Part shown: one piece after another, positions 1 to 64,000 of the stretch
How positions within the stretch are numbered: the first letter of the stretch is position 1
Layout: each line of letters begins with the position of its first letter
Origin: Bacteroidota bacterium
GTDB taxonomy: Bacteria; Bacteroidota; Ignavibacteria; Kryptoniales; JAKASW01
Length of the DNA: 64,000 nt
Direction: 5' to 3'
NCBI GenBank assembly: GCA_023381615.1
Contig: JAMCQL010000042.1
Coordinates: 1-64,000, forward strand
Position numbers and translations under genes: made by a program
The notes under the pieces: generated by a model
Seen by the model: the letters and a program-made list of their open reading frames with translations, nothing else
Database searches by the model: none
Told to the model about the DNA's origin: nothing

Positions 1-127
1 CTCTTATCTTCTTTTCCACAGGTGCTGTCTCCTTTCTTTTGTCGGCTATTTTGTCTTTTACTCAATTACAATTTTAACCGACTGGAGCGGCACCTCCTAA
101 TTTTTACACAAAGTTACGGACATCACC
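1..127 (-). mobile_element. Left end of an insertion sequence, running off the left edge
   Basis: Read on the minus strand, this segment starts at GGTGATGTCCGTAACTTTG (about 127), has a purine-rich Shine-Dalgarno AAGGAGA near 30-36 and a possible GTG start at 17-19 for a gene leaving the window. A near-identical stretch occurs in the other orientation at 37733-37838, which shows it is a mobile repeat and fixes the boundary at about 127. The GTCCGTAA..TTTGTGTAAAA terminus is reminiscent of IS256/Mutator-type elements; the family is my inference because no transposase sequence is visible. Confidence 0.6.
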
Positions 128-362
128 CGCACTCGTCCTGACCGACATGGGGCTACCTTTATTTGATGGTATGGTTCTCTTCAGAAAGTTAAAGGGTATT
201 AATCCAAATGTGAAGGTAATCCTGGCAAGCGGATACGTTGACCCTGAACTTAAATCTCAAATTCTGGCGGCTGGCGTCCTCGACCTTATGCAAAAGCCCT
301 ATTCTCCACGGTCAGTCGTAAGAAGAATTCGGGAGATCCTTGACAACAATGAGAATGCATAG
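128..362 (+). pseudogene. Truncated response-regulator receiver domain, 5' part lost at the IS junction
   Basis: The reading frame is open from the IS junction and encodes the second half of a CheY-like receiver: the phospho-acceptor context VLTDMGLP (Asp at 144-146), the switch region VILASGY and the conserved Lys in QKPYS, followed by the final helix RRIREIL. The first half (beta1 and the acidic pair) is missing because the sequence left of 127 is IS. An internal ATG at 147 gives a 71-aa ORF, but it lies after the phospho-acceptor codon and is unlikely to make a working domain. The VILASGY..QKPYS style is typical of the C-terminal receiver of hybrid histidine kinases, so the lost part may be a kinase. 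No stop or frameshift lies inside the remaining piece, suggesting recent disruption. Confidence 0.7.
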
Positions 363-451
363 TTGTCGCCGCACCGACATGCCGGTTTTCGGCCCGGTTG
401 CTCTGTTTAAACTTAAATCACGGCAAAGTTACCAGCCAGAGAGATGAATCC

Positions 452-1615
452 ATGAGTAAAAAAATCCTCATTGTAGACGACGAATCAGACGTACTCGCAT
501 CGCTTCGGTTCCAGCTTGGCAGGAAGTACGAAGTTGAGACTGCCCAGGGAATTGAGCAGGGCCTGAGTGCCATTGTAAACAATGGCCCTTATGCGGTCGT
601 AATTTCAGACATGCGTATGCCGAGGTTGGACGGCATCCAATTCCTTGCTTGGGTCAAGGCGAAAGCCCCCGACACTGTCCGTATCCTTCTGACTGCATAC
701 GCCGGTCTCAGGTCCGCCATGGATTCGGTCAATAATGGTAATGTGTTTCGCTTCCTAACGAAGCCGTGCCCTCCTCCCGTGCTTATGACTGCTCTGGAAG
801 ATGCCTTGAAACAGTATCGGCTCGTGACAACTGAGCGGGAGCTTTTGGAGAAGACTTTAGGTGGAACGGTCGCAGTGATAGCGGATATTCTTGAGATGGC
901 TGATGAAGAAGCGTTTGGACGGGCTCAGAGAGTGAGAGATCACGCTAAATTGCTCGCAAAAGCGCTGGCCATCCCAGACACTTGGGAACTGGAAATCGCA
1001 GCATTGCTGTCCCAAATAGGTTATGTGACTGTCCCCGAGGGAGTGACGAAAAAACAAAAAGGTGGTCTGGTCCTGTCGGATATTGAGAATGCCATGGTTG
1101 CTCGTGTACCCGAAATTGGTCGGAACCTGCTTATTAAGATTCCACGGCTAGAGACTGTAGCCGAGATTGTACAATATCAAAACAAGAACTTTGATGGAAC
1201 AGGCTTTCCTGCTGATGATATAGCAGGCGAGAAAATTCCACTGGGCGCAAGGATACTCAAGGTCCTGCTGGACGTTGTGCGCCTGACAGAAGATAGATTG
1301 TCTGCTCAATCAGCCTTCCAAGAGATGAAGTGCCGAATAGGATATTACGATCCGAAGATATTCGATGCGGCCGCTGTTAGTATATTGGGATCGGAGGGGG
1401 TGAATATGAAAACAGCGGAGGCCAAAATGGTGTTCGTTTCAGTCAGGGATTTATACCCGGGGCTGGTTTTGTGCGAACAGATCGAAACTGTCACGGGCCT
1501 AAAGCTCGTCTCTGCAGGAACCAAGATCACCGAACCGATGCTTGAGAAAGTCAGGAACTTTGCTGAACTAACAGGGGTAAAGGAGCCTTTGGCCGTTGAG
1601 AAGCACGGTTTTTAA
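452..1615 (+). CDS. Response regulator with degenerate HD-GYP output domain
   Basis: A 387-aa two-domain protein of the RpfG type. Residues 1-120 form a receiver with the acidic pair DD (residues 9-10), phospho-acceptor Asp53 in VVISDMRMP and the Lys of LTKPCPP. Residues about 140-290 align with an HD-GYP domain in layout (RVRDHAKLLAKAL, LLSQIGYVTVPE, YQNKNFDGTGFP), but the catalytic His-Asp pair reads Ser-Gln and the HHE motif reads YQNKN. Active HD-GYP proteins hydrolyse cyclic di-GMP; this one probably binds or relays only. ATG 452 is chosen over the 398 start because MSKKILIVDDE is the normal beginning of a receiver and a GAGAG stretch precedes it. It follows the IS-truncated receiver gene and may once have been its partner. 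Confidence 0.75.
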   Translation: MSKKILIVDDESDVLASLRFQLGRKYEVETAQGIEQGLSAIVNNGPYAVVISDMRMPRLDGIQFLAWVKAKAPDTVRILLTAYAGLRSAMDSVNNGNVFRFLTKPCPPPVLMTALEDALKQYRLVTTERELLEKTLGGTVAVIADILEMADEEAFGRAQRVRDHAKLLAKALAIPDTWELEIAALLSQIGYVTVPEGVTKKQKGGLVLSDIENAMVARVPEIGRNLLIKIPRLETVAEIVQYQNKNFDGTGFPADDIAGEKIPLGARILKVLLDVVRLTEDRLSAQSAFQEMKCRIGYYDPKIFDAAAVSILGSEGVNMKTAEAKMVFVSVRDLYPGLVLCEQIETVTGLKLVSAGTKITEPMLEKVRNFAELTGVKEPLAVEKHGF

Positions 1616-2459
1616 TTGTGAGCCGCTAGAGACGTGGCCGAAAAGTCTCACTGTCCGAAGGATCATTTGGACAAGACCTGATGAAAAAAAGAATAGCACG
1701 CGGATGACACAGATAGGACGGTCTACGACCCTGCGGATCGATAGACCCGTAGGGATTATCACGGATTGCTTTATCTTCAGCCATGTAGATCAGTGTTATC
1801 TCCCGCTCAATTATCTGTATACGTATGCGGGTGCCGCCTTCCGGCATGCCGCATCATTTGAAAAAATATGATGTCGGAGCGGCAATGGCGCAAGTCGAAG
1901 ATCCCGCTTGCGGGGGCGCTCACGCGTCATCAGTGTTCTATCAAGGTTTTCGTCCGGGTTTATAGTGGATGCTAATCCTTAGTAAGGGAATTTTACGCGG
2001 GCTAGATAGGAGGAACTGGTTGATCTCGCCGTAGTCGTTGTCACCTAAGGTTTAGAGTTGCGCAAACCGCCCAAGCCTTTTCAAGCGCGCATGAAAAACG
2101 AGGCGTACTCTATCGAAGGGTTGTCAAAAACATTTATTCTGATTTGTTGCCTGTCAGATCAATGCAAGCAAGAAGATCTGCTCTGAAAGGTAACAGTGAA
2201 CGAACTCAAAAATCTCATTACCTAAAGGTAGCCCGAATCTTAGGAGGCTCCTGCGCCCATATGTAAACCACATTTTTTCACTAAACCCAAAATTGTCAAT
2301 AGAACTATTATGAGGCAACGACTCTTTCACAACTCCCGCAAAGTTACCCTTTTTGTGAGTCAATGCGAGATACTCGTTGTAATTGAAACTGTCACTCGAA
2401 TTTTATTATATTTAGCGCAAAATGAACAAACGCGGCACAAGCTTCTCTAAACTTCTCAA
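1616..2459. other. 844-bp intergenic stretch with no supported gene
   Basis: Both strands carry only short ORFs (up to 91 aa) without a convincing start, ribosome site or recognisable domain. There are scattered small inverted repeats, for example GGTCTA at about 1720 and TAGACC at about 1741, but no tRNA, terminator with a T-run or IS terminus that I can support. It may be decayed sequence left from rearrangements next to the IS at the left edge. Confidence 0.5.
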
Positions 2460-4151
2460 ATGACCGAAGAACCAAAGAAACCAGTAAAGCGATACGTTTT
2501 TGACGATATTAGTTCGGAGTACTATGCCGAGTACGATGAGCCGCAGGTAGTTCGTGCAGCCAAGAAGGAATCTCCTCGTCCGTTAGAGACCCCTTCTGCG
2601 CCTGAGCCTCAAAGGACTTTTGTCCCGAAAAAGGAGGGGCCACGCTTCAGTATCATTGACACATTTTATTTTAAGTCTGAAGAGCAATCTCCAGCCGAGC
2701 CGAGGGCGGAGTTTCATTCGATCCTGCATAAGCTTTTGGAACTCGTTCAAGAAGTACTGTTCGCAAATACTGCGGCGCTGTTCTGGGTTAATAGGGAAAG
2801 ACAACTATTGGCTGTCGCCGATAAGATGACAAACTCGAATGTGTTCACCAAGGAGCTGCGTCTTCCTATTGGCAACGATGTGATCAGCAGAATTGCAATG
2901 AGCGGCAAACCGGAAATTATCTCAGAGATAAATCCGGCGGCTGAAGTTGACGTTGTACCTTACTACGAGGCACCTTGCGGCGCAAAAAGTCTGATTGGCG
3001 TACCGATTTTTTTTAGAGACGATGTTATTGCAGTCCTCGTTGCGGATAGTCTGACAGATGATGGCTTCGGCAGAGAGACCGTTCCGCTGCTTGGCAATTT
3101 TACGCGGCTATTTTCTTCAATTTTGCGCGCGCTTACGGACAAGTACGATCTCGGTGTTATAAAGACAACATTTAACTCGCTGAAGTGGCTGACGAGCGAA
3201 TTGATGTCGAAGGGCGACGTTAATTCCATTTTAACGACGATAGCTACTGCAATTTCCGACACCGTTGATGCTGAGTTTGTGAGTTTGGTATCGCAAAGTG
3301 ATTTGCATTCATGGTCGGTTTATCGCGTGGTGAAACGTTCCGGCAATGAATACGTAGAAGAAGGATGTAAGGTCAGTTTGAGCGACACACTTGCAGGGAA
3401 GGTGATCAGGGAGAACAGATCGCTTTACATGGAAGACCTTTCAAGAGTGGAAGACCATCGCTTCAATCAGACAGAGCCGTCAGGGAAGGGAAGTTTCGTG
3501 GCAATCCCGGTTTCGGGTTTGAGCACTTGTTTTGGTGTGATTACAGTCGAAAGCTTGAGTCCCGCAAAATTTTCTGCGCTTGAAGTTGACGGGATAAAGC
3601 AGCTTGTGAATCTCGGCGCATTCGCCGCTGAAGTCAATTCTGCTTATCAGCTTCTCGACAAGTTTGTTGTATTCGACAGAATCACCGGCACGCTGAATAA
3701 AAAGTTTTTCCTCGAAAGGCTTGAGGAGGAAATCGGGAGAGTGACCGATCTCGGAATTAAGAGTGCGTTAGTTCTAATGGGACTTGACAGGGTTGACGAC
3801 ATAAGAAACCGGTTCTCCGTTGAGGGAGTTGACTACATTCTTACGGATGTTGCCGAGACCGTGCGCGGGTGGCTTAAGCCTTACGACGCCATTGGTAAGA
3901 TTTCAGCGCATTCTTTCGGAATTATCCTCGAAGGTTTTTCTCAGCATGAAGCATTGGCTTGGGGCGAAAAGTTTAGGAAGAATTTGGCAACAAAAGTATA
4001 TCCGATTGGAAGCAGAAACTATATGGCAACGATCAGTGTTGCTGTTTTGAACATAGATGGCAAAAACGATCCGTCGGAACTCATCATCACGGCTCAAAAG
4101 GTCCTCCAGAGAGCCCACACGAGCGGCGGAAACATCGTGAAGATTTTATAA
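2460..4151 (+). CDS. GAF-GAF-degenerate GGDEF protein
   Basis: A 563-aa cytoplasmic protein. Residues 1-80 are polar, low-complexity and Pro/Lys-rich; a first GAF-like domain covers about 85-225 and a second about 250-400; a GGDEF-fold domain follows at about 410-563 (FVVFDRITGTLNKKFFLERLEEE is the usual beginning of a cyclase domain). The signature loop that should read GG(D/E)EF is SAHSF in GKISAHSFGIIL, so diguanylate cyclase activity is very unlikely. Such proteins usually act as ligand sensors or scaffolds. The next gene starts 15 bp downstream with an AAGGAG site, so the two are probably cotranscribed. With the degenerate HD-GYP protein upstream, this gives two inactive-looking second-messenger domains close together. 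Confidence 0.7.
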   Translation: MTEEPKKPVKRYVFDDISSEYYAEYDEPQVVRAAKKESPRPLETPSAPEPQRTFVPKKEGPRFSIIDTFYFKSEEQSPAEPRAEFHSILHKLLELVQEVLFANTAALFWVNRERQLLAVADKMTNSNVFTKELRLPIGNDVISRIAMSGKPEIISEINPAAEVDVVPYYEAPCGAKSLIGVPIFFRDDVIAVLVADSLTDDGFGRETVPLLGNFTRLFSSILRALTDKYDLGVIKTTFNSLKWLTSELMSKGDVNSILTTIATAISDTVDAEFVSLVSQSDLHSWSVYRVVKRSGNEYVEEGCKVSLSDTLAGKVIRENRSLYMEDLSRVEDHRFNQTEPSGKGSFVAIPVSGLSTCFGVITVESLSPAKFSALEVDGIKQLVNLGAFAAEVNSAYQLLDKFVVFDRITGTLNKKFFLERLEEEIGRVTDLGIKSALVLMGLDRVDDIRNRFSVEGVDYILTDVAETVRGWLKPYDAIGKISAHSFGIILEGFSQHEALAWGEKFRKNLATKVYPIGSRNYMATISVAVLNIDGKNDPSELIITAQKVLQRAHTSGGNIVKIL

Positions 4152-4166
4152 TAAAGGAGAAAATAA

Positions 4167-4364
4167 ATGGCTAAGACAACAAGTTTTGCGGAAAAAGCTG
4201 CGAAAGCTATGGCAGGCAAGAAGGGTTCTGGATGCCCGAAATGCGGCGAGATTCTTCAAAATGTTCTCGTGATTTCCGCAGAGAAAAACGAAAAGGCAAG
4301 CTATCGGTACAATCAACGCTTTGTCAAAGTTTGCAAGTGCAACGAAAAAGAAGTCTACGCTTAA
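4167..4364 (+). CDS. Small zinc-ribbon-like protein
   Basis: A 65-aa basic protein with an AAGGAG ribosome site about 10 bp upstream of ATG 4167. It carries Cys23-x2-Cys26 (GCPKCGE) and Cys56-x-Cys58 (KVCKCNE), a spacing compatible with one structural zinc ribbon, after an Ala/Lys-rich N-terminus. I do not recognise a characterised family. Cotranscription with the GAF protein is likely from the 15-bp gap. It could bind nucleic acid or a protein partner; neither is shown by the sequence. Confidence 0.65.
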   Translation: MAKTTSFAEKAAKAMAGKKGSGCPKCGEILQNVLVISAEKNEKASYRYNQRFVKVCKCNEKEVYA

Positions 4365-4475
4365 TTTAGGCAGGCGCGCTCCCAGTGTAACGCCCTTACG
4401 ATTTCGGGGCAAATACACGAGTGACCTTGCATTGAGTTACCTTTTGGGTGTATGATACAAATAGGAGACGAAACG

Positions 4476-4724
4476 ATGACAGAACAGCAACTTCTTGAGC
4501 GTATTACGCTCAATCCCAAAGTTATGGTTGGAAAGCCGGTTATCAAGGGAACGCGTCTGACCGTAGAATATATTCTTAATTTGCTGTCCTATGGCGCGAC
4601 AGTTACAGAGATTCTGGAAGAATACAAAGGGTTAACGCCCGAAGATATTCAAGCGTGCTTGCTGTTTGCTACGAAGTCTCTGGCAAACACGTCATTTATG
4701 CCGTTGGTGGTGGAGCCAGCGTAA
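4476..4724 (+). CDS. DUF433 family antitoxin-like protein
   Basis: An 82-aa protein with the DUF433 signature: the core RITLNPKVMVGKPVIKGTR followed by LTVEYILNLLSYG and LTPEDIQACLLFA, an HTH-like fold found in antitoxins paired with PIN-like DUF5615 toxins. ATG 4476 is preferred over 4452 because an AGGAG site at 4463-4467 sits eight bases upstream. The toxin ATG follows immediately after this stop codon (TAA then ATG), the usual layout. The partner toxin is frameshifted, so this antitoxin may be an orphan. The pair is followed by an attC-like structure, suggesting arrival as a cassette. Confidence 0.8.
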   Translation: MTEQQLLERITLNPKVMVGKPVIKGTRLTVEYILNLLSYGATVTEILEEYKGLTPEDIQACLLFATKSLANTSFMPLVVEPA

Positions 4725-5080
4725 ATGCGCTTCCTCGTTGATGAATGCACAGGCCCAGCGGTAGCACGTTGGCTGCGTGAGCAGAAGCACGAAGTTTTCT
4801 CGGTGTACGAAGAAGCACGCGGCATGGATGACGATGATATCATTGCGAAAGTGTTTGCAGAGAATTGATTTTGATCACGAATGACAAAGACTTTGGCGAG
4901 AAGGTTTACCGAGAGCGACGCCCACACAAGGGTGTTGTGCTTCTACGTCTTGAAGATGAACGTGCGGCGAATAAAATTGCTGCTCTCCGACGATTGTTTG
5001 AGAGCTATGCAGGGCGGTTAGCAAACCAATTTGTAGTGCTGACAGAAAGGCAGGTCCGTTTTGCGCGGACATCAGAGTGA
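4725..5080 (+). pseudogene. DUF5615 (PIN-like) toxin, frameshifted
   Basis: Frame 1 from ATG 4725 gives MRFLVDECTGPAVARWL, continues to about 4865 (VFAEN) and hits TGA. The remainder (ILITNDKDFGEKV, then a basic C-terminal part) continues in another frame to 5080. Together they make one DUF5615 domain of about 118 aa with the expected N-terminal LVDE acidic motif and the central TNDKDFG motif. One base is missing at about 4864-4868 between AAT and ATTTTG. The toxin is therefore probably inactive unless the base loss is a sequencing error. A PIN-like nuclease role is known for the fold, not tested for this family member. Confidence 0.75.
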
Positions 5081-5087
5081 GCGCCTT

Positions 5088-5161
5088 GCCTAACCAGCTC
5101 TTGCAGCCGACCGCTTCTCTGCTGCGTTTCACAGCGGCGGCTGAAGCGCGAGCCGATAGGC
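5088..5161 (+). other. attC-like imperfect palindrome after the TA pair
   Basis: The 74-bp segment begins GCCTAAC (5088-5094), which fits the integron core RYYYAAC, and ends GATAGGC (5155-5161), one mismatch from GTTRRRY. The interior arms GCAGCCGACCGC and GCGGCGGCTGAAGC pair imperfectly, giving the hairpin expected of a folded attC. A TTTAGGCAGG sequence at about 4368, before the DUF433 gene, resembles the terminal TAGGCAG here and could mark the other junction. No integrase gene is in the window. Confidence 0.4.
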
Positions 5162-5381
5162 AGATATAGTCCGGCAGCAAGGATTTTTTGTTCATTGTAA
5201 AACACGAATAATTCGAAGAGTTGCAGTTGCTCGTTTCTTCACACAATGTTGTTTTCTACTTCCGTGGTATCATTAATTGTGGAATATTGAGCTTTGACTC
5301 AAGTCCCCGTTTTGCCGCCAATCTTTCGTCCGTATCGGGAGTCGAAATGAAAGATTTTTTTGTTATTATTATGAAACAAAT

Positions 5382-5410
5382 TTGTTTTTATGTTGTCAAA
5401 TAAGTATAGA
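5382..5410 (+). promoter_or_regulatory. Possible promoter for the sigma factor gene
   Basis: TTGTTT (5382-5387) and TATAGA (5405-5410) are separated by 17 bp and lie 55 bp before the sigma factor start. The surrounding 5162-5464 stretch is AT-rich and holds no gene. Bacteroidota promoters differ from the classic consensus, so this is tentative. Confidence 0.3.
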
Positions 5411-5464
5411 GACGATGGTGATGAAGAATTTTATCGACTGTGTAAAACAAACAAGGAAAAATAA

Positions 5465-6322
5465 ATGATTAAAGTCGGTAAGCAATATCCTTCTCGTGAG
5501 AACCAGACGATCGACAAGTATCTCCAAGAGATAGGCAAAGTCGATCTCTTGACTCCGCAGGAGGAAATTGAGCTGGCGATTAAGGTTAGAGAGAACGATC
5601 AAAAGTCTCTTGAGAAGCTGATCAAGGCGAATTTAAGGTTTGTGGTTAGTGTTGCAAAGCAATACCAAAACCAGGGGCTTTCTCTCGGCGATTTGATAAA
5701 CGAAGGAAACCTTGGTTTGATCAAAGCTGCTAAACGTTTTGACCCAACGCGCGGATTCAAGTTCATTTCCTACGCGGTATGGTGGATCCGACAGTCGATT
5801 CTTCAAGCTCTTGCGGAGCAATCGAGAATTGTTCGTCTTCCGCTTAACCGCGTCGGCGCGTTAAACAAGATAGGCAAGAAGTTCAGCGAACTTGAACAGG
5901 AGTTCGAACGAGAACCGAGTCCGTCTGAAATCGCCGAGCAGCTCGACATGAGTCTTTACGAGGTTGACAAGACTCTGCAGATTTCCGGCAGGCATCTTTC
6001 GGTTGACCAACCGTTTGTTCAAGGAGAAGACAACAAGCTCCTTGATGTCATGGCGGACGACAATCAGCTTCCTCCCGATTACAGTCTGATGAAAGAGTCA
6101 TTGAGAACTGAAGTCGAACGCGCTCTTAAGTCTCTGACCGACAGAGAGGCGGAAGTCATAAGGCTCTATTTTGGAATTGAACGGGAGCATCCGTTGACGC
6201 TTGAGGAGATTGGCGAAAAATTCAATCTCACGCGCGAACGTGTGAGGCAAATTAAGGAGAAGGCGATTAGACGCTTGCGTCACGCCACGCGAAGCAAGGC
6301 GCTGAGAGCCTACTTAGGGTAA
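5465..6322 (+). CDS. rpoD: Primary RNA polymerase sigma factor (sigma70 family)
   Basis: A 285-aa sigma factor with regions 1.2 to 4.2 and no long region 1.1, the short form typical of Bacteroidota primary sigma factors. Visible landmarks: region 1.2 [20 protein letters not shown] (about 15-34), region 2 [23 protein letters not shown] and [17 protein letters not shown] (promoter melting), region 3 at about 130-180 and region 4.2 [20 protein letters not shown] (the -35 binding helix-turn-helix). It directs core polymerase to most housekeeping promoters. The gene is monocistronic: a strong terminator starts 9 bp after the stop. ATG 5465 has the weak upstream AAGGAAAA site. Confidence 0.93.
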
Positions 6323-6330
6323 TTGCCAAT

Positions 6331-6360
6331 AAGGCATCCCACGGACGGGATGCCTTTTTT
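6331..6360 (+). terminator. Rho-independent terminator after rpoD
   Basis: AAGGCATCCC (6331-6340) and GGGATGCCTT (6347-6356) form a perfect 10-bp stem with the 6-nt loop ACGGAC, followed by a run of T. It separates the sigma factor gene from the hybrid kinase and argues against the kinase starting upstream of it. Confidence 0.93.
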
Positions 6361-6412
6361 GTGTTTGAAAACTTTTGGACGGCTGTTAACTTCTGCTATT
6401 AGAGCACCAAAT

Positions 6413-9400
6413 ATGTCTGTATCAAAACATTCTTTTCAGGAACTAAAAGTATTATTACTTGAAGACTCGATGGACCTGCGGGACCAGTTGAGTCGAATTT
6501 TGCAGTCGTCGAAAATGGGGTTTTTGGTTGAGACTATCCCGGGTTCTGTCGGTCTCAACAAGAAATTAACTTCCGGAAAATACGATATCCTGGTAATCGA
6601 TTATGATCTCGCAGTTGGAGACGCATCATCGATTGTGAAGACAGCAAAAGAAATCGACCCTTTCCTGCCCGTCGTTATAGTTTCCAGAAACTTTGCTGAT
6701 AGCATTCATTTGGAAGCCGCACAGATGGGAGCGGACTCCTACATTCCTTTGACAAGTGTTTCCTTAAGGATGTTCCCCAGCTTTCTCATGAAGAGAATTG
6801 AAAACTCAAGTCTTGTGCGGAAGACAAATGACTCCAGTCATCAGTCGATGCTTAAATCGCACCAGATCGAAATCCTCGGTTCACTTGTCCGCAAAATGGT
6901 TGAGACAAACGACTTGAAGTCGGTAATGCAGGAACTTGCCGAACAGGTTGTAAAAAAAATAGATATGAAAGTTGTAAGCCTACAGAGATATTTTCCACGC
7001 CAGCGCGGGTTTGCTGTCTACGGGATTTATCCACAAGGAAAGCTGATAAAGTTTGCGCAAATGTTTTTCGGGATTTCGCTCGACAGTTTTGTTTTTCCTT
7101 TTGATCCTGAAAACTGCATCGTGGATCGGTATACAGCGGAAAGAAAGCCGTGGGTGGGGACTGATTTCGCAGACGTATTCGGTACTACGATGCCATCCCA
7201 AGCAGCGAGGATGATACAGAAATTTGCCGGCGTAAAATCAGTTTATAACGCACCATTCTACAGTAAAGACCAACTCCTTGGAGGAATTGTAGTCGGCAAT
7301 GTTCGAGCGAGTTTCACTGACGAAGAACTTGAAGCGTTCGACGCCATAGTACATATAAGTTCGCTTCTCTTTGAATACAACGAGAGCGTCAAATCACAAA
7401 TAGTTCAAAACGAAAAACTGCAAGCGATTCACGAGACAAGTTCCCAGCTTCACGAAAACCTTGAGCCTGCAAAACTATTTGATATAATACATGAGAAGCT
7501 AAATGCTTTTGTCCCGTCAGATATTGTCCGCTTGTTCCTTTACGATGTCAAAAAGAAAGCTCTCATCGAAGAAAAAATACTCATGCGGAAAGGGAAGCGG
7601 CCGCATTTCATCGTTTCGGAAATTCCTCTTGGCAAAGGTTTGATCGGAAAAGCGGCTCTGGAAAACCGGTCTTTGTTAGAGAACAATGCCCATCTTAATC
7701 CGTTGTCAATCTATGCTTCCGAAAGGCCAGAGCTTGAGCATTTGTTAGCTGTACCGATTACTCATCATGGTGAACTGCTTGGTTCGATTGCACTCACGCG
7801 CTTGAAGGATGAACCGTTTGTGGAATCTGATCTCGATGCACTTGAAATCTTCACATCCCAGTTTGCTACAGCGCTTCACAACTCACGTCTTTATGATAAC
7901 CTATTGAGGAGTGAGAGTCTTTACCGCCTCGTCCTTGAAAACGTGAACGACCCCGTTATCTTCGTCGGGACCGATGGGCGATTGTTGTTTGTGAATCCAA
8001 AGTTTGAGGAAGTAAGTGGTTACAGCTCGGAGGAGGTGCTCGGAAAGAAGTTTGGTTTCCTTGTATATCCGGACGATCTTTCTCTTGTTGCAAACCGCTA
8101 CAGAGAGCGGATGAGCGGGAAGGAAGTTCCGAATAGATACGAATTCAGAATTATAAAGAAGTCAGGTGAAGTTCGGACAATAGATTACAACGTTACCACA
8201 ATCGCGGAAGGCGGAAAACCGACAGGACTTTTGGGTGTCGCCAGAGATGTAACAGACGATCATATTGCGCGCGAAAAGCTGAAGCAGAAGACGCAGCAGC
8301 TTCAGACACTTCTTGATACCAGTGCGTCTTTGATGCACAGTGAAGATCCTGATGAGCTTTTACAAAAGTTGATCACCTATGCCAAAGAGGCTGTAGCCGA
8401 GGCGGATGGCGGGTCAGTCTTGATTTACGATAAGACAAAAAATAAGCTCAGGATGAGTGCTTCTGTCGGTTATCCGAAAGAGCTGAAGGACTCTTTTGAA
8501 TTGGCTCTCAACGAAGGGTGGGGTGGAAAAGTATTCGCGAGCCGCACTTCGACTATCATCGAAGACGCATCGTTATATCCAATTTCCGGAACCGCTTCTA
8601 AATTTCCAATCGTCGGTCAGATCGCATCCGGCATCGCAGTTCCGCTTTTGGTTGACGACGAAGTGCTTGGAGTCATTTCGCTTGATAATTTTTCGAGCAA
8701 GAATGCATTCGGATTAGAACAGCTGCAGTTCCTTGAAGGCTTTGCTCACCAAGCCGCACTGGCGTTAAGAAAAGCACAGATGCACAGCGATTTGAAAGAG
8801 TCGGAATCTCGATACCGCACCATAACCGAGTCGAGCAGCGACCTGATAGTTGTTACAGATGACGACGGAAGGATTGAATTCTGCAATTTTAAATTTGCTC
8901 ATACCTTCAGTCTGAGGTCTGAGCTGATAATCGGGAGAAAGCTTGCCGATTTCCTTGAGGAAAGTTCTCGCGAATCGGTAATCAAAATCATTAAGGCTGT
9001 CGGCCATGAAAGAAAGCATCGAGTGACCGCCGTTATCGATGGATTGCGTCATCACTTCGATGTTGTCTCCAAGACAATCAAAACGGGGAGCGGACAATCT
9101 CGGCAGATTTTGTTCTTGAACGATGTCTCGGGTGCCGTACGAACAAACGATTGGATGGAGAAAGCCTATGAAGTAGGATTGAAGCGCACCGGCGCAGAGT
9201 TGTTCGAGAGCTACGCGAATCTGCTCTCGGAGGTTTTCAATATCGAACTTGTCTATATCGGAGACTACGATGATGCCAACGATGTAAGCCTGGCCCATGT
9301 TATGAAAATTAGGGACAACTTTTTGCACACGCTGAAAGTTGGTCATGTCCAAAGACTTCTCAACAATGATCAAAATGGTATTCATCTTATAGATAAGCTC

Positions 9401-10741
9401 GCTCCCAGTGAAAGTGGTTGGAGATCGTTCTATGCCAGCGAAATTGAAGTCGATAAAAAATGTGTCGGCGTTATTATACTAGCAAGCGAACGTACTCAAA
9501 GAATTAGTCGTGCACAGATGAGCATTCTGCAGTTGGTGAGACAGCGGCTTGCATTCGAATATGAACGGCAAAAGAAAGAAGTTGAAACGCGCAGGCTTGA
9601 AGAACAATTGAGACATTCCCAAAAAATGGAAAGTTTGGGAACACTCGCGGGGGGAGTTGCACACGATTTCAATAATATCTTAGGCGCGATATTAGGGTAC
9701 GCCGGACTTCTTAGGATTGAACTAAACCAGAATGAAAAGCTGACAAAATATCTTGACACGATAGAAAGGTCGGCTCAGCGCGCTGCAGAGCTGACGAGGC
9801 AGCTTCTGGGGTTTGCCAGAGCTGGTAAGACAACTGTCAAGAGTCTTGACTTCAACGGCATCTGTGTTGAAACTGCAGAGATGACAAAAAAGATGATCGA
9901 GAAAAATGTCGAAGTATCGTTGGAGCTTGAAGATGGTTTGCCTGCGGTGGAAGGAGATGAATCCCAGCTCTCACAAGTCGTTATGAATTTGGTTGTTAAT
10001 GCACGCGACGCCATGCCAAATGGCGGGAAGCTGAAGATCGTTACTAGTCATTTAGAAGCTGATGAAATCGTACGTCTCAAATTGAATCTCGAGAAAAAAG
10101 ACTATGTCGTCGTGGAAGTATCAGATACCGGACACGGCATATCGAAAGAAAATCTATCTCGAATTTTCGAGCCGTTTTTCACAACGAAACCAAAAGGGAA
10201 GGGGACGGGACTTGGGCTGTCTATGGTTTATGGAATAGTAAAGAACCATGGAGGTGAAATTGAAGCCGAGAGCGAAGTCGGGAAGGGAACAACTCTCAGG
10301 ATTTATTTCCCTGCGACTTCAAAGGAAGCTGGAGCAAATCACCATCGGGAGCCGTCAGGAATCAAAAGAATTGTGAAAGATAAATTGTGCCTTGTTGTCG
10401 ATGACGAAATTGAAATGAGAGATTTGTTGACCGAATCATTAGCGAGACTCGGATTTTCAGTTGTGGCTGTAGATGGCGGCAAGAAAGCCATCGAAGTCTT
10501 GAAGAATAATTCGAAAGTTGACGTTGTGATTCTTGATATGATAATGCCGGGAATGGATGGCAGCGAAACGTATTTCCGGATTCATAAATCGCGGCCTGAA
10601 CTCCCTGTGCTTGTTTCAACCGGCTACAGCTCGGAAGGGAAAGTACAAGATATTTTAAACAACGGGGGTATGGGTGTCCTGCATAAACCCTTTACTCTTG
10701 AAGAGCTGCAGAGCCAGCTCGCGAACAAATTTCAAGATTAG
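6413..10741 (+). CDS. Large soluble hybrid sensor histidine kinase
   Basis: A 1442-aa multidomain protein without membrane segments. In order: receiver-like domain (about 12-130, KVLLLEDS start), GAF-like regions (about 160-340 and 360-490), PAS with PAC-style end (about 500-625, FRIIKKSGEVRTIDYN), GAF (about 632-790), PAS-like (798-915), degenerate GAF (920-1040), HisKA with phospho-acceptor His1084 in GGVAHDFNNILG, HATPase with N box near 1190 and G boxes DTGHGIS (1236) and GKGTGLGLSMVYG (1263), and a C-terminal receiver with Asp1375 in VVILDMIMPGMDG. The VAHDFNN H-box is typical of complex hybrid kinases. ATG 6413 is chosen because the frame upstream runs through the rpoD terminator. The signal sensed is unknown; the many GAF/PAS modules imply cytoplasmic small-molecule or redox input. 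Confidence 0.85.
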   Translation: MSVSKHSFQELKVLLLEDSMDLRDQLSRILQSSKMGFLVETIPGSVGLNKKLTSGKYDILVIDYDLAVGDASSIVKTAKEIDPFLPVVIVSRNFADSIHLEAAQMGADSYIPLTSVSLRMFPSFLMKRIENSSLVRKTNDSSHQSMLKSHQIEILGSLVRKMVETNDLKSVMQELAEQVVKKIDMKVVSLQRYFPRQRGFAVYGIYPQGKLIKFAQMFFGISLDSFVFPFDPENCIVDRYTAERKPWVGTDFADVFGTTMPSQAARMIQKFAGVKSVYNAPFYSKDQLLGGIVVGNVRASFTDEELEAFDAIVHISSLLFEYNESVKSQIVQNEKLQAIHETSSQLHENLEPAKLFDIIHEKLNAFVPSDIVRLFLYDVKKKALIEEKILMRKGKRPHFIVSEIPLGKGLIGKAALENRSLLENNAHLNPLSIYASERPELEHLLAVPITHHGELLGSIALTRLKDEPFVESDLDALEIFTSQFATALHNSRLYDNLLRSESLYRLVLENVNDPVIFVGTDGRLLFVNPKFEEVSGYSSEEVLGKKFGFLVYPDDLSLVANRYRERMSGKEVPNRYEFRIIKKSGEVRTIDYNVTTIAEGGKPTGLLGVARDVTDDHIAREKLKQKTQQLQTLLDTSASLMHSEDPDELLQKLITYAKEAVAEADGGSVLIYDKTKNKLRMSASVGYPKELKDSFELALNEGWGGKVFASRTSTIIEDASLYPISGTASKFPIVGQIASGIAVPLLVDDEVLGVISLDNFSSKNAFGLEQLQFLEGFAHQAALALRKAQMHSDLKESESRYRTITESSSDLIVVTDDDGRIEFCNFKFAHTFSLRSELIIGRKLADFLEESSRESVIKIIKAVGHERKHRVTAVIDGLRHHFDVVSKTIKTGSGQSRQILFLNDVSGAVRTNDWMEKAYEVGLKRTGAELFESYANLLSEVFNIELVYIGDYDDANDVSLAHVMKIRDNFLHTLKVGHVQRLLNNDQNGIHLIDKLAPSESGWRSFYASEIEVDKKCVGVIILASERTQRISRAQMSILQLVRQRLAFEYERQKKEVETRRLEEQLRHSQKMESLGTLAGGVAHDFNNILGAILGYAGLLRIELNQNEKLTKYLDTIERSAQRAAELTRQLLGFARAGKTTVKSLDFNGICVETAEMTKKMIEKNVEVSLELEDGLPAVEGDESQLSQVVMNLVVNARDAMPNGGKLKIVTSHLEADEIVRLKLNLEKKDYVVVEVSDTGHGISKENLSRIFEPFFTTKPKGKGTGLGLSMVYGIVKNHGGEIEAESEVGKGTTLRIYFPATSKEAGANHHREPSGIKRIVKDKLCLVVDDEIEMRDLLTESLARLGFSVVAVDGGKKAIEVLKNNSKVDVVILDMIMPGMDGSETYFRIHKSRPELPVLVSTGYSSEGKVQDILNNGGMGVLHKPFTLEELQSQLANKFQD

Positions 10742-11280
10742 TAATCACCTCTTCTTGTCTTTCAAAAAAATACTTGAATTTTTACGAAGCTGATTTGTAA
10801 TCGGCAATCGGTTCCGGATAGTCTTTACCGATGATGCACCCGGCTGAGTGTTGAAGTTTGATCGGCATTTTGTGTGGAGCACGCAAGTATTTATGTCAAA
10901 ATATTTTGGCGCATTGAAAAAACGTGTTTTTGGGGATTTTACGGAATAAATTTCCACTTTTTTACTTTGACTTGAATTTGCTTTTGATGCGCTCAAAGGC
11001 TATCATATAGCCGCAAATAACAGTACACCGTTGTTTGCGCCAAAGTGGTGGTTCATCACCGTGATGGTGTTTAGAACCATGCTTTTATAGGTTGTAGCTG
11101 CAGATGTAATTCCCCGTGTGCGGGTTCCGTTGTTGCGGATTCTACACGAGGCGTAGCATCGTATGCAGAGGTGATTGCAGGAACTTATTGTTATCTTCAC
11201 CAGCAATTCTGTATAAGCCAAGAACATCTGGCGCGACGGCTCGGGTACACATTTAGAAACATTATTGAAAGGATCCAGCA
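10742..11280 (+). promoter_or_regulatory. Promoter and long structured leader of the cold-shock gene
   Basis: TTGCTT (10978-10983) and TATCAT (11001-11006) with a 17-bp spacer could start a transcript near 11013, giving a 5' UTR of about 265 nt. The leader has a hairpin TGGTTC (from about 11048) with GAACCA (to about 11080) containing the CATCAC/GTGATG palindrome, and a second CCCG-TGTG-CGGG hairpin near 11112. Long structured leaders are known for cspA-type genes as thermosensors; that role here is inference. I see no gene in 10742-10977. Confidence 0.4.
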
Positions 11281-11481
11281 ATGGAGCAAGGAACCGTGAA
11301 GTGGTTCAACGCAACCAAGGGATACGGCTTCATCTCTCGCGAGAGTGGAGACGATGTATTCGTTCATTTCAAAGCTATCATCGGCGACGGCTACAAGACT
11401 TTGAAAGAGGGCGACAGAGTTCAATTCGAAGTTGAACAAGGCCCCAAAGGGTTGCAGGCGGCAAAAGTAAAGAAAATCTAA
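11281..11481 (+). CDS. Cold-shock domain protein (CspA family)
   Basis: A 66-aa single cold-shock domain with RNP1 KGYGFIS (residues 14-20) and RNP2 DVFVHF (25-30), preceded by an AAAGGA site. It binds single-stranded RNA and DNA, usually as an RNA chaperone. Length and sequence are typical of the family. It is monocistronic, bounded by a long leader upstream and a strong terminator 20 bp downstream. Confidence 0.95.
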
Positions 11482-11500
11482 AGCCGCTAAAGCTTTCGAG

Positions 11501-11536
11501 TCCCGATTGACACCTCGTCAGTCGGGATTTTTTTTT
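11501..11536 (+). terminator. Rho-independent terminator of the cold-shock gene
   Basis: TCCCGATTGAC (11501-11511) pairs with GTCAGTCGGGA (11517-11527) around the loop ACCTC, with one internal mismatch, followed by nine T residues. Confidence 0.93.
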
Positions 11537-11640
11537 GACCGGACGGGACTTAAATTTTGGTGCTTAGGATCAGTCTTTAAGCCGGGTGTGAGGTAACATT
11601 TCGCGGCTTTCGGCGTAGCCTTTTGAAAAGGAGTCGGAAA

Positions 11641-12096
11641 ATGGAACGCAGACTTTATCGTTCGAGAAAGAACCGAGTAATTGCAGGAGTGGCTGGCGGA
11701 TTGGGCGAATATTTTGACATCGATCCTGTCTTTGTGAGAGTCATATTTGTGCTTGCGACTCTTGCAGGTGCGTCAGGTTTGCTCGCCTACATCATTCTCT
11801 GGATTGTTGTACCGAATGAAAAATTTGAATCTCAACCAAAAACACCAACAGCGGAAGGAGAAACAGTCATGCAAGAGGAATCTCGTAATCACGATTATAG
11901 ATATCGGAAGCAACATGGGGGTGTTCTCGGTGGTCTGGTTTTGATAGTTCTCGGAGGACTCTTCCTTGCCGATAATTACTTGCCACACTTCAGCTTCTCG
12001 GATACCTGGCCGCTCATTCTCATCGCGATTGGTATAGGAATGATTTTCAATTCGGTTCGGAGAGAAGAAGAAAAAGGAGAGCGCCATGAAAATTAG
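11641..12096 (+). CDS. PspC-domain membrane protein
   Basis: A 151-aa membrane protein. The N-terminus RSRKNRVIAGVAGGLGEYFDI and the first hydrophobic helix VFVRVIFVLATLAGASGLLAY are the PspC fold linked to envelope-stress responses. After a polar linker (residues 55-90) two more hydrophobic stretches follow (GGLVLIVLGGLFLA and WPLILIAIGIGMIF), which resemble LiaI/LiaF membrane units. ATG 11641 is preferred over the upstream TTG because AAAAGGAG lies eight bases before it. The next gene overlaps by 11 bp, so the two form an operon. Confidence 0.8.
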   Translation: MERRLYRSRKNRVIAGVAGGLGEYFDIDPVFVRVIFVLATLAGASGLLAYIILWIVVPNEKFESQPKTPTAEGETVMQEESRNHDYRYRKQHGGVLGGLVLIVLGGLFLADNYLPHFSFSDTWPLILIAIGIGMIFNSVRREEEKGERHEN

Positions 12097-12991
12097 TCGA
12101 CTGTTTGCAGGGATACTGATAACGCTTCTTGGTATAGCGCTGATATTGACGAACTTTGATATTGTAAGTCTGAATTGGCATTTCATTTTTAAGCTTTGGC
12201 CTATACTCTTAATCTTCGGCGGAATATCGATGCTCGTTTCTGATTCAAAGTGGAGAGGAATTTTGTTTGCCGTTACTTCGGTTCTTGTTCTTGTTTGGAT
12301 TTTCTCTCTGGCTTCGATTGGCTGGGGAAACTTCCGCGGAATATTCCACCATGATGGGCGATTCACGCATAATCAAGAGTTCACACAAGATATGAGCAAA
12401 GATGTGCGTCATGCGGTTCTGACGCTGAATGCGGGCGCCGGATATTTTTCTATTAATGACACGAGCAGTGAATTGTTCTATGCGCACACTGAATCCAATG
12501 TCGGAGACTATGCTTTGGATGCCAACAAAGATGGCTCTACAGAGAGATTGGATTTCACCCTAAAAAGTAGAGAGGACCATTGGAGTTTTGGCGGATCAAA
12601 AAACCATGTCGAGATGATGTTGAATCCAAAACCAGACTGGAATTTGAATGTCGATGTCGGGGCGTGTTCTGTGAACTTTGATCTGACGCCATTCATAATT
12701 CGCACTGCAGAGATAAAGGCCGGAGCATCCTCTCTAAGAATCAGATTGGGAGACAAATCAGATACAACACACTTGAGCATGGATACAGGCGCCTCTTCGG
12801 TTGTTGTGTATGTCCCGGAGTCTGCGGGATGTCAAATAAATGATCGCGCGGAGCTTTCCAGCAAGACCTTCGACAATTTCATGAAGGATAGTGACGGTAT
12901 CTATCATACCCCCAACTTCGACAGCGCAAAGAAAAAGGTATTCATTGATATCAAAGCCGGTGTTTCGTCGATTAAGGTGAAAAGGTACTGA
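12086..12991 (+). CDS. LiaF-like membrane protein with C-terminal beta domain
   Basis: A 301-aa protein with an N-terminal LiaI/LiaF-type membrane block: four hydrophobic segments between residues 5 and 80, including FAGILITLLGIALIL and LWPILLIFGGISML. A C-terminal beta-rich domain of about 190 residues follows with repeated V/A-G-A-x-S-x-x-x-x motifs (LNAGAGYFSIND, VDVGACSVNFDL, KAGASSLRIRL, DTGASSVVVYV, KAGVSSIKVKRY), the toast-rack type beta repeat of LiaF/YvqF relatives. These proteins sense or buffer envelope stress. The start overlaps the PspC gene by 11 bp. GAGAGCGCC precedes the ATG. Confidence 0.75.
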   Translation: MKISRLFAGILITLLGIALILTNFDIVSLNWHFIFKLWPILLIFGGISMLVSDSKWRGILFAVTSVLVLVWIFSLASIGWGNFRGIFHHDGRFTHNQEFTQDMSKDVRHAVLTLNAGAGYFSINDTSSELFYAHTESNVGDYALDANKDGSTERLDFTLKSREDHWSFGGSKNHVEMMLNPKPDWNLNVDVGACSVNFDLTPFIIRTAEIKAGASSLRIRLGDKSDTTHLSMDTGASSVVVYVPESAGCQINDRAELSSKTFDNFMKDSDGIYHTPNFDSAKKKVFIDIKAGVSSIKVKRY

Positions 12992-13133
12992 ACTACTAAC
13001 CTTGCTCCCCTGAAACGGAAAATTTCTTGAACATTTTTCAAATTGATCGCCCTCTCGCGGGGCAATCTTTCTATCTCCTCTCTTTATTCTTAACATTTCA
13101 GAATTTAGATTTTAAAAAACTCGGAGGACGACA

Positions 13134-16100
13134 ATGAAAAAACTTATCATTGCAATTCTATTACTTTTCTCAAATGCATTTGCAATCAATGAAGCAAGGC
13201 TCCTGCGTTTTCCGGACATCTACAACGACAAAGTGGTCTTTGTTTACGCCGGAGACATTTATGAGGTTTCCTCGCAGGGCGGTGTGGCGCGAAGACTTAC
13301 TTCAGCTCCGGGACTCGAGTTGTTTCCGAAATTCAGTCCTGATGGTAAGCGGATCGCGTTCACCGGACAATACGATGGCAACTTCAACGTCTATGTTATG
13401 CCGAGTGAAGGCGGACAGCCGAGGCAGTTGACATTTCGTCAGGATGCCGGTGACATTCCGGAGAGAATGGGGCCGAACGATGAAGTAATAACATGGATGC
13501 CCGATGGAAAAAGTATTTTATTCCTCTCGCGAATGGAAGCGTTTAACACATGGTTTGGAAGATTGTTTACGGTTTCGATTGATGGTGGAATGCCTGTCAC
13601 ATTCCCGGTTCCCAAAGGCGGACTACTGAGCTTCTCGCCGGACGGGAGTAAGTTTGCATACAATCGCATCTTCAGGAATTTCAGGACATGGAAAAGATAT
13701 GACGGCGGGCTCGCGCAGGATATCTATATCCATGATATAAAAACGATGGACGAAGAGAGAATCACAAAGTGGAAGGGAACTGATACCGACCCCATGTGGT
13801 ACAAAGATACGATTTATTTTCTATCGGACCGCGATCAAAATCGCAGAATGAATATCTGGTCTTATGATCTGAAGACAAAAGAGAAAAAGCAGGTTACGTT
13901 TTTCAAAGACTATGACTGCAACTGGGCATCCTTAGGGCCGAATGCTATTGTCTTTCAAAATGGTGGTTACCTGTACGTTTTGGATTTGCCGGGCGAAAAA
14001 CTTAGAAAGCTTGATATATCCATTCCGAATGACGAGACGCTTGGAATGCCTAAGTGGGTTGACGCAAGCAAAAACATAACCAATTTCGGAATTGCCCCGG
14101 ACGGTGAGCGGGCAGTGTTCGAAGCGCGCGGTGACATTTTTACTGTTCCGAAGAAAGACGGAAATACTCGCGATATCACAAATACGTCCGGCGTTGACGA
14201 CAAGAATCCGACTTGGTCACCCGACGGCAAATATATCGCTTATGTTTCCGACAGGACAGGCGAACAGGAAATTTATCTTCGCGAGGACAAACCGAACTCT
14301 GAAGCAGTTCAAATCACACACGGGAATAAAGCTTATCTGTATCAGCTTGTTTGGTCGCCAGACAGCAAGAAGCTTTTATATTCCGATGCCAGCTTGAATT
14401 TGTGGTATGTGGATGTTGCCAGCAAAGAGCCTGTCCATGTTGATAAAGACTCAATATGGGAGATCACCGACTACTCGTGGTCGCCGGACAGCCGATACGT
14501 AACTTATGCCAAGCACCATGAGAACAGCTTCACTTCTATTTATATCTATTCACTTCAAGATCGGAAAATCCACGAAGTGACCAACGGATACACGAATGAT
14601 TACGATCCGATTTTTGATTCCGAAGGAAGGTATCTGATTTTCTTGTCCGACAGAAAGTACAACGGTGTCATTGGCAGCTTCGATATGGAATTTACCGACA
14701 CGAAGACAACGGGGATTTATGTTGCGACTTTGCAGGCAGACAGCGCGTCACCATTCGCGCCTAAGAATGACGAAGTGAAGATAACAGGACAAAAACCTGA
14801 ACAGGCAAAAGCCGGTGAGGGGAAGAAAGAAGCAAGAAGTCAAAACACAAAAGCAAAAGAAGTGAAGATCGATTTTGAAGGACTTGGTTCACGAGCGGTT
14901 GCAGTTCCAATCGCTGCAGGCAACATCGGTGGTTTGAGCGCGTCACCTGGAAAAATTTATTACATCACTTTTCCAACAATGGGACTGTCGGGCAATGCTT
15001 CCGGTGAAAAGTCTGCGTTGCATTGCTACGATTTAGTCGGGAGAAAAGACTCTGAACTTCTTGCGCCGGTCGACGGCTATGTTTTGTCTTCGGATGGCGA
15101 AAAAATCATATACAAGAGTGGAAACACTTACGGTATAATCGATTCCAAGCCGGCTGAACATAAGGTTGGAGACGGTGCGCTCAATCTTTCGAACATGAAG
15201 ATGTTCGTCAACTTCCACGAAGAATGGGCTGAAATCTTCAATCAGGCATGGCGACTTGAAAGACAGTTCTTCTATTCGCCCGAGATGAACGGAGTTGATT
15301 GGGAAGCGGTCAAAAAGAAGTATGAAGTGCTATTGCCGTACGTGAACAATCGGTACGACCTGACTGATGTAATAGGCGAAATGATTGGCGAACTCGGAAA
15401 TTCACACACGTATGTCGGTGGAGGTTATTATCCGGAAATGCACAAGGTGATGAGCGGCCTGCTCGGTGCGAATTACACAGTTGATCCGGCGGGCGGATAC
15501 TACAGGATTAGCAAGATAATGATTGGACTGAACACGAAATCAAACCGCCAGTCCCCGCTCACAATGCCGGGCGTGAACGTCCATGTAGGTGATTATATCC
15601 TTGCCATCAATAACTTACCCGTGAAATTTCCGACGAGCATAGACAGTGCCATGGAGAATACTGTCGGGACAACGGTCACGCTTCTTGTCAACTCAAAGCC
15701 TGACCTAAAGGGTGCTTGGACAGTCGAAGTCAATCCGATCGCTAATGAATTGGATTTGCGCTACAATGATTGGATAGTTCGCAATCGAGAACTTGTCGAC
15801 AAACTCTCTGATGGGAAAATAGGTTATGTTTACCTTCCGGACATGGAAGCGAGCGGACTGAACGCATTTGTTGAACAGTTCTATCCGCAAATCAGGAAAG
15901 AAGGCTTGATAGTCGATGAGAGGTATAACGGCGGCGGATTTATCGACCAAATGCTTCTTGAAAGATTGAGGAGAATTCTGGTCGGCATGGAGATGGCAAG
16001 ACACGGTGAACCGAACACTATTCCGTCGCCAGTGTTTTATGGTTACATGGCTTGCTTAATAAATCAATACTCAGCCTCCGACGGTGACATTTTCCCATAC

Positions 16101-16427
16101 TACTTCAGAAAATATGACCTTGGTCCTCTCATTGGAAAGCGAACATGGGGCGGTGTACGGGGCATTCGCGGTTACAGATCGCTCGTCGACGGCGGTTACG
16201 TTACGACACCCGAATTTTCACTTTATGGTCTCAAGAGCGAATGGATCATAGAAAATCATGGTGTCGAACCCGACATCGAAGTGGACCAGACTCCAAAGCT
16301 TGTTATGGAAGGACAGGATCCGCAGATTGAAGCTGCAATGAAATATCTCTTGGAGCAGATCAAAAAGGAGCCGAAGAAACTTCCGCCCTTGCCTCCGTAC
16401 ATGCCAGCTTATCCACCGGAGCACTGA
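13134..16427 (+). CDS. Tricorn-like S41 peptidase
   Basis: A 1097-aa exported protein with signal peptide MKKLIIAILLLFSNAFA (cut near residue 17). Residues about 20-670 are WD40/TolB-like propeller repeats with recurring SPDGK or SPDSR motifs (FSPDGKRIAF, WSPDGKYIAYVSD, WSPDSKKLLY, WSPDSRYVTYAKH). A Lys/Glu-rich linker lies at about 545-580. The C-terminal part holds the tricorn C1 region (HEEWAEIFNQAWRLERQFFY), a PDZ domain (about 780-860, GVNVHVGDYILAINN) and an S41 peptidase core with NQYSASDGD, where Ser982 is the likely nucleophile. It is expected to degrade peptides in the periplasm. A CGGAGGA site precedes the ATG. Full length compared with the family. Confidence 0.9.
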   Translation: MKKLIIAILLLFSNAFAINEARLLRFPDIYNDKVVFVYAGDIYEVSSQGGVARRLTSAPGLELFPKFSPDGKRIAFTGQYDGNFNVYVMPSEGGQPRQLTFRQDAGDIPERMGPNDEVITWMPDGKSILFLSRMEAFNTWFGRLFTVSIDGGMPVTFPVPKGGLLSFSPDGSKFAYNRIFRNFRTWKRYDGGLAQDIYIHDIKTMDEERITKWKGTDTDPMWYKDTIYFLSDRDQNRRMNIWSYDLKTKEKKQVTFFKDYDCNWASLGPNAIVFQNGGYLYVLDLPGEKLRKLDISIPNDETLGMPKWVDASKNITNFGIAPDGERAVFEARGDIFTVPKKDGNTRDITNTSGVDDKNPTWSPDGKYIAYVSDRTGEQEIYLREDKPNSEAVQITHGNKAYLYQLVWSPDSKKLLYSDASLNLWYVDVASKEPVHVDKDSIWEITDYSWSPDSRYVTYAKHHENSFTSIYIYSLQDRKIHEVTNGYTNDYDPIFDSEGRYLIFLSDRKYNGVIGSFDMEFTDTKTTGIYVATLQADSASPFAPKNDEVKITGQKPEQAKAGEGKKEARSQNTKAKEVKIDFEGLGSRAVAVPIAAGNIGGLSASPGKIYYITFPTMGLSGNASGEKSALHCYDLVGRKDSELLAPVDGYVLSSDGEKIIYKSGNTYGIIDSKPAEHKVGDGALNLSNMKMFVNFHEEWAEIFNQAWRLERQFFYSPEMNGVDWEAVKKKYEVLLPYVNNRYDLTDVIGEMIGELGNSHTYVGGGYYPEMHKVMSGLLGANYTVDPAGGYYRISKIMIGLNTKSNRQSPLTMPGVNVHVGDYILAINNLPVKFPTSIDSAMENTVGTTVTLLVNSKPDLKGAWTVEVNPIANELDLRYNDWIVRNRELVDKLSDGKIGYVYLPDMEASGLNAFVEQFYPQIRKEGLIVDERYNGGGFIDQMLLERLRRILVGMEMARHGEPNTIPSPVFYGYMACLINQYSASDGDIFPYYFRKYDLGPLIGKRTWGGVRGIRGYRSLVDGGYVTTPEFSLYGLKSEWIIENHGVEPDIEVDQTPKLVMEGQDPQIEAAMKYLLEQIKKEPKKLPPLPPYMPAYPPEH

Positions 16428-16485
16428 TGCAGGAATGTTGCCTGCCCACCGAAGTCTTAGTATAGGTGAGGATTGATGGAATATC

Positions 16486-16522
16486 AACCTTGTCAAGGTT
16501 TCTTTTTACCCTTGACAAGGTT
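16486..16522 (+). promoter_or_regulatory. Tandem palindromic operator upstream of the RelE-type module
   Basis: Two near-identical palindromes, AACCTTGTCAAGGTT (16486-16500) and ACCCTTGACAAGGTT (16508-16522), have centres 22 bp apart, two helical turns, just upstream of the antitoxin frame. This is the layout expected for cooperative antitoxin binding in an autoregulated toxin-antitoxin operon. The pair could alternatively fold as one long hairpin, since each arm also pairs with the other copy. Confidence 0.55.
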
Positions 16523-16555
16523 AATTTATTCATGAAAGAAAGAGCTAAAATGTGA

Positions 16556-16786
16556 GCCTCACCGATAAACATCGCTGTTCCCTTTGATTCTCTCGCGGAG
16601 TCGATTTCCCGTCTTGACTTACGAGAGAAATTGAAAATACTCAGAATGCTGGATGAGCAGATTGCGCAAGCTGAAGAAGAGCTATACGAGCAAGATCCTC
16701 AAATCAGTGCAGAGATTCGGGATGCGCGCGCCGCTTACAAGGCGGGCGACTTTAAGAGGATAGATGACTATTTGAAGAAGTCATAG
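16556..16786 (+). CDS. Antitoxin-like protein with no canonical start codon
   Basis: An open frame from GCC 16556 to TAG 16784-16786 encodes a protein reading INIAVPFDSLAESISRL, then LREKLKILRMLDEQIAQAEE and EIRDARAAYKAGDFKRIDDY, about 73 residues if initiated at ATA 16565. It resembles small acidic antitoxins that precede RelE/ParE toxins. There is no ATG, GTG or TTG before residue about 25; the nearest upstream ATG (16550) is followed at once by TGA. Either an ATA start is used, the start codon has been lost, or there is a sequence error. The toxin follows after 11 bp. Confidence 0.55.
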   Translation, partial: ASPINIAVPFDSLAESISRLDLREKLKILRMLDEQIAQAEEELYEQDPQISAEIRDARAAYKAGDFKRIDDYLKKS

Positions 16787-16797
16787 CTGCGATCTCG

Positions 16798-17055
16798 ATG
16801 CCATATCAGGTTATCATTCCCAAGCCGGTGCAAAAGCAGCTTGATATGCTCCCACCTGAAATCCGCGATGTAATCATAACAAAAGTCATAGAACGGAAAG
16901 ACGATCCCCGCCCGCACGATAGTATCAAGTCAAAAGGATACCAACAGGAATATCGCATAAGGATCGGTTCGTATCGAGTCAGTTACGAAATCGACGATGA
17001 AACCTCCACTGTCGCGCTTTTGCATTGTATGCACGGGAAAGATATTTATCGTTGA
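16798..17055 (+). CDS. RelE/ParE-family toxin
   Basis: An 85-aa protein with the RelE/ParE layout: N-terminal MPYQVIIPKPVQKQLDMLP, a helical middle, and the C-terminal strands YRIRIGSYRVSYEIDD and VALLHCMHGKDIYR. RelE relatives cut mRNA on the ribosome and ParE relatives poison gyrase; the sequence does not separate them, though the C-terminal GKDIYR style is common in RelE-type mRNA interferases. The antitoxin frame ends 11 bp upstream and tandem palindromes sit before it. No ribosome site is obvious, which fits translational coupling to the antitoxin. Confidence 0.8.
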   Translation: MPYQVIIPKPVQKQLDMLPPEIRDVIITKVIERKDDPRPHDSIKSKGYQQEYRIRIGSYRVSYEIDDETSTVALLHCMHGKDIYR

Positions 17056-17063
17056 GCTGAACA

Positions 17064-17600
17064 ATGGGAATCAAGACAATAGAACTATCTATCTTCGTCT
17101 TATGCTCGCTGGCGATAGTATTCCTTTCAAGAGACTCACTTCGTGATCGCCACTCTTACGGCTATTACAGATTTTTCGCGTTCGAATTTATTCTTCTGCT
17201 GCTTCTGGTCAATTATCACTGGTGGTTTGAAAATCCGTTCTCATTGACGCAAATTCTTTCATGGCTTGCACTTTCGGCCTCGCTGATTCTTGTCGTTACC
17301 GGCTTCCGGCTGCTCGGATTTTCGAGAGCGGCCGGTGCAGAAAAGATTCCGCTGGTGCTGGTTCAGAATGGAGTATATGCGCATATCAGGCATCCACTAT
17401 ACTCTTCTTTGGTTTTCCTCGCGCTGGGAACTTTCCTAAAGAAGCCGTCGCTCTTTAGCGCAATACTGTTGTTTGGCGCATCGTTCTCTCTTAATGCCAC
17501 TGCGAGAACGGAGGAGAATGTTAATGCAGCAAAATTCGGGGAAAGCTATCGTGAGTATATGGGAAAGACAAAAAAGATGTTCATTCCATTTTTGTATTAA
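17064..17600 (+). CDS. Membrane methyltransferase of the isoprenylcysteine/phospholipid methyltransferase family
   Basis: A 178-aa integral membrane protein with about five hydrophobic segments. The C-terminal half has the family motif GVYAHIRHPLYSS (about 106-118) and a late Glu/Tyr-rich tail (EENVNAAKFGESYREYMGKTK) that forms the S-adenosylmethionine pocket in this fold. The substrate cannot be told from sequence; bacterial members act on lipids or small molecules. It starts 9 bp after the toxin gene but has no functional link to it. Confidence 0.7.
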   Translation: MGIKTIELSIFVLCSLAIVFLSRDSLRDRHSYGYYRFFAFEFILLLLLVNYHWWFENPFSLTQILSWLALSASLILVVTGFRLLGFSRAAGAEKIPLVLVQNGVYAHIRHPLYSSLVFLALGTFLKKPSLFSAILLFGASFSLNATARTEENVNAAKFGESYREYMGKTKKMFIPFLY

Positions 17601-17646
17601 GCATTTGATATGAAGCTGCAACAAGAACAAACATAAAGGTGATTAA

Positions 17647-18351
17647 TTGCTCGAACGTCTGAAGAATATAGGCCGCGATTTCAGGAGGCTTTTTGTGGAG
17701 TGGGGAAAATATTACGCTCTTCCATTGCATTGGAAAAAGAAAGAATGGCTGCTGTTCGGAGACTTCATCTTATTGGTCCTCGCAGCAGTATACTTAGACG
17801 AGCCTATTCGCTACTTTTTCTTTACGCTGCATGGTCCTATACAAGATGTAGTCTTTAATTTCGGACATTGGTACGGCAGGGGATTCGCGACGCTTTACCT
17901 CTTCTTAGGATTTTATCTCGTTGGACTTGCTCTCAATTCCGAACCGACGCGGTTGAAAGGATTGATGATAGGTCAGGCTTATTTATATTCCGGGTTGATC
18001 ACAATTTCGCTCAAGTCAATTGTCGGCAGGTGGAGACCATACGTTGGGCATGGGCATCTAGTTTTCACTCCATTCATAACTGCTCCAAATGATTACCTCT
18101 CTTTTCCATCCGGACACACAGCCGTAGCTTTTTCTCTTTCGACAGTGATGGCAGGATTTTCCAAGAACAAGATCTGGAAAATCTTTTGGTTCACCATCGC
18201 GGCAATAACCGGATTATCGAGAATTTATCACGACGATCATTGGTTTTCGGATGTAGTCTTTTCAACTGTAAATGGAATCGTAGTTGGATTTTGGTTACTA
18301 AAGCAATATGAAATCAAACATGCGGCTGCAAGTGATTTCAGGAATTCATAA
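17647..18351 (+). CDS. PAP2-type membrane phosphatase
   Basis: A 234-aa membrane protein with the three phosphatidic-acid-phosphatase motifs in order: KSIVGRWRP (about 122-130), FPSGHTAVA (about 154-162) and SRIYHDDHWFSDV (about 191-203). The His residues of motifs two and three carry out phosphate transfer. Likely substrates are phosphatidate or undecaprenyl/isoprenyl diphosphates. The TTG start at 17647 gives MLERLKN; no ATG exists before the first membrane segment. Confidence 0.85.
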   Translation: MLERLKNIGRDFRRLFVEWGKYYALPLHWKKKEWLLFGDFILLVLAAVYLDEPIRYFFFTLHGPIQDVVFNFGHWYGRGFATLYLFLGFYLVGLALNSEPTRLKGLMIGQAYLYSGLITISLKSIVGRWRPYVGHGHLVFTPFITAPNDYLSFPSGHTAVAFSLSTVMAGFSKNKIWKIFWFTIAAITGLSRIYHDDHWFSDVVFSTVNGIVVGFWLLKQYEIKHAAASDFRNS

Positions 18352-18618
18352 GGCTTGACGAGGAGATAATTTCTTGAGAAGATAGAACAGAATTCCGTTT
18401 GTTGGTTTACAGCAGGTATAAGATCGGCATAATATCCATCGAAAATATTGTAGAGGGATTAGAGAACACTCCCCGTGCTTTTCTCGGATTGTTCACAGTG
18501 AAAACCTTGGAAAACAATTTGTCAAAGTGAGCTGACAGAATATTGATCTAATCTGCGGCGCGAATTGTTTTGCGGTTTACACTTTTGATTATCGTTAAAT
18601 AGTTTACTTTTGAACGTG

Positions 18619-20166
18619 ATGATTTCTGAACACGAAAATAGGGTAAAATATAAAATTCCGCTTGCAATACTCGGACTTATTGGGACAAGCATAATTTTTC
18701 TCCTTACAAGTCGTCATGGCGCTGGAATTTCGCCGGACTCCGTCGCCTACATATCTGTCGCAAGGCATATTGCAAGCGGCGCCGGTTTCATCACTTATGA
18801 TGAGTACTATTTCGTGCTTCAACCTCCTCTTTATCCGATTTTATTGGCAGCAATAAAGGAATTATTACTTATAGATCCTTTGACATCGGCGGGTTATGTT
18901 AATGCAATTCTTTTTGGCCTCATTGTGTATTTCTCCGGGTTGTTTTTTTTAAAGAAATTGAATTCGTTCACATTAGTGGTTATGGGAACAGTCTCGGTTC
19001 TGATTTCATATGCGCTTGTTCAGGTGTCTCTGATGGCCTGGTCGGAACCTCTCTTTATTTTGCTGACACTTCTATATCTCTATTACTTTGAAACATATCA
19101 AGCAAAGGGAGATATCACTTCACTTATTCTTTTATCTGCATCGGCGGCATTGGCGTGTCTTACTCGCTACATTGGGGTCATAATCATTTTAACAGGAGTA
19201 GTGAACATCCTGCTCCAACGTAAAAATATTCTTAAGGAAAAGCTTCGGCATATAATTATCTTCCTGCTTATCACGGTTTTACCTGTTGGAGTTTGGATTA
19301 TTAGAAACTATTCCCTTTCAGGTACTCTTATTGGACAGCGAGCTGTATCCTCATACACTTTATCCGAAAACATGAAATTCTTGCTCAACACTGTTCTTCC
19401 ATGGTATTTGCCCGGTGGTATAACAGGGCAGTATGTAATCTTTTGGATTTTAACTGCGGTTGCCGTGATTTCTGTTGGGATAGGATTGATGAAAAGATGG
19501 AATAAAAAAGTATTGAACTTAAAACAAATAAGCCCAACCCTGATCTTCGTTTTATTCTATGTAGGGATTATTGTCATTTCGTCGACGACCACCGCCTATG
19601 ACCATATAGACAATAGGTTGCTGTCCCCAATTTATGTGCCTGCAACCTTTATACTGTTTTTTGGCTCGGATAAAATTCTTACATGGTTACAAAAATATTT
19701 TTCTCCGAAATTGATAACCGTTCTTTTTGCAGCTGCCATAGTTATGTTGATGACATTCCCTGTTAGGAACACAATATATATCGTCAATGACTACATAGAA
19801 CAATCCGGCTGGGAATATAACAGCAAACCATGGAGAGACAGCGAAACAATCCAATATCTTATCAAGCACAGGTCACTGGAAACAGGATTCACATTCTATA
19901 GCAATGCCCCTGAAGCAGTTTACATTTTAGCAAATATTGAAACCATGTGGAGTCCTGCCAAAACCATGTATAACTCCCCTCAACTTTTAAGTGCTAATTC
20001 AAAACTCAATAGCAATTGGCAAGGGGGTGGCAAGGTATGTCTTGTCTGGTTCAATAAAATTAACCGTGATTTTCTATTCACAATTAATGAGTTGCAAAAG
20101 AATACGAAGATGGCAGAGGTCGCTCACTTTCAAGATGGTGAGATTTATACTTTCACGGAGAAGTGA
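18619..20166 (+). CDS. Multi-pass membrane glycosyltransferase-like protein (GT39/ArnT type)
   Basis: A 515-aa protein with about ten membrane segments and a short hydrophilic C-terminal tail. The first periplasmic loop GISPDSVAYISVARHIASG carries the Asp expected of GT-C enzymes that use polyprenyl-phosphate sugars. The arrangement fits the ArnT/PMT superfamily, which glycosylates lipid A, protein or other envelope molecules. The substrate is unknown. ATG 18619 is taken in place of the TTG at 18610. The nearest upstream gene is about 270 bp away. Confidence 0.65.
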   Translation: MISEHENRVKYKIPLAILGLIGTSIIFLLTSRHGAGISPDSVAYISVARHIASGAGFITYDEYYFVLQPPLYPILLAAIKELLLIDPLTSAGYVNAILFGLIVYFSGLFFLKKLNSFTLVVMGTVSVLISYALVQVSLMAWSEPLFILLTLLYLYYFETYQAKGDITSLILLSASAALACLTRYIGVIIILTGVVNILLQRKNILKEKLRHIIIFLLITVLPVGVWIIRNYSLSGTLIGQRAVSSYTLSENMKFLLNTVLPWYLPGGITGQYVIFWILTAVAVISVGIGLMKRWNKKVLNLKQISPTLIFVLFYVGIIVISSTTTAYDHIDNRLLSPIYVPATFILFFGSDKILTWLQKYFSPKLITVLFAAAIVMLMTFPVRNTIYIVNDYIEQSGWEYNSKPWRDSETIQYLIKHRSLETGFTFYSNAPEAVYILANIETMWSPAKTMYNSPQLLSANSKLNSNWQGGGKVCLVWFNKINRDFLFTINELQKNTKMAEVAHFQDGEIYTFTEK

Positions 20167-20277
20167 TTCTGTTATGATGAACTCGCTTCAAAATTCTTCG
20201 GAAGAATATCTTTTGTTGAGCTTCTCACTGAAAAGGACGTACACGAAATACTTCAGGTTAGAAAGTCTTGTCTTTTG

Positions 20278-20367
20278 CGGAGAGGGAGGGATTCGAACCC
20301 TCGATAGAGTTATAAGCCCTATAACCGCTTAGCAGGCGGTTGCCTTCAGCCACTCGGCCACCTCTCC
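20278..20367 (-). tRNA. tRNA-Ser (anticodon GCU)
   Basis: On the minus strand the sequence begins GGAGAGGTGGCCGAGTGGC and ends CCCTCCCTCTCCG. Acceptor stem GGAGAGG (20361-20367) pairs with CCTCTCC (20279-20285). The anticodon arm ACCGC-CTGCTAA-GCGGT shows anticodon GCT, and the long variable arm and the GGTTCGAATCC T-arm are typical of class II tRNA-Ser. CCA is not encoded. Confidence 0.95.
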
Positions 20368-20671
20368 AAATAAAAAGGGACTAGAAATTTCAAAAGAACT
20401 GCAACCTGTGACGGTTTAGTCCGTCTGTGGCGGGTTGCCTTCATCCCGACATGGTCGGGACACACCTCCAAATAAAAAGGGACTAGAAATTTCAAAAGAA
20501 CTGCAACCTGTGACGGTTTAGTCCGTCTGTGGCGGGTTGCCTTCATCCCGACATAGTCGGGACACACCTCCAAATAAAAAGGGACTAGAAATTTCAAAAG
20601 AACTGCAACCTGTGACGGTTTAGTCCGTCTGTGGCGGGTTGCCTTCATCCCGACATGGTCGGGACACACCT
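20366..20671. repeat. Three tandem 102-bp repeats next to tRNA-Ser
   Basis: Copies lie at 20366-20467, 20468-20569 and 20570-20671 and are almost identical; I see one difference, GACATGGTC against GACATAGTC. Each contains GGTTGCCTTCA and CACCTCCAAATAAAAAGG, matching the 5' half of the adjacent tRNA gene and its upstream flank, and a hairpin TCCCGAC-ATG-GTCGGGA. The array lies upstream of the tRNA in its own direction and seems to be amplified tRNA-derived sequence. Confidence 0.85.
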
Positions 20672-20876
20672 CCAAGCAAATCTTGCGTAGAAATATATCA
20701 AAGGATCAACCCATTTACAAGATTTCGGCGGGCATAAATTTGGCTCAACAAGTTGATTTGCAAGATCAAAGCTTCGAACCGCTGCGGAGCGCTGCGTCCA
20801 ACGACTACTTTTTCTTCCGAAATCAATTGAACTTTTCAGTCATAACGGCTAAATTAAAATTCAAATTGGAGGAATA

Positions 20877-21209
20877 ATGTTCGCTGTTGTAGAAATCGCA
20901 GGCAAACAATTCAAAGTAACGGAAAACATGAATGTTGCTGTTCCGAAGCTGGAAGCAAAGGTAGGCGAAAAGGTCAAGATAGATAAAGTTCTTCTTCTCG
21001 AAGAAGACAAGGCAAAGACGATCGGTAATTCATACGTGAAAGGCGCAGTTGTGGAAGCAACCGTAGTTGATCACGACAGGCATGACAAGATCCTCGTATT
21101 CAAAAAGAAAAGAAGAAAGAATTACAAAGTGACGAAAGGTCATAGGCAAAGTTTTACAACAATTCACATTGACACCATAACGCAGTCCCGCGAACGGGAT
21201 CTACGATAG
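20877..21209 (+). CDS. rplU: Ribosomal protein bL21
   Basis: A 110-aa 50S subunit protein. The start MFAVVEIAGKQFKV and the end segment KKKRRKNYKVTKGHRQSFT are characteristic of bL21, which binds 23S rRNA. It is followed after 9 bp by rpmA, the conserved pair. A TTGGAGGA ribosome site precedes the ATG. The 205 bp upstream contain no supported gene and probably hold the promoter and leader. Confidence 0.97.
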   Translation: MFAVVEIAGKQFKVTENMNVAVPKLEAKVGEKVKIDKVLLLEEDKAKTIGNSYVKGAVVEATVVDHDRHDKILVFKKKRRKNYKVTKGHRQSFTTIHIDTITQSRERDLR

Positions 21210-21218
21210 GAGTTTTTC

Positions 21219-21488
21219 ATGGCACACAAGAAAGGCGGCGGCAGTTCACGCAATGGCCGCGACAGCAATTCGCAGCGACTTGGCGTTAAGACTTTTGGCG
21301 GCGAAAAGATAACCGCAGGAAGCATCATCGTACGTCAACGCGGAACAAAAATTTTACCGGGAGAAAATGTCGGCGTTGGAAAGGACGACAGCCTTTTCGC
21401 GCTTAAAGACGGCGAAGTAAAATTCGAAACCTATAGAAGAGTTCGTAAAAAAGTTAGTGTCATTCCTCTGAGCGCGAGTAACAACTAA
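21219..21488 (+). CDS. rpmA: Ribosomal protein bL27
   Basis: An 89-aa protein beginning [19 protein letters not shown], the bL27 signature whose N-terminus reaches the peptidyl transferase centre. There is no N-terminal processing extension as seen in Firmicutes. A TAGGAG site lies before the ATG. It belongs to the rplU-rpmA operon, and mdh follows after 19 bp. Confidence 0.97.
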
Positions 21489-21495
21489 TCTCTGA

Positions 21496-23141
<1,646 letters not shown>

Positions 23142-23165
23142 AGCAGTGCAATAAGCCCTTTTAGG

Positions 23166-23585
23166 CTAGGCTGCGCCAACTTTAAGTTTCATCACTATCC
23201 TTGTTCCGTGTGGAGTAAACTCATACTCCACACTATCCATTAGCGACTTCACAATATGAATTCCTCTGCCGCTTGGCTTAAGCAGGTTTTCAGGCAGAAG
23301 TGGATCCGGCAATTTCTCTGGATCAAAACCTCCTCCTTCATCTTCAACTGCTATGGTGATCTCGTCGTTCTTAAAATCGACATCGATTATAACGTTTTTG
23401 GTTGGATCGTTTTTATTTCCGTGTTGTACGGCATTGTTGACTGTTTCACTCGCGATCACAAGCAAGTTGTGTGTTGCGGATTCGGAGATGTTAAGCTTTT
23501 TAAAAATTACCTTGAGCTTGCGTTCAGCTTCTTTGAACGCAGTGCTTCTCGTCTTGATAACTATATGTTCGTGTAATTCATTCAC
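23166..23585 (-). CDS. Anti-sigma-type serine kinase / HATPase protein
   Basis: A 139-aa GHKL-fold protein of the RsbW/SpoIIAB class: N box NLLVIASETVNNAVQHG (about 42-58), G1 box VEDEGGGFDPEKLP and G2 box PSGRGIHIVKSLMDSVEY. Such kinases bind and phosphorylate anti-anti-sigma (STAS) partners to control a sigma factor or other output. No partner is visible in the window. It is the last gene of the minus-strand operon; its ATG touches the stop of the barrel gene at 23585. Confidence 0.85.
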   Translation of the reverse strand: MNELHEHIVIKTRSTAFKEAERKLKVIFKKLNISESATHNLLVIASETVNNAVQHGNKNDPTKNVIIDVDFKNDEITIAVEDEGGGFDPEKLPDPLLPENLLKPSGRGIHIVKSLMDSVEYEFTPHGTRIVMKLKVGAA

Positions 23586-25459
23586 TAAAAATTATACCTT
23601 GCTGTCAGTTCGAAATTAGGATAAACAATTTGGTTTTGCAATGATTGTTTAGAGATTTGATACCAGCCGTCGATTCTCAATTCGAGATGAGACATGCTAA
23701 GCGAGATGAAAGCGGTAGGCCCAGCGTTGGTCTGGCGTGAAGCGAATTGTTTCTCCGTGGCGGTTATGAAATTGTATTGGGTCAGGGAAAGATATCTGTA
23801 ACCGGCGCCATATCTGAGGCTGCCGGTGAAATAGAAAAGAGAAAGCCAATATGTCTGGTCGACAAAGTAGTTCAGTGGAAATTCAGAAAAGCTTGACCAG
23901 TAAAGTTCACCTCTTGTGTAAAGTTTCACATTTCCAAGAAAGAAGGCGGAGACTTTTGAAGTCAGGTTTACCGTCGTCGAATCGAGAAATGAAGCTTGAC
24001 GGAAAGAAAAGCTGTGAACTTGTGAGTATGCTTCGAAATCGTAAACGGTGTAGTTGGCGAGAACTTCGAAGCGATTGAAAGTCCGCACTCTCGAATCGGA
24101 ATAGATGACTATTGGAAATAATTTGTAAACAAAATTACGGTTATTGTTTGCGCTCCGCTGCGCCGTGATGTAAACGATGTGAATCAAATCGCCTTCAATC
24201 CCGAGCCCGGACTGAAAAGATGGACTGAATTGGTGATTGACCAGCAGTGCGATTGTGTTAGTGAGTTCGTCGCGGTCATCGTAGTTGAGGACGCTCGGTG
24301 TGTCATATCGGAATAAGGAAGCAATGCCTGTGAGATTCGCTGATGTGTTTCCGAAATGCATGAGGAATTGTCCGGATATCGTGTTGCGTGTCCCCACGTT
24401 ATTGAGCTGCGCTTGATTCGCAATTTGCTGTTCCGTGAAAGCATTAAGCACAGGTGAGTTGATGACCGCATGGGTTTCGGTTCTCTCGGTATGTCCCATA
24501 TTAATGTAAAGTGTGTCACCAAAGACATTTGCAGTTAGCTGACTGTTAAAGTCAAAGTTCGACACTCTTATTCTTGTGTCATATAAAACATTTGACGGAT
24601 CGTTTGTCGGGTTGTACCTGTAAGTGAGTTCGATTTGCCGCTGACCAAATCTCGACTGAGCGCTCAACTGGAAGAACAAAATTGGCATTGAGAGTCCGGC
24701 AGAGACAGAACTTCTGTTTTCATTTCTGTCCTGGATATTGTTTTCAACGTTGAAAGTACTCTTGACTACTGAATCTGCGGGGAAATAGAAGTCTCTCAAC
24801 TGCATACCGTATGATCCGAGGAATGAAATCGAAGCCTGCGTCGGAAAACTCTGGAAATAACCGACGCTGGCAGCCCTATCGTAGTTCTGTCTCGGAGAGA
24901 TTTGCTCGTTGTGAAGAGTGAGCGAGGGAACAAGCCTGCTTCCGTCAAACGGCGAAAATGCGGTCGCGGCATGAAGATCGTAAGTGAATCCGTTATCATT
25001 TACACCAGCTTGTTTATCCCACTTGTTTCCGATTCCGCCGAGAACTGTATCTCTTTGTGTCGCGAAGTAGAGTCCGCTGGAGATCGTGGATGCTCCGACA
25101 GAATTCAAACCGATTTGTCTATTGTCGCTTACAAAATTCGATTGAAAGACGCCGAATCCGGAAATATTTCCGAAGATAGAACGCCTTATCTGTCCGTTGA
25201 AATTTTGTTCGTCGCGAATAAGATTCTGCTGTCCTTTTATCAATACCGAATGAAAATTTTCATTGATGGATATCGAGTAATCATCGGCATTCCAATCTTT
25301 GCCGGCAATGCCGCTCCAGCCGAGTGTGTTAATATTTTGGCTGAATCCGGTGAGGATAGAATTTTCGGAAGGAATTCCAGTTGAGTCTTGTATCTGTGCG
25401 AGTGCTTTTGAGGTAATAAGGAAAAAAACTGCAAGGGCAAAGCTAATGCGCATTTTCAA
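23585..25459 (-). CDS. Outer-membrane beta-barrel-like protein
   Basis: A 624-aa protein with signal peptide MKMRISFALAVFFLITSKALA and a mature part of alternating hydrophobic/polar strands (for example GGIGNKWDKQ, RQIELTYRYNPTND, LRYGAGYRYLSLTQYNF) ending in Phe (ELTARYNF), as outer-membrane barrels do. There is no plug domain or TonB box. It overlaps the preceding ABC ATPase gene by 17 bp. The function is unknown; it may be a porin-like or surface assembly component. Confidence 0.65.
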   Translation of the reverse strand: MKMRISFALAVFFLITSKALAQIQDSTGIPSENSILTGFSQNINTLGWSGIAGKDWNADDYSISINENFHSVLIKGQQNLIRDEQNFNGQIRRSIFGNISGFGVFQSNFVSDNRQIGLNSVGASTISSGLYFATQRDTVLGGIGNKWDKQAGVNDNGFTYDLHAATAFSPFDGSRLVPSLTLHNEQISPRQNYDRAASVGYFQSFPTQASISFLGSYGMQLRDFYFPADSVVKSTFNVENNIQDRNENRSSVSAGLSMPILFFQLSAQSRFGQRQIELTYRYNPTNDPSNVLYDTRIRVSNFDFNSQLTANVFGDTLYINMGHTERTETHAVINSPVLNAFTEQQIANQAQLNNVGTRNTISGQFLMHFGNTSANLTGIASLFRYDTPSVLNYDDRDELTNTIALLVNHQFSPSFQSGLGIEGDLIHIVYITAQRSANNNRNFVYKLFPIVIYSDSRVRTFNRFEVLANYTVYDFEAYSQVHSFSFRQASFLDSTTVNLTSKVSAFFLGNVKLYTRGELYWSSFSEFPLNYFVDQTYWLSLFYFTGSLRYGAGYRYLSLTQYNFITATEKQFASRQTNAGPTAFISLSMSHLELRIDGWYQISKQSLQNQIVYPNFELTARYNF

Positions 25460-26198
25460 AAAAGGCGTTTATGAGCCGTTGTTCGTTTTGGGTCCCTACG
25501 TTTTCTATGAATGCGTTTTCCAGAAAGCCTCTCTTGTCGGCAAAGTCGTCCTTCGTATATTCTCCTGCGACCTTTCCTTTGTTTATGAAGTACACTCTGT
25601 CGCAGACGCTCTCAACTATATCGAGCAAGTGTGAACAATAGAAGACCGTGCCGCCGCGTGTTGTAAAAGATTTAATGAGCTGCTTGAGCGAAACGACTGC
25701 TTGAACGTCCAACCCGTCGGTTGGTTCATCGAGGATCAAAATTTCAGGATTGAAAAGAAGAGCCAAGCTCATGACAACTTTTTGCTTTGTGCCCTTGGAA
25801 AGATTTTGCAGCGGCTTCTTAAGAAAATCTTTGAAGAGAAATATTTCGGATAGTACTTGCAGTTTGTCGATTGCGGCTTTCTTGTCGAACTTTCTCAGCA
25901 GCGCCGCCATTGCGATTGTTTCCGTAGGAGTCAAAGACTCGTAAAGCTTTGGGGATTCCGGCACGTAGCCGACCAGCTTTTGTATATCGTTTCGTTCAAT
26001 TGCGGCGTCCTTCTCAAGTACCTTGACCGTGCCCGAGTCGGCTTTCTCCAATCCGACGATTATCTTTGCCGTGGTCGTTTTTCCGGCGCCGTTCGGTCCG
26101 ATGTAACCGCATGAGGTACCCTTCTCAACTCTGAAAGAAGTCGAGTCGAGGGCAACGTGGCCGGGAAATGCTTTGCTTACTTTAATGAATTCAATCAT
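25443..26198 (-). CDS. ABC transporter ATP-binding protein without an adjacent permease
   Basis: A 251-aa ABC ATPase with Walker A GPNGAGKTT (about 34-42), Q-loop at VGYVPESP, signature LSKGTKQKV (about 133-141), Walker B EILILDEPTDGLD and the H-loop region YCSHLLD. The signature reads LSKGT instead of LSGGQ, typical of ABC-2 type exporters. No ABC-2 membrane partner is in this operon, so the permease must be elsewhere or the protein serves another role. ATGA overlap with the upstream lipoprotein gene. Confidence 0.88.
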   Translation of the reverse strand: MIEFIKVSKAFPGHVALDSTSFRVEKGTSCGYIGPNGAGKTTTAKIIVGLEKADSGTVKVLEKDAAIERNDIQKLVGYVPESPKLYESLTPTETIAMAALLRKFDKKAAIDKLQVLSEIFLFKDFLKKPLQNLSKGTKQKVVMSLALLFNPEILILDEPTDGLDVQAVVSLKQLIKSFTTRGGTVFYCSHLLDIVESVCDRVYFINKGKVAGEYTKDDFADKRGFLENAFIENVGTQNEQRLINAFFENAH

Positions 26199-27190
26199 TG
26201 TGTTATCGCAAAGTTGTAAACATCGCTGACTGAGTTTGGCGTATTCGGATCGAGAGTCGTTGCCGCAACATGCCAGAAGTATAATTGATTATAGTTCAAG
26301 GAAGAACCGGAATAAACCAACGAATCCTGATCTGAAGAAATGGCAGCGGAATAGATTTCACCTCCTGTCGGGGAAGATGAGACGTAAATAATATAGCCAG
26401 ACGCCCCCTGAACTTGATTAAATTTGAACACGATCGTGTTCAAATAATTTAGAGTAGAACCATTCGCGGGTGAAACAAGTGTCGGTCTGCCAAGAATCAT
26501 ATCCGAAGCCGGCTGCGAAGGTACGCTCCTCCAATGAGCAAAGTCAAAAGCAATTATCTTGTAAAAGTATTTTTTGTTAACGATCAGGTTGGTTGTGTCT
26601 CTGTAAACATTGGTGGTAAGAGCAGCGACAAGATTTGTGTGCGCGAGCGTGTCCGGCTGAAAAGTGCTTGTGGTGTCACGATAGACTTCGTAGCCTCCGA
26701 GATCGCCGTCGGGATTCGCAGACCATATCACTATTATGTATTTCCCGAATTCGTCGTTATGTCCCTGCACATTCAATCCGATCGGCACAAGCGGAGGAAG
26801 ATAATTTTTCGGCTGCGCATAAACGAAGTTACTTGGTCCGCTTTCATTGCCATTAGCATAAACAGCGGTTACCTGAAAATAGTAAGTTGAATCATAACTC
26901 AAACTATCGACAAAGAAGTAATTATTCGTTGTTTCTCCGGCGAAGTTCAGGCTTATTTTGTTTGTGCCGAAGTAGACTTTGTAATAGGAAAAACCGACCG
27001 CGTTCAACTGGTTCCATTGAACGACGATCGAAGCGTCGTGTGCCGAAAAAACTTGTAAGTTCGTCGGTGGAATAATTATGAAATTATCTTCTGCGGTCGG
27101 AATAGATGAAAGCTTCTGACATCCGGCAACAGCCAAAAGAAAAACGAAAAAACAGACGGCTTTGGCTTTTGACATGTTTAGAATTCTCAT
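26195..27190 (-). CDS. FnIII-repeat lipoprotein
   Basis: A 331-aa protein with lipoprotein signal (VCFFVFLLAVAGC, lipobox AVAGC) and fibronectin type III repeats at about 40-125 (PTNLQVFSAHDASIVVQWNQ), 135-230 (PIGLNVQGHNDEFGKYIIVIW) and a third beta domain to the end. It is likely anchored in the envelope and binds surface polymers or proteins. ATG 27190 forms an ATGA overlap with the nucleoside hydrolase stop, so this start is preferred over the internal ATG at 27175. Confidence 0.7.
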   Translation of the reverse strand: MRILNMSKAKAVCFFVFLLAVAGCQKLSSIPTAEDNFIIIPPTNLQVFSAHDASIVVQWNQLNAVGFSYYKVYFGTNKISLNFAGETTNNYFFVDSLSYDSTYYFQVTAVYANGNESGPSNFVYAQPKNYLPPLVPIGLNVQGHNDEFGKYIIVIWSANPDGDLGGYEVYRDTTSTFQPDTLAHTNLVAALTTNVYRDTTNLIVNKKYFYKIIAFDFAHWRSVPSQPASDMILGRPTLVSPANGSTLNYLNTIVFKFNQVQGASGYIIYVSSSPTGGEIYSAAISSDQDSLVYSGSSLNYNQLYFWHVAATTLDPNTPNSVSDVYNFAITQ

Positions 27191-28200
27191 TCAAGAATAT
27201 TGCTGAATTTCGGATAATTCCGGTCTCGCAAACAATTTTTTCTTATGACGCTTGACGAAATCTTAACACCAAATACTTTTTTTGCAAAATCAAGGAGGAA
27301 CTTCTCAGCATCAAACGAGACGGCAACTTCCGAATTTCCTTTTTGTTTCCTTTTGCGAAAATCAGCCAATGTCATGCCCGCGGTATGGTCGCCCTTGGTT
27401 TCAACTGAAACGAAAGAGTCAACGAACTTAAACCACTTCGGGTTCACCGCGGCGGCGATTGTTATCGGGTCGTGCAAATAGCAGCCATCGAGTTTTTCTG
27501 TAACACGATGGTAAAGGATGTAATAGTCGGTCGCTTGTTTAAGAAGCTTTTTCAGGTTGCTGTCCATCCCCTTGGATGAATTGAAAAGGGAAGTGATGAT
27601 TGTTCTTGGCATGAAAAGTTTTTCCGTAACATCGAGCGGAACGAACTTCACACGCACTCCTTCGTTCAAAACAAAGTCCGCCGCATCCGGATCAACAAAA
27701 ATATTGAATTCCGTGAACGTTGTGGTGTTTCCGTAGCCGAAGAAGACACCTCCCATTTGGATAATGTTTCCTGCTGCCCGCATGGCTTCGGCGTCAATCG
27801 AAACCGCCTTCGCGATGTTGGTCATTGGACCGATGGAAATGATGGTCAGTTTATTGCGCAATCTTCTCGCGGCTTCGACAATTTTATTGGCAGCTTCCCC
27901 GGTTTCCCAATCATTTTTGGAAATGTTGTGGAGTATTCGATAACCTCCGACACCGTCTTCGCCGTGGACCTCCGGCGCCGTCACTAATTTTCTTACCCGC
28001 GGAACTTCCGCGCCGGAAAAAACGGGCGCTTTCAATTGCAGGAAGTCTTTCAGAAGCAAAACATTTTGAGTTACTTCTCGGACAGGCACATTGCCTGAGA
28101 CAGTCGTGAGCATTTCGATTTGAAGTTCAGAAGAATTAGCGGCATAGACGATCGCGAGAGAGTCGTCTACGCCCGCATCCGTGTCAATAATGACGTGCAT
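27187..28200 (-). CDS. Inosine-uridine-preferring nucleoside hydrolase family protein
   Basis: A 337-aa enzyme with the calcium-binding DTDAGVDDSLAI motif at the N-terminus (residues 6-17), which coordinates the ribose of the substrate, and the conserved ISIGPMTNIAKA (about 115-126) and MGGVFFGYG segments. It hydrolyses N-glycosidic bonds of nucleosides for salvage. The C-terminal His region HDPITIAAAV supports full length. It sits head-to-tail with the epimerase gene (shared position 28200). Confidence 0.85.
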   Translation of the reverse strand: MHVIIDTDAGVDDSLAIVYAANSSELQIEMLTTVSGNVPVREVTQNVLLLKDFLQLKAPVFSGAEVPRVRKLVTAPEVHGEDGVGGYRILHNISKNDWETGEAANKIVEAARRLRNKLTIISIGPMTNIAKAVSIDAEAMRAAGNIIQMGGVFFGYGNTTTFTEFNIFVDPDAADFVLNEGVRVKFVPLDVTEKLFMPRTIITSLFNSSKGMDSNLKKLLKQATDYYILYHRVTEKLDGCYLHDPITIAAAVNPKWFKFVDSFVSVETKGDHTAGMTLADFRKRKQKGNSEVAVSFDAEKFLLDFAKKVFGVKISSSVIRKNCLRDRNYPKFSNILE

Positions 28201-29042
28201 CAGTTGATCGTATCGGAGACTTTGTACTTCGGTAAGTATTTCAGAACGACTTTTGCGAGATCGCTCGAGATCAGACTGCGCGAGCCTTCCAGCGAGTGGA
28301 CGATTTGTGAGCCTTTGTAGAATTCACCGATTAGCTCTCTTGATGAGCGTCCGGTCCAGTTTTCATCTGCGGTGATGAAAAACCTGTCGAACTGCTCGCT
28401 CTTATGCTCTATTGCTTTTGCAAATGCCTGAGATACATCGTGGACATTTACCCATGCCCATAAATTTTTGTACCAGTTCGGATATTCGGAAATAAGTTTG
28501 CGATAGGTCTCGCGTTCTTTTTCCTCCGGAACCCAGATCCACGGAAAGCGGAGCGCAACGGTGTGAATCCCGTACGCACGCGAAAAGCCCTTCAGGATTT
28601 CTTCGGAGCAAACCTTGCTGAGTCCATAAGCGTCCTGCGGTGCGAGCGGATGTTGTTCGTCGATAGGAAAATAGAGTGGGGCATGAGTGCGTTTCGCGAA
28701 TGCGAAGCCGAGCGTTGACTCGCTCGAAGCAAGAACGACTTTCTTTATACCGTTCTCTGCGGCGAACTGCATTATGTTGAATGTGCCGAATGTATTGACA
28801 TGAAACACTTTCTCCGCAGGATCGTTCAAAGGATGCGGGATGCCGGCAAGATGAAGTATCGCATCGAATTTGTTTTTGATGGTTTTTAGACTTTCGCTTT
28901 GTGTAACGTCGACTTTGTGAAATTTTACATCGAAGTTAGGCTTAACTTTGTCAGCAACGACTACCTCGTAGTGGGATGCAAGGTCCTGGGCGACATATTT
29001 TCCGACAAGTCCGGATCCGCCTGTAATCAGTATTTTTTTCAA
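28200..29042 (-). CDS. NAD-dependent epimerase/dehydratase family protein
   Basis: A 280-aa extended short-chain dehydrogenase: Rossmann TGGSGLVGKYVAQDL (residues 7-21), DAILHLAGIPHP, Ser of the active site in LASSESTLG and catalytic YGLSK (Tyr-x-x-x-Lys, about 139-143). It acts on a nucleotide sugar or a related sugar substrate. The exact reaction is not clear. ATGA overlap with the beta-CASP gene shows tight coupling. Confidence 0.82.
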   Translation of the reverse strand: MKKILITGGSGLVGKYVAQDLASHYEVVVADKVKPNFDVKFHKVDVTQSESLKTIKNKFDAILHLAGIPHPLNDPAEKVFHVNTFGTFNIMQFAAENGIKKVVLASSESTLGFAFAKRTHAPLYFPIDEQHPLAPQDAYGLSKVCSEEILKGFSRAYGIHTVALRFPWIWVPEEKERETYRKLISEYPNWYKNLWAWVNVHDVSQAFAKAIEHKSEQFDRFFITADENWTGRSSRELIGEFYKGSQIVHSLEGSRSLISSDLAKVVLKYLPKYKVSDTIN

Positions 29043-30436
29043 AGAGTAAACTTGTCTCCCTTCTTTGGCGCGGAAATGTTCTTGTATCCAATTTGACTTA
29101 AAGATTTGGTAAGTGCAGTTTGTTCTTCGGTTTCGCCGTGTACCAGAAAAATATTTTGAAGTCTCTTCTGGTCGAAATTCTTCGCGAAGCCTACAAGGTC
29201 ATTATGGTCGGCGTGAGCCGAAAATGAATGCATCTCGACAACTTCGGCTTTCAACGGATATTCATCGCCGAAAATTCTTAGCTTTGGCTGGTGCTCCAGG
29301 ATCCGTCTTCCGAGTGTATCGGGCGCCTGAAAACCGACTATCATGATCGTGTTATTGGGATTATCCACGTTGTTGGCAAGGTGGTGAAGTATTCTGCCGC
29401 TTTCGCACATTCCTGACGCCGAAATAATTATTATGGGTTCATGAATGTCGTTTAGCTTTTTTGAGTCTTCAACCGATTGAATGTAGTGTATGTATTCGAA
29501 CCCGAACGGATCGTCGTGTTCCAAAACCATTTTGAAAACATCTTTGTTGAAACACTCCGGATGGAGGCGAAAAACTTCCGTGGCGTTTACCGACAGCGGG
29601 CTGTCCACAAAGACAGGAATCCGCGGCAGAGCCTTGCTGTCGAACAGACGATGAAGAGTATAAGTGATCTCCTGTGTCCTTTCGACGCTGAAAGCCGGAA
29701 TGATTACTTTGCCGCCGCGTTTGATCGTCTTAAGAATAACTTCCTGCAGCTTGCTTTGCATGCCTTCAATCGGTTCGTGGAATCTACCACCGTAAGTGCT
29801 CTCGGTAATTAGAACGTCTGCTTCCTCGACAACTTCAGGGTTTCTTAAGATCGGCAAGCCTTTGCGTCCGAGGTCGCCGGTGAATAGAATTATCTTCTCT
29901 TTTCCGCCGTCCTCAATTCGCAACTGGACAAGCGCGCTTCCGAGTATATGTCCGGCGTCAAGAAATGTAACTTTCACTCCGTCGGCCACCGTTGTTTCTC
30001 TGTGGTATGATACTGAGACGAAGAGAGGCATAACAGAAAGAGCGTCCTCAGTAGTGTAAATTGGTTGAACAAGCGACTCGCCTCTCTTTGCGAGTTTCTT
30101 ATTCAAGAAGGCGGCGTCTTGTTCCTGAATTTTCCCGCTGTCTGCCAGCATTATTCCGGCAAGGTCGCGTGTCGCCGGGGTTGAATAAATGGGTCCGGAA
30201 AATCCTTGCTTGACTAGGTTCGGAAGATTGCCGCTATGGTCGATGTGAGCGTGCGAAAGAACCACTGTATCGATTTGTGCGGGGTGAAAACAATTGAAGT
30301 TCTTGTTTACTTTTATGCTATCTGCTCGTTTACCCTGATAGAATCCGCATTCAAGCAAGATTTTCTTCCCGTTTACTTCGAGAAGATGCATTGAGCCGGT
30401 TACTGTCTGCGCGGCGCCTATGAATTGTAGCTGCAT
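29039..30436 (-). CDS. Metallo-beta-lactamase/beta-CASP RNA-processing nuclease
   Basis: A 465-aa protein of the CPSF-like/RNase J superfamily. Motif 2 SHAHIDHSGNLP (about 57-68), FTGDLGRKG (motif 4 region), ITESTYGGR at the start of the beta-CASP domain, motif B ISASGMCESGR, and the motif C region MHSFSAHADHND with a late FLVHGE are all present, so both metal ions can be bound. Family members process RNA ends. It is the first gene of the seven-gene minus-strand operon; the promoter must lie in the 311-bp divergent gap to the sigma54 activator. Confidence 0.9.
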   Translation of the reverse strand: MQLQFIGAAQTVTGSMHLLEVNGKKILLECGFYQGKRADSIKVNKNFNCFHPAQIDTVVLSHAHIDHSGNLPNLVKQGFSGPIYSTPATRDLAGIMLADSGKIQEQDAAFLNKKLAKRGESLVQPIYTTEDALSVMPLFVSVSYHRETTVADGVKVTFLDAGHILGSALVQLRIEDGGKEKIILFTGDLGRKGLPILRNPEVVEEADVLITESTYGGRFHEPIEGMQSKLQEVILKTIKRGGKVIIPAFSVERTQEITYTLHRLFDSKALPRIPVFVDSPLSVNATEVFRLHPECFNKDVFKMVLEHDDPFGFEYIHYIQSVEDSKKLNDIHEPIIIISASGMCESGRILHHLANNVDNPNNTIMIVGFQAPDTLGRRILEHQPKLRIFGDEYPLKAEVVEMHSFSAHADHNDLVGFAKNFDQKRLQNIFLVHGETEEQTALTKSLSQIGYKNISAPKKGDKFTL

Positions 30437-30569
30437 TCTATTGTCCCATCGAATTTTACACGAATATATTTGATGTTGCTGAGTGATTCAAGATAAAGTG
30501 GTGCGTCTCTTAGCAAGAGTAAGCTTGCTGACCGCTAAAAATTTTGGTGATAAAAAATTCAGCGAAATA

Positions 30570-30598
30570 TTGACAATAAAGTTAAATGTGGCTAACTT
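30570..30598 (+). promoter_or_regulatory. Possible housekeeping promoter of the sigma54 activator gene
   Basis: TTGACA (30570-30575), a 17-bp spacer and TAACTT (30593-30598), followed by TTTG, match both a sigma70 promoter and the Bacteroidota TAnnTTTG element. It lies about 150 bp before the activator start in the 30437-30747 gap, which holds no gene. Confidence 0.4.
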
Positions 30599-30747
30599 TT
30601 TGTAATTCTCATCCAAATTGAGTGGAGCGGGATTGTGTGGGAGAGGAAAGCTATTGAGATGGGCGATCTCAAGGAAGGATTTGTCTTTTCCTCGCCTCTT
30701 ATGAACAAACATGCGCGCAGGAGAGTTTTCAAAAGGTGGAGGGCTGT

Positions 30748-31662
30748 ATGCGGGAGCGACAGTATTATTACAAAGCGGCGTATGAAAAGGCGTTGCTGGC
30801 AGCTCGTAGCAATGGAGCTGTTCTGATAGTTGGAGAAACAGGGGTTGGCAAAGAAGTTCTTGCAAGGTTTATTCATGAACGTCCAGTCAGGAGTGAGTCG
30901 GCATTCGTTCCTGTCAACTGCGCATCCATTTCGAGCACATTGTTTGAGAGTGAGCTGTTTGGGCACACTAAGGGCGCATATACAGGTGCCACAGAATCAG
31001 GGAAGGGGTTGGTTGAGACTGCGGATCATGGCACATTGTTTCTAGATGAAGTATCGGAGATTCCCACCAACCTGCAAGTAAAATTGCTTCGGGCACTCGA
31101 GACCAAGGAATTTTATCGAGTGGGTGATCCAGCAGCAAAGAAGGTTGATTTCCGGCTTATATGCGCATCCAATAGGCCGCTTGCGGAGTTGAGTGACGGT
31201 CAGTTTCTTAGAAAAGACTTTCTCTATCGGATAAATACTTTCATCATAGAAATACCTCCGCTTCGAGAGCAAAAGGAAATGATACCTGAGCTTGCAGCAT
31301 ATTTTCTTAGGGAAAACATGTCTCAAGCAAAGTTTTCTAAAGAGGCATTCGAACTTCTTTTGTGCTATCATTTTCCGGGGAACATTCGTGAATTGAGAAA
31401 TGCTGTCGATTATGCGATTACCGCGGCCGGTGAAGGCGCTTCGATCATTAATGTGGAACACCTTCCAAACACATTACTTGAGCACTGCGGCTTTGTGAAC
31501 AGAAAAGGGGCGGCGAAACTTAAAGATACATGGGCCTGTTTTGCCAGAGCATACATCAGTTACATTTTAAATGAACATGACGGAGACGTTGACAGAACAG
31601 CAGAAGAGTTGGGCGTATCGCGTGCCACAATATACCGCGCTATTAAAAAGGAAGCCAAATAG
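30748..31662 (+). CDS. Sigma54-dependent transcription activator, PspF-like
   Basis: A 304-aa bacterial enhancer-binding protein made of only an AAA+ domain and a Fis-type DNA-binding domain. Walker A GETGVGKE (residues 29-36), the sigma54-contacting loop GAYTGA (76-81; classic GAFTGA), Walker B LFLDEVSE, the arginine-finger region LRKDFLYRIN, sensor II FPGNIRELRN and C-terminal HTH VDRTAEELGVSRATIYRAI. There is no N-terminal sensor, so, as in PspF, control must come from a partner or from expression level. ATG 30748 is preferred over GTG 30736 because GGAGG (30738-30742) is five bases upstream. It directly precedes tandem palindromes and a -24/-12 promoter, so it most likely drives the following operon. 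Confidence 0.9.
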   Translation: MRERQYYYKAAYEKALLAARSNGAVLIVGETGVGKEVLARFIHERPVRSESAFVPVNCASISSTLFESELFGHTKGAYTGATESGKGLVETADHGTLFLDEVSEIPTNLQVKLLRALETKEFYRVGDPAAKKVDFRLICASNRPLAELSDGQFLRKDFLYRINTFIIEIPPLREQKEMIPELAAYFLRENMSQAKFSKEAFELLLCYHFPGNIRELRNAVDYAITAAGEGASIINVEHLPNTLLEHCGFVNRKGAAKLKDTWACFARAYISYILNEHDGDVDRTAEELGVSRATIYRAIKKEAK

Positions 31663-31697
31663 TTTTCAGCGTTCAGCCGACAGCTGATTGCTGATTA

Positions 31698-31745
31698 GTC
31701 TCAGTTTTGAGACGGAATTCTTGGCAAAAGTCTCAAGGCTGAGAA
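31698..31745 (+). promoter_or_regulatory. Tandem activator-binding palindromes (putative UAS)
   Basis: GTCTCA-GTTT-TGAGAC (31698-31713) and GTCTCA-AGGC-TGAGAA (31730-31745) are two copies of one palindrome, 32 bp apart centre to centre (three helical turns) and about 55-90 bp upstream of the -24/-12 element. This is the classic enhancer layout for a dimeric Fis-type activator; the neighbouring PspF-like protein is the obvious ligand. Confidence 0.65.
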
Positions 31746-31792
31746 ATCACTTTACAGCCATGCTTGCTTTGATGAGAAAAGGGGGATTTCTG

Positions 31793-31808
31793 TGGCACAG
31801 TGATTGTT
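31793..31808 (+). promoter_or_regulatory. Sigma54 (-24/-12) promoter of the peptide operon
   Basis: TGGCAC (31793-31798), five bases, then TTGTT (31804-31808) gives GG-N10-GT against the consensus GG-N10-GC. The -24 half is perfect. It lies 50 bp before ATG 31859 and downstream of the tandem palindromes, so position and context agree. Confidence 0.6.
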
Positions 31809-31858
31809 ATAAAATGAGATGTTAGGCGTTCAAGATTTCTGAATCGTAATAAGGGCAG

Positions 31859-32089
31859 ATGCGAACATCAAGTTATATCATATACGTGAAACTTCTGGAA
31901 TCGAAGGAGTACTTGCTGGTGCATGGTTACACAGGGGCGATTGATTTGCTGAAACCAAATGTTATGGTTGTTTTACGGTCAGAAAAGCTGGTGGGAGGAA
32001 TGATGGCTGTGAAGGAGCATGAAGTTCCGACAACTACAGTCTTTTTGTGTGGTTATAGAAAAGGCCTATGCCTGAGATCTTGTCCCTAA
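31859..32089 (+). CDS. 76-aa ORF resembling the N-terminus of radical SAM/SPASM peptide maturases
   Basis: First gene after the sigma54 promoter, with AAGGG just before ATG 31859. Residues 5-30 (SYIIYVKLLESKEYLLVHG, then YTGAIDLL) recall the leader-peptide-recognising N-terminus of some radical SAM/SPASM maturases, but the protein stops at 76 residues without a CxxxCxxC cluster. The tail has three Cys in FLCGYRKGLCLRSC. It overlaps the next gene by 22 bp in another frame, so no radical SAM domain follows. It may be a stand-alone recognition element or a remnant of a lost maturase. The resemblance is from memory and unverified. Confidence 0.45.
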   Translation: MRTSSYIIYVKLLESKEYLLVHGYTGAIDLLKPNVMVVLRSEKLVGGMMAVKEHEVPTTTVFLCGYRKGLCLRSCP

Positions 32090-34026
32090 GGGATCCATTC
32101 GGAAACGATTTCACGGGGAAGGGAGCGACTGTCGCTTTGCACCCTGTTGCTGGAGACCAACAGGGTCTTTATCGGGATGTGTACCGTTACTTTGCGCCGG
32201 TATTCCCGGATATCCCTCCTGACGTGCTTGAGAGAATCTCCGATGCGAGCTATGACTATTTCCAATGCTTATTGGCTTATGATCAAGTGATAGACAATCC
32301 TCAGGATGAGCGAGCTGGTGAGCACACCATCGCAGGATTCGTCTTTCATGAAAGAGCGGTCAAAGCACTTGCCTCGATTTTTCCCCATAGCAGCAATTTC
32401 TGGATCGACTTTGATTGCATCAAGGACGAATACTTCAGTGCAATCGAAATGGAGAAGAACGCCGCCTCTGGCAACGTTGAATTCAATGAGGAGTATTTTG
32501 CAAAGCTTGCGAGAAGGAAGTCCATATTTTGCCTGGCAGCGGTAAGTGCACTGAGCCACCTGAGTGGAGATTTTAAGTATCAACAAATATTAGGCGACTC
32601 TATTATCAGCTTGCATGTAGGTTTTCAAATATTTGATGATATCGACGACTTTAAAAGTGATCTTACTATCGGCCAGAGGAGCTACGTCTCTTTTCTGGTT
32701 GATCGCTTCATTGATGAAAATTCGCTGGGTGTAGGTGCGGCAGACATTCTTGCGAAGCACAAGCTCTTGTTCATCTCAGGCATAGCCGCGCAGCAACTTC
32801 AGAAGGCGAGATCCTATTTTGAAAGCAGCTACAATTATGTCGCTGACCTGCCGTTGGCGGAATATAAGGGTGTCATTCTTGAAAACGCCAGAAAAGCCGA
32901 CAGACTGATCTGGGAAATTCAACAAAGCCTGATCAAGACAGAAAGCAAGCTGCGCCTCAGCAACAAGAAGCTGAACGATGGAGAGGCTGTGGTCTTGTCC
33001 GGTCAGTCGATAATGAATGCGATTTCTCAGGGAGTTGATTTTCTGCGCTCACAGCTCAACACTGACAATCTGTGGAGTGATTTCCTGACCAGTGCAGGAG
33101 AGAGCACGATATGGGTAACCTCGTATGCGGGATACATGCTCTCTGACGTGGAGATTTCGCCCCCTTGGTTGATAGGAGCGTACGAAAAATTATGTGCACG
33201 GGTGGAGAAAGGGGTTTCATTCAACGAACAAATGGTGCAAGACGGTGATTCCACGAGTTTCTACGTTGGGTTTTCTGCCCTCGTGAAAAGAGAGGTGAGC
33301 GACATTTCCATGCAAATGTGGCTGCGACACCAGACCGAGGAAGGCGGATGGACAACATATAGAGATCCCGATGCACTGCGTGTCAAGCTCGGTTTGCCAC
33401 ACGATTCCAATGTTACGGGATGGACCCAACCCCACGTGTGCGTAAGCGCTGCGGCCGCTATGATGGCTGCGCGTTGCTGCAATCTATCGGGGCACATTTT
33501 CGAGAAAACCGTACGATTCCTTTTGGAAAGCCAATTGGAGAGCGGAGAATGGAAATCGTATTGGTGGACATCAGATATCTATGCCACATCATTTGCATTG
33601 CAAGCCATTTGTGGAAGTGGCATGCAGCGTCAACATAACGATATTGGAAAGGCCTGCTCTTGGTTGACCAGTCAACAAACCAACGATGGTTCGTGGAAGA
33701 ATCCTGCAACTGGCAGTCCATGTCCATTCTACACGGCGTTAGCGATGAAAGCTTTATTGGTCACCAATTCGCTCAAATATCATCACGAGATTTCTAAAAC
33801 CGCTAAATGGTTGCTGGCAAATCAGATGTCCGATGGCAGTTGGCGATCAAAACACATACTGCGGATTCCGTCGCCTCAAATTGTAAATCCTGAAGAAGTA
33901 AAAGTGTGGCGTAAAAGTTCATTCGGTGTAAATACTCTGGTCGACAGCCACCGGCGCATTTTCACAACTGCGACCGTTGTCAACTGCCTTAAGTCATACA
34001 TGATCAGTCTGCAGGAAAGCAAATAA
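32068..34026 (+). CDS. Fusion of a prenyl-diphosphate-synthase-like domain and a terpene-cyclase/prenyltransferase toroid
   Basis: A 652-aa protein with two recognisable halves. Residues 1-300: trans-isoprenyl diphosphate synthase fold; the first Asp motif reads DQVID (72-76, against DDVVD in the ordinary synthase encoded at 50803) and the second is intact, FQIFDDIDDFKSD (Asp190, 191, 194). Residues about 315-650: an alpha/alpha toroid with four QW motifs, QTEEGGW (422), QLESGEW (489), QTNDGSW (537) and QMSDGSW (586), and a DGDST sequence (392-396) at the place of the class II cyclase DxDD. The toroid fold is shared by terpene cyclases, protein prenyltransferase beta subunits and LanC. AAGG precedes ATG 32068, and the stop is next to the M50 start. 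Possible roles: make a prenyl diphosphate and cyclise it, or transfer it to the neighbouring peptide. Neither is proven. Confidence 0.75.
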   Translation: MPEILSLRDPFGNDFTGKGATVALHPVAGDQQGLYRDVYRYFAPVFPDIPPDVLERISDASYDYFQCLLAYDQVIDNPQDERAGEHTIAGFVFHERAVKALASIFPHSSNFWIDFDCIKDEYFSAIEMEKNAASGNVEFNEEYFAKLARRKSIFCLAAVSALSHLSGDFKYQQILGDSIISLHVGFQIFDDIDDFKSDLTIGQRSYVSFLVDRFIDENSLGVGAADILAKHKLLFISGIAAQQLQKARSYFESSYNYVADLPLAEYKGVILENARKADRLIWEIQQSLIKTESKLRLSNKKLNDGEAVVLSGQSIMNAISQGVDFLRSQLNTDNLWSDFLTSAGESTIWVTSYAGYMLSDVEISPPWLIGAYEKLCARVEKGVSFNEQMVQDGDSTSFYVGFSALVKREVSDISMQMWLRHQTEEGGWTTYRDPDALRVKLGLPHDSNVTGWTQPHVCVSAAAAMMAARCCNLSGHIFEKTVRFLLESQLESGEWKSYWWTSDIYATSFALQAICGSGMQRQHNDIGKACSWLTSQQTNDGSWKNPATGSPCPFYTALAMKALLVTNSLKYHHEISKTAKWLLANQMSDGSWRSKHILRIPSPQIVNPEEVKVWRKSSFGVNTLVDSHRRIFTTATVVNCLKSYMISLQESK

Positions 34027-35240
34027 TGGTTTTACTTGACGACATTGCCATATCGAACTTCGATGAGAATCGGAAGTTGATAGTTTCGGGGGATAGGCAT
34101 TTTCTTGCAAACAAAATGACGGCCGACTTAATTCAAAGCCTTCAAACTGCGGCGACAAAGGAAGAGGCACGTAAGATTTTCTGCAGCAAACAAGATTTTA
34201 CTCTTTCGGCTGAAGAGTTTGAACGTGTGATTGCGGAAAAACTAGGACGATTCGGATTGACAGGAGATAATAACGTCTCAGCAAATCAGAGAAGGCAGCA
34301 ATACTTAAAGTTGAAAGTTCGAGTTCTCTCGCGAGAGGTTGCAGCGTACATCGCAAGGTGGTTTTCTTTTCTGTTTGGTTACGGGGTATTCTGGCCACTG
34401 TTTGCCATTGCAATTCTTATAAGTGTCGTGAACTTTGTGTTCTTCACGGGGGGAGAAATTAAGGCTGGCGGCATTGTTGTCTCCTTCTTATTGTTTGGTC
34501 TCTCAACTGCATTTCATGAAATAGGGCATGTCGCCGCTTGCCGCCATTTCGGTGGAAAGCATGGAGGAATGGGATTTGGGTTTTACATCATTTGGCCAGT
34601 TGCGTATTCGGAACTTACAGGAATATGGGCACTCCGAAAAGGTCAGAGGACGGTTGTCAATCTTGCGGGGATTTACATGCAACTTCTTTATACTGCTGCT
34701 CTGGTCGGTGGAGGATTGGGCACGGGTCTTCAAGAGTTAAATCTTGCGGCCACTGCAATCACTCTAAGTGCTGTCTTACAATTGAATCCTTTTCTTCGCA
34801 TGGATGGATACTGGGTTTTGTGCGACTTGATTGGACAGCCGAACTTGATGTCAAAAGCTTCTATGGCAGTAAAGGATTTATTCCTTTCCATTTACCGTTC
34901 CGCAGTCAGAACTGCAGTGCCAGATCAGAAGCAAGGGAAAGAGCGAAGCGTGTTAATACTTCTGTATGGTATTGCAAATATGAGCGTGGGTTTGATTTTG
35001 ATGGTTTTGATATACGTGAACTACACGGAGAGCATAGTGCGCTTTCCCGAGAAGACTTTAACGATTATCCAGAGTATTGTGCACAGCAACCTTATTTTTC
35101 AGGATCTGACGGTCCCGTACCTGACCGCTTTCACCTTCTATGTTTTGTTGGTATTACAATTGAAATCAGCGCTCTCAGCGATAATAAAAAATCAGCCCTT
35201 GCTTTTCTCAAAGCTGGAGAGGAAAATAAGGGACAAATGA
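34026..35240 (+). CDS. M50-type membrane metallopeptidase with PqqD-like N-terminal domain
   Basis: A 404-aa protein. Residues 1-85 form a small soluble domain (SNFDENRKLIVSGDRHFLAN then LSAEEFERVIAEKL) that looks like the PqqD/RRE winged helix used to recognise leader peptides. About seven membrane segments follow. The zinc motif HEIGH is at 164-168 and the third ligand motif NPFLRMDGYW at 254-263 (Asp260). This matches the putative peptide zinc metalloprotease family found with ribosomal peptides, which may cut or export the leader. Its start overlaps the fusion enzyme stop (position 34026), and the precursor-like gene begins 30 bp after its stop. Confidence 0.8.
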   Translation: MVLLDDIAISNFDENRKLIVSGDRHFLANKMTADLIQSLQTAATKEEARKIFCSKQDFTLSAEEFERVIAEKLGRFGLTGDNNVSANQRRQQYLKLKVRVLSREVAAYIARWFSFLFGYGVFWPLFAIAILISVVNFVFFTGGEIKAGGIVVSFLLFGLSTAFHEIGHVAACRHFGGKHGGMGFGFYIIWPVAYSELTGIWALRKGQRTVVNLAGIYMQLLYTAALVGGGLGTGLQELNLAATAITLSAVLQLNPFLRMDGYWVLCDLIGQPNLMSKASMAVKDLFLSIYRSAVRTAVPDQKQGKERSVLILLYGIANMSVGLILMVLIYVNYTESIVRFPEKTLTIIQSIVHSNLIFQDLTVPYLTAFTFYVLLVLQLKSALSAIIKNQPLLFSKLERKIRDK

Positions 35241-35270
35241 AAATCCGGCACAAAACCAATGGAGGTTATT

Positions 35271-35432
35271 ATGGAAACATTACAAAGGAACGAAATTGAA
35301 CAACTTCTCGACAACTTTGAAGTCGAAGAACTCGAAGACAGGATGGAGTTCACCACCTGGGGTGCATCTGCGTCGTGCACCTGCGGTCCCAATGGCTGCA
35401 CAGTGACGGTTGGCGTAACTTGCACGCTCTGA
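35271..35432 (+). CDS. 53-aa Cys/Thr-rich peptide, candidate RiPP precursor
   Basis: A short gene with a strong GGAGG (35261-35265) five bases before ATG 35271. Residues 1-27 are acidic and helical (METLQRNEIEQLLDNFEV, then EELEDRMEF), a leader-like segment; residues 28-53 switch to a core with seven Thr, two Ser and four Cys (TTWGASASCTCGPNGC, then TVTVGVTCTL), Cys at 36, 38, 43 and 51. The acidic leader next to a Gly-Ala-Ser-Cys-rich core resembles lanthipeptide and thiopeptide precursors, yet no LanB, LanM, LanC or YcaO enzyme is in the window. It sits between a PqqD-M50 peptidase and a surface protein gene. There is no Gly-Gly cleavage site. It was found by reading the gap directly and is below the length of most gene calls. 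Confidence 0.75.
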   Translation: METLQRNEIEQLLDNFEVEELEDRMEFTTWGASASCTCGPNGCTVTVGVTCTL

Positions 35433-35503
35433 TTCCGTAAAGCGGTTGGAAATTGGGAGCGCTGATTCGATTGTTTAACAACCAATAGAAGACAGGAGCA
35501 ATC

Positions 35504-36799
35504 ATGAAAACCTTAGTCGCATTCATTTTATTAGCAAACGCTGTTGTCTATTCACAAGCAAATGGAATTAAAGGACTAATAAGGGATGCAGAAACTCATG
35601 CGCCGTTGCCTTATGCAAACATTCAATTAGCCAAAACGCCGCTTGGTACTGCGTCAAATCTTGACGGTGAATTTCTGTTGAGGGTCTCTTCCTTCCCAGT
35701 TCAGATCATCGTCAGTTACGTTGGTTATCAAACGAATACCATACAGGTTGAGGAAAAGGATGCGAGCAAAATAATCGAAATTTCCCTAAAAAGAGCTGAG
35801 ATTGTTTTTCCTGAAGTAACGGTATCTGCCAGCGATACATTTGCCATTAATTTGGTTAAAAGGGTTTACGAAAAGATCACTGACAATGAAGACAGGGTGA
35901 TAAACGGCGATGGATTTTACAGACAATATCTTAAAGTCGATTCCCAATACTCAGAAATAATGGAGATGTTTCTTAGCACACTGTTGAACAGCAGAGGGAT
36001 TCTCAAAAGCGGTGTGGAAAATGGGAGATATGCACGCTTGAAGAGGGCTAAAGGCGACACCGTTTTGCCATTCTATCTTACCAATATGTCATACTTCAGT
36101 ACAGTTACATTCAAATCTAGTCAGCACAAGGATCCCTTTTTCAGTTTCTTGCCATTTGTTCATAAACCGGGTTTGTATGTTCCACTAAGACCAAACGCAG
36201 ACGAGTATTATTACTTAAAAACGGATGGATTTTACAGGACAGATGATGGGGAAAAAGTTGCAATAATAACATTTACCCCAAAGATCGACTTGGACCGGCC
36301 CACCTTCAGCGGAAGTATGGAAATCGAGGTCAACAACTCTCGACTCTTGCGCATAAATGAGAAGCTCGATGGTCTGCGACACAACCTGGTCCCTTGGCCG
36401 TCCTTTATGGGTTATTATGTGAGAGATAGCATACTGTCTTTCAGGGCTGATTTCAAAGATGTAAGCAATGGCAACTTCTACTTGGACCGTCTTGAAACGC
36501 GATACGAATTCATGGAGCGAAATGAAAAAGATCCATCTTTTAACAGACAGTATTCATTCGTTTCTTTCCTGACATTTTACGACTATCCAGAGAAAGCTAA
36601 CACTTCCAAGCTAGAGGACTCAAATCAGGAATGGGACATAAATAAGGTGATAAACGCAGGCTACAACCCGGACTTTTGGAAAAAGCACCAAGACGTCATC
36701 AACGAAATTCCAATCGAAGAGAGCATCAGAGAGTCATTCATCAAGCATGGTTTCTACGGGAATCTATTTCCAGGAGGGGAGCCATTAAATGAAAAGTAA
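35504..36799 (+). CDS. CarboxypepD_reg-like domain surface protein
   Basis: A 431-aa exported protein with signal peptide MKTLVAFILLANAVVYSQA and an N-terminal carboxypeptidase regulatory-like domain (residues 22-105: GLIRDAETHAPLPYANIQLA, LDGEFLLRV, VSYVGYQT). The rest (110-431) is a beta-rich domain as in DUF5686-type Bacteroidota outer-membrane proteins but without a complete barrel. AGGAG precedes the ATG. The next gene overlaps by 11 bp. In the island it could be a receptor, carrier or immunity factor for the peptide product; this is inference. Confidence 0.65.
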   Translation: MKTLVAFILLANAVVYSQANGIKGLIRDAETHAPLPYANIQLAKTPLGTASNLDGEFLLRVSSFPVQIIVSYVGYQTNTIQVEEKDASKIIEISLKRAEIVFPEVTVSASDTFAINLVKRVYEKITDNEDRVINGDGFYRQYLKVDSQYSEIMEMFLSTLLNSRGILKSGVENGRYARLKRAKGDTVLPFYLTNMSYFSTVTFKSSQHKDPFFSFLPFVHKPGLYVPLRPNADEYYYLKTDGFYRTDDGEKVAIITFTPKIDLDRPTFSGSMEIEVNNSRLLRINEKLDGLRHNLVPWPSFMGYYVRDSILSFRADFKDVSNGNFYLDRLETRYEFMERNEKDPSFNRQYSFVSFLTFYDYPEKANTSKLEDSNQEWDINKVINAGYNPDFWKKHQDVINEIPIEESIRESFIKHGFYGNLFPGGEPLNEK

Positions 36800-37712
36800 G
36801 ACATTACTTCAGTACATTCTTGCCATATTGATTGGCGGTTTCTTTATAATATCCGGCGTGGGAAAGATACTCAACGTCGGACAATTGATAGAGACGATTC
36901 AGAATTACGGTGTTCCACCGTTTCTAGCTCCCGCCGCAATCTTTCTTCCACCTCTGGAAATAATTCTTGGCATTCTCATTATTATGCCTGCCACAAGGAA
37001 GGCCGCGAGCGGTGTTGTGCTCATGCTTCTCCTTATATTCACAGGAGCCTATCTGTATGCGCACTTCTTTAGAGGTGTTCAGGGTTGCGGCTGCTCGGGA
37101 GAGTTTTCTTTCTTGGATATGAATCTACCTGAATTGCTCGTTCGGAATGCGGTTCTCTTCGTGATGGCATTGGCTGTCTTCAGGATCTCTGGAAGCGTAA
37201 AGACATCTTTGCTTCGCTGGCAGAAAGCATTGGTGTTTGTAGTCGCTGTCCTCTCGTCGACCGCAGCCGGTGCATCTTCTGTAGAACCGCTTGTGCAAGG
37301 CAAAGACAAATGGATTGGTGAGGATATTTACTCAACATCATTATCGCATATTATTTCTACGAACAGAGATTCTACATATCTGCTATTTTTTTACAATATG
37401 GATTGCCCGCACTGCTGGGACGCAATCGAAAATGTCAAAGCTCTCCAACGCAAGAATGTTGTTGATAAAGTTGTTGGCTGCAGTTTCGGGAACGATGCAA
37501 GTCTTTCGAGATTTGAAAGCTATTTTCATCCTAACTTTGAAACGAAACTGCTTCCGGTGGAGGAACTAAGGACAATCACGCGTTCAGTGCCTCTTGCCTT
37601 GCTCGTGCGGCGGGATACGATTATGTATGCAGAACAGGGTAAGGTATCTTCTCCGCTAATCTACCAGAAATATGTTTTGAAAAAGGGCGGTGACATCCAT
37701 ATACCCTTTTGA
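36789..37712 (+). CDS. MauE/DoxX-like membrane protein fused to a thioredoxin-like domain
   Basis: A 307-aa protein. Residues 1-160 carry four to five membrane helices of the MauE/DoxX type (LLQYILAILIGGFFIISGVG, LEIILGILIIMPA) with a GCGCSG loop at about 99-104. Residues 175-307 are a periplasmic thioredoxin-like domain with CPHC (Cys206-Cys209) after LLFFYNMD. MauE proteins help form disulfides during maturation of amine dehydrogenase and occur near Cys-rich peptides. The fused redox motif suggests electron transfer through the membrane to set the Cys state of the product. Overlaps the preceding gene by 11 bp; an IS end begins 20 bp after the stop. Confidence 0.75.
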   Translation: MKSKTLLQYILAILIGGFFIISGVGKILNVGQLIETIQNYGVPPFLAPAAIFLPPLEIILGILIIMPATRKAASGVVLMLLLIFTGAYLYAHFFRGVQGCGCSGEFSFLDMNLPELLVRNAVLFVMALAVFRISGSVKTSLLRWQKALVFVVAVLSSTAAGASSVEPLVQGKDKWIGEDIYSTSLSHIISTNRDSTYLLFFYNMDCPHCWDAIENVKALQRKNVVDKVVGCSFGNDASLSRFESYFHPNFETKLLPVEELRTITRSVPLALLVRRDTIMYAEQGKVSSPLIYQKYVLKKGGDIHIPF

Positions 37713-37732
37713 CATTACAAACTAATTCGCAC

Positions 37733-37860
37733 GGTAATGTCCGTAAGTTTGTGTAAAAATCAGGAGGTGCCGCTCCAGTCGGTTAAAATAGTGATGAATA
37801 AACAACTAAAGAAAATCAAGAAAAGGAGACAGCACCTGACAAAAAAGAAAGATCATACAT
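37733..37860 (+). mobile_element. Stranded IS left end inside the island
   Basis: GGTAATGTCCGTAAGTTTG at 37733, AGGAGGTGCCGCTCCAGTCGG and AAGGAGACAGCACCTG (to 37838) repeat the left-edge IS end (1-127) in the opposite orientation. After CTG 37836 the frame TKKKDHTST stops at once, so only the terminus and perhaps a few transposase codons remain. No right end was found nearby. Confidence 0.65.
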
Positions 37861-37864
37861 CCAC

Positions 37865-38827
37865 TTGAAATTTCCGATAGTCTCTCAAGACTCTTTGAGA
37901 CCCTTGACAGACGTTCTCCGGATCCTTTACAGAATGCCAGTATTATATACGATCTCATTTGTAATCGTAGCGTTTCATATATACTTTTATATATACTTTC
38001 AAAAACCTGTTGTTCATATCGGTTCGATTGCAGGTCCAGGTTTTATATTCGTTTACGCACTGCTTTCCCTTACCTCTTTCTTTCATGAGCTTGGACATTC
38101 TTCAGCCTGTCATTACTTTGGAGCTAAGCATGGCGATATCGGAATTGGGCTCTATCTATACTTCGTTGTGTTCTATGCCGATGTGACAGATGTGTGGAAG
38201 CTAAAAAGGATTGACAGGGCAACCGTGGATTTCGGAGGGATATACTTTCAGTTAATCTGTGTTTTGGTTCTGTTCACCATTTACGTGCTCTGGAGAGACG
38301 TGCTCATGGTAGAGGCCATATATGCAGTAGATTTTGCCGTAATAGCCTCGATGAATCCCTTTTTCCGCTTTGATGGCTATTGGGTTGTGTCGGATCTTTC
38401 CGGCGTATCCAACCTCCGCCAGAGATCGCAACAAATTGTCAAATATATTTTTGGAAAACTCAGAGGGAGAATCAGTGTCCCTCCGCCATCACTTCCAATT
38501 GAAAGCAAGGCGAAGTACTTCCTTGGTTTCTATTCCTTAGTAAGCAATTTGTTTTTTGGTTTTTTCATATACAGCATTTTCTTTTCGTTCCCGAGTCTTA
38601 TCTCCTCATACTCATCAATTGCCGGAAACTCGATAGTCGGTATCGTGCACGCAATAGGAGTATTGGATTTTTGGGGCGTCCTCCATAATCTATCGGTGAT
38701 TTTCTTCCCAACTGTCATGGTACTGATGATCGGAATGATGTTTTATAGAGGAATAAAAGCGATTGTGAAATATTTCATAAAAGTTACTCATCACTTACCA
38801 TCAACAAAGTTCTCTTTTACGAAATGA
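37865..38827 (+). CDS. Second M50-type membrane metallopeptidase, without PqqD domain
   Basis: A 320-aa membrane protein with HELGH (residues 74-78), NPFFRFDGYW with the third ligand, and about six membrane segments. It is a paralogue of the M50 encoded at 34026 (both share SxCxYFGAKHGDxG-like and RFDGYW/RMDGYW motifs), but the soluble N-terminal PqqD-like part is absent. The frame has no ATG before residue 24 (37934); TTG 37865 is the first possible start and lies five bases behind the stranded IS end, so the original N-terminus may have been cut off by the IS event. The gene ends 10 bp before the first receptor gene. Confidence 0.72.
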   Translation: MKFPIVSQDSLRPLTDVLRILYRMPVLYTISFVIVAFHIYFYIYFQKPVVHIGSIAGPGFIFVYALLSLTSFFHELGHSSACHYFGAKHGDIGIGLYLYFVVFYADVTDVWKLKRIDRATVDFGGIYFQLICVLVLFTIYVLWRDVLMVEAIYAVDFAVIASMNPFFRFDGYWVVSDLSGVSNLRQRSQQIVKYIFGKLRGRISVPPPSLPIESKAKYFLGFYSLVSNLFFGFFIYSIFFSFPSLISSYSSIAGNSIVGIVHAIGVLDFWGVLHNLSVIFFPTVMVLMIGMMFYRGIKAIVKYFIKVTHHLPSTKFSFTK

Positions 38828-38837
38828 GTTGATTGCA

Positions 38838-41099
38838 GTGAGATTATTTATCCTCTTCGTATTAGTGGTTGTCAACGCTGGGAGTGTCATTGCCCAACAG
38901 AACGGACTGGGGAGGATTGAGGGGGTGGTTACCGATGCGGAAACCGGGAAGGCAATTGAAGGGGCCACAGTTATACTTGTGGGAACCGGCATGGGTATTT
39001 CTACAAAATCTGACGGCACTTTTTCGCTTGACAAGGTACCCAGTGGAGTTTACGACATTTCCTGTGGTTGTGTTGGATACGAAACCGTCAAGGAGAGGAG
39101 TGAGGAGGTTCACGGGGGTGCAAGTATAATGTTTAGGTTTAGACTGACCCCGGAGCCAATTCGGATGAGTGAAGTTCTTGTTTCACCAAGTAGTTTTTCG
39201 TTTTCTGCCAGTAAAGGGTTCACCTACCAAATGTCATTCCAGGAATTAAAGAAATTGCCTAATCCTACCGACGACATTTTTCGCAGTGTTCAAGTCCTCG
39301 CTGGGGTGACGACAGATAATCTTAACGCGCAATTCAGCGTTCGTGGGCAAGACTTCCAGGACATGTTGACTTTGATAGATGGCTTGGAAATCTACGAGCC
39401 GTTCCATTTGAAGAATCCAATGGGGGGAGACTTTCAGTTCAATGGGGGGGTGGGCATTGTTGGTCAGAATATGGTCAAGAGTGTGGATCTTTCTTTGGGT
39501 GGTTTCCCGGCGCGTTATGGGAACAAGGACGCGGGGGTTTTCAATATCATCACGAAGGACCCCCAGGGGGACACCTTGCATGGAAGCGTTAATCTTGATT
39601 TCACCACTTCTGCCTTGACGTTACAGAAGACTTTCGGAAATCAAGGATTCTTTCTCTCTGCAAGAAGAGGCAACTACGATATTCTCATGAAATTATTAGG
39701 CTATGGGACTAATGGGGTTCCTGACTATTATGATCTCTTTGCAAAATACGTGTACCGTCCAAGTGAAGAGGATAATTTTTTTGTTGACTTCCTGCATTCG
39801 AGTGATAACTTAACCTTTCAGGACTCTTACCAGCCTAGCATTACAGCGCAGTGGATAAGTGACTACAATAATTATCTGTGGGCCGCGTGGAATCACAGGA
39901 ACGGAAGATTCTCTGACCAGACGATTCTTTTTGGAACATTGACTCCTTCACAGTATATCTGGAATGAAAACGAGCCGCCTGGAACCAATTTTGGCAACGA
40001 AGGGGAGAAATCATATACTTTCGGCCTAAAGAGCAATCTTACCTTTGATGTGACGGAAACCAGTTCGTTGGAAGCGGGGGTAGAGTTGAGAAGGGCTGCT
40101 AACAGGGGAACTTTCTTTCGTGTTGCTCAAGACACTCTGTATTATCCAACAGGAACCGACACGGTTCAAGCCGGCTTGAATATTCTTGGCTACGACTTAG
40201 GTTCCTATGTCCTTTACAAATTTGGCGCTTTAGATAATTTTGCGACTCTCGATTGCGGTTTGCGCTTTGATTATCAGAGTTACATCAAACGTGGAAACAA
40301 GCAGCTAAGCCCGCGTTTAGCTCTTGCGCTTAGGCTTCCTTTCAGAACAACAGTGAGACTTGCATACGGTGACTACTATGAACCTCCGGATGTCACCAAC
40401 CTGGAATCGCTTACTCCGGATCTTAGAATATCCAGTGCTGTGCATTATATCATTGGACTGGACAACAATTTTCTAAAGGGCACGAACATACGTCTTGAGG
40501 CATATTATAAGCGGCTGTCCCCAAGTGCAGATTCGATTTATTCGTACTCGAGGTTTTTTCCTCTAAGCTATGGTTATTCTCAGGGAGTCGATTTGATAAT
40601 TCAATACAATGCTTCACCGTTGACAATATGGGTGAACTATTCTTACGGACTAGCGAAGGACGTGGCAACCAATGGAATGCAGTTCTATCGTGACATGGAC
40701 AGGAGGGACTTTTTTTCAGTTGTGGGAGACTATCAGATTGGAAGCTGGGACTTCAGCATTGTTGGGCGGTATATGACAGGATTACCTTACACATATTTCT
40801 ATTGGACAAAAACAAAGAAGGGAAATCAATACTACTGGGTGGAGGGAAGCGGTCATCAGTACAACGGTGCGCGAACGGATTCATATAGCGATATAGACAT
40901 TCGTGCAAGCAAGTGGTTTCACTTGCCATACGGAAAATTGCTGGTCAAACTTGAGATCATGAACCTGCTTAATTCGAGGAGCCTGTACGAACAACGCTGG
41001 GACTGGGTCAGCGATGGCGTCGGAGGATTCATGCCGGTCCAGGATAACTTCTACACACTCCCCCTCATCCCTTCGTTCGGAATTCGTTGGGAATTTTAG
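38838..41099 (+). CDS. TonB-dependent receptor with CarboxypepD_reg domain, copy 1
   Basis: A 753-aa outer-membrane receptor: signal peptide (VRLFILFVLVVVNAGSVIAQ), CarboxypepD_reg-like domain (about 22-105, GRIEGVVTDAETGKAIEGAT), plug domain (LPNPTDDIFRSVQVLAGV, FSVRGQDFQDMLTLIDG) and a barrel ending in aromatic IRWEF. It takes up a substrate with energy from TonB. GTG 38838 is chosen because the copy downstream starts at the same GTGAGATTAT position. No SusD partner is present. A natural role in the island is uptake or surface binding of the peptide product or its ligand. Confidence 0.85.
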   Translation: MRLFILFVLVVVNAGSVIAQQNGLGRIEGVVTDAETGKAIEGATVILVGTGMGISTKSDGTFSLDKVPSGVYDISCGCVGYETVKERSEEVHGGASIMFRFRLTPEPIRMSEVLVSPSSFSFSASKGFTYQMSFQELKKLPNPTDDIFRSVQVLAGVTTDNLNAQFSVRGQDFQDMLTLIDGLEIYEPFHLKNPMGGDFQFNGGVGIVGQNMVKSVDLSLGGFPARYGNKDAGVFNIITKDPQGDTLHGSVNLDFTTSALTLQKTFGNQGFFLSARRGNYDILMKLLGYGTNGVPDYYDLFAKYVYRPSEEDNFFVDFLHSSDNLTFQDSYQPSITAQWISDYNNYLWAAWNHRNGRFSDQTILFGTLTPSQYIWNENEPPGTNFGNEGEKSYTFGLKSNLTFDVTETSSLEAGVELRRAANRGTFFRVAQDTLYYPTGTDTVQAGLNILGYDLGSYVLYKFGALDNFATLDCGLRFDYQSYIKRGNKQLSPRLALALRLPFRTTVRLAYGDYYEPPDVTNLESLTPDLRISSAVHYIIGLDNNFLKGTNIRLEAYYKRLSPSADSIYSYSRFFPLSYGYSQGVDLIIQYNASPLTIWVNYSYGLAKDVATNGMQFYRDMDRRDFFSVVGDYQIGSWDFSIVGRYMTGLPYTYFYWTKTKKGNQYYWVEGSGHQYNGARTDSYSDIDIRASKWFHLPYGKLLVKLEIMNLLNSRSLYEQRWDWVSDGVGGFMPVQDNFYTLPLIPSFGIRWEF

Positions 41100-41264
41100 G
41101 TAGATCATTTTCACAATCAAACGGACATGGCTGCTACGAAATCCATAGAAGCTTGGCGGGCAAGTCTAAATATAGGGGTATCGCAGCGATTGCGAGGTAC
41201 ATTCTCAGGTCAAGTCGCCGGCTACCATCCACCAAGGTCTCTTTAATGAAATGAGTCAATTGCA

Positions 41265-43517
41265 GTGAGATTATCTTTTTTGTTTATCATAGCGATGCTG
41301 AATGCAGTGACCGTTTTTTGTCAAGAGAGTAAGCTGGGAAAAATTGAGGGGGAGGTTGTCGATGCAGAGACGGGTCACCCAATTGAGGGGTCCACTGTCG
41401 TGCTTGTGGGGACCCGCTTAGGTGCTTCCACAAAATCAGATGGCACTTTCTCAATTCAATTAATACCAACAGGAGTATACGATGTTTCTTGCAGTGCTGT
41501 CGGACACGAAACCGTCATCAAAAAGCGGGTAGAAGTCAGCGATAGCACACCTGTGAGCCTTGAATTCAAACTAACGCCGCGACCAATTCGTATGAGTGAA
41601 GTAGTTGTTTCCCCCAGCAGTTTTTCGTTTTCTACAGGTAGAGAGTTCACACATCAAATGTCATTCCAAGAATTGAAGATGCTACCCAATCCTACCGATG
41701 ACATTTTTCGTAGTGTGCAAGTCCTCGCAGGAGTATCGTCAGACAATCTAAACGCACAATTCAGCGTGCGAGGGGCTGATTTAGGTGAAATGTTAACCGT
41801 TATCGATGGTATTGAAGTTTATGATCCATTCCACATGAAGCGACCCTTTGGTGCCGACCTTCAAATGGATGGCGCCATTAGCATAATAAATCCCGAATTG
41901 GTTGAGAGCGCTGACTTGTCACTTGGTGGTTTCTCTGCGCGTTATGGTAACAAGGATGCGGGGGTTTTTGTGATCAACATGATGGATCCGAGAGGCGACA
42001 GTTTGCATGGGAATCTCAATCTTGATCTCGCCACTTTCGGGTTAACGCTAGCGAAGACTTTCGGAAATCAGGGATTCCTTGTCTCTGCGCGAAGAGGAAA
42101 TTTTGATATGCTCATGAAACTGTTAGGCTATGGAACTAACGGCATTCCTTCCTACTACGATTTTTTTGCCAAATATGTCTACCAACCGAGCAGCACCGAC
42201 AAAATCTTTCTCGATGTACTGCATTCGCAGGACAATATGAAATTGTGGGACTACGATACTGGCATTCCGAACACATGGATAAATAATTACGTTACCTACG
42301 CGTGGGCGGGATGGAAACATACAGGGGAGAGCTTTGCGAGCCAAACCTATCTTTTCGGCTCAGTTGTCCCCTCGAATTTCGATTGGAACAACAGCGAGTC
42401 GTATGGAGTCAAACTTGGCAATGAACAAGAAGTCTCGTACGCGGTGGGATTAAAGAGTGACTTCCAATTTGACCTTTCTGAAAATACTTTGTTAGAGGCG
42501 GGTATTGAAGCAAGAAGATCCAGAAACACACTCACCTATTTCCAAAGCATCCAGGATACATCCTACGTCCCACCTGAATACGACACCGCGAGGACAAACC
42601 TATTAATATCAGGCTATGACTTTAGCTTGTACCTTCTCTACAAGTTTGGTCTTTTCAGCGGCCTCGCATCCTTTGACTTCGGACTGCGGTTCGATTACCA
42701 AAGCTACATTCAAACCGGAAACGAACAGGTGAGTCCTCGTATCGGTGCGGCCTTCAAGTTTCCCCTCAAGACAATCCTGAGGCTCGCCTATGGAAGTTAT
42801 TATCAACCTCCCGATGTCACGAATTTGGAGTCACTTAATCCAGATTTGAAGGTCGCGGAGGCTACTCACTACGTAATCGGATTTGACAATAGTTGGTTTA
42901 AGGACATTAACATACGGCTCGAAGGATACTATAAACGCCTGTCGCCAAGTTCGGACTCAATTTATTCCTACTTAAATTACTTCCACTTAAAATATGGTTT
43001 CTCTCAAGGAGTGGATTTGATTGTTCGGTACAATATTTCGCCGTTCACATTCTGGGGGAATTATTCCTATGGCATTTCGAAAGATGTGTCGGCAGAAGGA
43101 ATTGAGTTCTATCGCGACATGGATAGACGGCAATCCTTCTCATTTGTTGGCAACTATGAATCAGGGGACTGGAATTTCAGCGCGGTGGTGCGTTACACCA
43201 CGGGTTTGCCATATACTTCTTCTTATTGGATATTTTCAAAGGTGTCTGATGGATATCGTTGGATCTATGGGAGCAGCGAGTACAATGTAGTGCGAGCCGA
43301 TCCATTCAGTGAAGTAGATGTCCGAGTGACAAAAACCTTTGCCATGCCTTATGGAAGACTGCTGGTGAAGCTTGAGATCATGAACTTACTCAATTCAAGG
43401 AGCCTTTTTGAGCAGCGCTGGACTTGGAGTAAGACCGACGGAGGAGTTATTCCTGTTAAGGATAATTTCTACACGCTTCCGCTCATTCCATCATTTGGGG
43501 TTCGTTGGGAGTTCTAG
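41265..43517 (+). CDS. TonB-dependent receptor with CarboxypepD_reg domain, copy 2
   Basis: A 750-aa receptor, clear paralogue of the preceding gene along its full length: same domains (signal peptide, GKIEGEVVDAETGHPIEGST, plug LPNPTDDIFRSVQVLAGV, C-terminal GVRWEF). The GTG start has the same upstream sequence as copy 1, including about 40 bp that match the 3' end of the second M50 gene, so the gene arose by tandem duplication in place. Divergence is greatest in the extracellular-loop regions, consistent with different ligands or selection. The next gene, glgA, begins about 230 bp later. Confidence 0.85.
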   Translation: MRLSFLFIIAMLNAVTVFCQESKLGKIEGEVVDAETGHPIEGSTVVLVGTRLGASTKSDGTFSIQLIPTGVYDVSCSAVGHETVIKKRVEVSDSTPVSLEFKLTPRPIRMSEVVVSPSSFSFSTGREFTHQMSFQELKMLPNPTDDIFRSVQVLAGVSSDNLNAQFSVRGADLGEMLTVIDGIEVYDPFHMKRPFGADLQMDGAISIINPELVESADLSLGGFSARYGNKDAGVFVINMMDPRGDSLHGNLNLDLATFGLTLAKTFGNQGFLVSARRGNFDMLMKLLGYGTNGIPSYYDFFAKYVYQPSSTDKIFLDVLHSQDNMKLWDYDTGIPNTWINNYVTYAWAGWKHTGESFASQTYLFGSVVPSNFDWNNSESYGVKLGNEQEVSYAVGLKSDFQFDLSENTLLEAGIEARRSRNTLTYFQSIQDTSYVPPEYDTARTNLLISGYDFSLYLLYKFGLFSGLASFDFGLRFDYQSYIQTGNEQVSPRIGAAFKFPLKTILRLAYGSYYQPPDVTNLESLNPDLKVAEATHYVIGFDNSWFKDINIRLEGYYKRLSPSSDSIYSYLNYFHLKYGFSQGVDLIVRYNISPFTFWGNYSYGISKDVSAEGIEFYRDMDRRQSFSFVGNYESGDWNFSAVVRYTTGLPYTSSYWIFSKVSDGYRWIYGSSEYNVVRADPFSEVDVRVTKTFAMPYGRLLVKLEIMNLLNSRSLFEQRWTWSKTDGGVIPVKDNFYTLPLIPSFGVRWEF

Positions 43518-43746
43518 CGCGCCCTACCCGGTGCTCCCACCTTGTCATCACTTCCTTTTCCTCCTGAACCAGAACGGAGTCTGCTTTACAATCAACAAAC
43601 AATCTGATGCCTGAATCGTCGTGTACCATCTTTTGCCGGTTCCAGACCATGGGGTGTCCTGTTCCACTTTGTCTTTTGTATCCATGAAATGTAATTGATT
43701 ATGAGCCTATTTTTTGGTAATATTAGTAAACAAATCATGGTATGAA

Positions 43747-45231
43747 ATGACGCAACCCCTCAACGTTTTATTCCTATCCTCAGAAGTGTTTCCTTTTGCA
43801 AAAACCGGCGGTCTTGCCGATGTTGCCAGCGCGCTGCCGCAAGCGTTAAAGGAAATCGGAAACGATGTCAGGCTTGCAATTCCTCGTTACGGTTTCGTGA
43901 GCGAACGAAAGTTCCGCATCCACGAAATCATTAGGCTGAAAGACATCGATATCCCAATTGGCAAGAAGGTGGCGAAGCTTAACGTGAAATCGTCGTTCCT
44001 GATCGGTGAGCGTACGAAAGTTCAGGTATATTTCATCGACAGCTCTGAGTTTTTCGGAAGGCCGGGAATCTATCAGGATCCAAAATCAAAGAAGGATTAC
44101 GCCGACAACGACGAGCGATTTATTTTTTACTCGCGCGGTATTCTTGAAATATTGAAACTGCTTGGATGGGCGCCGCACATAATTCATTGCAACGATTGGC
44201 AGACCGGGCTTGTGCCGGTTTATCTGAAAAAGATTTACAGCCGCGATCCGTTTTTTAAAAACATAAAGACTGTTTTCACGATTCACAATATTGCTTATCA
44301 AGGCAACTTTCCGAAAGAGACTTTCCAGAAAACCGGATTACCGGCGGATGTCTTCACACCGGAAGGCGCAGAGTTTTACGGCAAGTTCAGTTTCATAAAA
44401 GCCGGTATCGTTTACTCGGATTACGTGACCGCCGTCAGCAATACTTACGCTAAAGAAATTTCAGAAAGCGAAGAGTACGGCTTTGGTATGGAAGGTGTCC
44501 TGAAAAAGAGAAAGAAAAAATTTACGGGGATTGTGAATGGAATAGATTACTCGATTTGGAATCCGGATACCGACCAATACATTCCTTTCAAGTACAGCGT
44601 AAAGACGCTCGACGCGAAAGTCGAGAACAAGAAATATTTGTTGAAGAGATTCAACATGAAGTTCGATCCGTCGGCTCCGTTGATCGGAATGGTGACGCGC
44701 CTCGTAGAGCAAAAGGGAGTTGATCTGGTTATCGATGCGTTTCCTGAGATCATGAAAATGAATGTGCAGCTGATTATTCTCGGTACAGGCGAGAAACAGT
44801 ACCACGCAAAGCTCGAAGCACTTGCAAAAAAGTATCCTGAGAAGTTTGCCTTGCAGTTGGGTTACGACGATGAGCTTTCACATCTCATAGAAGGAGCATC
44901 CGATATTTTCTTGATGCCGAGCAAATTCGAACCTTGCGGACTGAACCAGCTTTATAGTTTAAAATACGGAACTGTGCCGGTTGTCAGAAAAACAGGCGGC
45001 TTGGCAGATACTGTAAAAGAGGTTAACGCGCAAAAGGGAACCGGTACCGGCTTCCTTTTCGAGACATATAAACCGGGCGAGATGGTAAAGGCGCTCGCGC
45101 GCGCGGTCAGTCTTTTTGGCGATCAGAAGAACTGGCAGAAGGTAATGCGCAACGGGATGCTTGAAGATTTTTCCTGGACTTATTCCGCCAGAGAATACGC
45201 AGAGCTTTATACCAAGATTCTCGAGAAGTGA
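43747..45231 (+). CDS. glgA: Glycogen synthase (ADP/UDP-glucose type)
   Basis: A 494-aa GT5 enzyme extending alpha-1,4-glucan chains. The ADP-glucose binding KTGGLADV motif (about 18-25), HNIAYQGNF, GIVNGIDYSIWNP, and MPSKFEPCGLNQLYSLKYGTVPVVRKTGGL with its C-terminal nucleotide-binding residues are all present. ATG 43747 (MTQPLNVLFLSSEVFPF) is the normal family start, preferred over upstream 43714. It heads the nine-gene plus-strand operon; the next gene overlaps by four bases. Confidence 0.95.
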   Translation: MTQPLNVLFLSSEVFPFAKTGGLADVASALPQALKEIGNDVRLAIPRYGFVSERKFRIHEIIRLKDIDIPIGKKVAKLNVKSSFLIGERTKVQVYFIDSSEFFGRPGIYQDPKSKKDYADNDERFIFYSRGILEILKLLGWAPHIIHCNDWQTGLVPVYLKKIYSRDPFFKNIKTVFTIHNIAYQGNFPKETFQKTGLPADVFTPEGAEFYGKFSFIKAGIVYSDYVTAVSNTYAKEISESEEYGFGMEGVLKKRKKKFTGIVNGIDYSIWNPDTDQYIPFKYSVKTLDAKVENKKYLLKRFNMKFDPSAPLIGMVTRLVEQKGVDLVIDAFPEIMKMNVQLIILGTGEKQYHAKLEALAKKYPEKFALQLGYDDELSHLIEGASDIFLMPSKFEPCGLNQLYSLKYGTVPVVRKTGGLADTVKEVNAQKGTGTGFLFETYKPGEMVKALARAVSLFGDQKNWQKVMRNGMLEDFSWTYSAREYAELYTKILEK

Positions 45232-45800
45232 CGCGGGCAATTTTTATCGATCGTGATGGGACGATCAACGTCGACAAAGATTATCTCACGGATCCAGATC
45301 AGCTTGAATTTATAGACGGTTCGCCGGAAGCTGTTGCTCTGGCAAATCGGCTTGGGCTTAAGGTTGTTGTAATATCAAACCAATCGGGAGTTTCGAGAGG
45401 CATCGTGACGGCAGATCAAGTGGATGCGGTCAACGCGCGTCTGATTGAAATGCTGGAGGAGAAAGGCGCCCGTGTCGATGCGATTTATTATTGTCCGCAT
45501 CATCCTAAGTATGGAGACGCCGTCCAATGTACTTGCAGGAAGCCTGATATTGGAATGCTTCTTCGCGCAAAAGCGGAATTCGACATTGACCTTAATGCCT
45601 CGTTCGTTGTCGGGGATAAATGGAGCGACGTCAAATGCGGCGAAAACGCCGGTGCGTTCACTTCGCTCGTTCTCACCGGCTACGGCGAATCCGATTATCA
45701 GCGGTGCATTGACGGCGGAATTAAAATAGATTATCTTGCAAAGAACCTTTACGATTCTGTTACAAACTTTGTCAGAAAGAAAATTGAAAACAATAATTAG
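45228..45800 (+). CDS. gmhB: D-glycero-D-manno-heptose-1,7-bisphosphate 7-phosphatase
   Basis: A 190-aa HAD-superfamily phosphatase of the GmhB/HisB-N type: nucleophile motif FIDRDGTI (Asp8, Asp10), VISNQSGVSRG, the zinc-binding CPHHP...CTCRKP loop and GDKWSDVKCG. It makes heptose 1-phosphate for LPS core. GTG 45228 overlaps the glgA stop (GTGA). Together with lpxB and lpxK it shows an LPS-bearing outer membrane. Confidence 0.9.
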   Translation: MTRAIFIDRDGTINVDKDYLTDPDQLEFIDGSPEAVALANRLGLKVVVISNQSGVSRGIVTADQVDAVNARLIEMLEEKGARVDAIYYCPHHPKYGDAVQCTCRKPDIGMLLRAKAEFDIDLNASFVVGDKWSDVKCGENAGAFTSLVLTGYGESDYQRCIDGGIKIDYLAKNLYDSVTNFVRKKIENNN

Positions 45801-46950
45801 AAGACTCCTCATAGTTGTCGTCGGATCGCTCGCGATGATCGGATGCACGAATAAGATCAATCAAACCGGTTCATGGCTCATCGCTTCAGACAGCTCGATG
45901 GTCCCCAGAACTATTGATTCGGTGACAGATTCACTTAAGATAACTTCCTCACAGGTCAATCTTGGCATCGCAACCGGTTCAAGCACCTCACTTTCACTCG
46001 GCAGCGTACCATGGACTGAGGCAGATTTGCTGCTAAGATTTTACAATGTCGATTCAGTTTACAATGCCCAGTCGATACTCTCCGCGAAAGTCGTTCTGAC
46101 TCGAACTTCTTACGTTTTACAGCCTGCCGGCTACGATGTTCATAACCTGCAGTTTGTTGGTTACGCAATGGATACAGTGTGGAGTCCGATTACTTTCACG
46201 TGGGATAGTGTCAACACAATTGGCCATGGCACACAGAACGTGGTTTTGTCGCAGATGATCACCGACACTACGGTTGTGATTCAAGTTGACACGGGTTTTG
46301 TCCGGAAATGGGCGCTTGCGGCTGTAGATTCTACAGTAAAGAATAACGGTTTCATAGTGAAGCCGCTAAACTTGAGTGGTATACTTTCTGTTTATTCTAC
46401 AGTTTCAACGATTTCCCGCCCAACTTGTACAATTGTGTATGTGAAAAACGGACAGACTGATACTTTGACCACATCGAGCAGCTATTCTACATCCGTTGCC
46501 CAGACAACCATTCCAAATGTTGCCCCGCCGGGAGCTTACAGGTTTGTGCAAAGCGGAACCGGGCTAAGGGAAAGCCTCAAGTTCGATTTGAGCCGAATTC
46601 CGAATTACTCGATTGTCAATTTCGCACAGCTTACCGTTTATGCCGATACCGTGGACACTTTGTACTCCGGCAACTCAGCGGATTCCTTGGCAGCATACTA
46701 CGTCATCGATCCTTCTACTTACCAGATAAATTTGAATAATCCATTCGTCTCAACTCAGGTGGGGAACAAGTATACTTTCAACGTGTCCGTTCCGGTTCAA
46801 CAAATGTTGAACAAAGGAAACTATGGATTTTTAATCACCCGCTTCAGCGAACTGAACAATGTCGATACTCGCTTCATTTATGACGAGAGCGCTCCGGATT
46901 CTCTGAAGCCTAAACTTACGATCACTTATACGCCGGCGGTGAAAAGATGA
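45784..46950 (+). CDS. Predicted lipoprotein with repeated beta domains
   Basis: A lipoprotein of 388 residues with signal TIIRRLLIVVVGSLAMIGC, lipobox SLAMIGC. TTG 45784 is preferred over the earlier TTG 45736 because it leaves a normal-length signal peptide; it overlaps the gmhB 3' end. The mature part has two similar DNRLREK-type beta sandwiches (YNVDSVYNAQSILSAKVVLT; YSIVNFAQLTVYADTV). Function unknown. The next gene overlaps by four bases and encodes an outer-membrane protein, so the pair may work together. Confidence 0.65.
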   Translation: MKTIIRRLLIVVVGSLAMIGCTNKINQTGSWLIASDSSMVPRTIDSVTDSLKITSSQVNLGIATGSSTSLSLGSVPWTEADLLLRFYNVDSVYNAQSILSAKVVLTRTSYVLQPAGYDVHNLQFVGYAMDTVWSPITFTWDSVNTIGHGTQNVVLSQMITDTTVVIQVDTGFVRKWALAAVDSTVKNNGFIVKPLNLSGILSVYSTVSTISRPTCTIVYVKNGQTDTLTTSSSYSTSVAQTTIPNVAPPGAYRFVQSGTGLRESLKFDLSRIPNYSIVNFAQLTVYADTVDTLYSGNSADSLAAYYVIDPSTYQINLNNPFVSTQVGNKYTFNVSVPVQQMLNKGNYGFLITRFSELNNVDTRFIYDESAPDSLKPKLTITYTPAVKR

Positions 46951-48212
46951 AAAGAGTTGCCTTGTTGGTTTGCGTCTCGCTATCCTTTGCAGGCGTTGTT
47001 CTCGCCGGTGATGGTTCTGTGCTATCCGCAAAAGGAGCCGGCGCCTTCACAAGTTTTGCAAGCGACAGGTCTGCCGGAATGGGAAATTCAGGCCTGGCGC
47101 TTCTTGGAAATGGTTACCTCAGCAGGTTGAATCCTGCCACGTGGTCAGCGCTGAGCAACGTCCAGTTTACAGCAACGTACGCCTTTTCAGGTGTCAGTTC
47201 ACAAGACAAGATCGGCGGAATGTCTTCATATGATGCCAACGGGAATTTTGGCGGCGGAATTTTTGCGATGCCTTTGGACAGAAGTTTGGGCTTCACTTTG
47301 GCCGCCGGATTTGCTCCGCTCACTTCCCACGTTTACAAGATCAGTTCTTCGCAGCCCGCGACCTCATCAATTCCTGCAAGTTCATTTGAAAGAAATGGTG
47401 ACGGCGGACTCGGCGAAGGTTTCGTCGGAGCCAGTATAGCGCCCGCAAGATGGCTGAGTGTCGGTGCGATGTTCAATTATGCGTTCGGGAGGACCGAATC
47501 AACCGATATAGTGAGTTTTCAAGATGCGAATTACTTCAGTTCGTATTCCGACAACAGCGTTTATCTTCGGGGGCCGGGCGGCTCAGTCGGGATAGTCCTG
47601 AGCGATTTAAATGAGTTGACAAAATTAGATTTCCTGAGCGGTTTGAGCGTCGCTGGATATTTCAAGACGTCTTACAACTTGAATGGAAATTACGAATTGC
47701 GAAACTTTTATGTGGACGGACTTGATACCACATTTTCACAATCCGCGACAGGCTACATTCCGCCGGAATATGGCTTCGGAATCGCCAAGAAATTTAACGA
47801 TCGTCTAACGGCTGTCCTCGATGTCAGGACGCAGGCTCTATCTAAATATCAAGACACTTTTACCCCTGCCGGCTCCTTGAAGGATGCTCTTTTCCTTGGC
47901 GGAGGAATAGAATATTTCCAAGGAAGGGAAATCGGTTCTCTGTATCAAAAGAGGATTTTGAGAGCGGGTTTCTATTACCAAAGAACACAATTTGTGCTTC
48001 CAACAAAATCCGGACAAGACAAACAAGTCGACGAACTTTTTGTAACAGCGGGCGTTGAATTCCCATTGAGCTTCTCTTCAACAGTCGACGTCTCGGCGCA
48101 GTACGGATTTCGCGGACTGTCGAGCGATTTTCTTCTTCAGGAGAAAATCTTCAGGTTGTATGTGTCCGTCACGATGGGTGAAGCGTGGTTTGTGCGCCCG
48201 GAAGGAGGATGA
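46947..48212 (+). CDS. PorV/FadL-like outer-membrane protein
   Basis: A 421-aa protein with signal peptide MKRVALLVCVSLSFAGVVLA, followed by GAGAFTSFASDRSAGMGNSGLALLGNGYLSRLNPATWSAL, a pattern typical of PorV/FadL-family barrels of Bacteroidota (the GxGN..NPA segment). The rest is beta-strand rich. It may transport hydrophobic compounds or assist type IX secretion; the sequence does not decide. Overlaps lipoprotein gene by four bases (ATGA). Confidence 0.65.
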   Translation: MKRVALLVCVSLSFAGVVLAGDGSVLSAKGAGAFTSFASDRSAGMGNSGLALLGNGYLSRLNPATWSALSNVQFTATYAFSGVSSQDKIGGMSSYDANGNFGGGIFAMPLDRSLGFTLAAGFAPLTSHVYKISSSQPATSSIPASSFERNGDGGLGEGFVGASIAPARWLSVGAMFNYAFGRTESTDIVSFQDANYFSSYSDNSVYLRGPGGSVGIVLSDLNELTKLDFLSGLSVAGYFKTSYNLNGNYELRNFYVDGLDTTFSQSATGYIPPEYGFGIAKKFNDRLTAVLDVRTQALSKYQDTFTPAGSLKDALFLGGGIEYFQGREIGSLYQKRILRAGFYYQRTQFVLPTKSGQDKQVDELFVTAGVEFPLSFSSTVDVSAQYGFRGLSSDFLLQEKIFRLYVSVTMGEAWFVRPEGG

Positions 48213-48214
48213 AA

Positions 48215-48652
48215 ATGATCGCTCTTGCCTCCGACCATGCCGGATTTGCTTACAAAGAGAAAATCAAAAAATTGTTAGACGAACTGAGACTTGAGTACAA
48301 AGACTTTGGCGCTTACAATGACGAGCCGAGTGATTACCCGGATTTCGCTTACGCCGCTGCCAAGTCAGTTAGTACAGGTGAGTGCCAGAGGGGAATTGTC
48401 GTTTGTGGAAGTGGAATAGGAGTGGACATTGTCGCAAACAAAGTCAATGGTGTTCGTTCAGCGCTTTGCATGACAGTTGAGATGGCGGAGCTTTCACGCA
48501 GGCACAATGACGCAAACGTGCTGAGCATAGGGGAGCGTTTGACAGACTGGAATACTGCCGACAAGATGGTACGAATCTGGCTTTCGACTCCGTTCGAAGG
48601 GGGCAGGCACAAGCGGCGTGTTGACAAGATACACAGTCTCAGCGGCTGTTAG
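48215..48652 (+). CDS. rpiB: Ribose-5-phosphate isomerase B
   Basis: A 145-aa enzyme interconverting ribose 5-phosphate and ribulose 5-phosphate. MIALASDHAGFAYKEKI is the family N-terminus, Cys in VVCGSGIGVDI the active-site base and GERL..HKRRVDKI the phosphate-binding end. ATG 48215 has GGAGG six bases upstream; the ATG at 48209 overlaps the preceding stop and is too close to the ribosome site. Confidence 0.93.
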   Translation: MIALASDHAGFAYKEKIKKLLDELRLEYKDFGAYNDEPSDYPDFAYAAAKSVSTGECQRGIVVCGSGIGVDIVANKVNGVRSALCMTVEMAELSRRHNDANVLSIGERLTDWNTADKMVRIWLSTPFEGGRHKRRVDKIHSLSGC

Positions 48653-48680
48653 TTAACTTTCAATGTGAGAGGCAAACATC

Positions 48681-50003
48681 ATGGATTTCTTAGAGATTCT
48701 CAAGAAGTCTGACGACGAGGTTTTCCGAGCTGTAACAAAAGAAATTGGGCGTCAAAACACAACGATCGAGTTGATCGCTTCGGAGAATTTTGTAAGTAAA
48801 GCGGTCTTGTCGGCGCTCGGCTCCGTCCTGACGAATAAATATGCTGAGGGATATCCCGGCAAGCGTTATTATGGCGGATGTGAATTCGTCGATGTAGCTG
48901 AGAACATTGCGCGCGACAGAGTGAAAAAACTTTTCGGAGCAGAATACGCGAACGTCCAGCCTCATGCGGGAAGCCAAGCGAACATGGCGGCTTATTTTTC
49001 GTTCATAAAGCCGGGAGACACGATTCTTGGAATGAACCTTTCTCACGGCGGCCATTTGACGCATGGCTCACCGGTCAACTTCAGCGGCAAACTTTTTAAA
49101 GTTGTTCCATATGGAGTCGATAGAAATACCGGCAGGATCGATATGTCGGAAGTAGAGCGGCTTGCGATTGAACACAAACCTAAAATGATTGTGGTTGGCG
49201 CGAGCGCATATCCGCGTGATACAAATTTCAGGGCGTTCCGCGAAATTGCAGATCGAGTTGGCGCGTTTCTTATGGCAGACATAGCGCATCCGGCTGGCCT
49301 GATCGCGACGAAACTTCTAAACGATCCGCTGCCATACTGTCATATTGTAACTTCAACAACCCACAAAACACTTCGCGGACCGCGAGGCGGTTTGATTTTG
49401 ATAGGCAAAGACTACGAGAACCCATTTGGCCAAACTGCGCCAAAGTCCGGCAGGTTGAAAATGATGTCGGAGATCGTGGACTCGAACGTGATGCCGGGCA
49501 TTCAGGGCGGTCCTTTGATGCACGTGATTGCCGCGAAAGCCGTCGGTTTCGGTGAAGCCCTGAACGACTCCTTCAAGATTTATACGCGGCAGATCGTTGC
49601 AAACGCGAAAAAGCTTGCGGAAGAATTGACGAAGAAAGGTTACCAGCTTGTCTCCGGCGGAACCGACAATCATTTAATGCTTGTTGATTTGAGAAATAAG
49701 AACGTAGCGGGAAAAGATGCAGAGAAAGCGCTTGAAGAAAGTGGAATCACAGTGAACAAGAACATGGTGCCTTTTGATGATAAGTCGCCTTTCGTTACAA
49801 GTGGAATAAGAATTGGAACTCCGGCGGTTACGACGCGCGGCTTTAAAGAGAGCGAGATGGCTGTCGTGGCAGACTTCATTGACCGCGTGGTTACCAATGT
49901 CGGAAACGAAAAAGTGTATCGGGAAGTCAGAGAAGATGTGAAGACGTTATGCGGAAGATTTCCGTTGTACGATTTTGCAAAGGAAATTTCGGCAATTAAC
50001 TGA
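48681..50003 (+). CDS. glyA: Serine hydroxymethyltransferase
   Basis: A 440-aa PLP enzyme converting serine and tetrahydrofolate to glycine and methylene-THF. Visible: [36 protein letters not shown] and the PLP lysine in [14 protein letters not shown]. Full length. GAGAGGCAA precedes the ATG; tatC starts within its stop. Confidence 0.97.
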
Positions 50004-50785
50004 TGAGCGAACACGTTCAGGATATCGACGTTCCGGCGACAGCCCAAAGAGAGATGTCGTTCTGGGATCATCTGGAGGAGCTTCGCAAGCGCCTTATTTG
50101 GTCACTCATAGGTGTGGCAATAGCGACTATAATATGCGCAGTGTTTGCAGATGCGATTGTGAACAAGTTCCTTCTGGCTCCGGCAATTCACAGCAACCCG
50201 CCTTTGAAAATTCAAAATCTAAAACCGTACGGCCAGCTGATGCTTTATATGGAAATCGTTTTCATTGCCGGCTTGATTCTCAGCATGCCGAACACACTTT
50301 ACCAATTTTGGAAGTTTGTCCAGCCGGCTTTGTACCCAAATGAACGCAAGTATATCACTTCGATTGTTTTCTTCTCGACTTTATTCTTCTTTCTTGGCGG
50401 AGCATTCGGTTATTTCATCCTTATACCGAGAGCGCTCGGTTTCTTCGCCGCTTTTGGTTCGCCTTCTATTGAGAACATCATAGACGTCCAGGCTTACTTC
50501 AGCTTTGTAACAGGCATGGTGCTTGCTTGCGGTGTTGTTTTCGAACTTCCGATGCTGTCGTTTTTCCTGGCGAAGCTTGGAATATTGAGTCCGCAATTTC
50601 TGCGAAAATACAGACGCCATGCGGTGATAGTTATATTATTGGTTGCCGCTGCCATCACTCCAGGACCGGACATTGCAAGCCAAATCCTGGTGTCAATTCC
50701 TCTTTATCTTCTGTATGAGGTTTCGATTTTCGTTGTTCAATTTGCTCGATCCAACAAACGCAAAAAGGAAGAAGCCGCTGCGTAA
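50003..50785 (+). CDS. tatC: Twin-arginine translocase subunit TatC
   Basis: A 260-aa six-helix membrane protein with the N-terminal FWDHLEELRKRLIWSL motif that recognises twin-arginine signals and PNTLYQFWKFVQPALYPNE in the first periplasmic loop region. It overlaps glyA (TGATG). tatA is not in the window. Ends in a Lys-rich tail. Confidence 0.95.
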   Translation: MSEHVQDIDVPATAQREMSFWDHLEELRKRLIWSLIGVAIATIICAVFADAIVNKFLLAPAIHSNPPLKIQNLKPYGQLMLYMEIVFIAGLILSMPNTLYQFWKFVQPALYPNERKYITSIVFFSTLFFFLGGAFGYFILIPRALGFFAAFGSPSIENIIDVQAYFSFVTGMVLACGVVFELPMLSFFLAKLGILSPQFLRKYRRHAVIVILLVAAAITPGPDIASQILVSIPLYLLYEVSIFVVQFARSNKRKKEEAAA

Positions 50786-50802
50786 GTCTTTACAGGTGAG
50801 TT

Positions 50803-51774
50803 TTGGATTTAAATGAAATAATTCTGCCGATAAAGGAGCAGATCAAGCTTTTCGATGCTGAATTCAAATCAGCTATTCGTTCGAACATCGGACTTGTAGA
50901 TATAATAGCGCGTTATATCCTTCGACAAAAAGGAAAAAAAATCCGCCCAATCCTTGTTTTGCTTTCGGCGAAAGCAAGCGGCGGAATTAATAAGAGCACT
51001 TATCGCGCGGCTGCACTTGTCGAGCTGCTGCACACGGCGACTTTGATCCACGATGATGTGGTCGATAACGCGGACACTCGACGTGGATTAGCCTCGATCA
51101 ACGCGGCATGGAAAAACAAGATTGCCGTTCTGATGGGAGATTATCTCCTCTCGCGCGGACTTCTGCTTTCGCTGCTTAATGGTGAATTCGAATTTTTGAA
51201 GGTGAGTTCGGTTGCCGTGAAACGAATGAGCGAGGGCGAGCTTTTGCAAATTCAGAAATCACGACAACTTGATATGGACGAAGAAACCTACTTCAAAATA
51301 ATTTCCGATAAGACCGCGTCTCTTATTTCAACATGCTGCGAACTCGGCGCGGTAAGCGCCACGAAGGACGAAGGAATTGTGGCTCATCTCAGAAATTTCG
51401 GAGAATACCTCGGAATGGCTTTCCAGATTCGCGATGATGTCCTTGATTACGAAGGCAAGAAAGCCACTTTGGGGAAGCCGATTGGGGGCGACATACGCGA
51501 GAGAAAAGTTACTCTTCCGTTGATTTATGCATTTGAAAACGCACCCAAGCAAACAGGGAAATCTGTGCTCAGACTCTTGAAGAACGGCAAACGCGGTTCG
51601 AGAATAGATGAGGTTATTAAGTTTGCAGAAACGTATGGCGGCATAGGAAAAGCTCACGAGAAAGCCGAAGATTTTATTTTGCGAGCGAGGGATGAACTCA
51701 ACGACATCGAAAACTCTGATGCGAAAGAATCGCTCCTCAAGCTCACCGAATTTGTCGTGGATCGGGTAAACTGA
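50803..51774 (+). CDS. Polyprenyl diphosphate synthase
   Basis: A 323-aa trans-prenyltransferase with both aspartate motifs intact: LIHDDVVDNADTRRG (about 83-97) and FQIRDDVLDYEGKKATLGK (about 208-226). It extends isopentenyl units for quinone side chains; bulky residues before the first motif suggest a long-chain product. TTG 50803 is the start. It is the orthodox counterpart against which the altered DQVID motif of the island fusion enzyme (32068) stands out. Confidence 0.9.
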   Translation: MDLNEIILPIKEQIKLFDAEFKSAIRSNIGLVDIIARYILRQKGKKIRPILVLLSAKASGGINKSTYRAAALVELLHTATLIHDDVVDNADTRRGLASINAAWKNKIAVLMGDYLLSRGLLLSLLNGEFEFLKVSSVAVKRMSEGELLQIQKSRQLDMDEETYFKIISDKTASLISTCCELGAVSATKDEGIVAHLRNFGEYLGMAFQIRDDVLDYEGKKATLGKPIGGDIRERKVTLPLIYAFENAPKQTGKSVLRLLKNGKRGSRIDEVIKFAETYGGIGKAHEKAEDFILRARDELNDIENSDAKESLLKLTEFVVDRVN

Positions 51775-51852
51775 ACTACAGAGCCAACAGAAGCAGGGAC
51801 AACGAAATCAAGACACTGATGAAAAAGTTTTATGGCTTTCAGGGAAAGTTGA

Positions 51853-52734
51853 ATGGTCACATTTAGTAAGAAAGGCTCTGAATATATCCTTGCGCTCGGC
51901 GGAGGTGGTGCCCGCGGGTTGGCTCATATCGGCGTTTTGAAAGTCCTGCAAAAAGAAGGCATTAAGATAAGGGCGATCGTTGGCACGAGCATGGGTTCGG
52001 TCATCGGCGGAATGTATGCTTATTATGGTGACGCCATAGAGGTAGAGGAAGTTTTTAGGAAATTCTTTTCGAGCAATTTTCACGAAAAAATTGGAAGAAC
52101 TTTTTTCCTTCTTTCCGAAGACCCGAATGCTTTGCATGAACCCGGTAACGTCGTAAAAAAATTTGGACGCAGTGTTATTTATCTCAAAGCCGCTTCTTCC
52201 GGCTCAGTTCTCTCGCGCAGTATACTTGAAGAGACTATCGGATTTCTGTTGCCGGATATTCGTTTCAAAGATTTGCAGATTCCTTTCGCGTGTGTCGCTG
52301 CCGATCTCGTGACCGGCAAAGAAGTTGTCTTGAATGAAGGTCGGATTCTTCCAGCTGTTGTCGCGAGTTCCTCAATTCCGGGGATAGTTGAACCATTAAG
52401 AATGGGTAACGCGCTTTTGGTTGATGGAAGTGCAACAGGCACTGTTCCGGTACTTGCCGCTCGAAAAACTTTTTCAGGGAAGGTCGTCGCGGTTGATGTT
52501 GCGATGGACTTGAAGCGTGATCAAGAACTTGGTACTGCCTTCGAAGTTGCGTTGAGAGCGGACGAAATAACCAATTATTATCTCAGCCGAGTATGGCTCT
52601 CGGAGGCTGACGTTGTGATACACCCGAAAGTTGGAAGAACAAATTGGGCCAATTTCAATAAATTGGACGAGATGGTCCGGGCCGGGGAGACTGCCGCCAA
52701 GAAAGTATTAACTCAGCTAAATAAACGAAATTAG
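51853..52734 (+). CDS. Patatin-like phospholipase
   Basis: A 293-aa protein of the RssA/YlbK type. Oxyanion loop GGGGARGLAHIGVL (about 15-28), nucleophile in GTSMGSVIGG (about 43-52) and catalytic Asp in VDGSATGTVP (about 194). It hydrolyses acyl esters of lipids. Last gene of the glgA-headed operon; the next gene begins 82 bp later. Confidence 0.88.
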   Translation: MVTFSKKGSEYILALGGGGARGLAHIGVLKVLQKEGIKIRAIVGTSMGSVIGGMYAYYGDAIEVEEVFRKFFSSNFHEKIGRTFFLLSEDPNALHEPGNVVKKFGRSVIYLKAASSGSVLSRSILEETIGFLLPDIRFKDLQIPFACVAADLVTGKEVVLNEGRILPAVVASSSIPGIVEPLRMGNALLVDGSATGTVPVLAARKTFSGKVVAVDVAMDLKRDQELGTAFEVALRADEITNYYLSRVWLSEADVVIHPKVGRTNWANFNKLDEMVRAGETAAKKVLTQLNKRN

Positions 52735-52815
52735 CCGGAAAATCTAGTCTTCTTCAATTGCATTCCCCTCTTAATTTAGTTAAATTCAATAACAATGGGA
52801 GTTAAACCGCAATAA

Positions 52816-55422
52816 ATGTCCTCCGTTAAGCTTCCTAGATGGGCGATTTCGCTTTTTCTCATCCTTTTTGCGGCATTTGCAGGCACTCTCCACGCACAGC
52901 AGTCTACTCCTCAGGCTGAACTTGCGCAGCACGGACTGAGATACGAGCAGACTACCGCAACGAGAGGCAGGATAAATTTAGAGGGAGAGTGGCAAGTATC
53001 TGTTGACAACGGCAAAAAGTGGCGGTCGATCACTGTGCCATCGACATTCGATCACGATGGGAAGGCGATATTCGAAAAGCGAATTTTTGTTCCGACAGGT
53101 TTTGTTAATCATAATCTTTTCACACTTGTCCTTGGCAACGGCGGAATATCAACCGAAGTCAGAGTCAACAATGAGTTTGTGGCAATTCATAACGGAGCAT
53201 ATTCTCCGATCAACGCCAAGATACCCGATAGACTTCTGCAAGCCGGCACTGAGAATATCATTGAAATAATCAGCAGCAACGACCTGAATCCCGTCACGAC
53301 AATTCCCCTGAAGCAGCTTGCGTTCCAGCCGAAGTGCTACGGCGGTCTGTTCAGAAGTGTATATCTTGAAGTTAGGCCGGCGATCTATATTGATCAGCCG
53401 GCGGTCAAGATAATTCCCAACTCAAATTATAGTTCAGCCGATGTCGAAAGCGATATCGTCGTTTACGCTTCGGACTACTCGCGATACGGCATTGATTCAA
53501 CAGCAACTTCGCTGCCTTTGAAAGCTCATGTGGAACTTTTTAACAAGGCAGCGGGCAAGGTTGTAGCGAAATCAGCAGATAACATCTTCGAGCTTACTCA
53601 AAACCACAACACGAAAGTGCACCTCTCGCTGCAAGTTCAGAACCCAAATCTCTGGTCTCCTTCTCAACCGAATCTGTACGAGCTTCACTTTTATCTATAT
53701 GATGGCTCTTCGTTGATCGACGAATATTCCGAAAATATCGGATTCAGAACCTTCAATGTGTCCGGAGGGAAGTTCTATTTGAACGGCGATCAGACATTTA
53801 TCAAGAGTGTGAGTTACGTCGCCGATTATCCGAAAGTGGATGCGGCTGTCGATGAAGTTCAGTTAGAAAAAGATGTCGCGGTAATAAAGACTTTAGGCGC
53901 GAACGCAATACGGGTTGTGAATTATCCTCCTTCACGGAAGCTGCTTGATCTTTGCGACAGGTTTGGCTTGTTGGTCTTTGAAGAAGTTCCGTTGGTGGAT
54001 GCACCGGCTTCCGTTCTAGAATCGCGGCAGTATCGGGGAACTTTGCAGAGCTATTTGCGCGAGGTAATTCAACGGACTTGCAGTCATCCGTCGGTTGTGG
54101 CCATCTCTGCAGGCAGCAATCTTGATCCGACCGCAAGCGCAACTCTGAATTATATTTCTTCCGTTGCCGATTTGGTTCACAACGAAACCGACAGATTAGT
54201 TTACTATACTCCGTTGACAGGCTTGGCGGACGGGCACGAGAAAGGCGCGGATTTTATCGGCCTGGATTTGACGCCATTCAACTCGACAAGCAAACTGAAA
54301 GACTTTCTCGAAGAAATTTCTACTAGTTATCCGAACACCGCTTTCTTTGTATCTTCTGTGGGCACACAAACCCAGATTAGTAATCACAACGGTTACGCAG
54401 ATCCACTTTCCTTGGAGCATCAAGCTCGGTATCTTGTTGACGCGTACCAGGCAATCGAGGGTGGGAACTTTGCCGGCATATCGATAAATAGTTTTGCGGA
54501 TTGGCAAGGCGCCGTTCCACATCTCATGCCTAACGGACATCCGTATCTTTATACATTCGGACTTGTCAGTTACTGGAGAGAGAAACGTCCGGCGTTTGCT
54601 GCTGTTCGTGCACTCTTCAACGATGAGACTTTGCCGAGTCTCCCGATCGGAAATTACGCGGATACTCCTCCGATAATTTACGTCGTGTTGTCAACGCTTC
54701 TTCTTGTTATGATCACTTACCTTCATTACAGCCGCCGGTGGTTCCGCGAGAGCGCAACGCGCGCGATCTTCAGGCCTTACAATTTCTTTGCTGATATACG
54801 AGACCAGCGGATGATTTCGGCTTTTCAAACATCGACTGTATTGTTGCTTGTGGCGGCGGGAATCGCGATATACCTCTCAAGTCTTTTCTATGCATTTCGC
54901 GACAATTATGTGTTCGACAGACTCCTGGGACTCTTCATACCAAGCGATTTTCTGAAAATGAAGATAGACTATCTGATTTGGCATCCGATAGACTTTATTA
55001 TTGCGTTTACAGTCTTCTTTATGGCGCTTGTTTCATTGATTACAGTCGTTATCAAACTCTTCTCTTATGCGGTCAAGATAAGACTTCAGATGGTAAGCGC
55101 GTTCACGATCGCGACATGGTCGATGCTTCCGATGGCCGTGCTGATCTTGATAGATATGATACTCTTTCGGCTCCTTAGCGATCCGAAATTTGTCTGGGCG
55201 GCGATAGTGATTTTAGTCGCTCTTTTCCTGCTTAGCCTGTTCAGATTGTTCCACGGGATTGGCGTCATTTACGATCTTCCGACCATCCGAGTTGGGTTGA
55301 TCGGTTCGCTTATCATCATTGTCCTGGTACTTCTTGTAACATTCTATTACAACGGGATTGACGGAATCATCCCGTACACAAAATTTTTCTATAAATTCAT
55401 TTTCGGAAATAGAGTTACGTAA
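52816..55422 (+). CDS. GH2-like pseudoenzyme fused to a membrane domain
   Basis: An 868-aa protein: signal-like helix (residues 8-27), GH2 sugar-binding and immunoglobulin-like domains (about 45-330, GEWQVSVDNGKKW, GGLFRSVYLEV), a GH2 TIM barrel (about 335-600; KFYLNGDQTFIKSVSYVADYP, ANAIRVVNYPPSRKLLDLCDRFG) and five to six membrane helices (about 615-868). In the active site, the normal HPSxxxWSxGNE reads HPSVVAISAGSN (residues 424-435), so the acid/base Glu is Asn435, and the nucleophile strand reads FFVSSVGTQ without a Glu. It should therefore bind but not hydrolyse glycans. Starts a second plus-strand operon with smc. Confidence 0.75.
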   Translation: MSSVKLPRWAISLFLILFAAFAGTLHAQQSTPQAELAQHGLRYEQTTATRGRINLEGEWQVSVDNGKKWRSITVPSTFDHDGKAIFEKRIFVPTGFVNHNLFTLVLGNGGISTEVRVNNEFVAIHNGAYSPINAKIPDRLLQAGTENIIEIISSNDLNPVTTIPLKQLAFQPKCYGGLFRSVYLEVRPAIYIDQPAVKIIPNSNYSSADVESDIVVYASDYSRYGIDSTATSLPLKAHVELFNKAAGKVVAKSADNIFELTQNHNTKVHLSLQVQNPNLWSPSQPNLYELHFYLYDGSSLIDEYSENIGFRTFNVSGGKFYLNGDQTFIKSVSYVADYPKVDAAVDEVQLEKDVAVIKTLGANAIRVVNYPPSRKLLDLCDRFGLLVFEEVPLVDAPASVLESRQYRGTLQSYLREVIQRTCSHPSVVAISAGSNLDPTASATLNYISSVADLVHNETDRLVYYTPLTGLADGHEKGADFIGLDLTPFNSTSKLKDFLEEISTSYPNTAFFVSSVGTQTQISNHNGYADPLSLEHQARYLVDAYQAIEGGNFAGISINSFADWQGAVPHLMPNGHPYLYTFGLVSYWREKRPAFAAVRALFNDETLPSLPIGNYADTPPIIYVVLSTLLLVMITYLHYSRRWFRESATRAIFRPYNFFADIRDQRMISAFQTSTVLLLVAAGIAIYLSSLFYAFRDNYVFDRLLGLFIPSDFLKMKIDYLIWHPIDFIIAFTVFFMALVSLITVVIKLFSYAVKIRLQMVSAFTIATWSMLPMAVLILIDMILFRLLSDPKFVWAAIVILVALFLLSLFRLFHGIGVIYDLPTIRVGLIGSLIIIVLVLLVTFYYNGIDGIIPYTKFFYKFIFGNRVT

Positions 55423-58400
55423 TGTTTCTTTCCAAATTAGAGTTGCTTGGTTTTAAATCATTCGCAACAAAAACCGAACTGACTTTCAACGGTGGAATAA
55501 CCTCCGTGGTTGGTCCGAACGGCTGCGGCAAAACGAACGTCCTTGATTCTATCCGCTGGGTGCTTGGTGAGCAGCGTACGAGTATGCTTAGAAGTGATTC
55601 CATGGAGAACGTCATCTTCAACGGTTCAAAAAATCGTAAGCCGCTCGGGATGGCTGAAGTCACTATCACCATTAAAAATGATAAAGGTTTGCTTCCGATC
55701 GATTATGCGGAGGTGAGCATAACTCGCCGTGTATTCAGATCCGGCGAAAGCGAATATTTCATAAATAAAAATCAATGCCGGCTGAAAGATATACAGGATA
55801 TGTTGATGGATTCCGGCATGGCTGCCACTGCTTATTCGGTAATCGAGCTGAAAATGGTCGAGGACATTCTGCGCGAAAATACGGACGAGCGCAGGAAAAT
55901 GTTCGAAGAGGCGTCCGGTGTCACGAAGTATAAGGCACGCAGAAAAGCGGCATTCGGCAAACTTGATGATGTTCAGCGGGATATCCTTCGTGTCAACGAC
56001 CTTATTTCTGAAATTGAGAAGAAGGTCAATTCGCTCGAGCGGCAGGCAAAACGTGCGGAACAGTATAAGCGCTTTGTCGATGAGTTAACCTCGCTCGAAA
56101 AACAGTACTTGTTTTCCGAATACAATTCTGTAGTCGCGAAAGTCGCTCCGCTGAAGGAGAGCCTCTTGCTGAATGAGAGTGAAAAAGCAAACGCTCTCGA
56201 TGCTCTTTCACATCAGGAAGAATTGTTGAAGTTGATCCGATCAGAAATCGGAGAATTCGAAAAGAGTCTTTCTGCACTGCGCCTCCAGCGTTCCGAAAAG
56301 CAGAGTCAGCTTCATTCGATCGAAGAAGAAATAGCGGTGCTGATCGAGCGAAAGAGGGGACTCAACGAGAACGTATCATCGCTTGAGAGGCGTAAAGTTG
56401 ATTTGGCGAGCAAGAACGAATCGCTCGCGTCCCAGATCGAAGAACTGAAATTAAGTTTGCTTGAGACAGAAAACGAAGAGAAGACTCTTTCTGTGTCTTT
56501 GTCGGCTGAACAGGAAAGCTTCAAGAATTTTGAGCAGCAGCTCTTTGCCGCGAGAGAGAAATCCAATGTCAGCCACGGCAGCCTCATCACGATCCTAAAC
56601 GATCTAGCTCTCAAGCAAAACGAACGTGAAAGAGCGCACGCTAAGCTTGAAAGGGTGAAATCTCACAGCGAGGAACTTGTAACGAGGAAGAATCAACTCG
56701 AAGAAGAGCGAGATCAGTTGTCGGATCGGATCGAGCACGCAAAGTCTGAAAAAGAAAAGATCTCCCGCGAAATAGAATCGGAAAAGACAAAGCTAAGTGA
56801 TCTTGAACGGCATCGTGAAGAGCTTTTCGGCGAAGTGGAACGGAAGAAATCTGGGGCACAGAAACTTCGCGACGGCTTGCAATCGAACGAGGCAAGAATA
56901 GATTTTCTAAATGGACTTGTGGAACATCTGGAAGGTCTGCCGGATGGTGCAAAGGCCCTCGCCAGAGGTGAGATAGATGGGCTTCCGAAGTTCGAAATTC
57001 TAAGCGATGTTTTCTACGTCGAACAAGATTACAGAATTGCTGCGGAGTCTATCCTCGGTGAAGCATCAAACTTTCTCGTCTCGCCCGATGAACACACCGC
57101 TCTGAGCGCAGTTGATGCGCTTCGCAGTCGTGATTTAGGAAAAGTTACTTTTGTTTGTCTCGATCGCATTGTGTCGCCCGCCCACCGGAGCGGCAATGTT
57201 GCTCACAAGCGGCTCCTCGACCATGTGCAAATGGTTCCGGAACACGAGTCAATCGGAAAATATTTCTTCGAGAATGTTGCCATTGTTGAGAATTTTTCGG
57301 AAGCCGAGAGGATATTACGGGAAGATACCTCGATAGTTTGCGTGAATTTTGCCGGCGACGTTTTCTCCGCCAAAGGAATTATCCGCGGCGGCAGCACGCG
57401 GCGGACCGAAGGCGGCAGAGTCGGCAAATTAAGACAGTTAGAAGAACTCAAGAGCGAAAGTGCGAGGCTCACGCAGGAACTTTCCGATCTTGAAAGAAGC
57501 ATCGAAAGACTTCAGTCGGAAATGGAAATGCTCCCGATAAGAACAGGGAACGAAATTCTCCGCAACCTTGAGCTTCAACTTGCGAGAGTCGAACAATCGA
57601 GTCTCGAAGGCGACCGTAGTCTGCAGAATGTTGAGACGCAGATTGCCGATATACAGACTCGTATTTCAAAATTGGAGATCGAAGTCTTCGAAGCTCAAAG
57701 CGAGCTTGGCACGATCGAATTGGCATTGACACAATTAAATTCTGTAAAGAATTCATCGGACCGAGAATATCAGGCAACACTCGAAGAGCTTAAAGTTATC
57801 GAGGAAGAATATCGCCTGAAAAACGAGCAGCTACGTGATGCCCAGGCTCAACATATCGAGAGCATAAACAAACTTAATTTCCTGAGAAGAGAAATTCAGT
57901 CCTCTCAAGAACAAGTGAGCACGAATCTTGATGGCATCGCGCGGGCAGAAGAGGACATCCAATTTGCCCAATTGGCGATCGAACAATCCCAGCAGAAGCT
58001 GGGCGAGCTGGATGATCAAAAAGGTAATTTTACTTCAGAAATTGAAGCGCTCGATGGTCAATCGAACGAGATAATTGCGAAAATATCCGAGAAGAAATAC
58101 TCTGAGGAGGTGGAGGATCAAAAGCTGAGAGATGCACGTGCCAGCCACGAAATTGCCGTAGAAGCGGCGCATCAGGTAAGTCTGAAAATCAGTGAACTTG
58201 AAGCTCACGCAAGAGCTATTGTCGATAGAGGAAACGAAGAATTTAATTTAAACCTCGCCGAACAGACACCGAAGTCAATGAACCTGCCATCCGATTTTGA
58301 CACAGGCGCCGCCCGCGAGAGAGTTAACTATCTTAAGGGAAGAATAGAATCGTTTGGGCCTGTTAACCTTGTTGCATTTTCTGAGTACAGCGAGGAGAAG

Positions 58401-58967
58401 CAGCGCTTGGATTTTCTTGTCGCCCAACGAGGTGATTTGCTTGAAGCAGAAAAGACTTTAACTGCGACTATCGAAGAAATAAATCGAACCGCGCATCAGA
58501 AGTTTCTGGAAACTTTTGAACAAATCTCAGAGAATTTCAAAACAACATTCCAAAGTTTGTTTGACGGCGGCGAGGCTGATCTTAAGCTTGAACCAAACAT
58601 GGATCCGCTTGAAGCAAAGATTGAAATAATGGCAAAGCCGGCCGGCAAGCGGCCACAGTCAATTGACTTGCTTTCTGCGGGAGAAAAAACTCTGACGGCG
58701 ATAGCGCTCCTCTTCGCAATTTATCTCGTTAAGCCAAGTCCGTTTTGTATCCTCGACGAAGTCGATGGACCGCTCGACGATAACAACACGGACAATTATG
58801 TCAGAATGATCAAGAAATTCTCGACCGACACGCAGTTCATTGTTATCACGCATAACAAAAGAACCATGGAAGCGGCAGACACGCTTTACGGCGTAACGAT
58901 GGAAGAGCAGGGCGTTTCAAAAGTCGTCGCGGTCAGGTTTGTGGATGATTGGGTGATGAGCCAGTGA
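55422..58967 (+). CDS. smc: Chromosome segregation protein SMC
   Basis: An 1181-aa ATPase that loads condensin loops on DNA. N-terminal head with GPNGCGKTNVLDSIRWVLGE (about 31-50), two long coiled coils (about 165-510 and 665-1010), hinge at about 515-660 (GLPKFEILSDVFYVEQDYRIA), and C-terminal head with LSAGEKTLTAIALLFAIY signature and FCILDEVDGPLDDNN Walker B. Its ATG overlaps the GH2-like gene stop by one base. scpA and scpB are not in the window. Confidence 0.96.
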   Translation: MFLSKLELLGFKSFATKTELTFNGGITSVVGPNGCGKTNVLDSIRWVLGEQRTSMLRSDSMENVIFNGSKNRKPLGMAEVTITIKNDKGLLPIDYAEVSITRRVFRSGESEYFINKNQCRLKDIQDMLMDSGMAATAYSVIELKMVEDILRENTDERRKMFEEASGVTKYKARRKAAFGKLDDVQRDILRVNDLISEIEKKVNSLERQAKRAEQYKRFVDELTSLEKQYLFSEYNSVVAKVAPLKESLLLNESEKANALDALSHQEELLKLIRSEIGEFEKSLSALRLQRSEKQSQLHSIEEEIAVLIERKRGLNENVSSLERRKVDLASKNESLASQIEELKLSLLETENEEKTLSVSLSAEQESFKNFEQQLFAAREKSNVSHGSLITILNDLALKQNERERAHAKLERVKSHSEELVTRKNQLEEERDQLSDRIEHAKSEKEKISREIESEKTKLSDLERHREELFGEVERKKSGAQKLRDGLQSNEARIDFLNGLVEHLEGLPDGAKALARGEIDGLPKFEILSDVFYVEQDYRIAAESILGEASNFLVSPDEHTALSAVDALRSRDLGKVTFVCLDRIVSPAHRSGNVAHKRLLDHVQMVPEHESIGKYFFENVAIVENFSEAERILREDTSIVCVNFAGDVFSAKGIIRGGSTRRTEGGRVGKLRQLEELKSESARLTQELSDLERSIERLQSEMEMLPIRTGNEILRNLELQLARVEQSSLEGDRSLQNVETQIADIQTRISKLEIEVFEAQSELGTIELALTQLNSVKNSSDREYQATLEELKVIEEEYRLKNEQLRDAQAQHIESINKLNFLRREIQSSQEQVSTNLDGIARAEEDIQFAQLAIEQSQQKLGELDDQKGNFTSEIEALDGQSNEIIAKISEKKYSEEVEDQKLRDARASHEIAVEAAHQVSLKISELEAHARAIVDRGNEEFNLNLAEQTPKSMNLPSDFDTGAARERVNYLKGRIESFGPVNLVAFSEYSEEKQRLDFLVAQRGDLLEAEKTLTATIEEINRTAHQKFLETFEQISENFKTTFQSLFDGGEADLKLEPNMDPLEAKIEIMAKPAGKRPQSIDLLSAGEKTLTAIALLFAIYLVKPSPFCILDEVDGPLDDNNTDNYVRMIKKFSTDTQFIVITHNKRTMEAADTLYGVTMEEQGVSKVVAVRFVDDWVMSQ

Positions 58968-59677
58968 CGCATTTGTTTCCAAAAGTGTTCGTGGATTTCG
59001 ATGGGACGATCACGAAGCGGGACGTCGGAAACGCTTTCTTCCGGAAGTTCGGCAATGAGGCGGAATCGCTTAAGCTTGTCGGCAAATGGAAAAGTGGAGA
59101 GTTGTCAGGCAGCGATCTTCTGCTGAAAGAAGCGGAATATGTTAGTGTCAGCGAAGAAGATGCTCTGAAGTTTGTTGAGAATTTCGAAGTCGATTCTTCA
59201 TTCAAGTACTTCCTGAACTTCTGTAATGAAAACGGTATCGAGTTGACAGTTCTTAGCGACGGACTCGATTTCTACATCAAAAAGATTCTCGCGGCGAACG
59301 GAATCTCAGGCGTTTCGTTCTATTCGAATGGAGCGCGTTTTCATTCGCTGCATATCGAGATCGAGCTTCCTTACGAATCAGATTGCACAAAATGTGCGAA
59401 CTGCAAAGGTCATCAAATTTTGATGAACAACGGCAGCGACGACGCCATTGTTTACATAGGAAACGGCTTTTCAGACAGATGCGCCGTTCAGTATGCCGAC
59501 GTTGTTTTTGCGAAGGATGAACTGTTGAGGTATTGTGAAGAAAACAATATTACATATTTTCCATTTGTAACTTTTGATGACGTACTGAAGAAATTCAGAA
59601 AAGTATTCGAAGCGGGAAATTTCCGGAAACGTCATCGTGCGGAGCTGAAGCGCAAAGAGGCGTACTTAACCGAGTGA
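58964..59677 (+). CDS. HAD-superfamily phosphatase, MtnX-like
   Basis: A 237-aa phosphatase with nucleophile motif VFVDFDGTITKRDVGN (near the N-terminus), LTVLSDGLDFYIKKIL motif II and IGNGFSDRCAVQYAD motif III. The insertion with Cys residues CTKCANCKGHQI is typical of the MtnX group (2-hydroxy-3-keto-5-methylthiopentenyl-1-phosphate phosphatase) but also of related phosphoserine-phosphatase-like enzymes, so the substrate is open. GTG 58964 overlaps smc by four bases (GTGA) and is preferred over TTG 58949. Confidence 0.78.
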   Translation: MTHLFPKVFVDFDGTITKRDVGNAFFRKFGNEAESLKLVGKWKSGELSGSDLLLKEAEYVSVSEEDALKFVENFEVDSSFKYFLNFCNENGIELTVLSDGLDFYIKKILAANGISGVSFYSNGARFHSLHIEIELPYESDCTKCANCKGHQILMNNGSDDAIVYIGNGFSDRCAVQYADVVFAKDELLRYCEENNITYFPFVTFDDVLKKFRKVFEAGNFRKRHRAELKRKEAYLTE

Positions 59678-60300
59678 TAGACTCATCATCAAATAAAAGC
59701 TGGAAGCGGCGCCTATTTAGTTACCGGAGTTACACTCCGATCCCATTTTTGGCAATTATGGTAGTGTTCGCTGCGCCAACAATCTTATCTCTCGTAATTG
59801 GATTTGCTGCCGCATCGATCGGCGAGTGCATCCGCTTCTGGGGAGTCTCCTACGCAGGAAGTGAAACCCGCACGACAGGAACAGTCGGGGGAACTCAGCT
59901 TGTAACGAGTGGGCCTTATTCCTATGTAAGGAATCCATTGTACATCGGAAATATTCTGATGTACATCGGCGTTGGCATAATGTCCAACGCGCTTATGCCT
60001 TATCTTCCGTTAATTGCATTTGTCTATTTTGCTTACCAGTACACAGTTATCGTAAGCCTTGAGGAAGTGTATCTGTCACAGACATTTTCAAACTGGAATG
60101 AATACACGAAGAGCGTTCGGCGATTCATACCAAGCCTTACGAAATTTGGAGGCAAGAACATTTTTCCACAGGATCCCGCTTCGCGGGACAAACCAAATTT
60201 CTCAAGGGCGCTGCGTTCTGAGCGGTCTTCTCTAATTGCACTAAGCTCGATAACCATCTTGCTATGTGTGTTTTATCTTGAGCATTGGAGAATCGCTTGA
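59674..60300 (+). CDS. Isoprenylcysteine/phospholipid methyltransferase-like membrane protein
   Basis: A 208-aa membrane protein with about four helices and the family motif TSGPYSYVRNPLYIGN (about 87-102), followed by EEVYLSQTFSNWNEYTKSVRRFIP, which builds the S-adenosylmethionine site. The likely substrates are lipids. GTG 59674 overlaps the HAD gene (GTGA). The C-terminal helix at about 190-205 is an extra feature. It is the second such gene in the window (the other is at 17064). Confidence 0.72.
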   Translation: MIDSSSNKSWKRRLFSYRSYTPIPFLAIMVVFAAPTILSLVIGFAAASIGECIRFWGVSYAGSETRTTGTVGGTQLVTSGPYSYVRNPLYIGNILMYIGVGIMSNALMPYLPLIAFVYFAYQYTVIVSLEEVYLSQTFSNWNEYTKSVRRFIPSLTKFGGKNIFPQDPASRDKPNFSRALRSERSSLIALSSITILLCVFYLEHWRIA

Positions 60301-61436
60301 TGAAGACCCTTTTGATAATCGCTGGCGAAACTTCCGGCGACAAACATGCGGCTCATTTAGTAGAAAGCATGAAGAGAAAAGACAACGTGCAAGTAGTTGG
60401 AATTGGCGGCGACAAGATGAGAGCAGCAGGAGTCGAGCTTCTTCATCATGTCAGAGAAATGTCGATTATGGGATTTGCGGAGATAGTATCAAAGCTTCCT
60501 TTTTTTAGAAAAGTGCGCCGCGACCTTTTGAATGCGGTCGAGACAGAGAAACCATCGGCAGTAATCCTCGTCGACTATCCTGGATTTAATTTACGTTTCG
60601 CCGAGCTGGCGAAGAGAAAAGGTCTGAAAGTAATCTATTTCATCAGCCCACAAGTTTGGGCGTGGGGAAAGGGACGCGTCAAGAAAATTCGCCGCACCGT
60701 TGACTTGATGCTCACGATCTTCAAATTCGAAGAGGACATGTACAAGCGTGAAGGAGTGGACGCGCATTTCGTCGGCCATCCGCTGCTTGATGAAATGAAG
60801 AATCCGGGCGAAAATGAAATACAGAATTTCCGAAGCCGATATTCAAATATGGGAAACAAGCTTCTCGCTTTGCTTCCCGGAAGTCGGATGCAGGAAATAA
60901 ATCACATACTGCTGACTATGCTTGATTCCGTGCGCATACTCAAAGAAGAGTTGCGTCAGGAAGAGGTTAACGTTGATGTCGTCATAGGATGTGCGCCGGG
61001 AATTGATGATAGAGTCTATAAAGAGATTATGAGCAAATCGGGCGTGCAGGCTCATCTGAGTCGCGAAGTTGATTTGCTCATGGGCTCGGCTGATGCCGGA
61101 ATAATAACGAGCGGCACAGCGACTCTCGAAGCAGCGCTTCACGATCTGCCGATGGTCGTAGTTTACAGAACAAGCGCGGTCAATTATCTAATGGGAAGAT
61201 TTCTCGTTAAGCTCAATTCGATCTCGCTCGTGAATATAATCGCACAGAAAAGAATTGTGGAAGAGCTGGTCCAAAACGATTTTAAGCCGCATAAAGCAGC
61301 AGGAATCATAAAAGAGATCCTTACCCGCAACGGAGTCGCAGATGAGATCAGACAAAAATATGTCGAGCTTAAGAAGATTCTTGGCGAACCAGGCGCTTCT
61401 GACCGTGCGGCAGAACTAATTTTGAAGATGGTTTAA
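60300..61436 (+). CDS. lpxB: Lipid-A-disaccharide synthase
   Basis: A 378-aa GT19 enzyme joining UDP-diacylglucosamine and lipid X. IIAGETSGDKHAA at the N-terminus, LVDYPGFNLRFAELAKRKG, FISPQVWAWGKGRVKKIRR, FVGHPLLDEM and LLPGSRMQEI are diagnostic. ATG 60300 overlaps the previous stop (ATGA); the longer frame from TTG 60285 is less likely. The first gene of a lpxB-lpxK pair. Confidence 0.95.
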   Translation: MKTLLIIAGETSGDKHAAHLVESMKRKDNVQVVGIGGDKMRAAGVELLHHVREMSIMGFAEIVSKLPFFRKVRRDLLNAVETEKPSAVILVDYPGFNLRFAELAKRKGLKVIYFISPQVWAWGKGRVKKIRRTVDLMLTIFKFEEDMYKREGVDAHFVGHPLLDEMKNPGENEIQNFRSRYSNMGNKLLALLPGSRMQEINHILLTMLDSVRILKEELRQEEVNVDVVIGCAPGIDDRVYKEIMSKSGVQAHLSREVDLLMGSADAGIITSGTATLEAALHDLPMVVVYRTSAVNYLMGRFLVKLNSISLVNIIAQKRIVEELVQNDFKPHKAAGIIKEILTRNGVADEIRQKYVELKKILGEPGASDRAAELILKMV

Positions 61437-62488
61437 TGGCGAGCGTCACAAAAAACATATTGCTTCCGTTCAGCGCCTTGTACGGCGGAGTGATTTCTCT
61501 GCGCAACTTTGGTTATGACAATAATTTGTTCAGAACAAAAAAGCTTCCTGTGCCTGTGATTTCTGTTGGGAATATTACCGTCGGCGGTTCAGGTAAAACT
61601 CCGTTCGTAATATTTCTGATTGAAAAACTCTTGGCTTTTGGAAAGAGACCGGCAGTATTGTCCCGCGGCTACAAGCGTGTGACCGACGAACTGATTATTT
61701 CCTGTCCAGGAATTGGAAGTGAAGCTGATGTCCAGATGTTGGGAGATGAGCCGGCGCTGATTTCGCAAAGTTTCCCAAATGTGCCGGTGGCAGTTCACAA
61801 AGACAGGCATCATGCCGGACTAACCGTTCTCGCAAAATTTGGAACCGACGTTTTCATTCTTGACGACGGTTTGCAGAACAGAGAATTGCATCGCGACGTG
61901 GATTTTGTTCTGCTAAAACGCTCTCTGTACGATTTGAAAGACAACTATTTGCCTGCCGGCAATCTTCGAGACTCGAAGAGGCGGATCGGACAGGCGGACG
62001 TACTCGTCCTTGCATCGCACGACAACTTCGGGGTTTATGGGATCGATTTCGATTTGCTTGATGAATATACAAGTGCGCCTGTTTCGGGAGTGAGTTTTGT
62101 TCCATCGCATTTTTCTGATTACGCAGGAACCGTTCTTCCGCTTGAAAAGGTGAATAACAAAGAAGTCGCCGCCTTTTGTGGAATTGCGAATCCCCAGCAA
62201 TTCTTTGCAGGCATAGAAAAGTTGAACGCGAAGATTGTAACGAGAAATGTCTTCCGCGATCATCATTGGTACGATGAGTACGACATCGATGAGATTTTCG
62301 GCGGCAATGAAGATTCGATTGCAGTTACGACAGCTAAAGATGCGGTCCGGATTTTTCTTGACGAAGAGCTAAGTCAGAAGGAAGAAGTAAAACGCATCTA
62401 CGCGCTGCAGGAAAAAGCCGTGATTAATTTCGGAGAAGAGCACATAGACACTGTCCTGACAAAGACCTTCGGAGAGGTTTATGCTTAG
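61436..62488 (+). CDS. lpxK: Tetraacyldisaccharide 4'-kinase
   Basis: A 350-aa membrane-associated kinase phosphorylating lipid A disaccharide. Walker A GNITVGGSGKTPFVIFL (about 42-58), RGYKRV segment, LDDGLQNRELHRDVDFVLL and a C-terminal ATP-binding region VTTAKDAVRIF. Overlaps lpxB by one base (TAATG), and the next gene by eight. Full length. Confidence 0.95.
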   Translation: MASVTKNILLPFSALYGGVISLRNFGYDNNLFRTKKLPVPVISVGNITVGGSGKTPFVIFLIEKLLAFGKRPAVLSRGYKRVTDELIISCPGIGSEADVQMLGDEPALISQSFPNVPVAVHKDRHHAGLTVLAKFGTDVFILDDGLQNRELHRDVDFVLLKRSLYDLKDNYLPAGNLRDSKRRIGQADVLVLASHDNFGVYGIDFDLLDEYTSAPVSGVSFVPSHFSDYAGTVLPLEKVNNKEVAAFCGIANPQQFFAGIEKLNAKIVTRNVFRDHHWYDEYDIDEIFGGNEDSIAVTTAKDAVRIFLDEELSQKEEVKRIYALQEKAVINFGEEHIDTVLTKTFGEVYA

Positions 62489-63197
62489 GATCGGCATTTC
62501 GGACTGCGGTGAGAAGAACGCGAACTACGAAAAATTCCTGAGGCGGATTACGAATGCCGAAGTTGAAGTTTTATCGAGAGAAAATGGCGGTGAAAGGGAA
62601 TTGGAAAAGCTCGATGGCCTTGTGCTTACCGGCGGCGAAGATGTTTCTCCTGAACTTTACGGAGACTGGTCCGACGAGACAGTTCACATTAATTCCGAGA
62701 GAGATGGTTTCGAGTACCTCTTGATTGAGGAGGCGCTCAAAAAGGGAATACCTATCCTTGGAATTTGCCGCGGCTTGCAGATCGGCAATGTCTATTTCGG
62801 TGGCACGTTGATAATAGATTTGCAGAAGTATTTTAACAGGAATCACAAAGCAATATCGGAAGATGAAGATAGATATCACAAAGTAAAACTAAATGAAAGC
62901 TCGCAGCTCACAAATTTCATTGAACAAGAAGATGGTATGGTGAACAGCGCGCACCACCAAGCTGCCGAGAGAATCGGCAGAGGTTTGAAAGTCGTGGCGA
63001 GAGCGGACGATGGAACCGTTGAAGCTATTGAAGGAAACGGAGAGTTACCAAGTAGAATCGTCTTAGTGCAGTGGCACCCGGAAAGAATGCAATTCGAAAA
63101 TCCGTTCGCGCATGGAGCGCTCAACCTGTTCAATTCCTACCTGACTGACTATCAAAACTTAGAAAACTACGCCCAATGGAGGTCAAAAAATGAGTAA
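62481..63197 (+). CDS. Class I glutamine amidotransferase / gamma-glutamyl hydrolase (C26)
   Basis: A 238-aa enzyme of the PuuD-like C26 family: [17 protein letters not shown] (about 48-64), nucleophile Cys in [13 protein letters not shown] (about 93-105), the central [15 protein letters not shown] segment and catalytic VQWHPERMQ. Substrates include gamma-glutamyl-GABA. It overlaps lpxK by eight bases and ppdK by eight. Confidence 0.85.
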
Positions 63198-64000
63198 GGA
63201 AAAATACGTCTATTTCTTTGGCAACGGAAAAGCCGACGGAAAGGCTGAAATGAAAAGCTTGCTCGGCGGCAAGGGGGCTAATCTCGCAGAGATGACCAAT
63301 ATCGGTTTGCCTGTCCCGCCGGGATTCACAATTACAACCGAAGTCTGCACTTATTATTACGCCAATAAAAGAAATTATCCGAAGTCACTGAGGGACGAAG
63401 TTACGAAAGCGATGAAGCGTCTTGAGGCGTCTGTCGGCGCAAAATTCGGCGACAAAAACAATCCGCTTCTTGTTTCCGTTAGGTCTGGTGCGCGCGCTTC
63501 GATGCCGGGGATGATGGATACAATTCTTAACCTTGGAATCAATGATGACGTCGTGGAAAGCCTTGCCAAGAAGACAAACAACTTGAGGTTTGCATACGAC
63601 GCGTACAGAAGATTTGTTCAAATGTACGGCGACGTGGTGCTCGGATTGAAGCCAACACACAAAGATGAGATCGATCCTTTCGAAGCGATAATAGAAAAGA
63701 AGAAAAAGGAAAAAGGTATTCACCAGGATACGCAGTTGACCGCCGAGGACTTGAAGGATCTCGTCAACCTCTTTAAGAAGGCGATCAAAGAGAAGACAGG
63801 GCATGATTTCCCGGATAATCCGATGGAACAACTCTGGGGAGCGATTGGCGCGGTGTTCGGATCCTGGAACAACGATCGCGCGATTGCTTACAGAAAGATG
63901 TACGACATTCCCGAATCGTGGGGAACGGCTGTCAGCGTCGTGGCTATGGTGTTCGGAAATATGGGAGAATCTTCCGGAACGGGTGTCGCGTTCACGCGCG
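63190..64000 (+). CDS. ppdK: Pyruvate phosphate dikinase, N-terminal part (cut by window edge)
   Basis: The first 270 residues are visible, starting ATG 63190 ([17 protein letters not shown]). The sequence [28 protein letters not shown] and [22 protein letters not shown] are diagnostic of the nucleotide-binding domain. The enzyme interconverts pyruvate, ATP and Pi with PEP, AMP and PPi. An AATGAG overlap with the C26 gene (eight bases) suggests cotranscription. The C-terminal PEP-binding domains lie outside the window. Confidence 0.96.

Follow-up and report, generated by a model that had tools for sequence, protein, structure and literature searches.

What is a fusion of a prenyl synthase and a terpene cyclase doing beside the gene of a 53-residue peptide? 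The question arises in a 64,000-nt stretch of Bacteroidota DNA, referred to here as the window. The initial annotation of this DNA proposed a RiPP with isoprenoid modification, redox treatment and M50 cleavage, and the comparative evidence given below supports that proposal. It could not match the set to a described system, which no longer holds because a class with these properties has been described, represented by ChrPC and NctPC. From sequence, structure models and analogy, we put the probability that the island is a ChrPC-type terpenoid-RiPP gene cluster, with pathway steps as proposed below, at roughly 85%. The class itself is known; new here are the insertion, the chimeric make-up, the sigma54 promoter with its two putative enhancer palindromes and the association of MauE with Cys-containing cores.

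Two genes that adjoin each other in nine sister genomes are separated here by the island, an insertion of ~13.2 kb. The flanking genes lie 112–921 bp apart in the nine sister species and 13.3 kb apart in the window, and similarity to sister intergenic DNA ends at ~30505 and returns at ~43686. No target duplication was seen at the island ends, and a scan of viral contigs found no relatives. With the insertion site empty in nine sisters, the term island proved apt, and all the elements ascribed to it, including the surface protein, the MauE-thioredoxin fusion and the two TonB receptors, are present at about the positions first given and on one strand:

29039-30436, minus strand: left neighbour of the island, a metallo-beta-lactamase-fold gene
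30506..43685, no strand: whole inserted island, ~13.2 kb (comparison with sister genomes)
30736-31662, plus strand: sigma54-dependent activator, AAA+ and Fis-type HTH (PF00158, 4e-58; PF02954)
31699..31712, no strand: palindrome 1, probable activator-binding site, TCTCAGTTTTGAGA (pattern count against shuffles)
31731..31744, no strand: palindrome 2, probable activator-binding site, TCTCAAGGCTGAGA, 32 bp past palindrome 1
31793..31808, plus strand: -24/-12 (sigma54) promoter TGGCACAGTGATTGTT, sole match in the window
31859-32089, plus strand: 76-aa remnant, the N-terminus of a SPASM radical SAM RiPP maturase with the enzyme core deleted (protein alignment)
32068-34026, plus strand: PC fusion, 652 aa, P domain and C domain
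34026-35240, plus strand: RRE-M50 (M50a), PqqD/RRE leader-binding domain with intramembrane metalloprotease (AF2 and Foldseek)
35271-35432, plus strand: precursor peptide, 53 aa (leader HMM; same position in syntenic loci)
35504-36799, plus strand: CarboxypepD-reg-like surface/outer-membrane protein (PF13715)
36789-37712, plus strand: MauE membrane domain fused to a thioredoxin-like domain with a CPHC active site (PF07291)
37865-38827, plus strand: second M50 protease (M50b), RRE lost (tree and alignment to homologues)
38829-41099, plus strand: TonB-receptor-like protein 1 (CarbopepD_reg_2 and Plug)
41265-43517, plus strand: TonB-receptor-like protein 2, tandem paralogue, 60.7% identical to protein 1
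43714-45231, plus strand: right neighbour of the island, a glycogen-synthase-like gene

Profiles and models show two parts in the 652-aa protein: a P domain resembling trans-isoprenyl synthases, followed by a class II terpene cyclase resembling MstE. The P domain (aa ~32-295; D72/D76, DDxxD at 190-194 and D198) gave no Pfam match when searched alone, and its fold was therefore tested by profile, which leads to polyprenyl synthetases (3e-6), and by model. The AF2 model of the fusion (pLDDT 88.5, pTM 0.86) matches MstE (4e-16, TMt 0.86) and a polyprenyl synthase (TMt 0.65) in Foldseek, and a PDB search finds MstE at 2e-28, with the C domain spanning aa ~312-651 and carrying DxDST at 392-396. Both halves of the prenyl-synthase/toroid fusion first proposed are thus recovered. 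D72, D76, D190, D191, D194, D198, D392 and D394 are invariant across 30 aligned fusion rows. The second Asp motif of the P domain is a full DDxxDxxxD; the first is DxxxD rather than DDxxD, which we count, like the missing Pfam match, against the ChrPC-type reading.

Ribosomal peptides with cyclised terpenes were first reported in 2024, from two enzymes as far as one review covers them (PMC13290415). In that review's account of Hubrich et al. (2024, Chem 10:3224), ChrPC is a fusion of P and C whose substrate is an internal Trp within a RiPP; the enzyme attaches a prenyl group there and closes it into rings (PMC13290415). Compared by that description, it resembles the window fusion in its trans-IDS-like P domain, its MstE-like C domain and the internal Trp; the island likewise has the domain fusion, the catalytic Asp of both domains and, beside the fusion, a precursor with an internal Trp (Trp30). 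As far as the review describes the ChrPC pathway, the window differs in its core, with Trp directly after the leader, in having no intact radical SAM or P450, and in its MauE-thioredoxin, TonB-like proteins, sigma54 control and chimeric island. A Chryseobacterium relative, L077 (precursor ..VEELENRLEM..NKICW), has the leader motif and a neighbouring M50 in common with the window, and the two fusions are ~22% identical. NctPC, in the same review's account, geranylgeranylates Trp before its MstE-like domain cyclises the chain (PMC13290415), but its P domain has the ABBA rather than the trans-IDS fold. MstE (6SBB etc.) shares fold and DxD catalytic motif with the window C domain (TMt 0.86) but is a stand-alone monodomain class II cyclase acting on prenylated benzoate. 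In ComQ/ComX and PalQ/PalX, too, enzymes with the isoprenyl-synthase fold prenylate a peptide Trp, but they lack a terpene cyclase domain, form the ring on the indole and use other leaders (NHLP in PalX). ComQ is without the second Asp motif (PMC10853753), and membership of its family was ruled out by the intact second DDxxD and the fused cyclase of the window.

The 53-aa ORF, with GGAGG directly 5' of it, is recognizable from its leader as the precursor of a RiPP. The leader ends ...FEVEELEDRME and the core, FTTWGASASCTCGPNGCTVTVGVTCTL, holds four Cys and one Trp (Trp30, 35358-35360). A leader HMM built without the window peptide, and not including the core Trp, retrieved this ORF at E 1.4e-7, the runner-up among 727 small ORFs reaching 0.55, which bears out the acidic-leader, Cys-rich-core peptide first called from the window. 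Of 35 non-identical loci with a complete fusion, from many genera, 33 have a short ORF of the same family, and the two exceptions (L050 and L056) are contigs of <5 kb. The expectation that a Cys-rich short ORF would recur beside the fusion therefore held for the ORF and failed for Cys as the conserved residue: cores without any Cys occur at L051, L054, L057-L060, L063, L064, L073 and L074, whereas the core Trp is present in all leader-HMM hits (49/49) at complete-fusion loci. Hits lacking Trp occur only at L020, beside a P domain without a C domain. By analogy with the characterized enzymes, the conserved Trp very probably receives a terpene chain, and this chain is then cyclised.

Modification on Cys (S-prenylation) instead of Trp would suit the excess of Cys in the window core, four to one, and the Trp-less, Cys-rich precursors of the P-only locus L020. 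We rejected it on cross-locus conservation, and it is most improbable given the many Cys-free cores, the Trp in every core at complete-fusion loci, the fit of a CPHC thioredoxin to disulfides and the review's statement that Trp is the target of all characterized peptide prenyltransferases of the trans-IDS-like kind (PMC13290415).

Apart from L041, where the contig ends soon after, each complete-fusion locus has an M50 protein next to the fusion. That of the window, M50a, bears HEIGH and NPFLRMDGYW motifs, and its AF2 model resembles the RRE of TbiB1 (Foldseek probability 1.00), PqqD 5sxy (0.72) and SpoIVFB (0.99); a PqqD-like RRE fold fused to M50, as in an RRE-containing RiPP protease, is thus predicted, in line with the PqqD-M50 gene annotated at the outset. 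Its sequence is related to the intramembrane M50 proteins of daptides and epipeptides (NF041824, NF058609, EpeP) but falls below both curated cut-offs, and the other enzymes of those classes are absent. A daptide reading was dismissed at 96 bits to daptide_HExxH (NF041824) against a cut-off of 300, with no island protein matching the daptide partner enzymes; epipeptides (LiaK/YydH) were dismissed at 50 and 56 bits to NF058609 against 225, with radical SAM present only as a stub.

These neighbours also bear on a rival reading, in which the fusion would belong to ordinary terpene or meroterpenoid metabolism: P would make a prenyl diphosphate, C would cyclise a meroterpenoid small molecule, and the adjacent peptide gene would serve another role. 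Although the C domain is nearest to MstE, a prenylated-benzoate enzyme, and the P domain retains its full second motif, there is very little likelihood of this given the one-family, Trp-containing precursors, the M50 proteins nearly everywhere, the ChrPC precedent as the review reports it and the absence from the island of Pfam/NCBIfam matches to genes for small-molecule scaffolds, aromatic acids among them. The fusion is found with RRE-M50 proteins and precursors, not in plain terpene clusters.

Under the ChrPC-type reading, the sigma54 activator would turn on a single operon, and the FxVEELExRxE leader of the precursor would be recognized, in at least one step by the RRE of the M50 protein. 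Through the P domain, the indole of Trp30 would receive a long prenyl chain of C15-C20 (geranylgeranyl being most likely) supplied as the diphosphate, and the C domain, through D394 of DxDST, would protonate the chain to give fused rings. The RRE-M50 intramembrane protease would then cut off the leader and perhaps aid export, after which the MauE-CPHC-thioredoxin may convert the four core Cys to disulfides. In the window's clade, MauE-CPHC-thioredoxin occurs at 3/3 loci with Cys cores and 0/5 without, among eight loci of which some are closely related; the CPHC site is also present in L053.

The island is chimeric. Trees of PC and M50a place both in a Cytophagales-type clade (98/90 and 100/99), M50a on a long branch (1.66), which we also note as a caution. 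The order PC-M50-precursor-CPD-MauE is the same in L052, and all except MauE in L051, L054, L057 and L059; surface-protein homologues follow the precursor in these five loci. M50b instead falls with the proteins of L016, from the same genus, and L020, from the same class, at 96/88 inside a 100/100 clade. Its start corresponds to residue ~132-144 of homologues, with the frames upstream closed, and it is best read as a leftover of the genus's own cluster that has lost the RRE. A homologue of TonB-receptor-like protein 1 lies within the L020 cluster, and the activator is 62% identical to the one preceding the sister cluster in L016/G008. The 76-aa ORF aligns with the N-termini of the radical SAM proteins at L016 and L019 (MRTSSYIIYVKLLESKEYLLVHGYTGAIDL vs MRISDYIIYLRLPGSGKYLLVHGYTGAVDL), a homology seen at the protein level only, the DNA comparison of this region with L016 recovering just the 3' end of the activator. 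Complete maturases occur in sister clusters L016, L019, L042, L044, L046 and L104 and none in the island. No LanB/LanM/LanC or YcaO match was found by Pfam/NCBIfam in the ten island proteins, which does not point to lanthipeptides or YcaO peptides, and the earlier statement that no radical SAM enzyme is complete here was correct because the 76-aa ORF is an N-terminal stub. These data suggest that a Cytophagales/Sphingobacteriales-type cassette (PC, M50a, precursor, surface protein and MauE-Trx) replaced the middle of a resident radical-SAM-type cluster, from which the activator, the stub and the RRE-less M50 would have been kept.

The same remnants might be taken for a decaying, non-functional cluster, as might the relic of a fusion in the same-genus genome G004, 50% identical and interrupted by a stop. 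We regard decay as unlikely: the cassette is complete, its catalytic residues are invariant, the ribosome-binding site is good, promoter and putative enhancers are intact, and the window's clade ordinarily carries this cassette with no radical SAM. A G089 contig cluster, identical to Allomuricauda ones, was left out as evidence for the class because it is probably misbinned.

Nearly all fusions have a candidate leader-binding protease as neighbour, and the 49 precursor hits share one leader motif and an invariant Trp. Together with the island as a natural case of cassette exchange, these open ring chemistry, donor length and the recognition of the leader to direct test. They also suggest engineered swaps of a kind already tolerated in nature. 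More tentatively, the RiPP may join a cyclised Trp terpenoid with disulfides from a dedicated MauE-CPHC-thioredoxin, and pathways may be swapped as cassettes, the prenyl-cyclase displacing resident radical SAM chemistry under a kept sigma54 switch so that one regulator comes to drive different chemistry on a new core.

The sigma54 control first claimed is backed by the activator, the -24/-12 site and a genome-encoded sigma54. A domain search of the activator found no N-terminal sensor domain. TGGCAC-N5-TTG occurs once in 64 kb (0.43 expected), exactly between activator and operon; the -24/-12 consensus was not found 5' of the sister operon in L016, and sigma54 control is therefore supported for the window only. 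The palindromes, absent from the initial annotation, follow the pattern TCTCA-N4-TGAGA, found twice against 0.10 expected and twice in none of 100 shuffles, and are probably enhancers bound by the activator.

The window corresponds to G000:C34:1-64000 of the source genome (3.37 Mb, 86 contigs), and all elements listed in the initial annotation were found present within it. That annotation could match the island to no described system. In the review PMC13290415, ChrPC is presented as an enzyme whose trans-IDS-like P domain modifies an internal RiPP Trp with C10-C20 donors and whose C domain cyclises the prenyl group, and NctPC as an ABBA-type P domain joined to an MstE-like C domain, with Trp geranylgeranylated and then cyclised; both are credited there to Hubrich et al. 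2024 (reference 26). Since this P + C architecture is known, the window, with its 652-aa fusion of the ChrPC-like type (32068-34026), is a member of an already described kind. The P domain's superfamily also includes the Trp prenyltransferases ComQ and PalQ, which lack a cyclase. For the window's peptide, we infer that it is prenylated and that the chain is cyclised, and likewise the length of the donor, the site of cleavage, the disulfides and a part for the TonB-like proteins in export or sensing.

In the PDB, the C domain (residues 314-647) hits MstE-like monodomain class II cyclases at 5e-30 to 1e-24. Its DGDST motif, which holds the Asp pair D392/D394, lies opposite DADTT in MstE; judging by a one-residue offset, the MstE Asp opposite D394 would be D109, mutated in entries 6sbd/6sbe. 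A P-domain profile of 25 sequences, 8 of which match PF00348, hits polyprenyl synthetases at 3e-6. The AlphaFold2 model of the fusion (pLDDT 88.5, pTM 0.86) gave a TMt of 0.86 against MstE and 0.65 against polyprenyl synthases, and D72, D76, D190, D191, D194, D198, D392 and D394 are invariant in a 30-row alignment.

Relatives were sought in whole genomes and in species-representative contigs. We found 35 non-identical loci whose fusion is complete or nearly so, counting the window and taking near-identical Allomuricauda contigs as one; hosts include Bacteroidota MAGs, Hymenobacter, Pedobacter, Emticicia, Chryseolinea, Chryseobacterium, Flavobacterium, Mucilaginibacter and Allomuricauda, among others. 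The proposal that a Cys-rich short ORF recurs beside the fusion held in part: short ORFs of one leader family (F/L-x-V/I-E-E-L-E-x-R-x-E) lie near 33 of the 35 loci, but many cores lack Cys, and the conserved core feature is therefore Trp. The leader HMM was applied to every small ORF of the fusion loci, so that core content was not a selection criterion; all 49 matches at complete-fusion loci (a few being identical copies) carry a core Trp. The only two Trp-less matches both come from L020, where the P domain stands without a C domain. No match was obtained at L050 and L056, both on contigs shorter than 5 kb. An HMM built without the window recovered its 53-aa ORF at 1.4e-7, the runner-up among 727 small ORFs scoring 0.55.

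At L045 (G339, 7319-8364), one fusion is preceded by a tandem array of six precursor genes that share a leader and differ in their short Trp cores, which amounts to a natural substrate library. L076 (8866-12829) holds three precursors and two unlike tandem fusion genes, which the PC tree places in different clades. A broken fusion relic about 50% identical to the window's adjoins an ABC transporter fragment in a genome of the same genus (L015, G004, 9676-10353). L068 (G089:C22), deposited as an Ignavibacteriae MAG (NAT134), is essentially identical to the Allomuricauda clusters L069, L070 and L078, and its contig is probably misbinned. MstE-like cyclase segments also occur at L079 and L080, on contigs assigned to Woesearchaeota and Nanohaloarchaeota.

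An M50 gene adjoins the fusion, 5' or 3', in all complete-fusion loci but L041, whose contig stops about 0.9 kb past the precursor. In the predicted model of the window's first M50 protein (34026-35240), three N-terminal strands and three helices match the RiPP leader-binding protein TbiB1 (probability 1.00), and the model also contains a SpoIVFB-like protease. Epipeptides such as EpeX are matured by M50 proteases (PMC10885120); against the daptide and epipeptide M50 families this protein scored under the cut-off.

The order fusion, M50, precursor, CarboxypepD-reg-like surface protein recurs in the window's clade (L051, L052, L054, L057 and L059). L052 and L053, which have Cys-containing cores, encode MauE or MauE-thioredoxin; L051, L054, L057, L058 and L059, whose cores lack Cys, encode neither; with the window included, this gives 3/3 versus 0/5 (one-sided Fisher 1/56, for a small sample of non-independent loci). 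The thioredoxin active site is CPHC, as in DsbA. From this small, non-independent set we infer disulfide formation.

The genes flanking the island lie 112-921 bp apart in nine sister species versus 13.3 kb in the window, and the match to sister intergenic DNA stops at about 30505 and restarts at about 43686. The cluster of a congener (L016, G008) reads activator, radical SAM, precursor, TPR protein, fusion, M50, and class relatives (L019, L042, L104) read radical SAM, precursor, TPR, fusion, M50. The window's activator is 62% identical to that of L016, and the 76-aa ORF is the N-terminus of an L016-type radical SAM protein. The second M50 clusters with L016 and L020 (96/88) and starts at residue ~132-144 of those homologues, its RRE missing and the upstream frames closed. 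Between these two remnants, the fusion and first M50 cluster with Cytophagales, Sphingobacteriales and Hymenobacteraceae (98/90 and 100/99), followed downstream by precursor, surface-protein and MauE genes of that clade's type. The simplest reading of these affinities is that the central part of a radical-SAM-type cluster already in place would have been replaced by an incoming cassette. GC and GC3 fail to separate the island's parts, so that composition gives the chimera no independent support.

The activator combines a sigma54-interaction domain with a Fis-type HTH and has no sensor domain; sigma54 is encoded by the genome. TGGCACAGTGATTGTT at 31793 is the sole TGGCAC-N5-TTG match in the 64 kb scanned, and the window's only two TCTCA-N4-TGAGA palindromes, spaced 32 bp, lie ~50-95 bp 5' of it. 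Paired upstream palindromes with such a promoter are the usual anatomy of enhancer-driven sigma54 promoters. In a limited literature, we met no description of sigma54 control, the radical-SAM-stub chimera, a constant RRE-M50 partner or the Cys-core/MauE link, which is weak evidence.

Other architectures were also observed. L020 (G092; 21-263, 627-830, 3271-4221) has a lone P domain, the C domain being lost, alongside two same-leader precursors whose cores have no Trp and are very Cys-rich (..LSCYCAINLCGGYCCELCGGQCSFCSYCGGDEICNTM); this suggests that its trans-IDS-like enzyme acts on another residue, perhaps Cys or Tyr. A possible further variant is found in the same genus as the window:

L021 (G002), segments 4173-4403, 4681-6123, 7950-10199 and 10145-11110

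Here, the C domain is a separate gene (321 aa), a 749-aa protein joins a divergent P-like domain to a C-terminal SPASM-like part, and a SPASM radical SAM and an ABC transporter are also present; the 76-aa peptide is Cys-rich, with neither Trp nor the VEELE leader. At L105 (G680, 228-2353), C-type and P-type proteins are encoded by two adjoining genes without fusion. The Chryseobacterium-type fusion loci L043, L077, L062, L065 and L066 also carry a SPASM radical SAM beside the M50, and L043 and L077 have a P450-like gene near it as well.

Follow-up and report, generated by a model that had tools for sequence, protein, structure and literature searches.

A short gene downstream of an RRE–M50 protease gene

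The open reading frame (ORF) at 35271–35432 of the window, by which we mean the whole 64,000-nucleotide stretch of DNA analysed, lies on the forward strand, as do the other genes and sites of the cluster. It runs from an ATG at 35271 to a TGA at 35432 and encodes a peptide of 53 residues (METLQRNEIEQLLDNFEVEELEDRMEFTTWGASASCTCGPNGCTVTVGVTCTL). A Shine–Dalgarno sequence, GGAGG, is found at 35261–35265, 5 nt 5′ of the ATG; an M50 protease gene ends at 35240, 30 nt 5′ of the ATG, and the downstream gene starts at 35504, 71 nt past the ORF. The ORF is present in one copy in the whole genome. Its length alone is unremarkable, the window holding 1,895 open frames of at least 20 codons. Residues 1–27 form an acidic leader with a motif, FEVEELEDRMEF, at residues 16–27. 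The core (residues 28–53) contains four cysteines (Cys36, Cys38, Cys43 and Cys51), seven threonines, two serines and a single tryptophan, Trp30, which is the candidate acceptor residue. The original prediction, made from this DNA alone, had described a 53-residue gene with a strong GGAGG and an abrupt change from acidic leader to Cys/Thr-rich core, and both the ORF with its ribosome-binding site and the composition are as it claimed. We consider the 53-codon ORF confirmed as a real gene, and sequence comparisons support reading it as a RiPP precursor.

The preceding gene (34026–35240) encodes a PqqD-like RRE domain (residues ~1–76) fused to an M50/S2P intramembrane metalloprotease with the motif HEIGH at residues 164–168. 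Its predicted structure (pLDDT 88) has a beta-beta-beta-alpha-alpha-alpha domain at residues 7–76. Foldseek matched this domain to the lasso-peptide RRE TbiB1 (5v1u; probability 1.00) and to PqqD (5sxy; probability 0.84), with E-values of only 0.05–0.5; a PqqD/RRE winged-helix domain of this kind is the criterion for an RRE-containing RiPP protein. The membrane domain matched SpoIVFB with high probability and a weak E-value. Fold comparison thus backs the earlier placement of the peptide gene after a PqqD–M50 gene, although at the sequence level the N-terminal domain matched nothing in the family libraries. Both histidines and the glutamate of HExxH are invariant in 31 M50 homologues. Given the RRE-like fold and the invariant HExxH, the modelled protein probably both binds the leader and cleaves the precursor, and the pairing of this leader with an RRE–M50 protein thereby predicts a function for an M50 intramembrane protease.

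Downstream of the precursor gene, 35504–36799 encodes an exported protein with a CarbopepD_reg domain, a homologue of which likewise lies 3′ of the precursor in Pedobacter (L042 and L043). Domain matches identified the next product (36789–37712) as a MauE/DoxX membrane domain joined to a thioredoxin-like CxxC domain, which we propose as the redox partner of the Cys core; it is carried by only three related loci, a number too small to judge it as a marker of Cys-rich cores. Domain matches also revealed a second M50 metalloprotease, without an RRE domain (37865–38827), and a TonB-dependent receptor with CarbopepD_reg and plug domains (38829–41099), for which we infer a role in export, uptake or immunity. 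A second TonB-dependent receptor (41265–43517) is 61% identical to the first. The Pedobacter jejuensis locus (L042) has the window order of M50, precursor, CarbopepD_reg protein and MauE–thioredoxin genes, followed there by an IPP isomerase gene.

Upstream lies a gene for a sigma-54 activator (30736–31662) with AAA+ and Fis-type HTH domains, in which no receiver domain was found; it is the probable regulator of the cluster. Adjoining this gene, at 31698–31745, is a tandem pair of dyads, GTCTCA-N4-TGAGA(C), with a spacing of 32 bp, which resemble binding sites and are candidates for those of the activator. Two such dyads were found against 0.11 expected, and the pattern occurs at four positions in the genome. 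A candidate sigma-54 −24/−12 promoter, TGGCACAGTGATTGTT, precedes the operon at 31793–31808, but matches arose in 25 of 100 shuffled sequences too. Regulation of the operon by this activator is plausible.

A conserved leader joined to variable cores

Homologues of the window M50 protein turned up in 17 of the 297 genomes of the phylum sample, and 80 named loci were retained from the genome collection, where a scan with a single M50 sequence yielded nothing and an alignment query recovered loci. The leader pattern F-x-V-E-E-L-E-x-R-x-E was found in about 60 short ORFs adjoining homologues of the window precursor's neighbours, in dozens of genomes that are mainly Bacteroidota. Because the window peptide itself served as the seed for the search motif, these counts are not a blind discovery, and we made two controls that limit the resulting bias. 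The first was a leader profile built from 51 leader segments, all from other genomes and none from the window. When this profile was compared with the 1,895 window ORFs, the precursor was the sole significant match (E-value of 7e-6; next best, 0.61). The second control concerned strand and distance: of the 3,111 small ORFs lying on the same strand as an M50 homologue and no more than 5.5 kb from it, 67 had the motif, compared with 1 of the 1,962 at greater distances and 2 of the 6,314 on the opposite strand.

Alignment of 20 precursors (the window peptide and 19 relatives) revealed that M1, L21, E22, R24, E26 and W30 (window numbering) are invariant, whereas the other core positions vary freely. 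The leader is therefore strongly conserved across homologous loci and the cores differ, which bears out the proposal of a leader-plus-core peptide gene. What that proposal overlooked is that, in this alignment, the invariant core feature is Trp30 and not the Cys/Thr content; the number of cysteines varies across the family and is zero in the cores of many relatives. Pfam and NCBIfam gave no convincing family match for any of the 20 precursors, and a protein search of plasmids with the window peptide alone gave no match. Such genes can escape gene callers and are not covered by these libraries. The leader signature together with the conserved acceptor tryptophan offers a direct route to them, with dozens of candidates, mostly in Bacteroidota. 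In two loci, L021 (5319–6364) and L065, six precursors with a common leader and differing cores are arranged in arrays, that of L065 being split into two and four.

A predicted prenyltransferase–cyclase encoded upstream

The enzyme that explains the conserved tryptophan was likewise overlooked in the original prediction. It is encoded at 32068–34026, two genes upstream of the precursor, and is a predicted bifunctional prenyltransferase–cyclase of 652 residues, with a trans-IDS-like N-terminal (P) domain and an MstE-like monodomain terpene cyclase at its C terminus. The C-terminal half matched MstE and 8paj with E-values of about 1e-29, and the predicted structure matched MstE (6sbb) with an E-value of 2.5e-12; D394 aligns with MstE D109, a position taken from the D109N entry 6sbe. 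The N-terminal half carries the motifs D72-x3-D76 (FARM), Q187 and DDIDD at residues 190–194 (SARM; D190, D191 and D194). In fold it resembled prenyl diphosphate synthases only modestly (4lob; E-value of 1.5e-3, TMt 0.62; model pLDDT 72), and against Pfam it stayed below threshold (E-value of 0.13), being too diverged.

This architecture is that of ChrPC (Hubrich et al. 2024, Chem 10:3224), in which, according to PMC13290415, a P domain of trans-IDS-like type prenylates an internal tryptophan of the precursor and is fused to a cyclase that cyclises the chain. The same source gives as a class criterion a glutamine just upstream of the second Asp-rich motif, with a proposed contact to the acceptor indole. 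The window enzyme has both Asp-rich motifs and this glutamine (D72, D76, Q187, D190, D191 and D194) as well as an intact class II catalytic acid (D394), and a precursor with a leader and a core tryptophan is encoded nearby. The two systems are thus alike, as far as ChrPC is described there, in fusing a trans-IDS-like prenyltransferase (here recognised only from its motifs and a fold match of moderate strength) to an MstE-like cyclase and in having an internal tryptophan of a ribosomal precursor as acceptor (here the predicted Trp30). Because every testable feature of the ChrPC type was found, we assign the window system to this kind; it is very probably a further member of the ChrPC-type terpenoid RiPPs, ChrPC having been compared by description only. 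Our main reading is accordingly that the 53-residue peptide is a RiPP precursor destined for modification with a terpenoid, with a probability of roughly 0.82, and the product is likely to be a Cys-rich peptide bearing a polycyclic terpene on Trp30.

Among 37 full-length homologues of the enzyme, D72, D76, D190, D191, D194, D392 and D394 are invariant and Q187 is kept in 34. This invariance bears on an alternative that we consider unlikely, in which Trp30 is prenylated but the cyclase-like domain does no more than bind the substrate as a scaffold, leaving on the peptide a ComX-like prenyl group, linear or indoline-fused. ComQ and PalQ do act alone (PMC13290415), and three loci (L025, L099 and L113) have a P domain without a full cyclase; but a scaffold would require neither D392 nor D394, the latter at the position of the MstE catalytic acid, and both are present in all 37 sequences.

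In a tree of the enzymes, that of the window groups with those of Pedobacter panaciterrae and an uncultured Hymenobacter (support 99/95), in whose loci the precursor likewise lies 3′ of the M50 gene, and not with the Chryseobacterium homologue of L046. Two deep clades differ at the cyclase motif, with DxDS in 23 sequences and DxDD in 14. IPP isomerase is present in three related clusters (L042, L062 and L069), which points to isoprenoid supply. At 50905–51609 the window also encodes a polyprenyl diphosphate synthase of housekeeping type. The genome has two such synthases, and this one is a possible source of the prenyl donor.

The core tryptophan tracks the enzyme

Where both enzyme domains are present, all 43 motif-bearing precursors (30 of 30 loci) have a core tryptophan, usually 2–6 residues past the leader, compared with only 3 of 12 peptides (3 of 8 loci) where the enzyme is absent. 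Fisher's exact test by locus puts this association at about 1 in 10,000, with the reservation that related loci are not fully independent. One of the three enzyme-free loci with a tryptophan, L042 of Pedobacter jejuensis, keeps a fragment of the enzyme gene: at L042:9679–10008, only the 3′ end of a prenyltransferase–cyclase gene remains, behind an unrelated response-regulator gene, with the precursor and downstream genes intact. No motif-bearing peptide was found in the enzyme-bearing loci L047, L052, L053, L063, L075 and L088. The three loci whose enzymes lack Q187 (L022, L046 and L078) are those in which the precursor tryptophan lies near the C terminus and not just past the leader, which fits a contact between Q187 and the acceptor indole.

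That the family conserves tryptophan and not cysteine also argues against a conventional Cys/Thr-directed RiPP, such as a lanthipeptide, a thiazole/oxazole peptide or a thiopeptide-like product. The core, with its four Cys, seven Thr and two Ser, would suit such chemistry, and a YcaO locus elsewhere (L028) has a related leader motif; however, among the genes that we scanned between 30736 and 43517, none had a LanB/C/M, YcaO or radical SAM domain, and we rejected lanthipeptide and azole assignments for want of a Lan synthetase or YcaO among these cluster genes, leaving this alternative quite improbable. Least probable of all is that the enzyme produces a free terpene, the peptide being the unrelated product of another modification: both domains resemble small-molecule prenyl synthases and cyclases, but the core tryptophan follows the presence of the enzyme, MstE itself cyclises a prenyl chain on an aromatic ring, and the enzyme gene lies immediately 5′ of the RRE–M50 and precursor genes in the window, L043 and L044.

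Relation to known systems and a proposed pathway

Prenylation of precursor tryptophans has precedent in ChrPC, ComQ and PalQ (PMC13290415 and PMC10853753). NctPC is, like the window enzyme, a prenyltransferase–cyclase fusion, which transfers a C20 group to tryptophan and then cyclises it, but its P domain has, according to PMC13290415, an ABBA-barrel fold, unlike the trans-IDS-like domain here. The ComQ/ComX and PalQ/PalX systems share trans-IDS-like tryptophan prenylation of a ribosomal precursor and are without the cyclase domain that the window enzyme has; the second Asp-rich motif, missing from ComQ, is moreover intact (DDIDD) in the window enzyme. We rejected a ComQXP quorum system on account of the fused cyclase and the intact DDIDD, and because no histidine kinase was found among the genes scanned. 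MstE resembles the window cyclase in its monodomain class II fold and its catalytic Asp, but acts on a prenylated benzoate, whereas the window cyclase is fused to a prenyltransferase. The HExxH proteases of daptide and epipeptide (YydH/LiaK) clusters (NF041824 and NF058609) are likewise M50 metalloproteases in RiPP clusters; the window M50 falls far below the curated cut-offs, and the precursors differ. With 96 bits from the daptide HExxH protease model against a cut-off of 300, a daptide was rejected. Besides the enzyme, the window cluster includes a Cys-rich core, RRE–M50, MauE–Trx and TonB receptors. Peptides with cyclised terpenes have been described only recently, with few examples.

The precursor family, the tryptophan–enzyme association, the domain architecture, the catalytic residues and the conserved gene order are established at the level of sequence, and the terpenoid reading suggests the following pathway. 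The sigma-54 activator would turn the operon on, and the leader helix (residues 10–27) would be bound by the RRE of the M50 protein, by the modifying enzyme or by both. By analogy with characterised relatives, the trans-IDS-like domain would move a prenyl group, perhaps of C10–C20, onto Trp30, and the MstE-like domain would then protonate the chain through D394 and cyclise it to a polycyclic terpene. The terpene might tether the peptide to the inner membrane, and the RRE–M50 protease would remove the leader there. The MauE–thioredoxin protein could then make disulfides among the four core cysteines, and the TonB-dependent receptors could handle the product at the outer membrane.

Related leaders beside other enzymes

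A broader reading, which we offer tentatively and think less likely than not, is that one leader motif, read by one RRE–M50 protease, is common to clusters with different modifying enzymes, namely the prenyltransferase–cyclase in its two cyclase clades, the P domain alone with Cys-rich cores, and YcaO. In the terpene branch, the terpene would bring the peptide to the membrane protease that releases it, and on the window peptide Cys-based bridges would accompany the polycyclic terpene of Trp30. We know of no described RiPP that combines a polycyclic terpene on tryptophan with such bridges.

The YcaO locus L028 (G062:C115:3000-22000) encodes two precursors with the related leader VEQFEDR and Cys/Thr/Gly-rich cores, together with YcaO, an M50 protein and a nitroreductase; azole chemistry has apparently reused the leader/M50 module there. 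In L025, L099 and L113, the precursors beside the P-domain genes are very rich in cysteine, with as many as 11 residues, and some have no tryptophan; the acceptor is possibly cysteine. L027 has an M50 homologue with a radical SAM gene, and no leader-motif peptide was seen there. The Chryseobacterium locus L046 contains the prenyltransferase–cyclase and M50 genes, what by eye are radical SAM and P450 genes, and two near-identical precursors ending in KICW. The cluster of L024/L061 (PAAX01000017), on a contig binned as Ignavibacteriae, is nearly identical to that of Allomuricauda, likely through recent transfer or a binning error.
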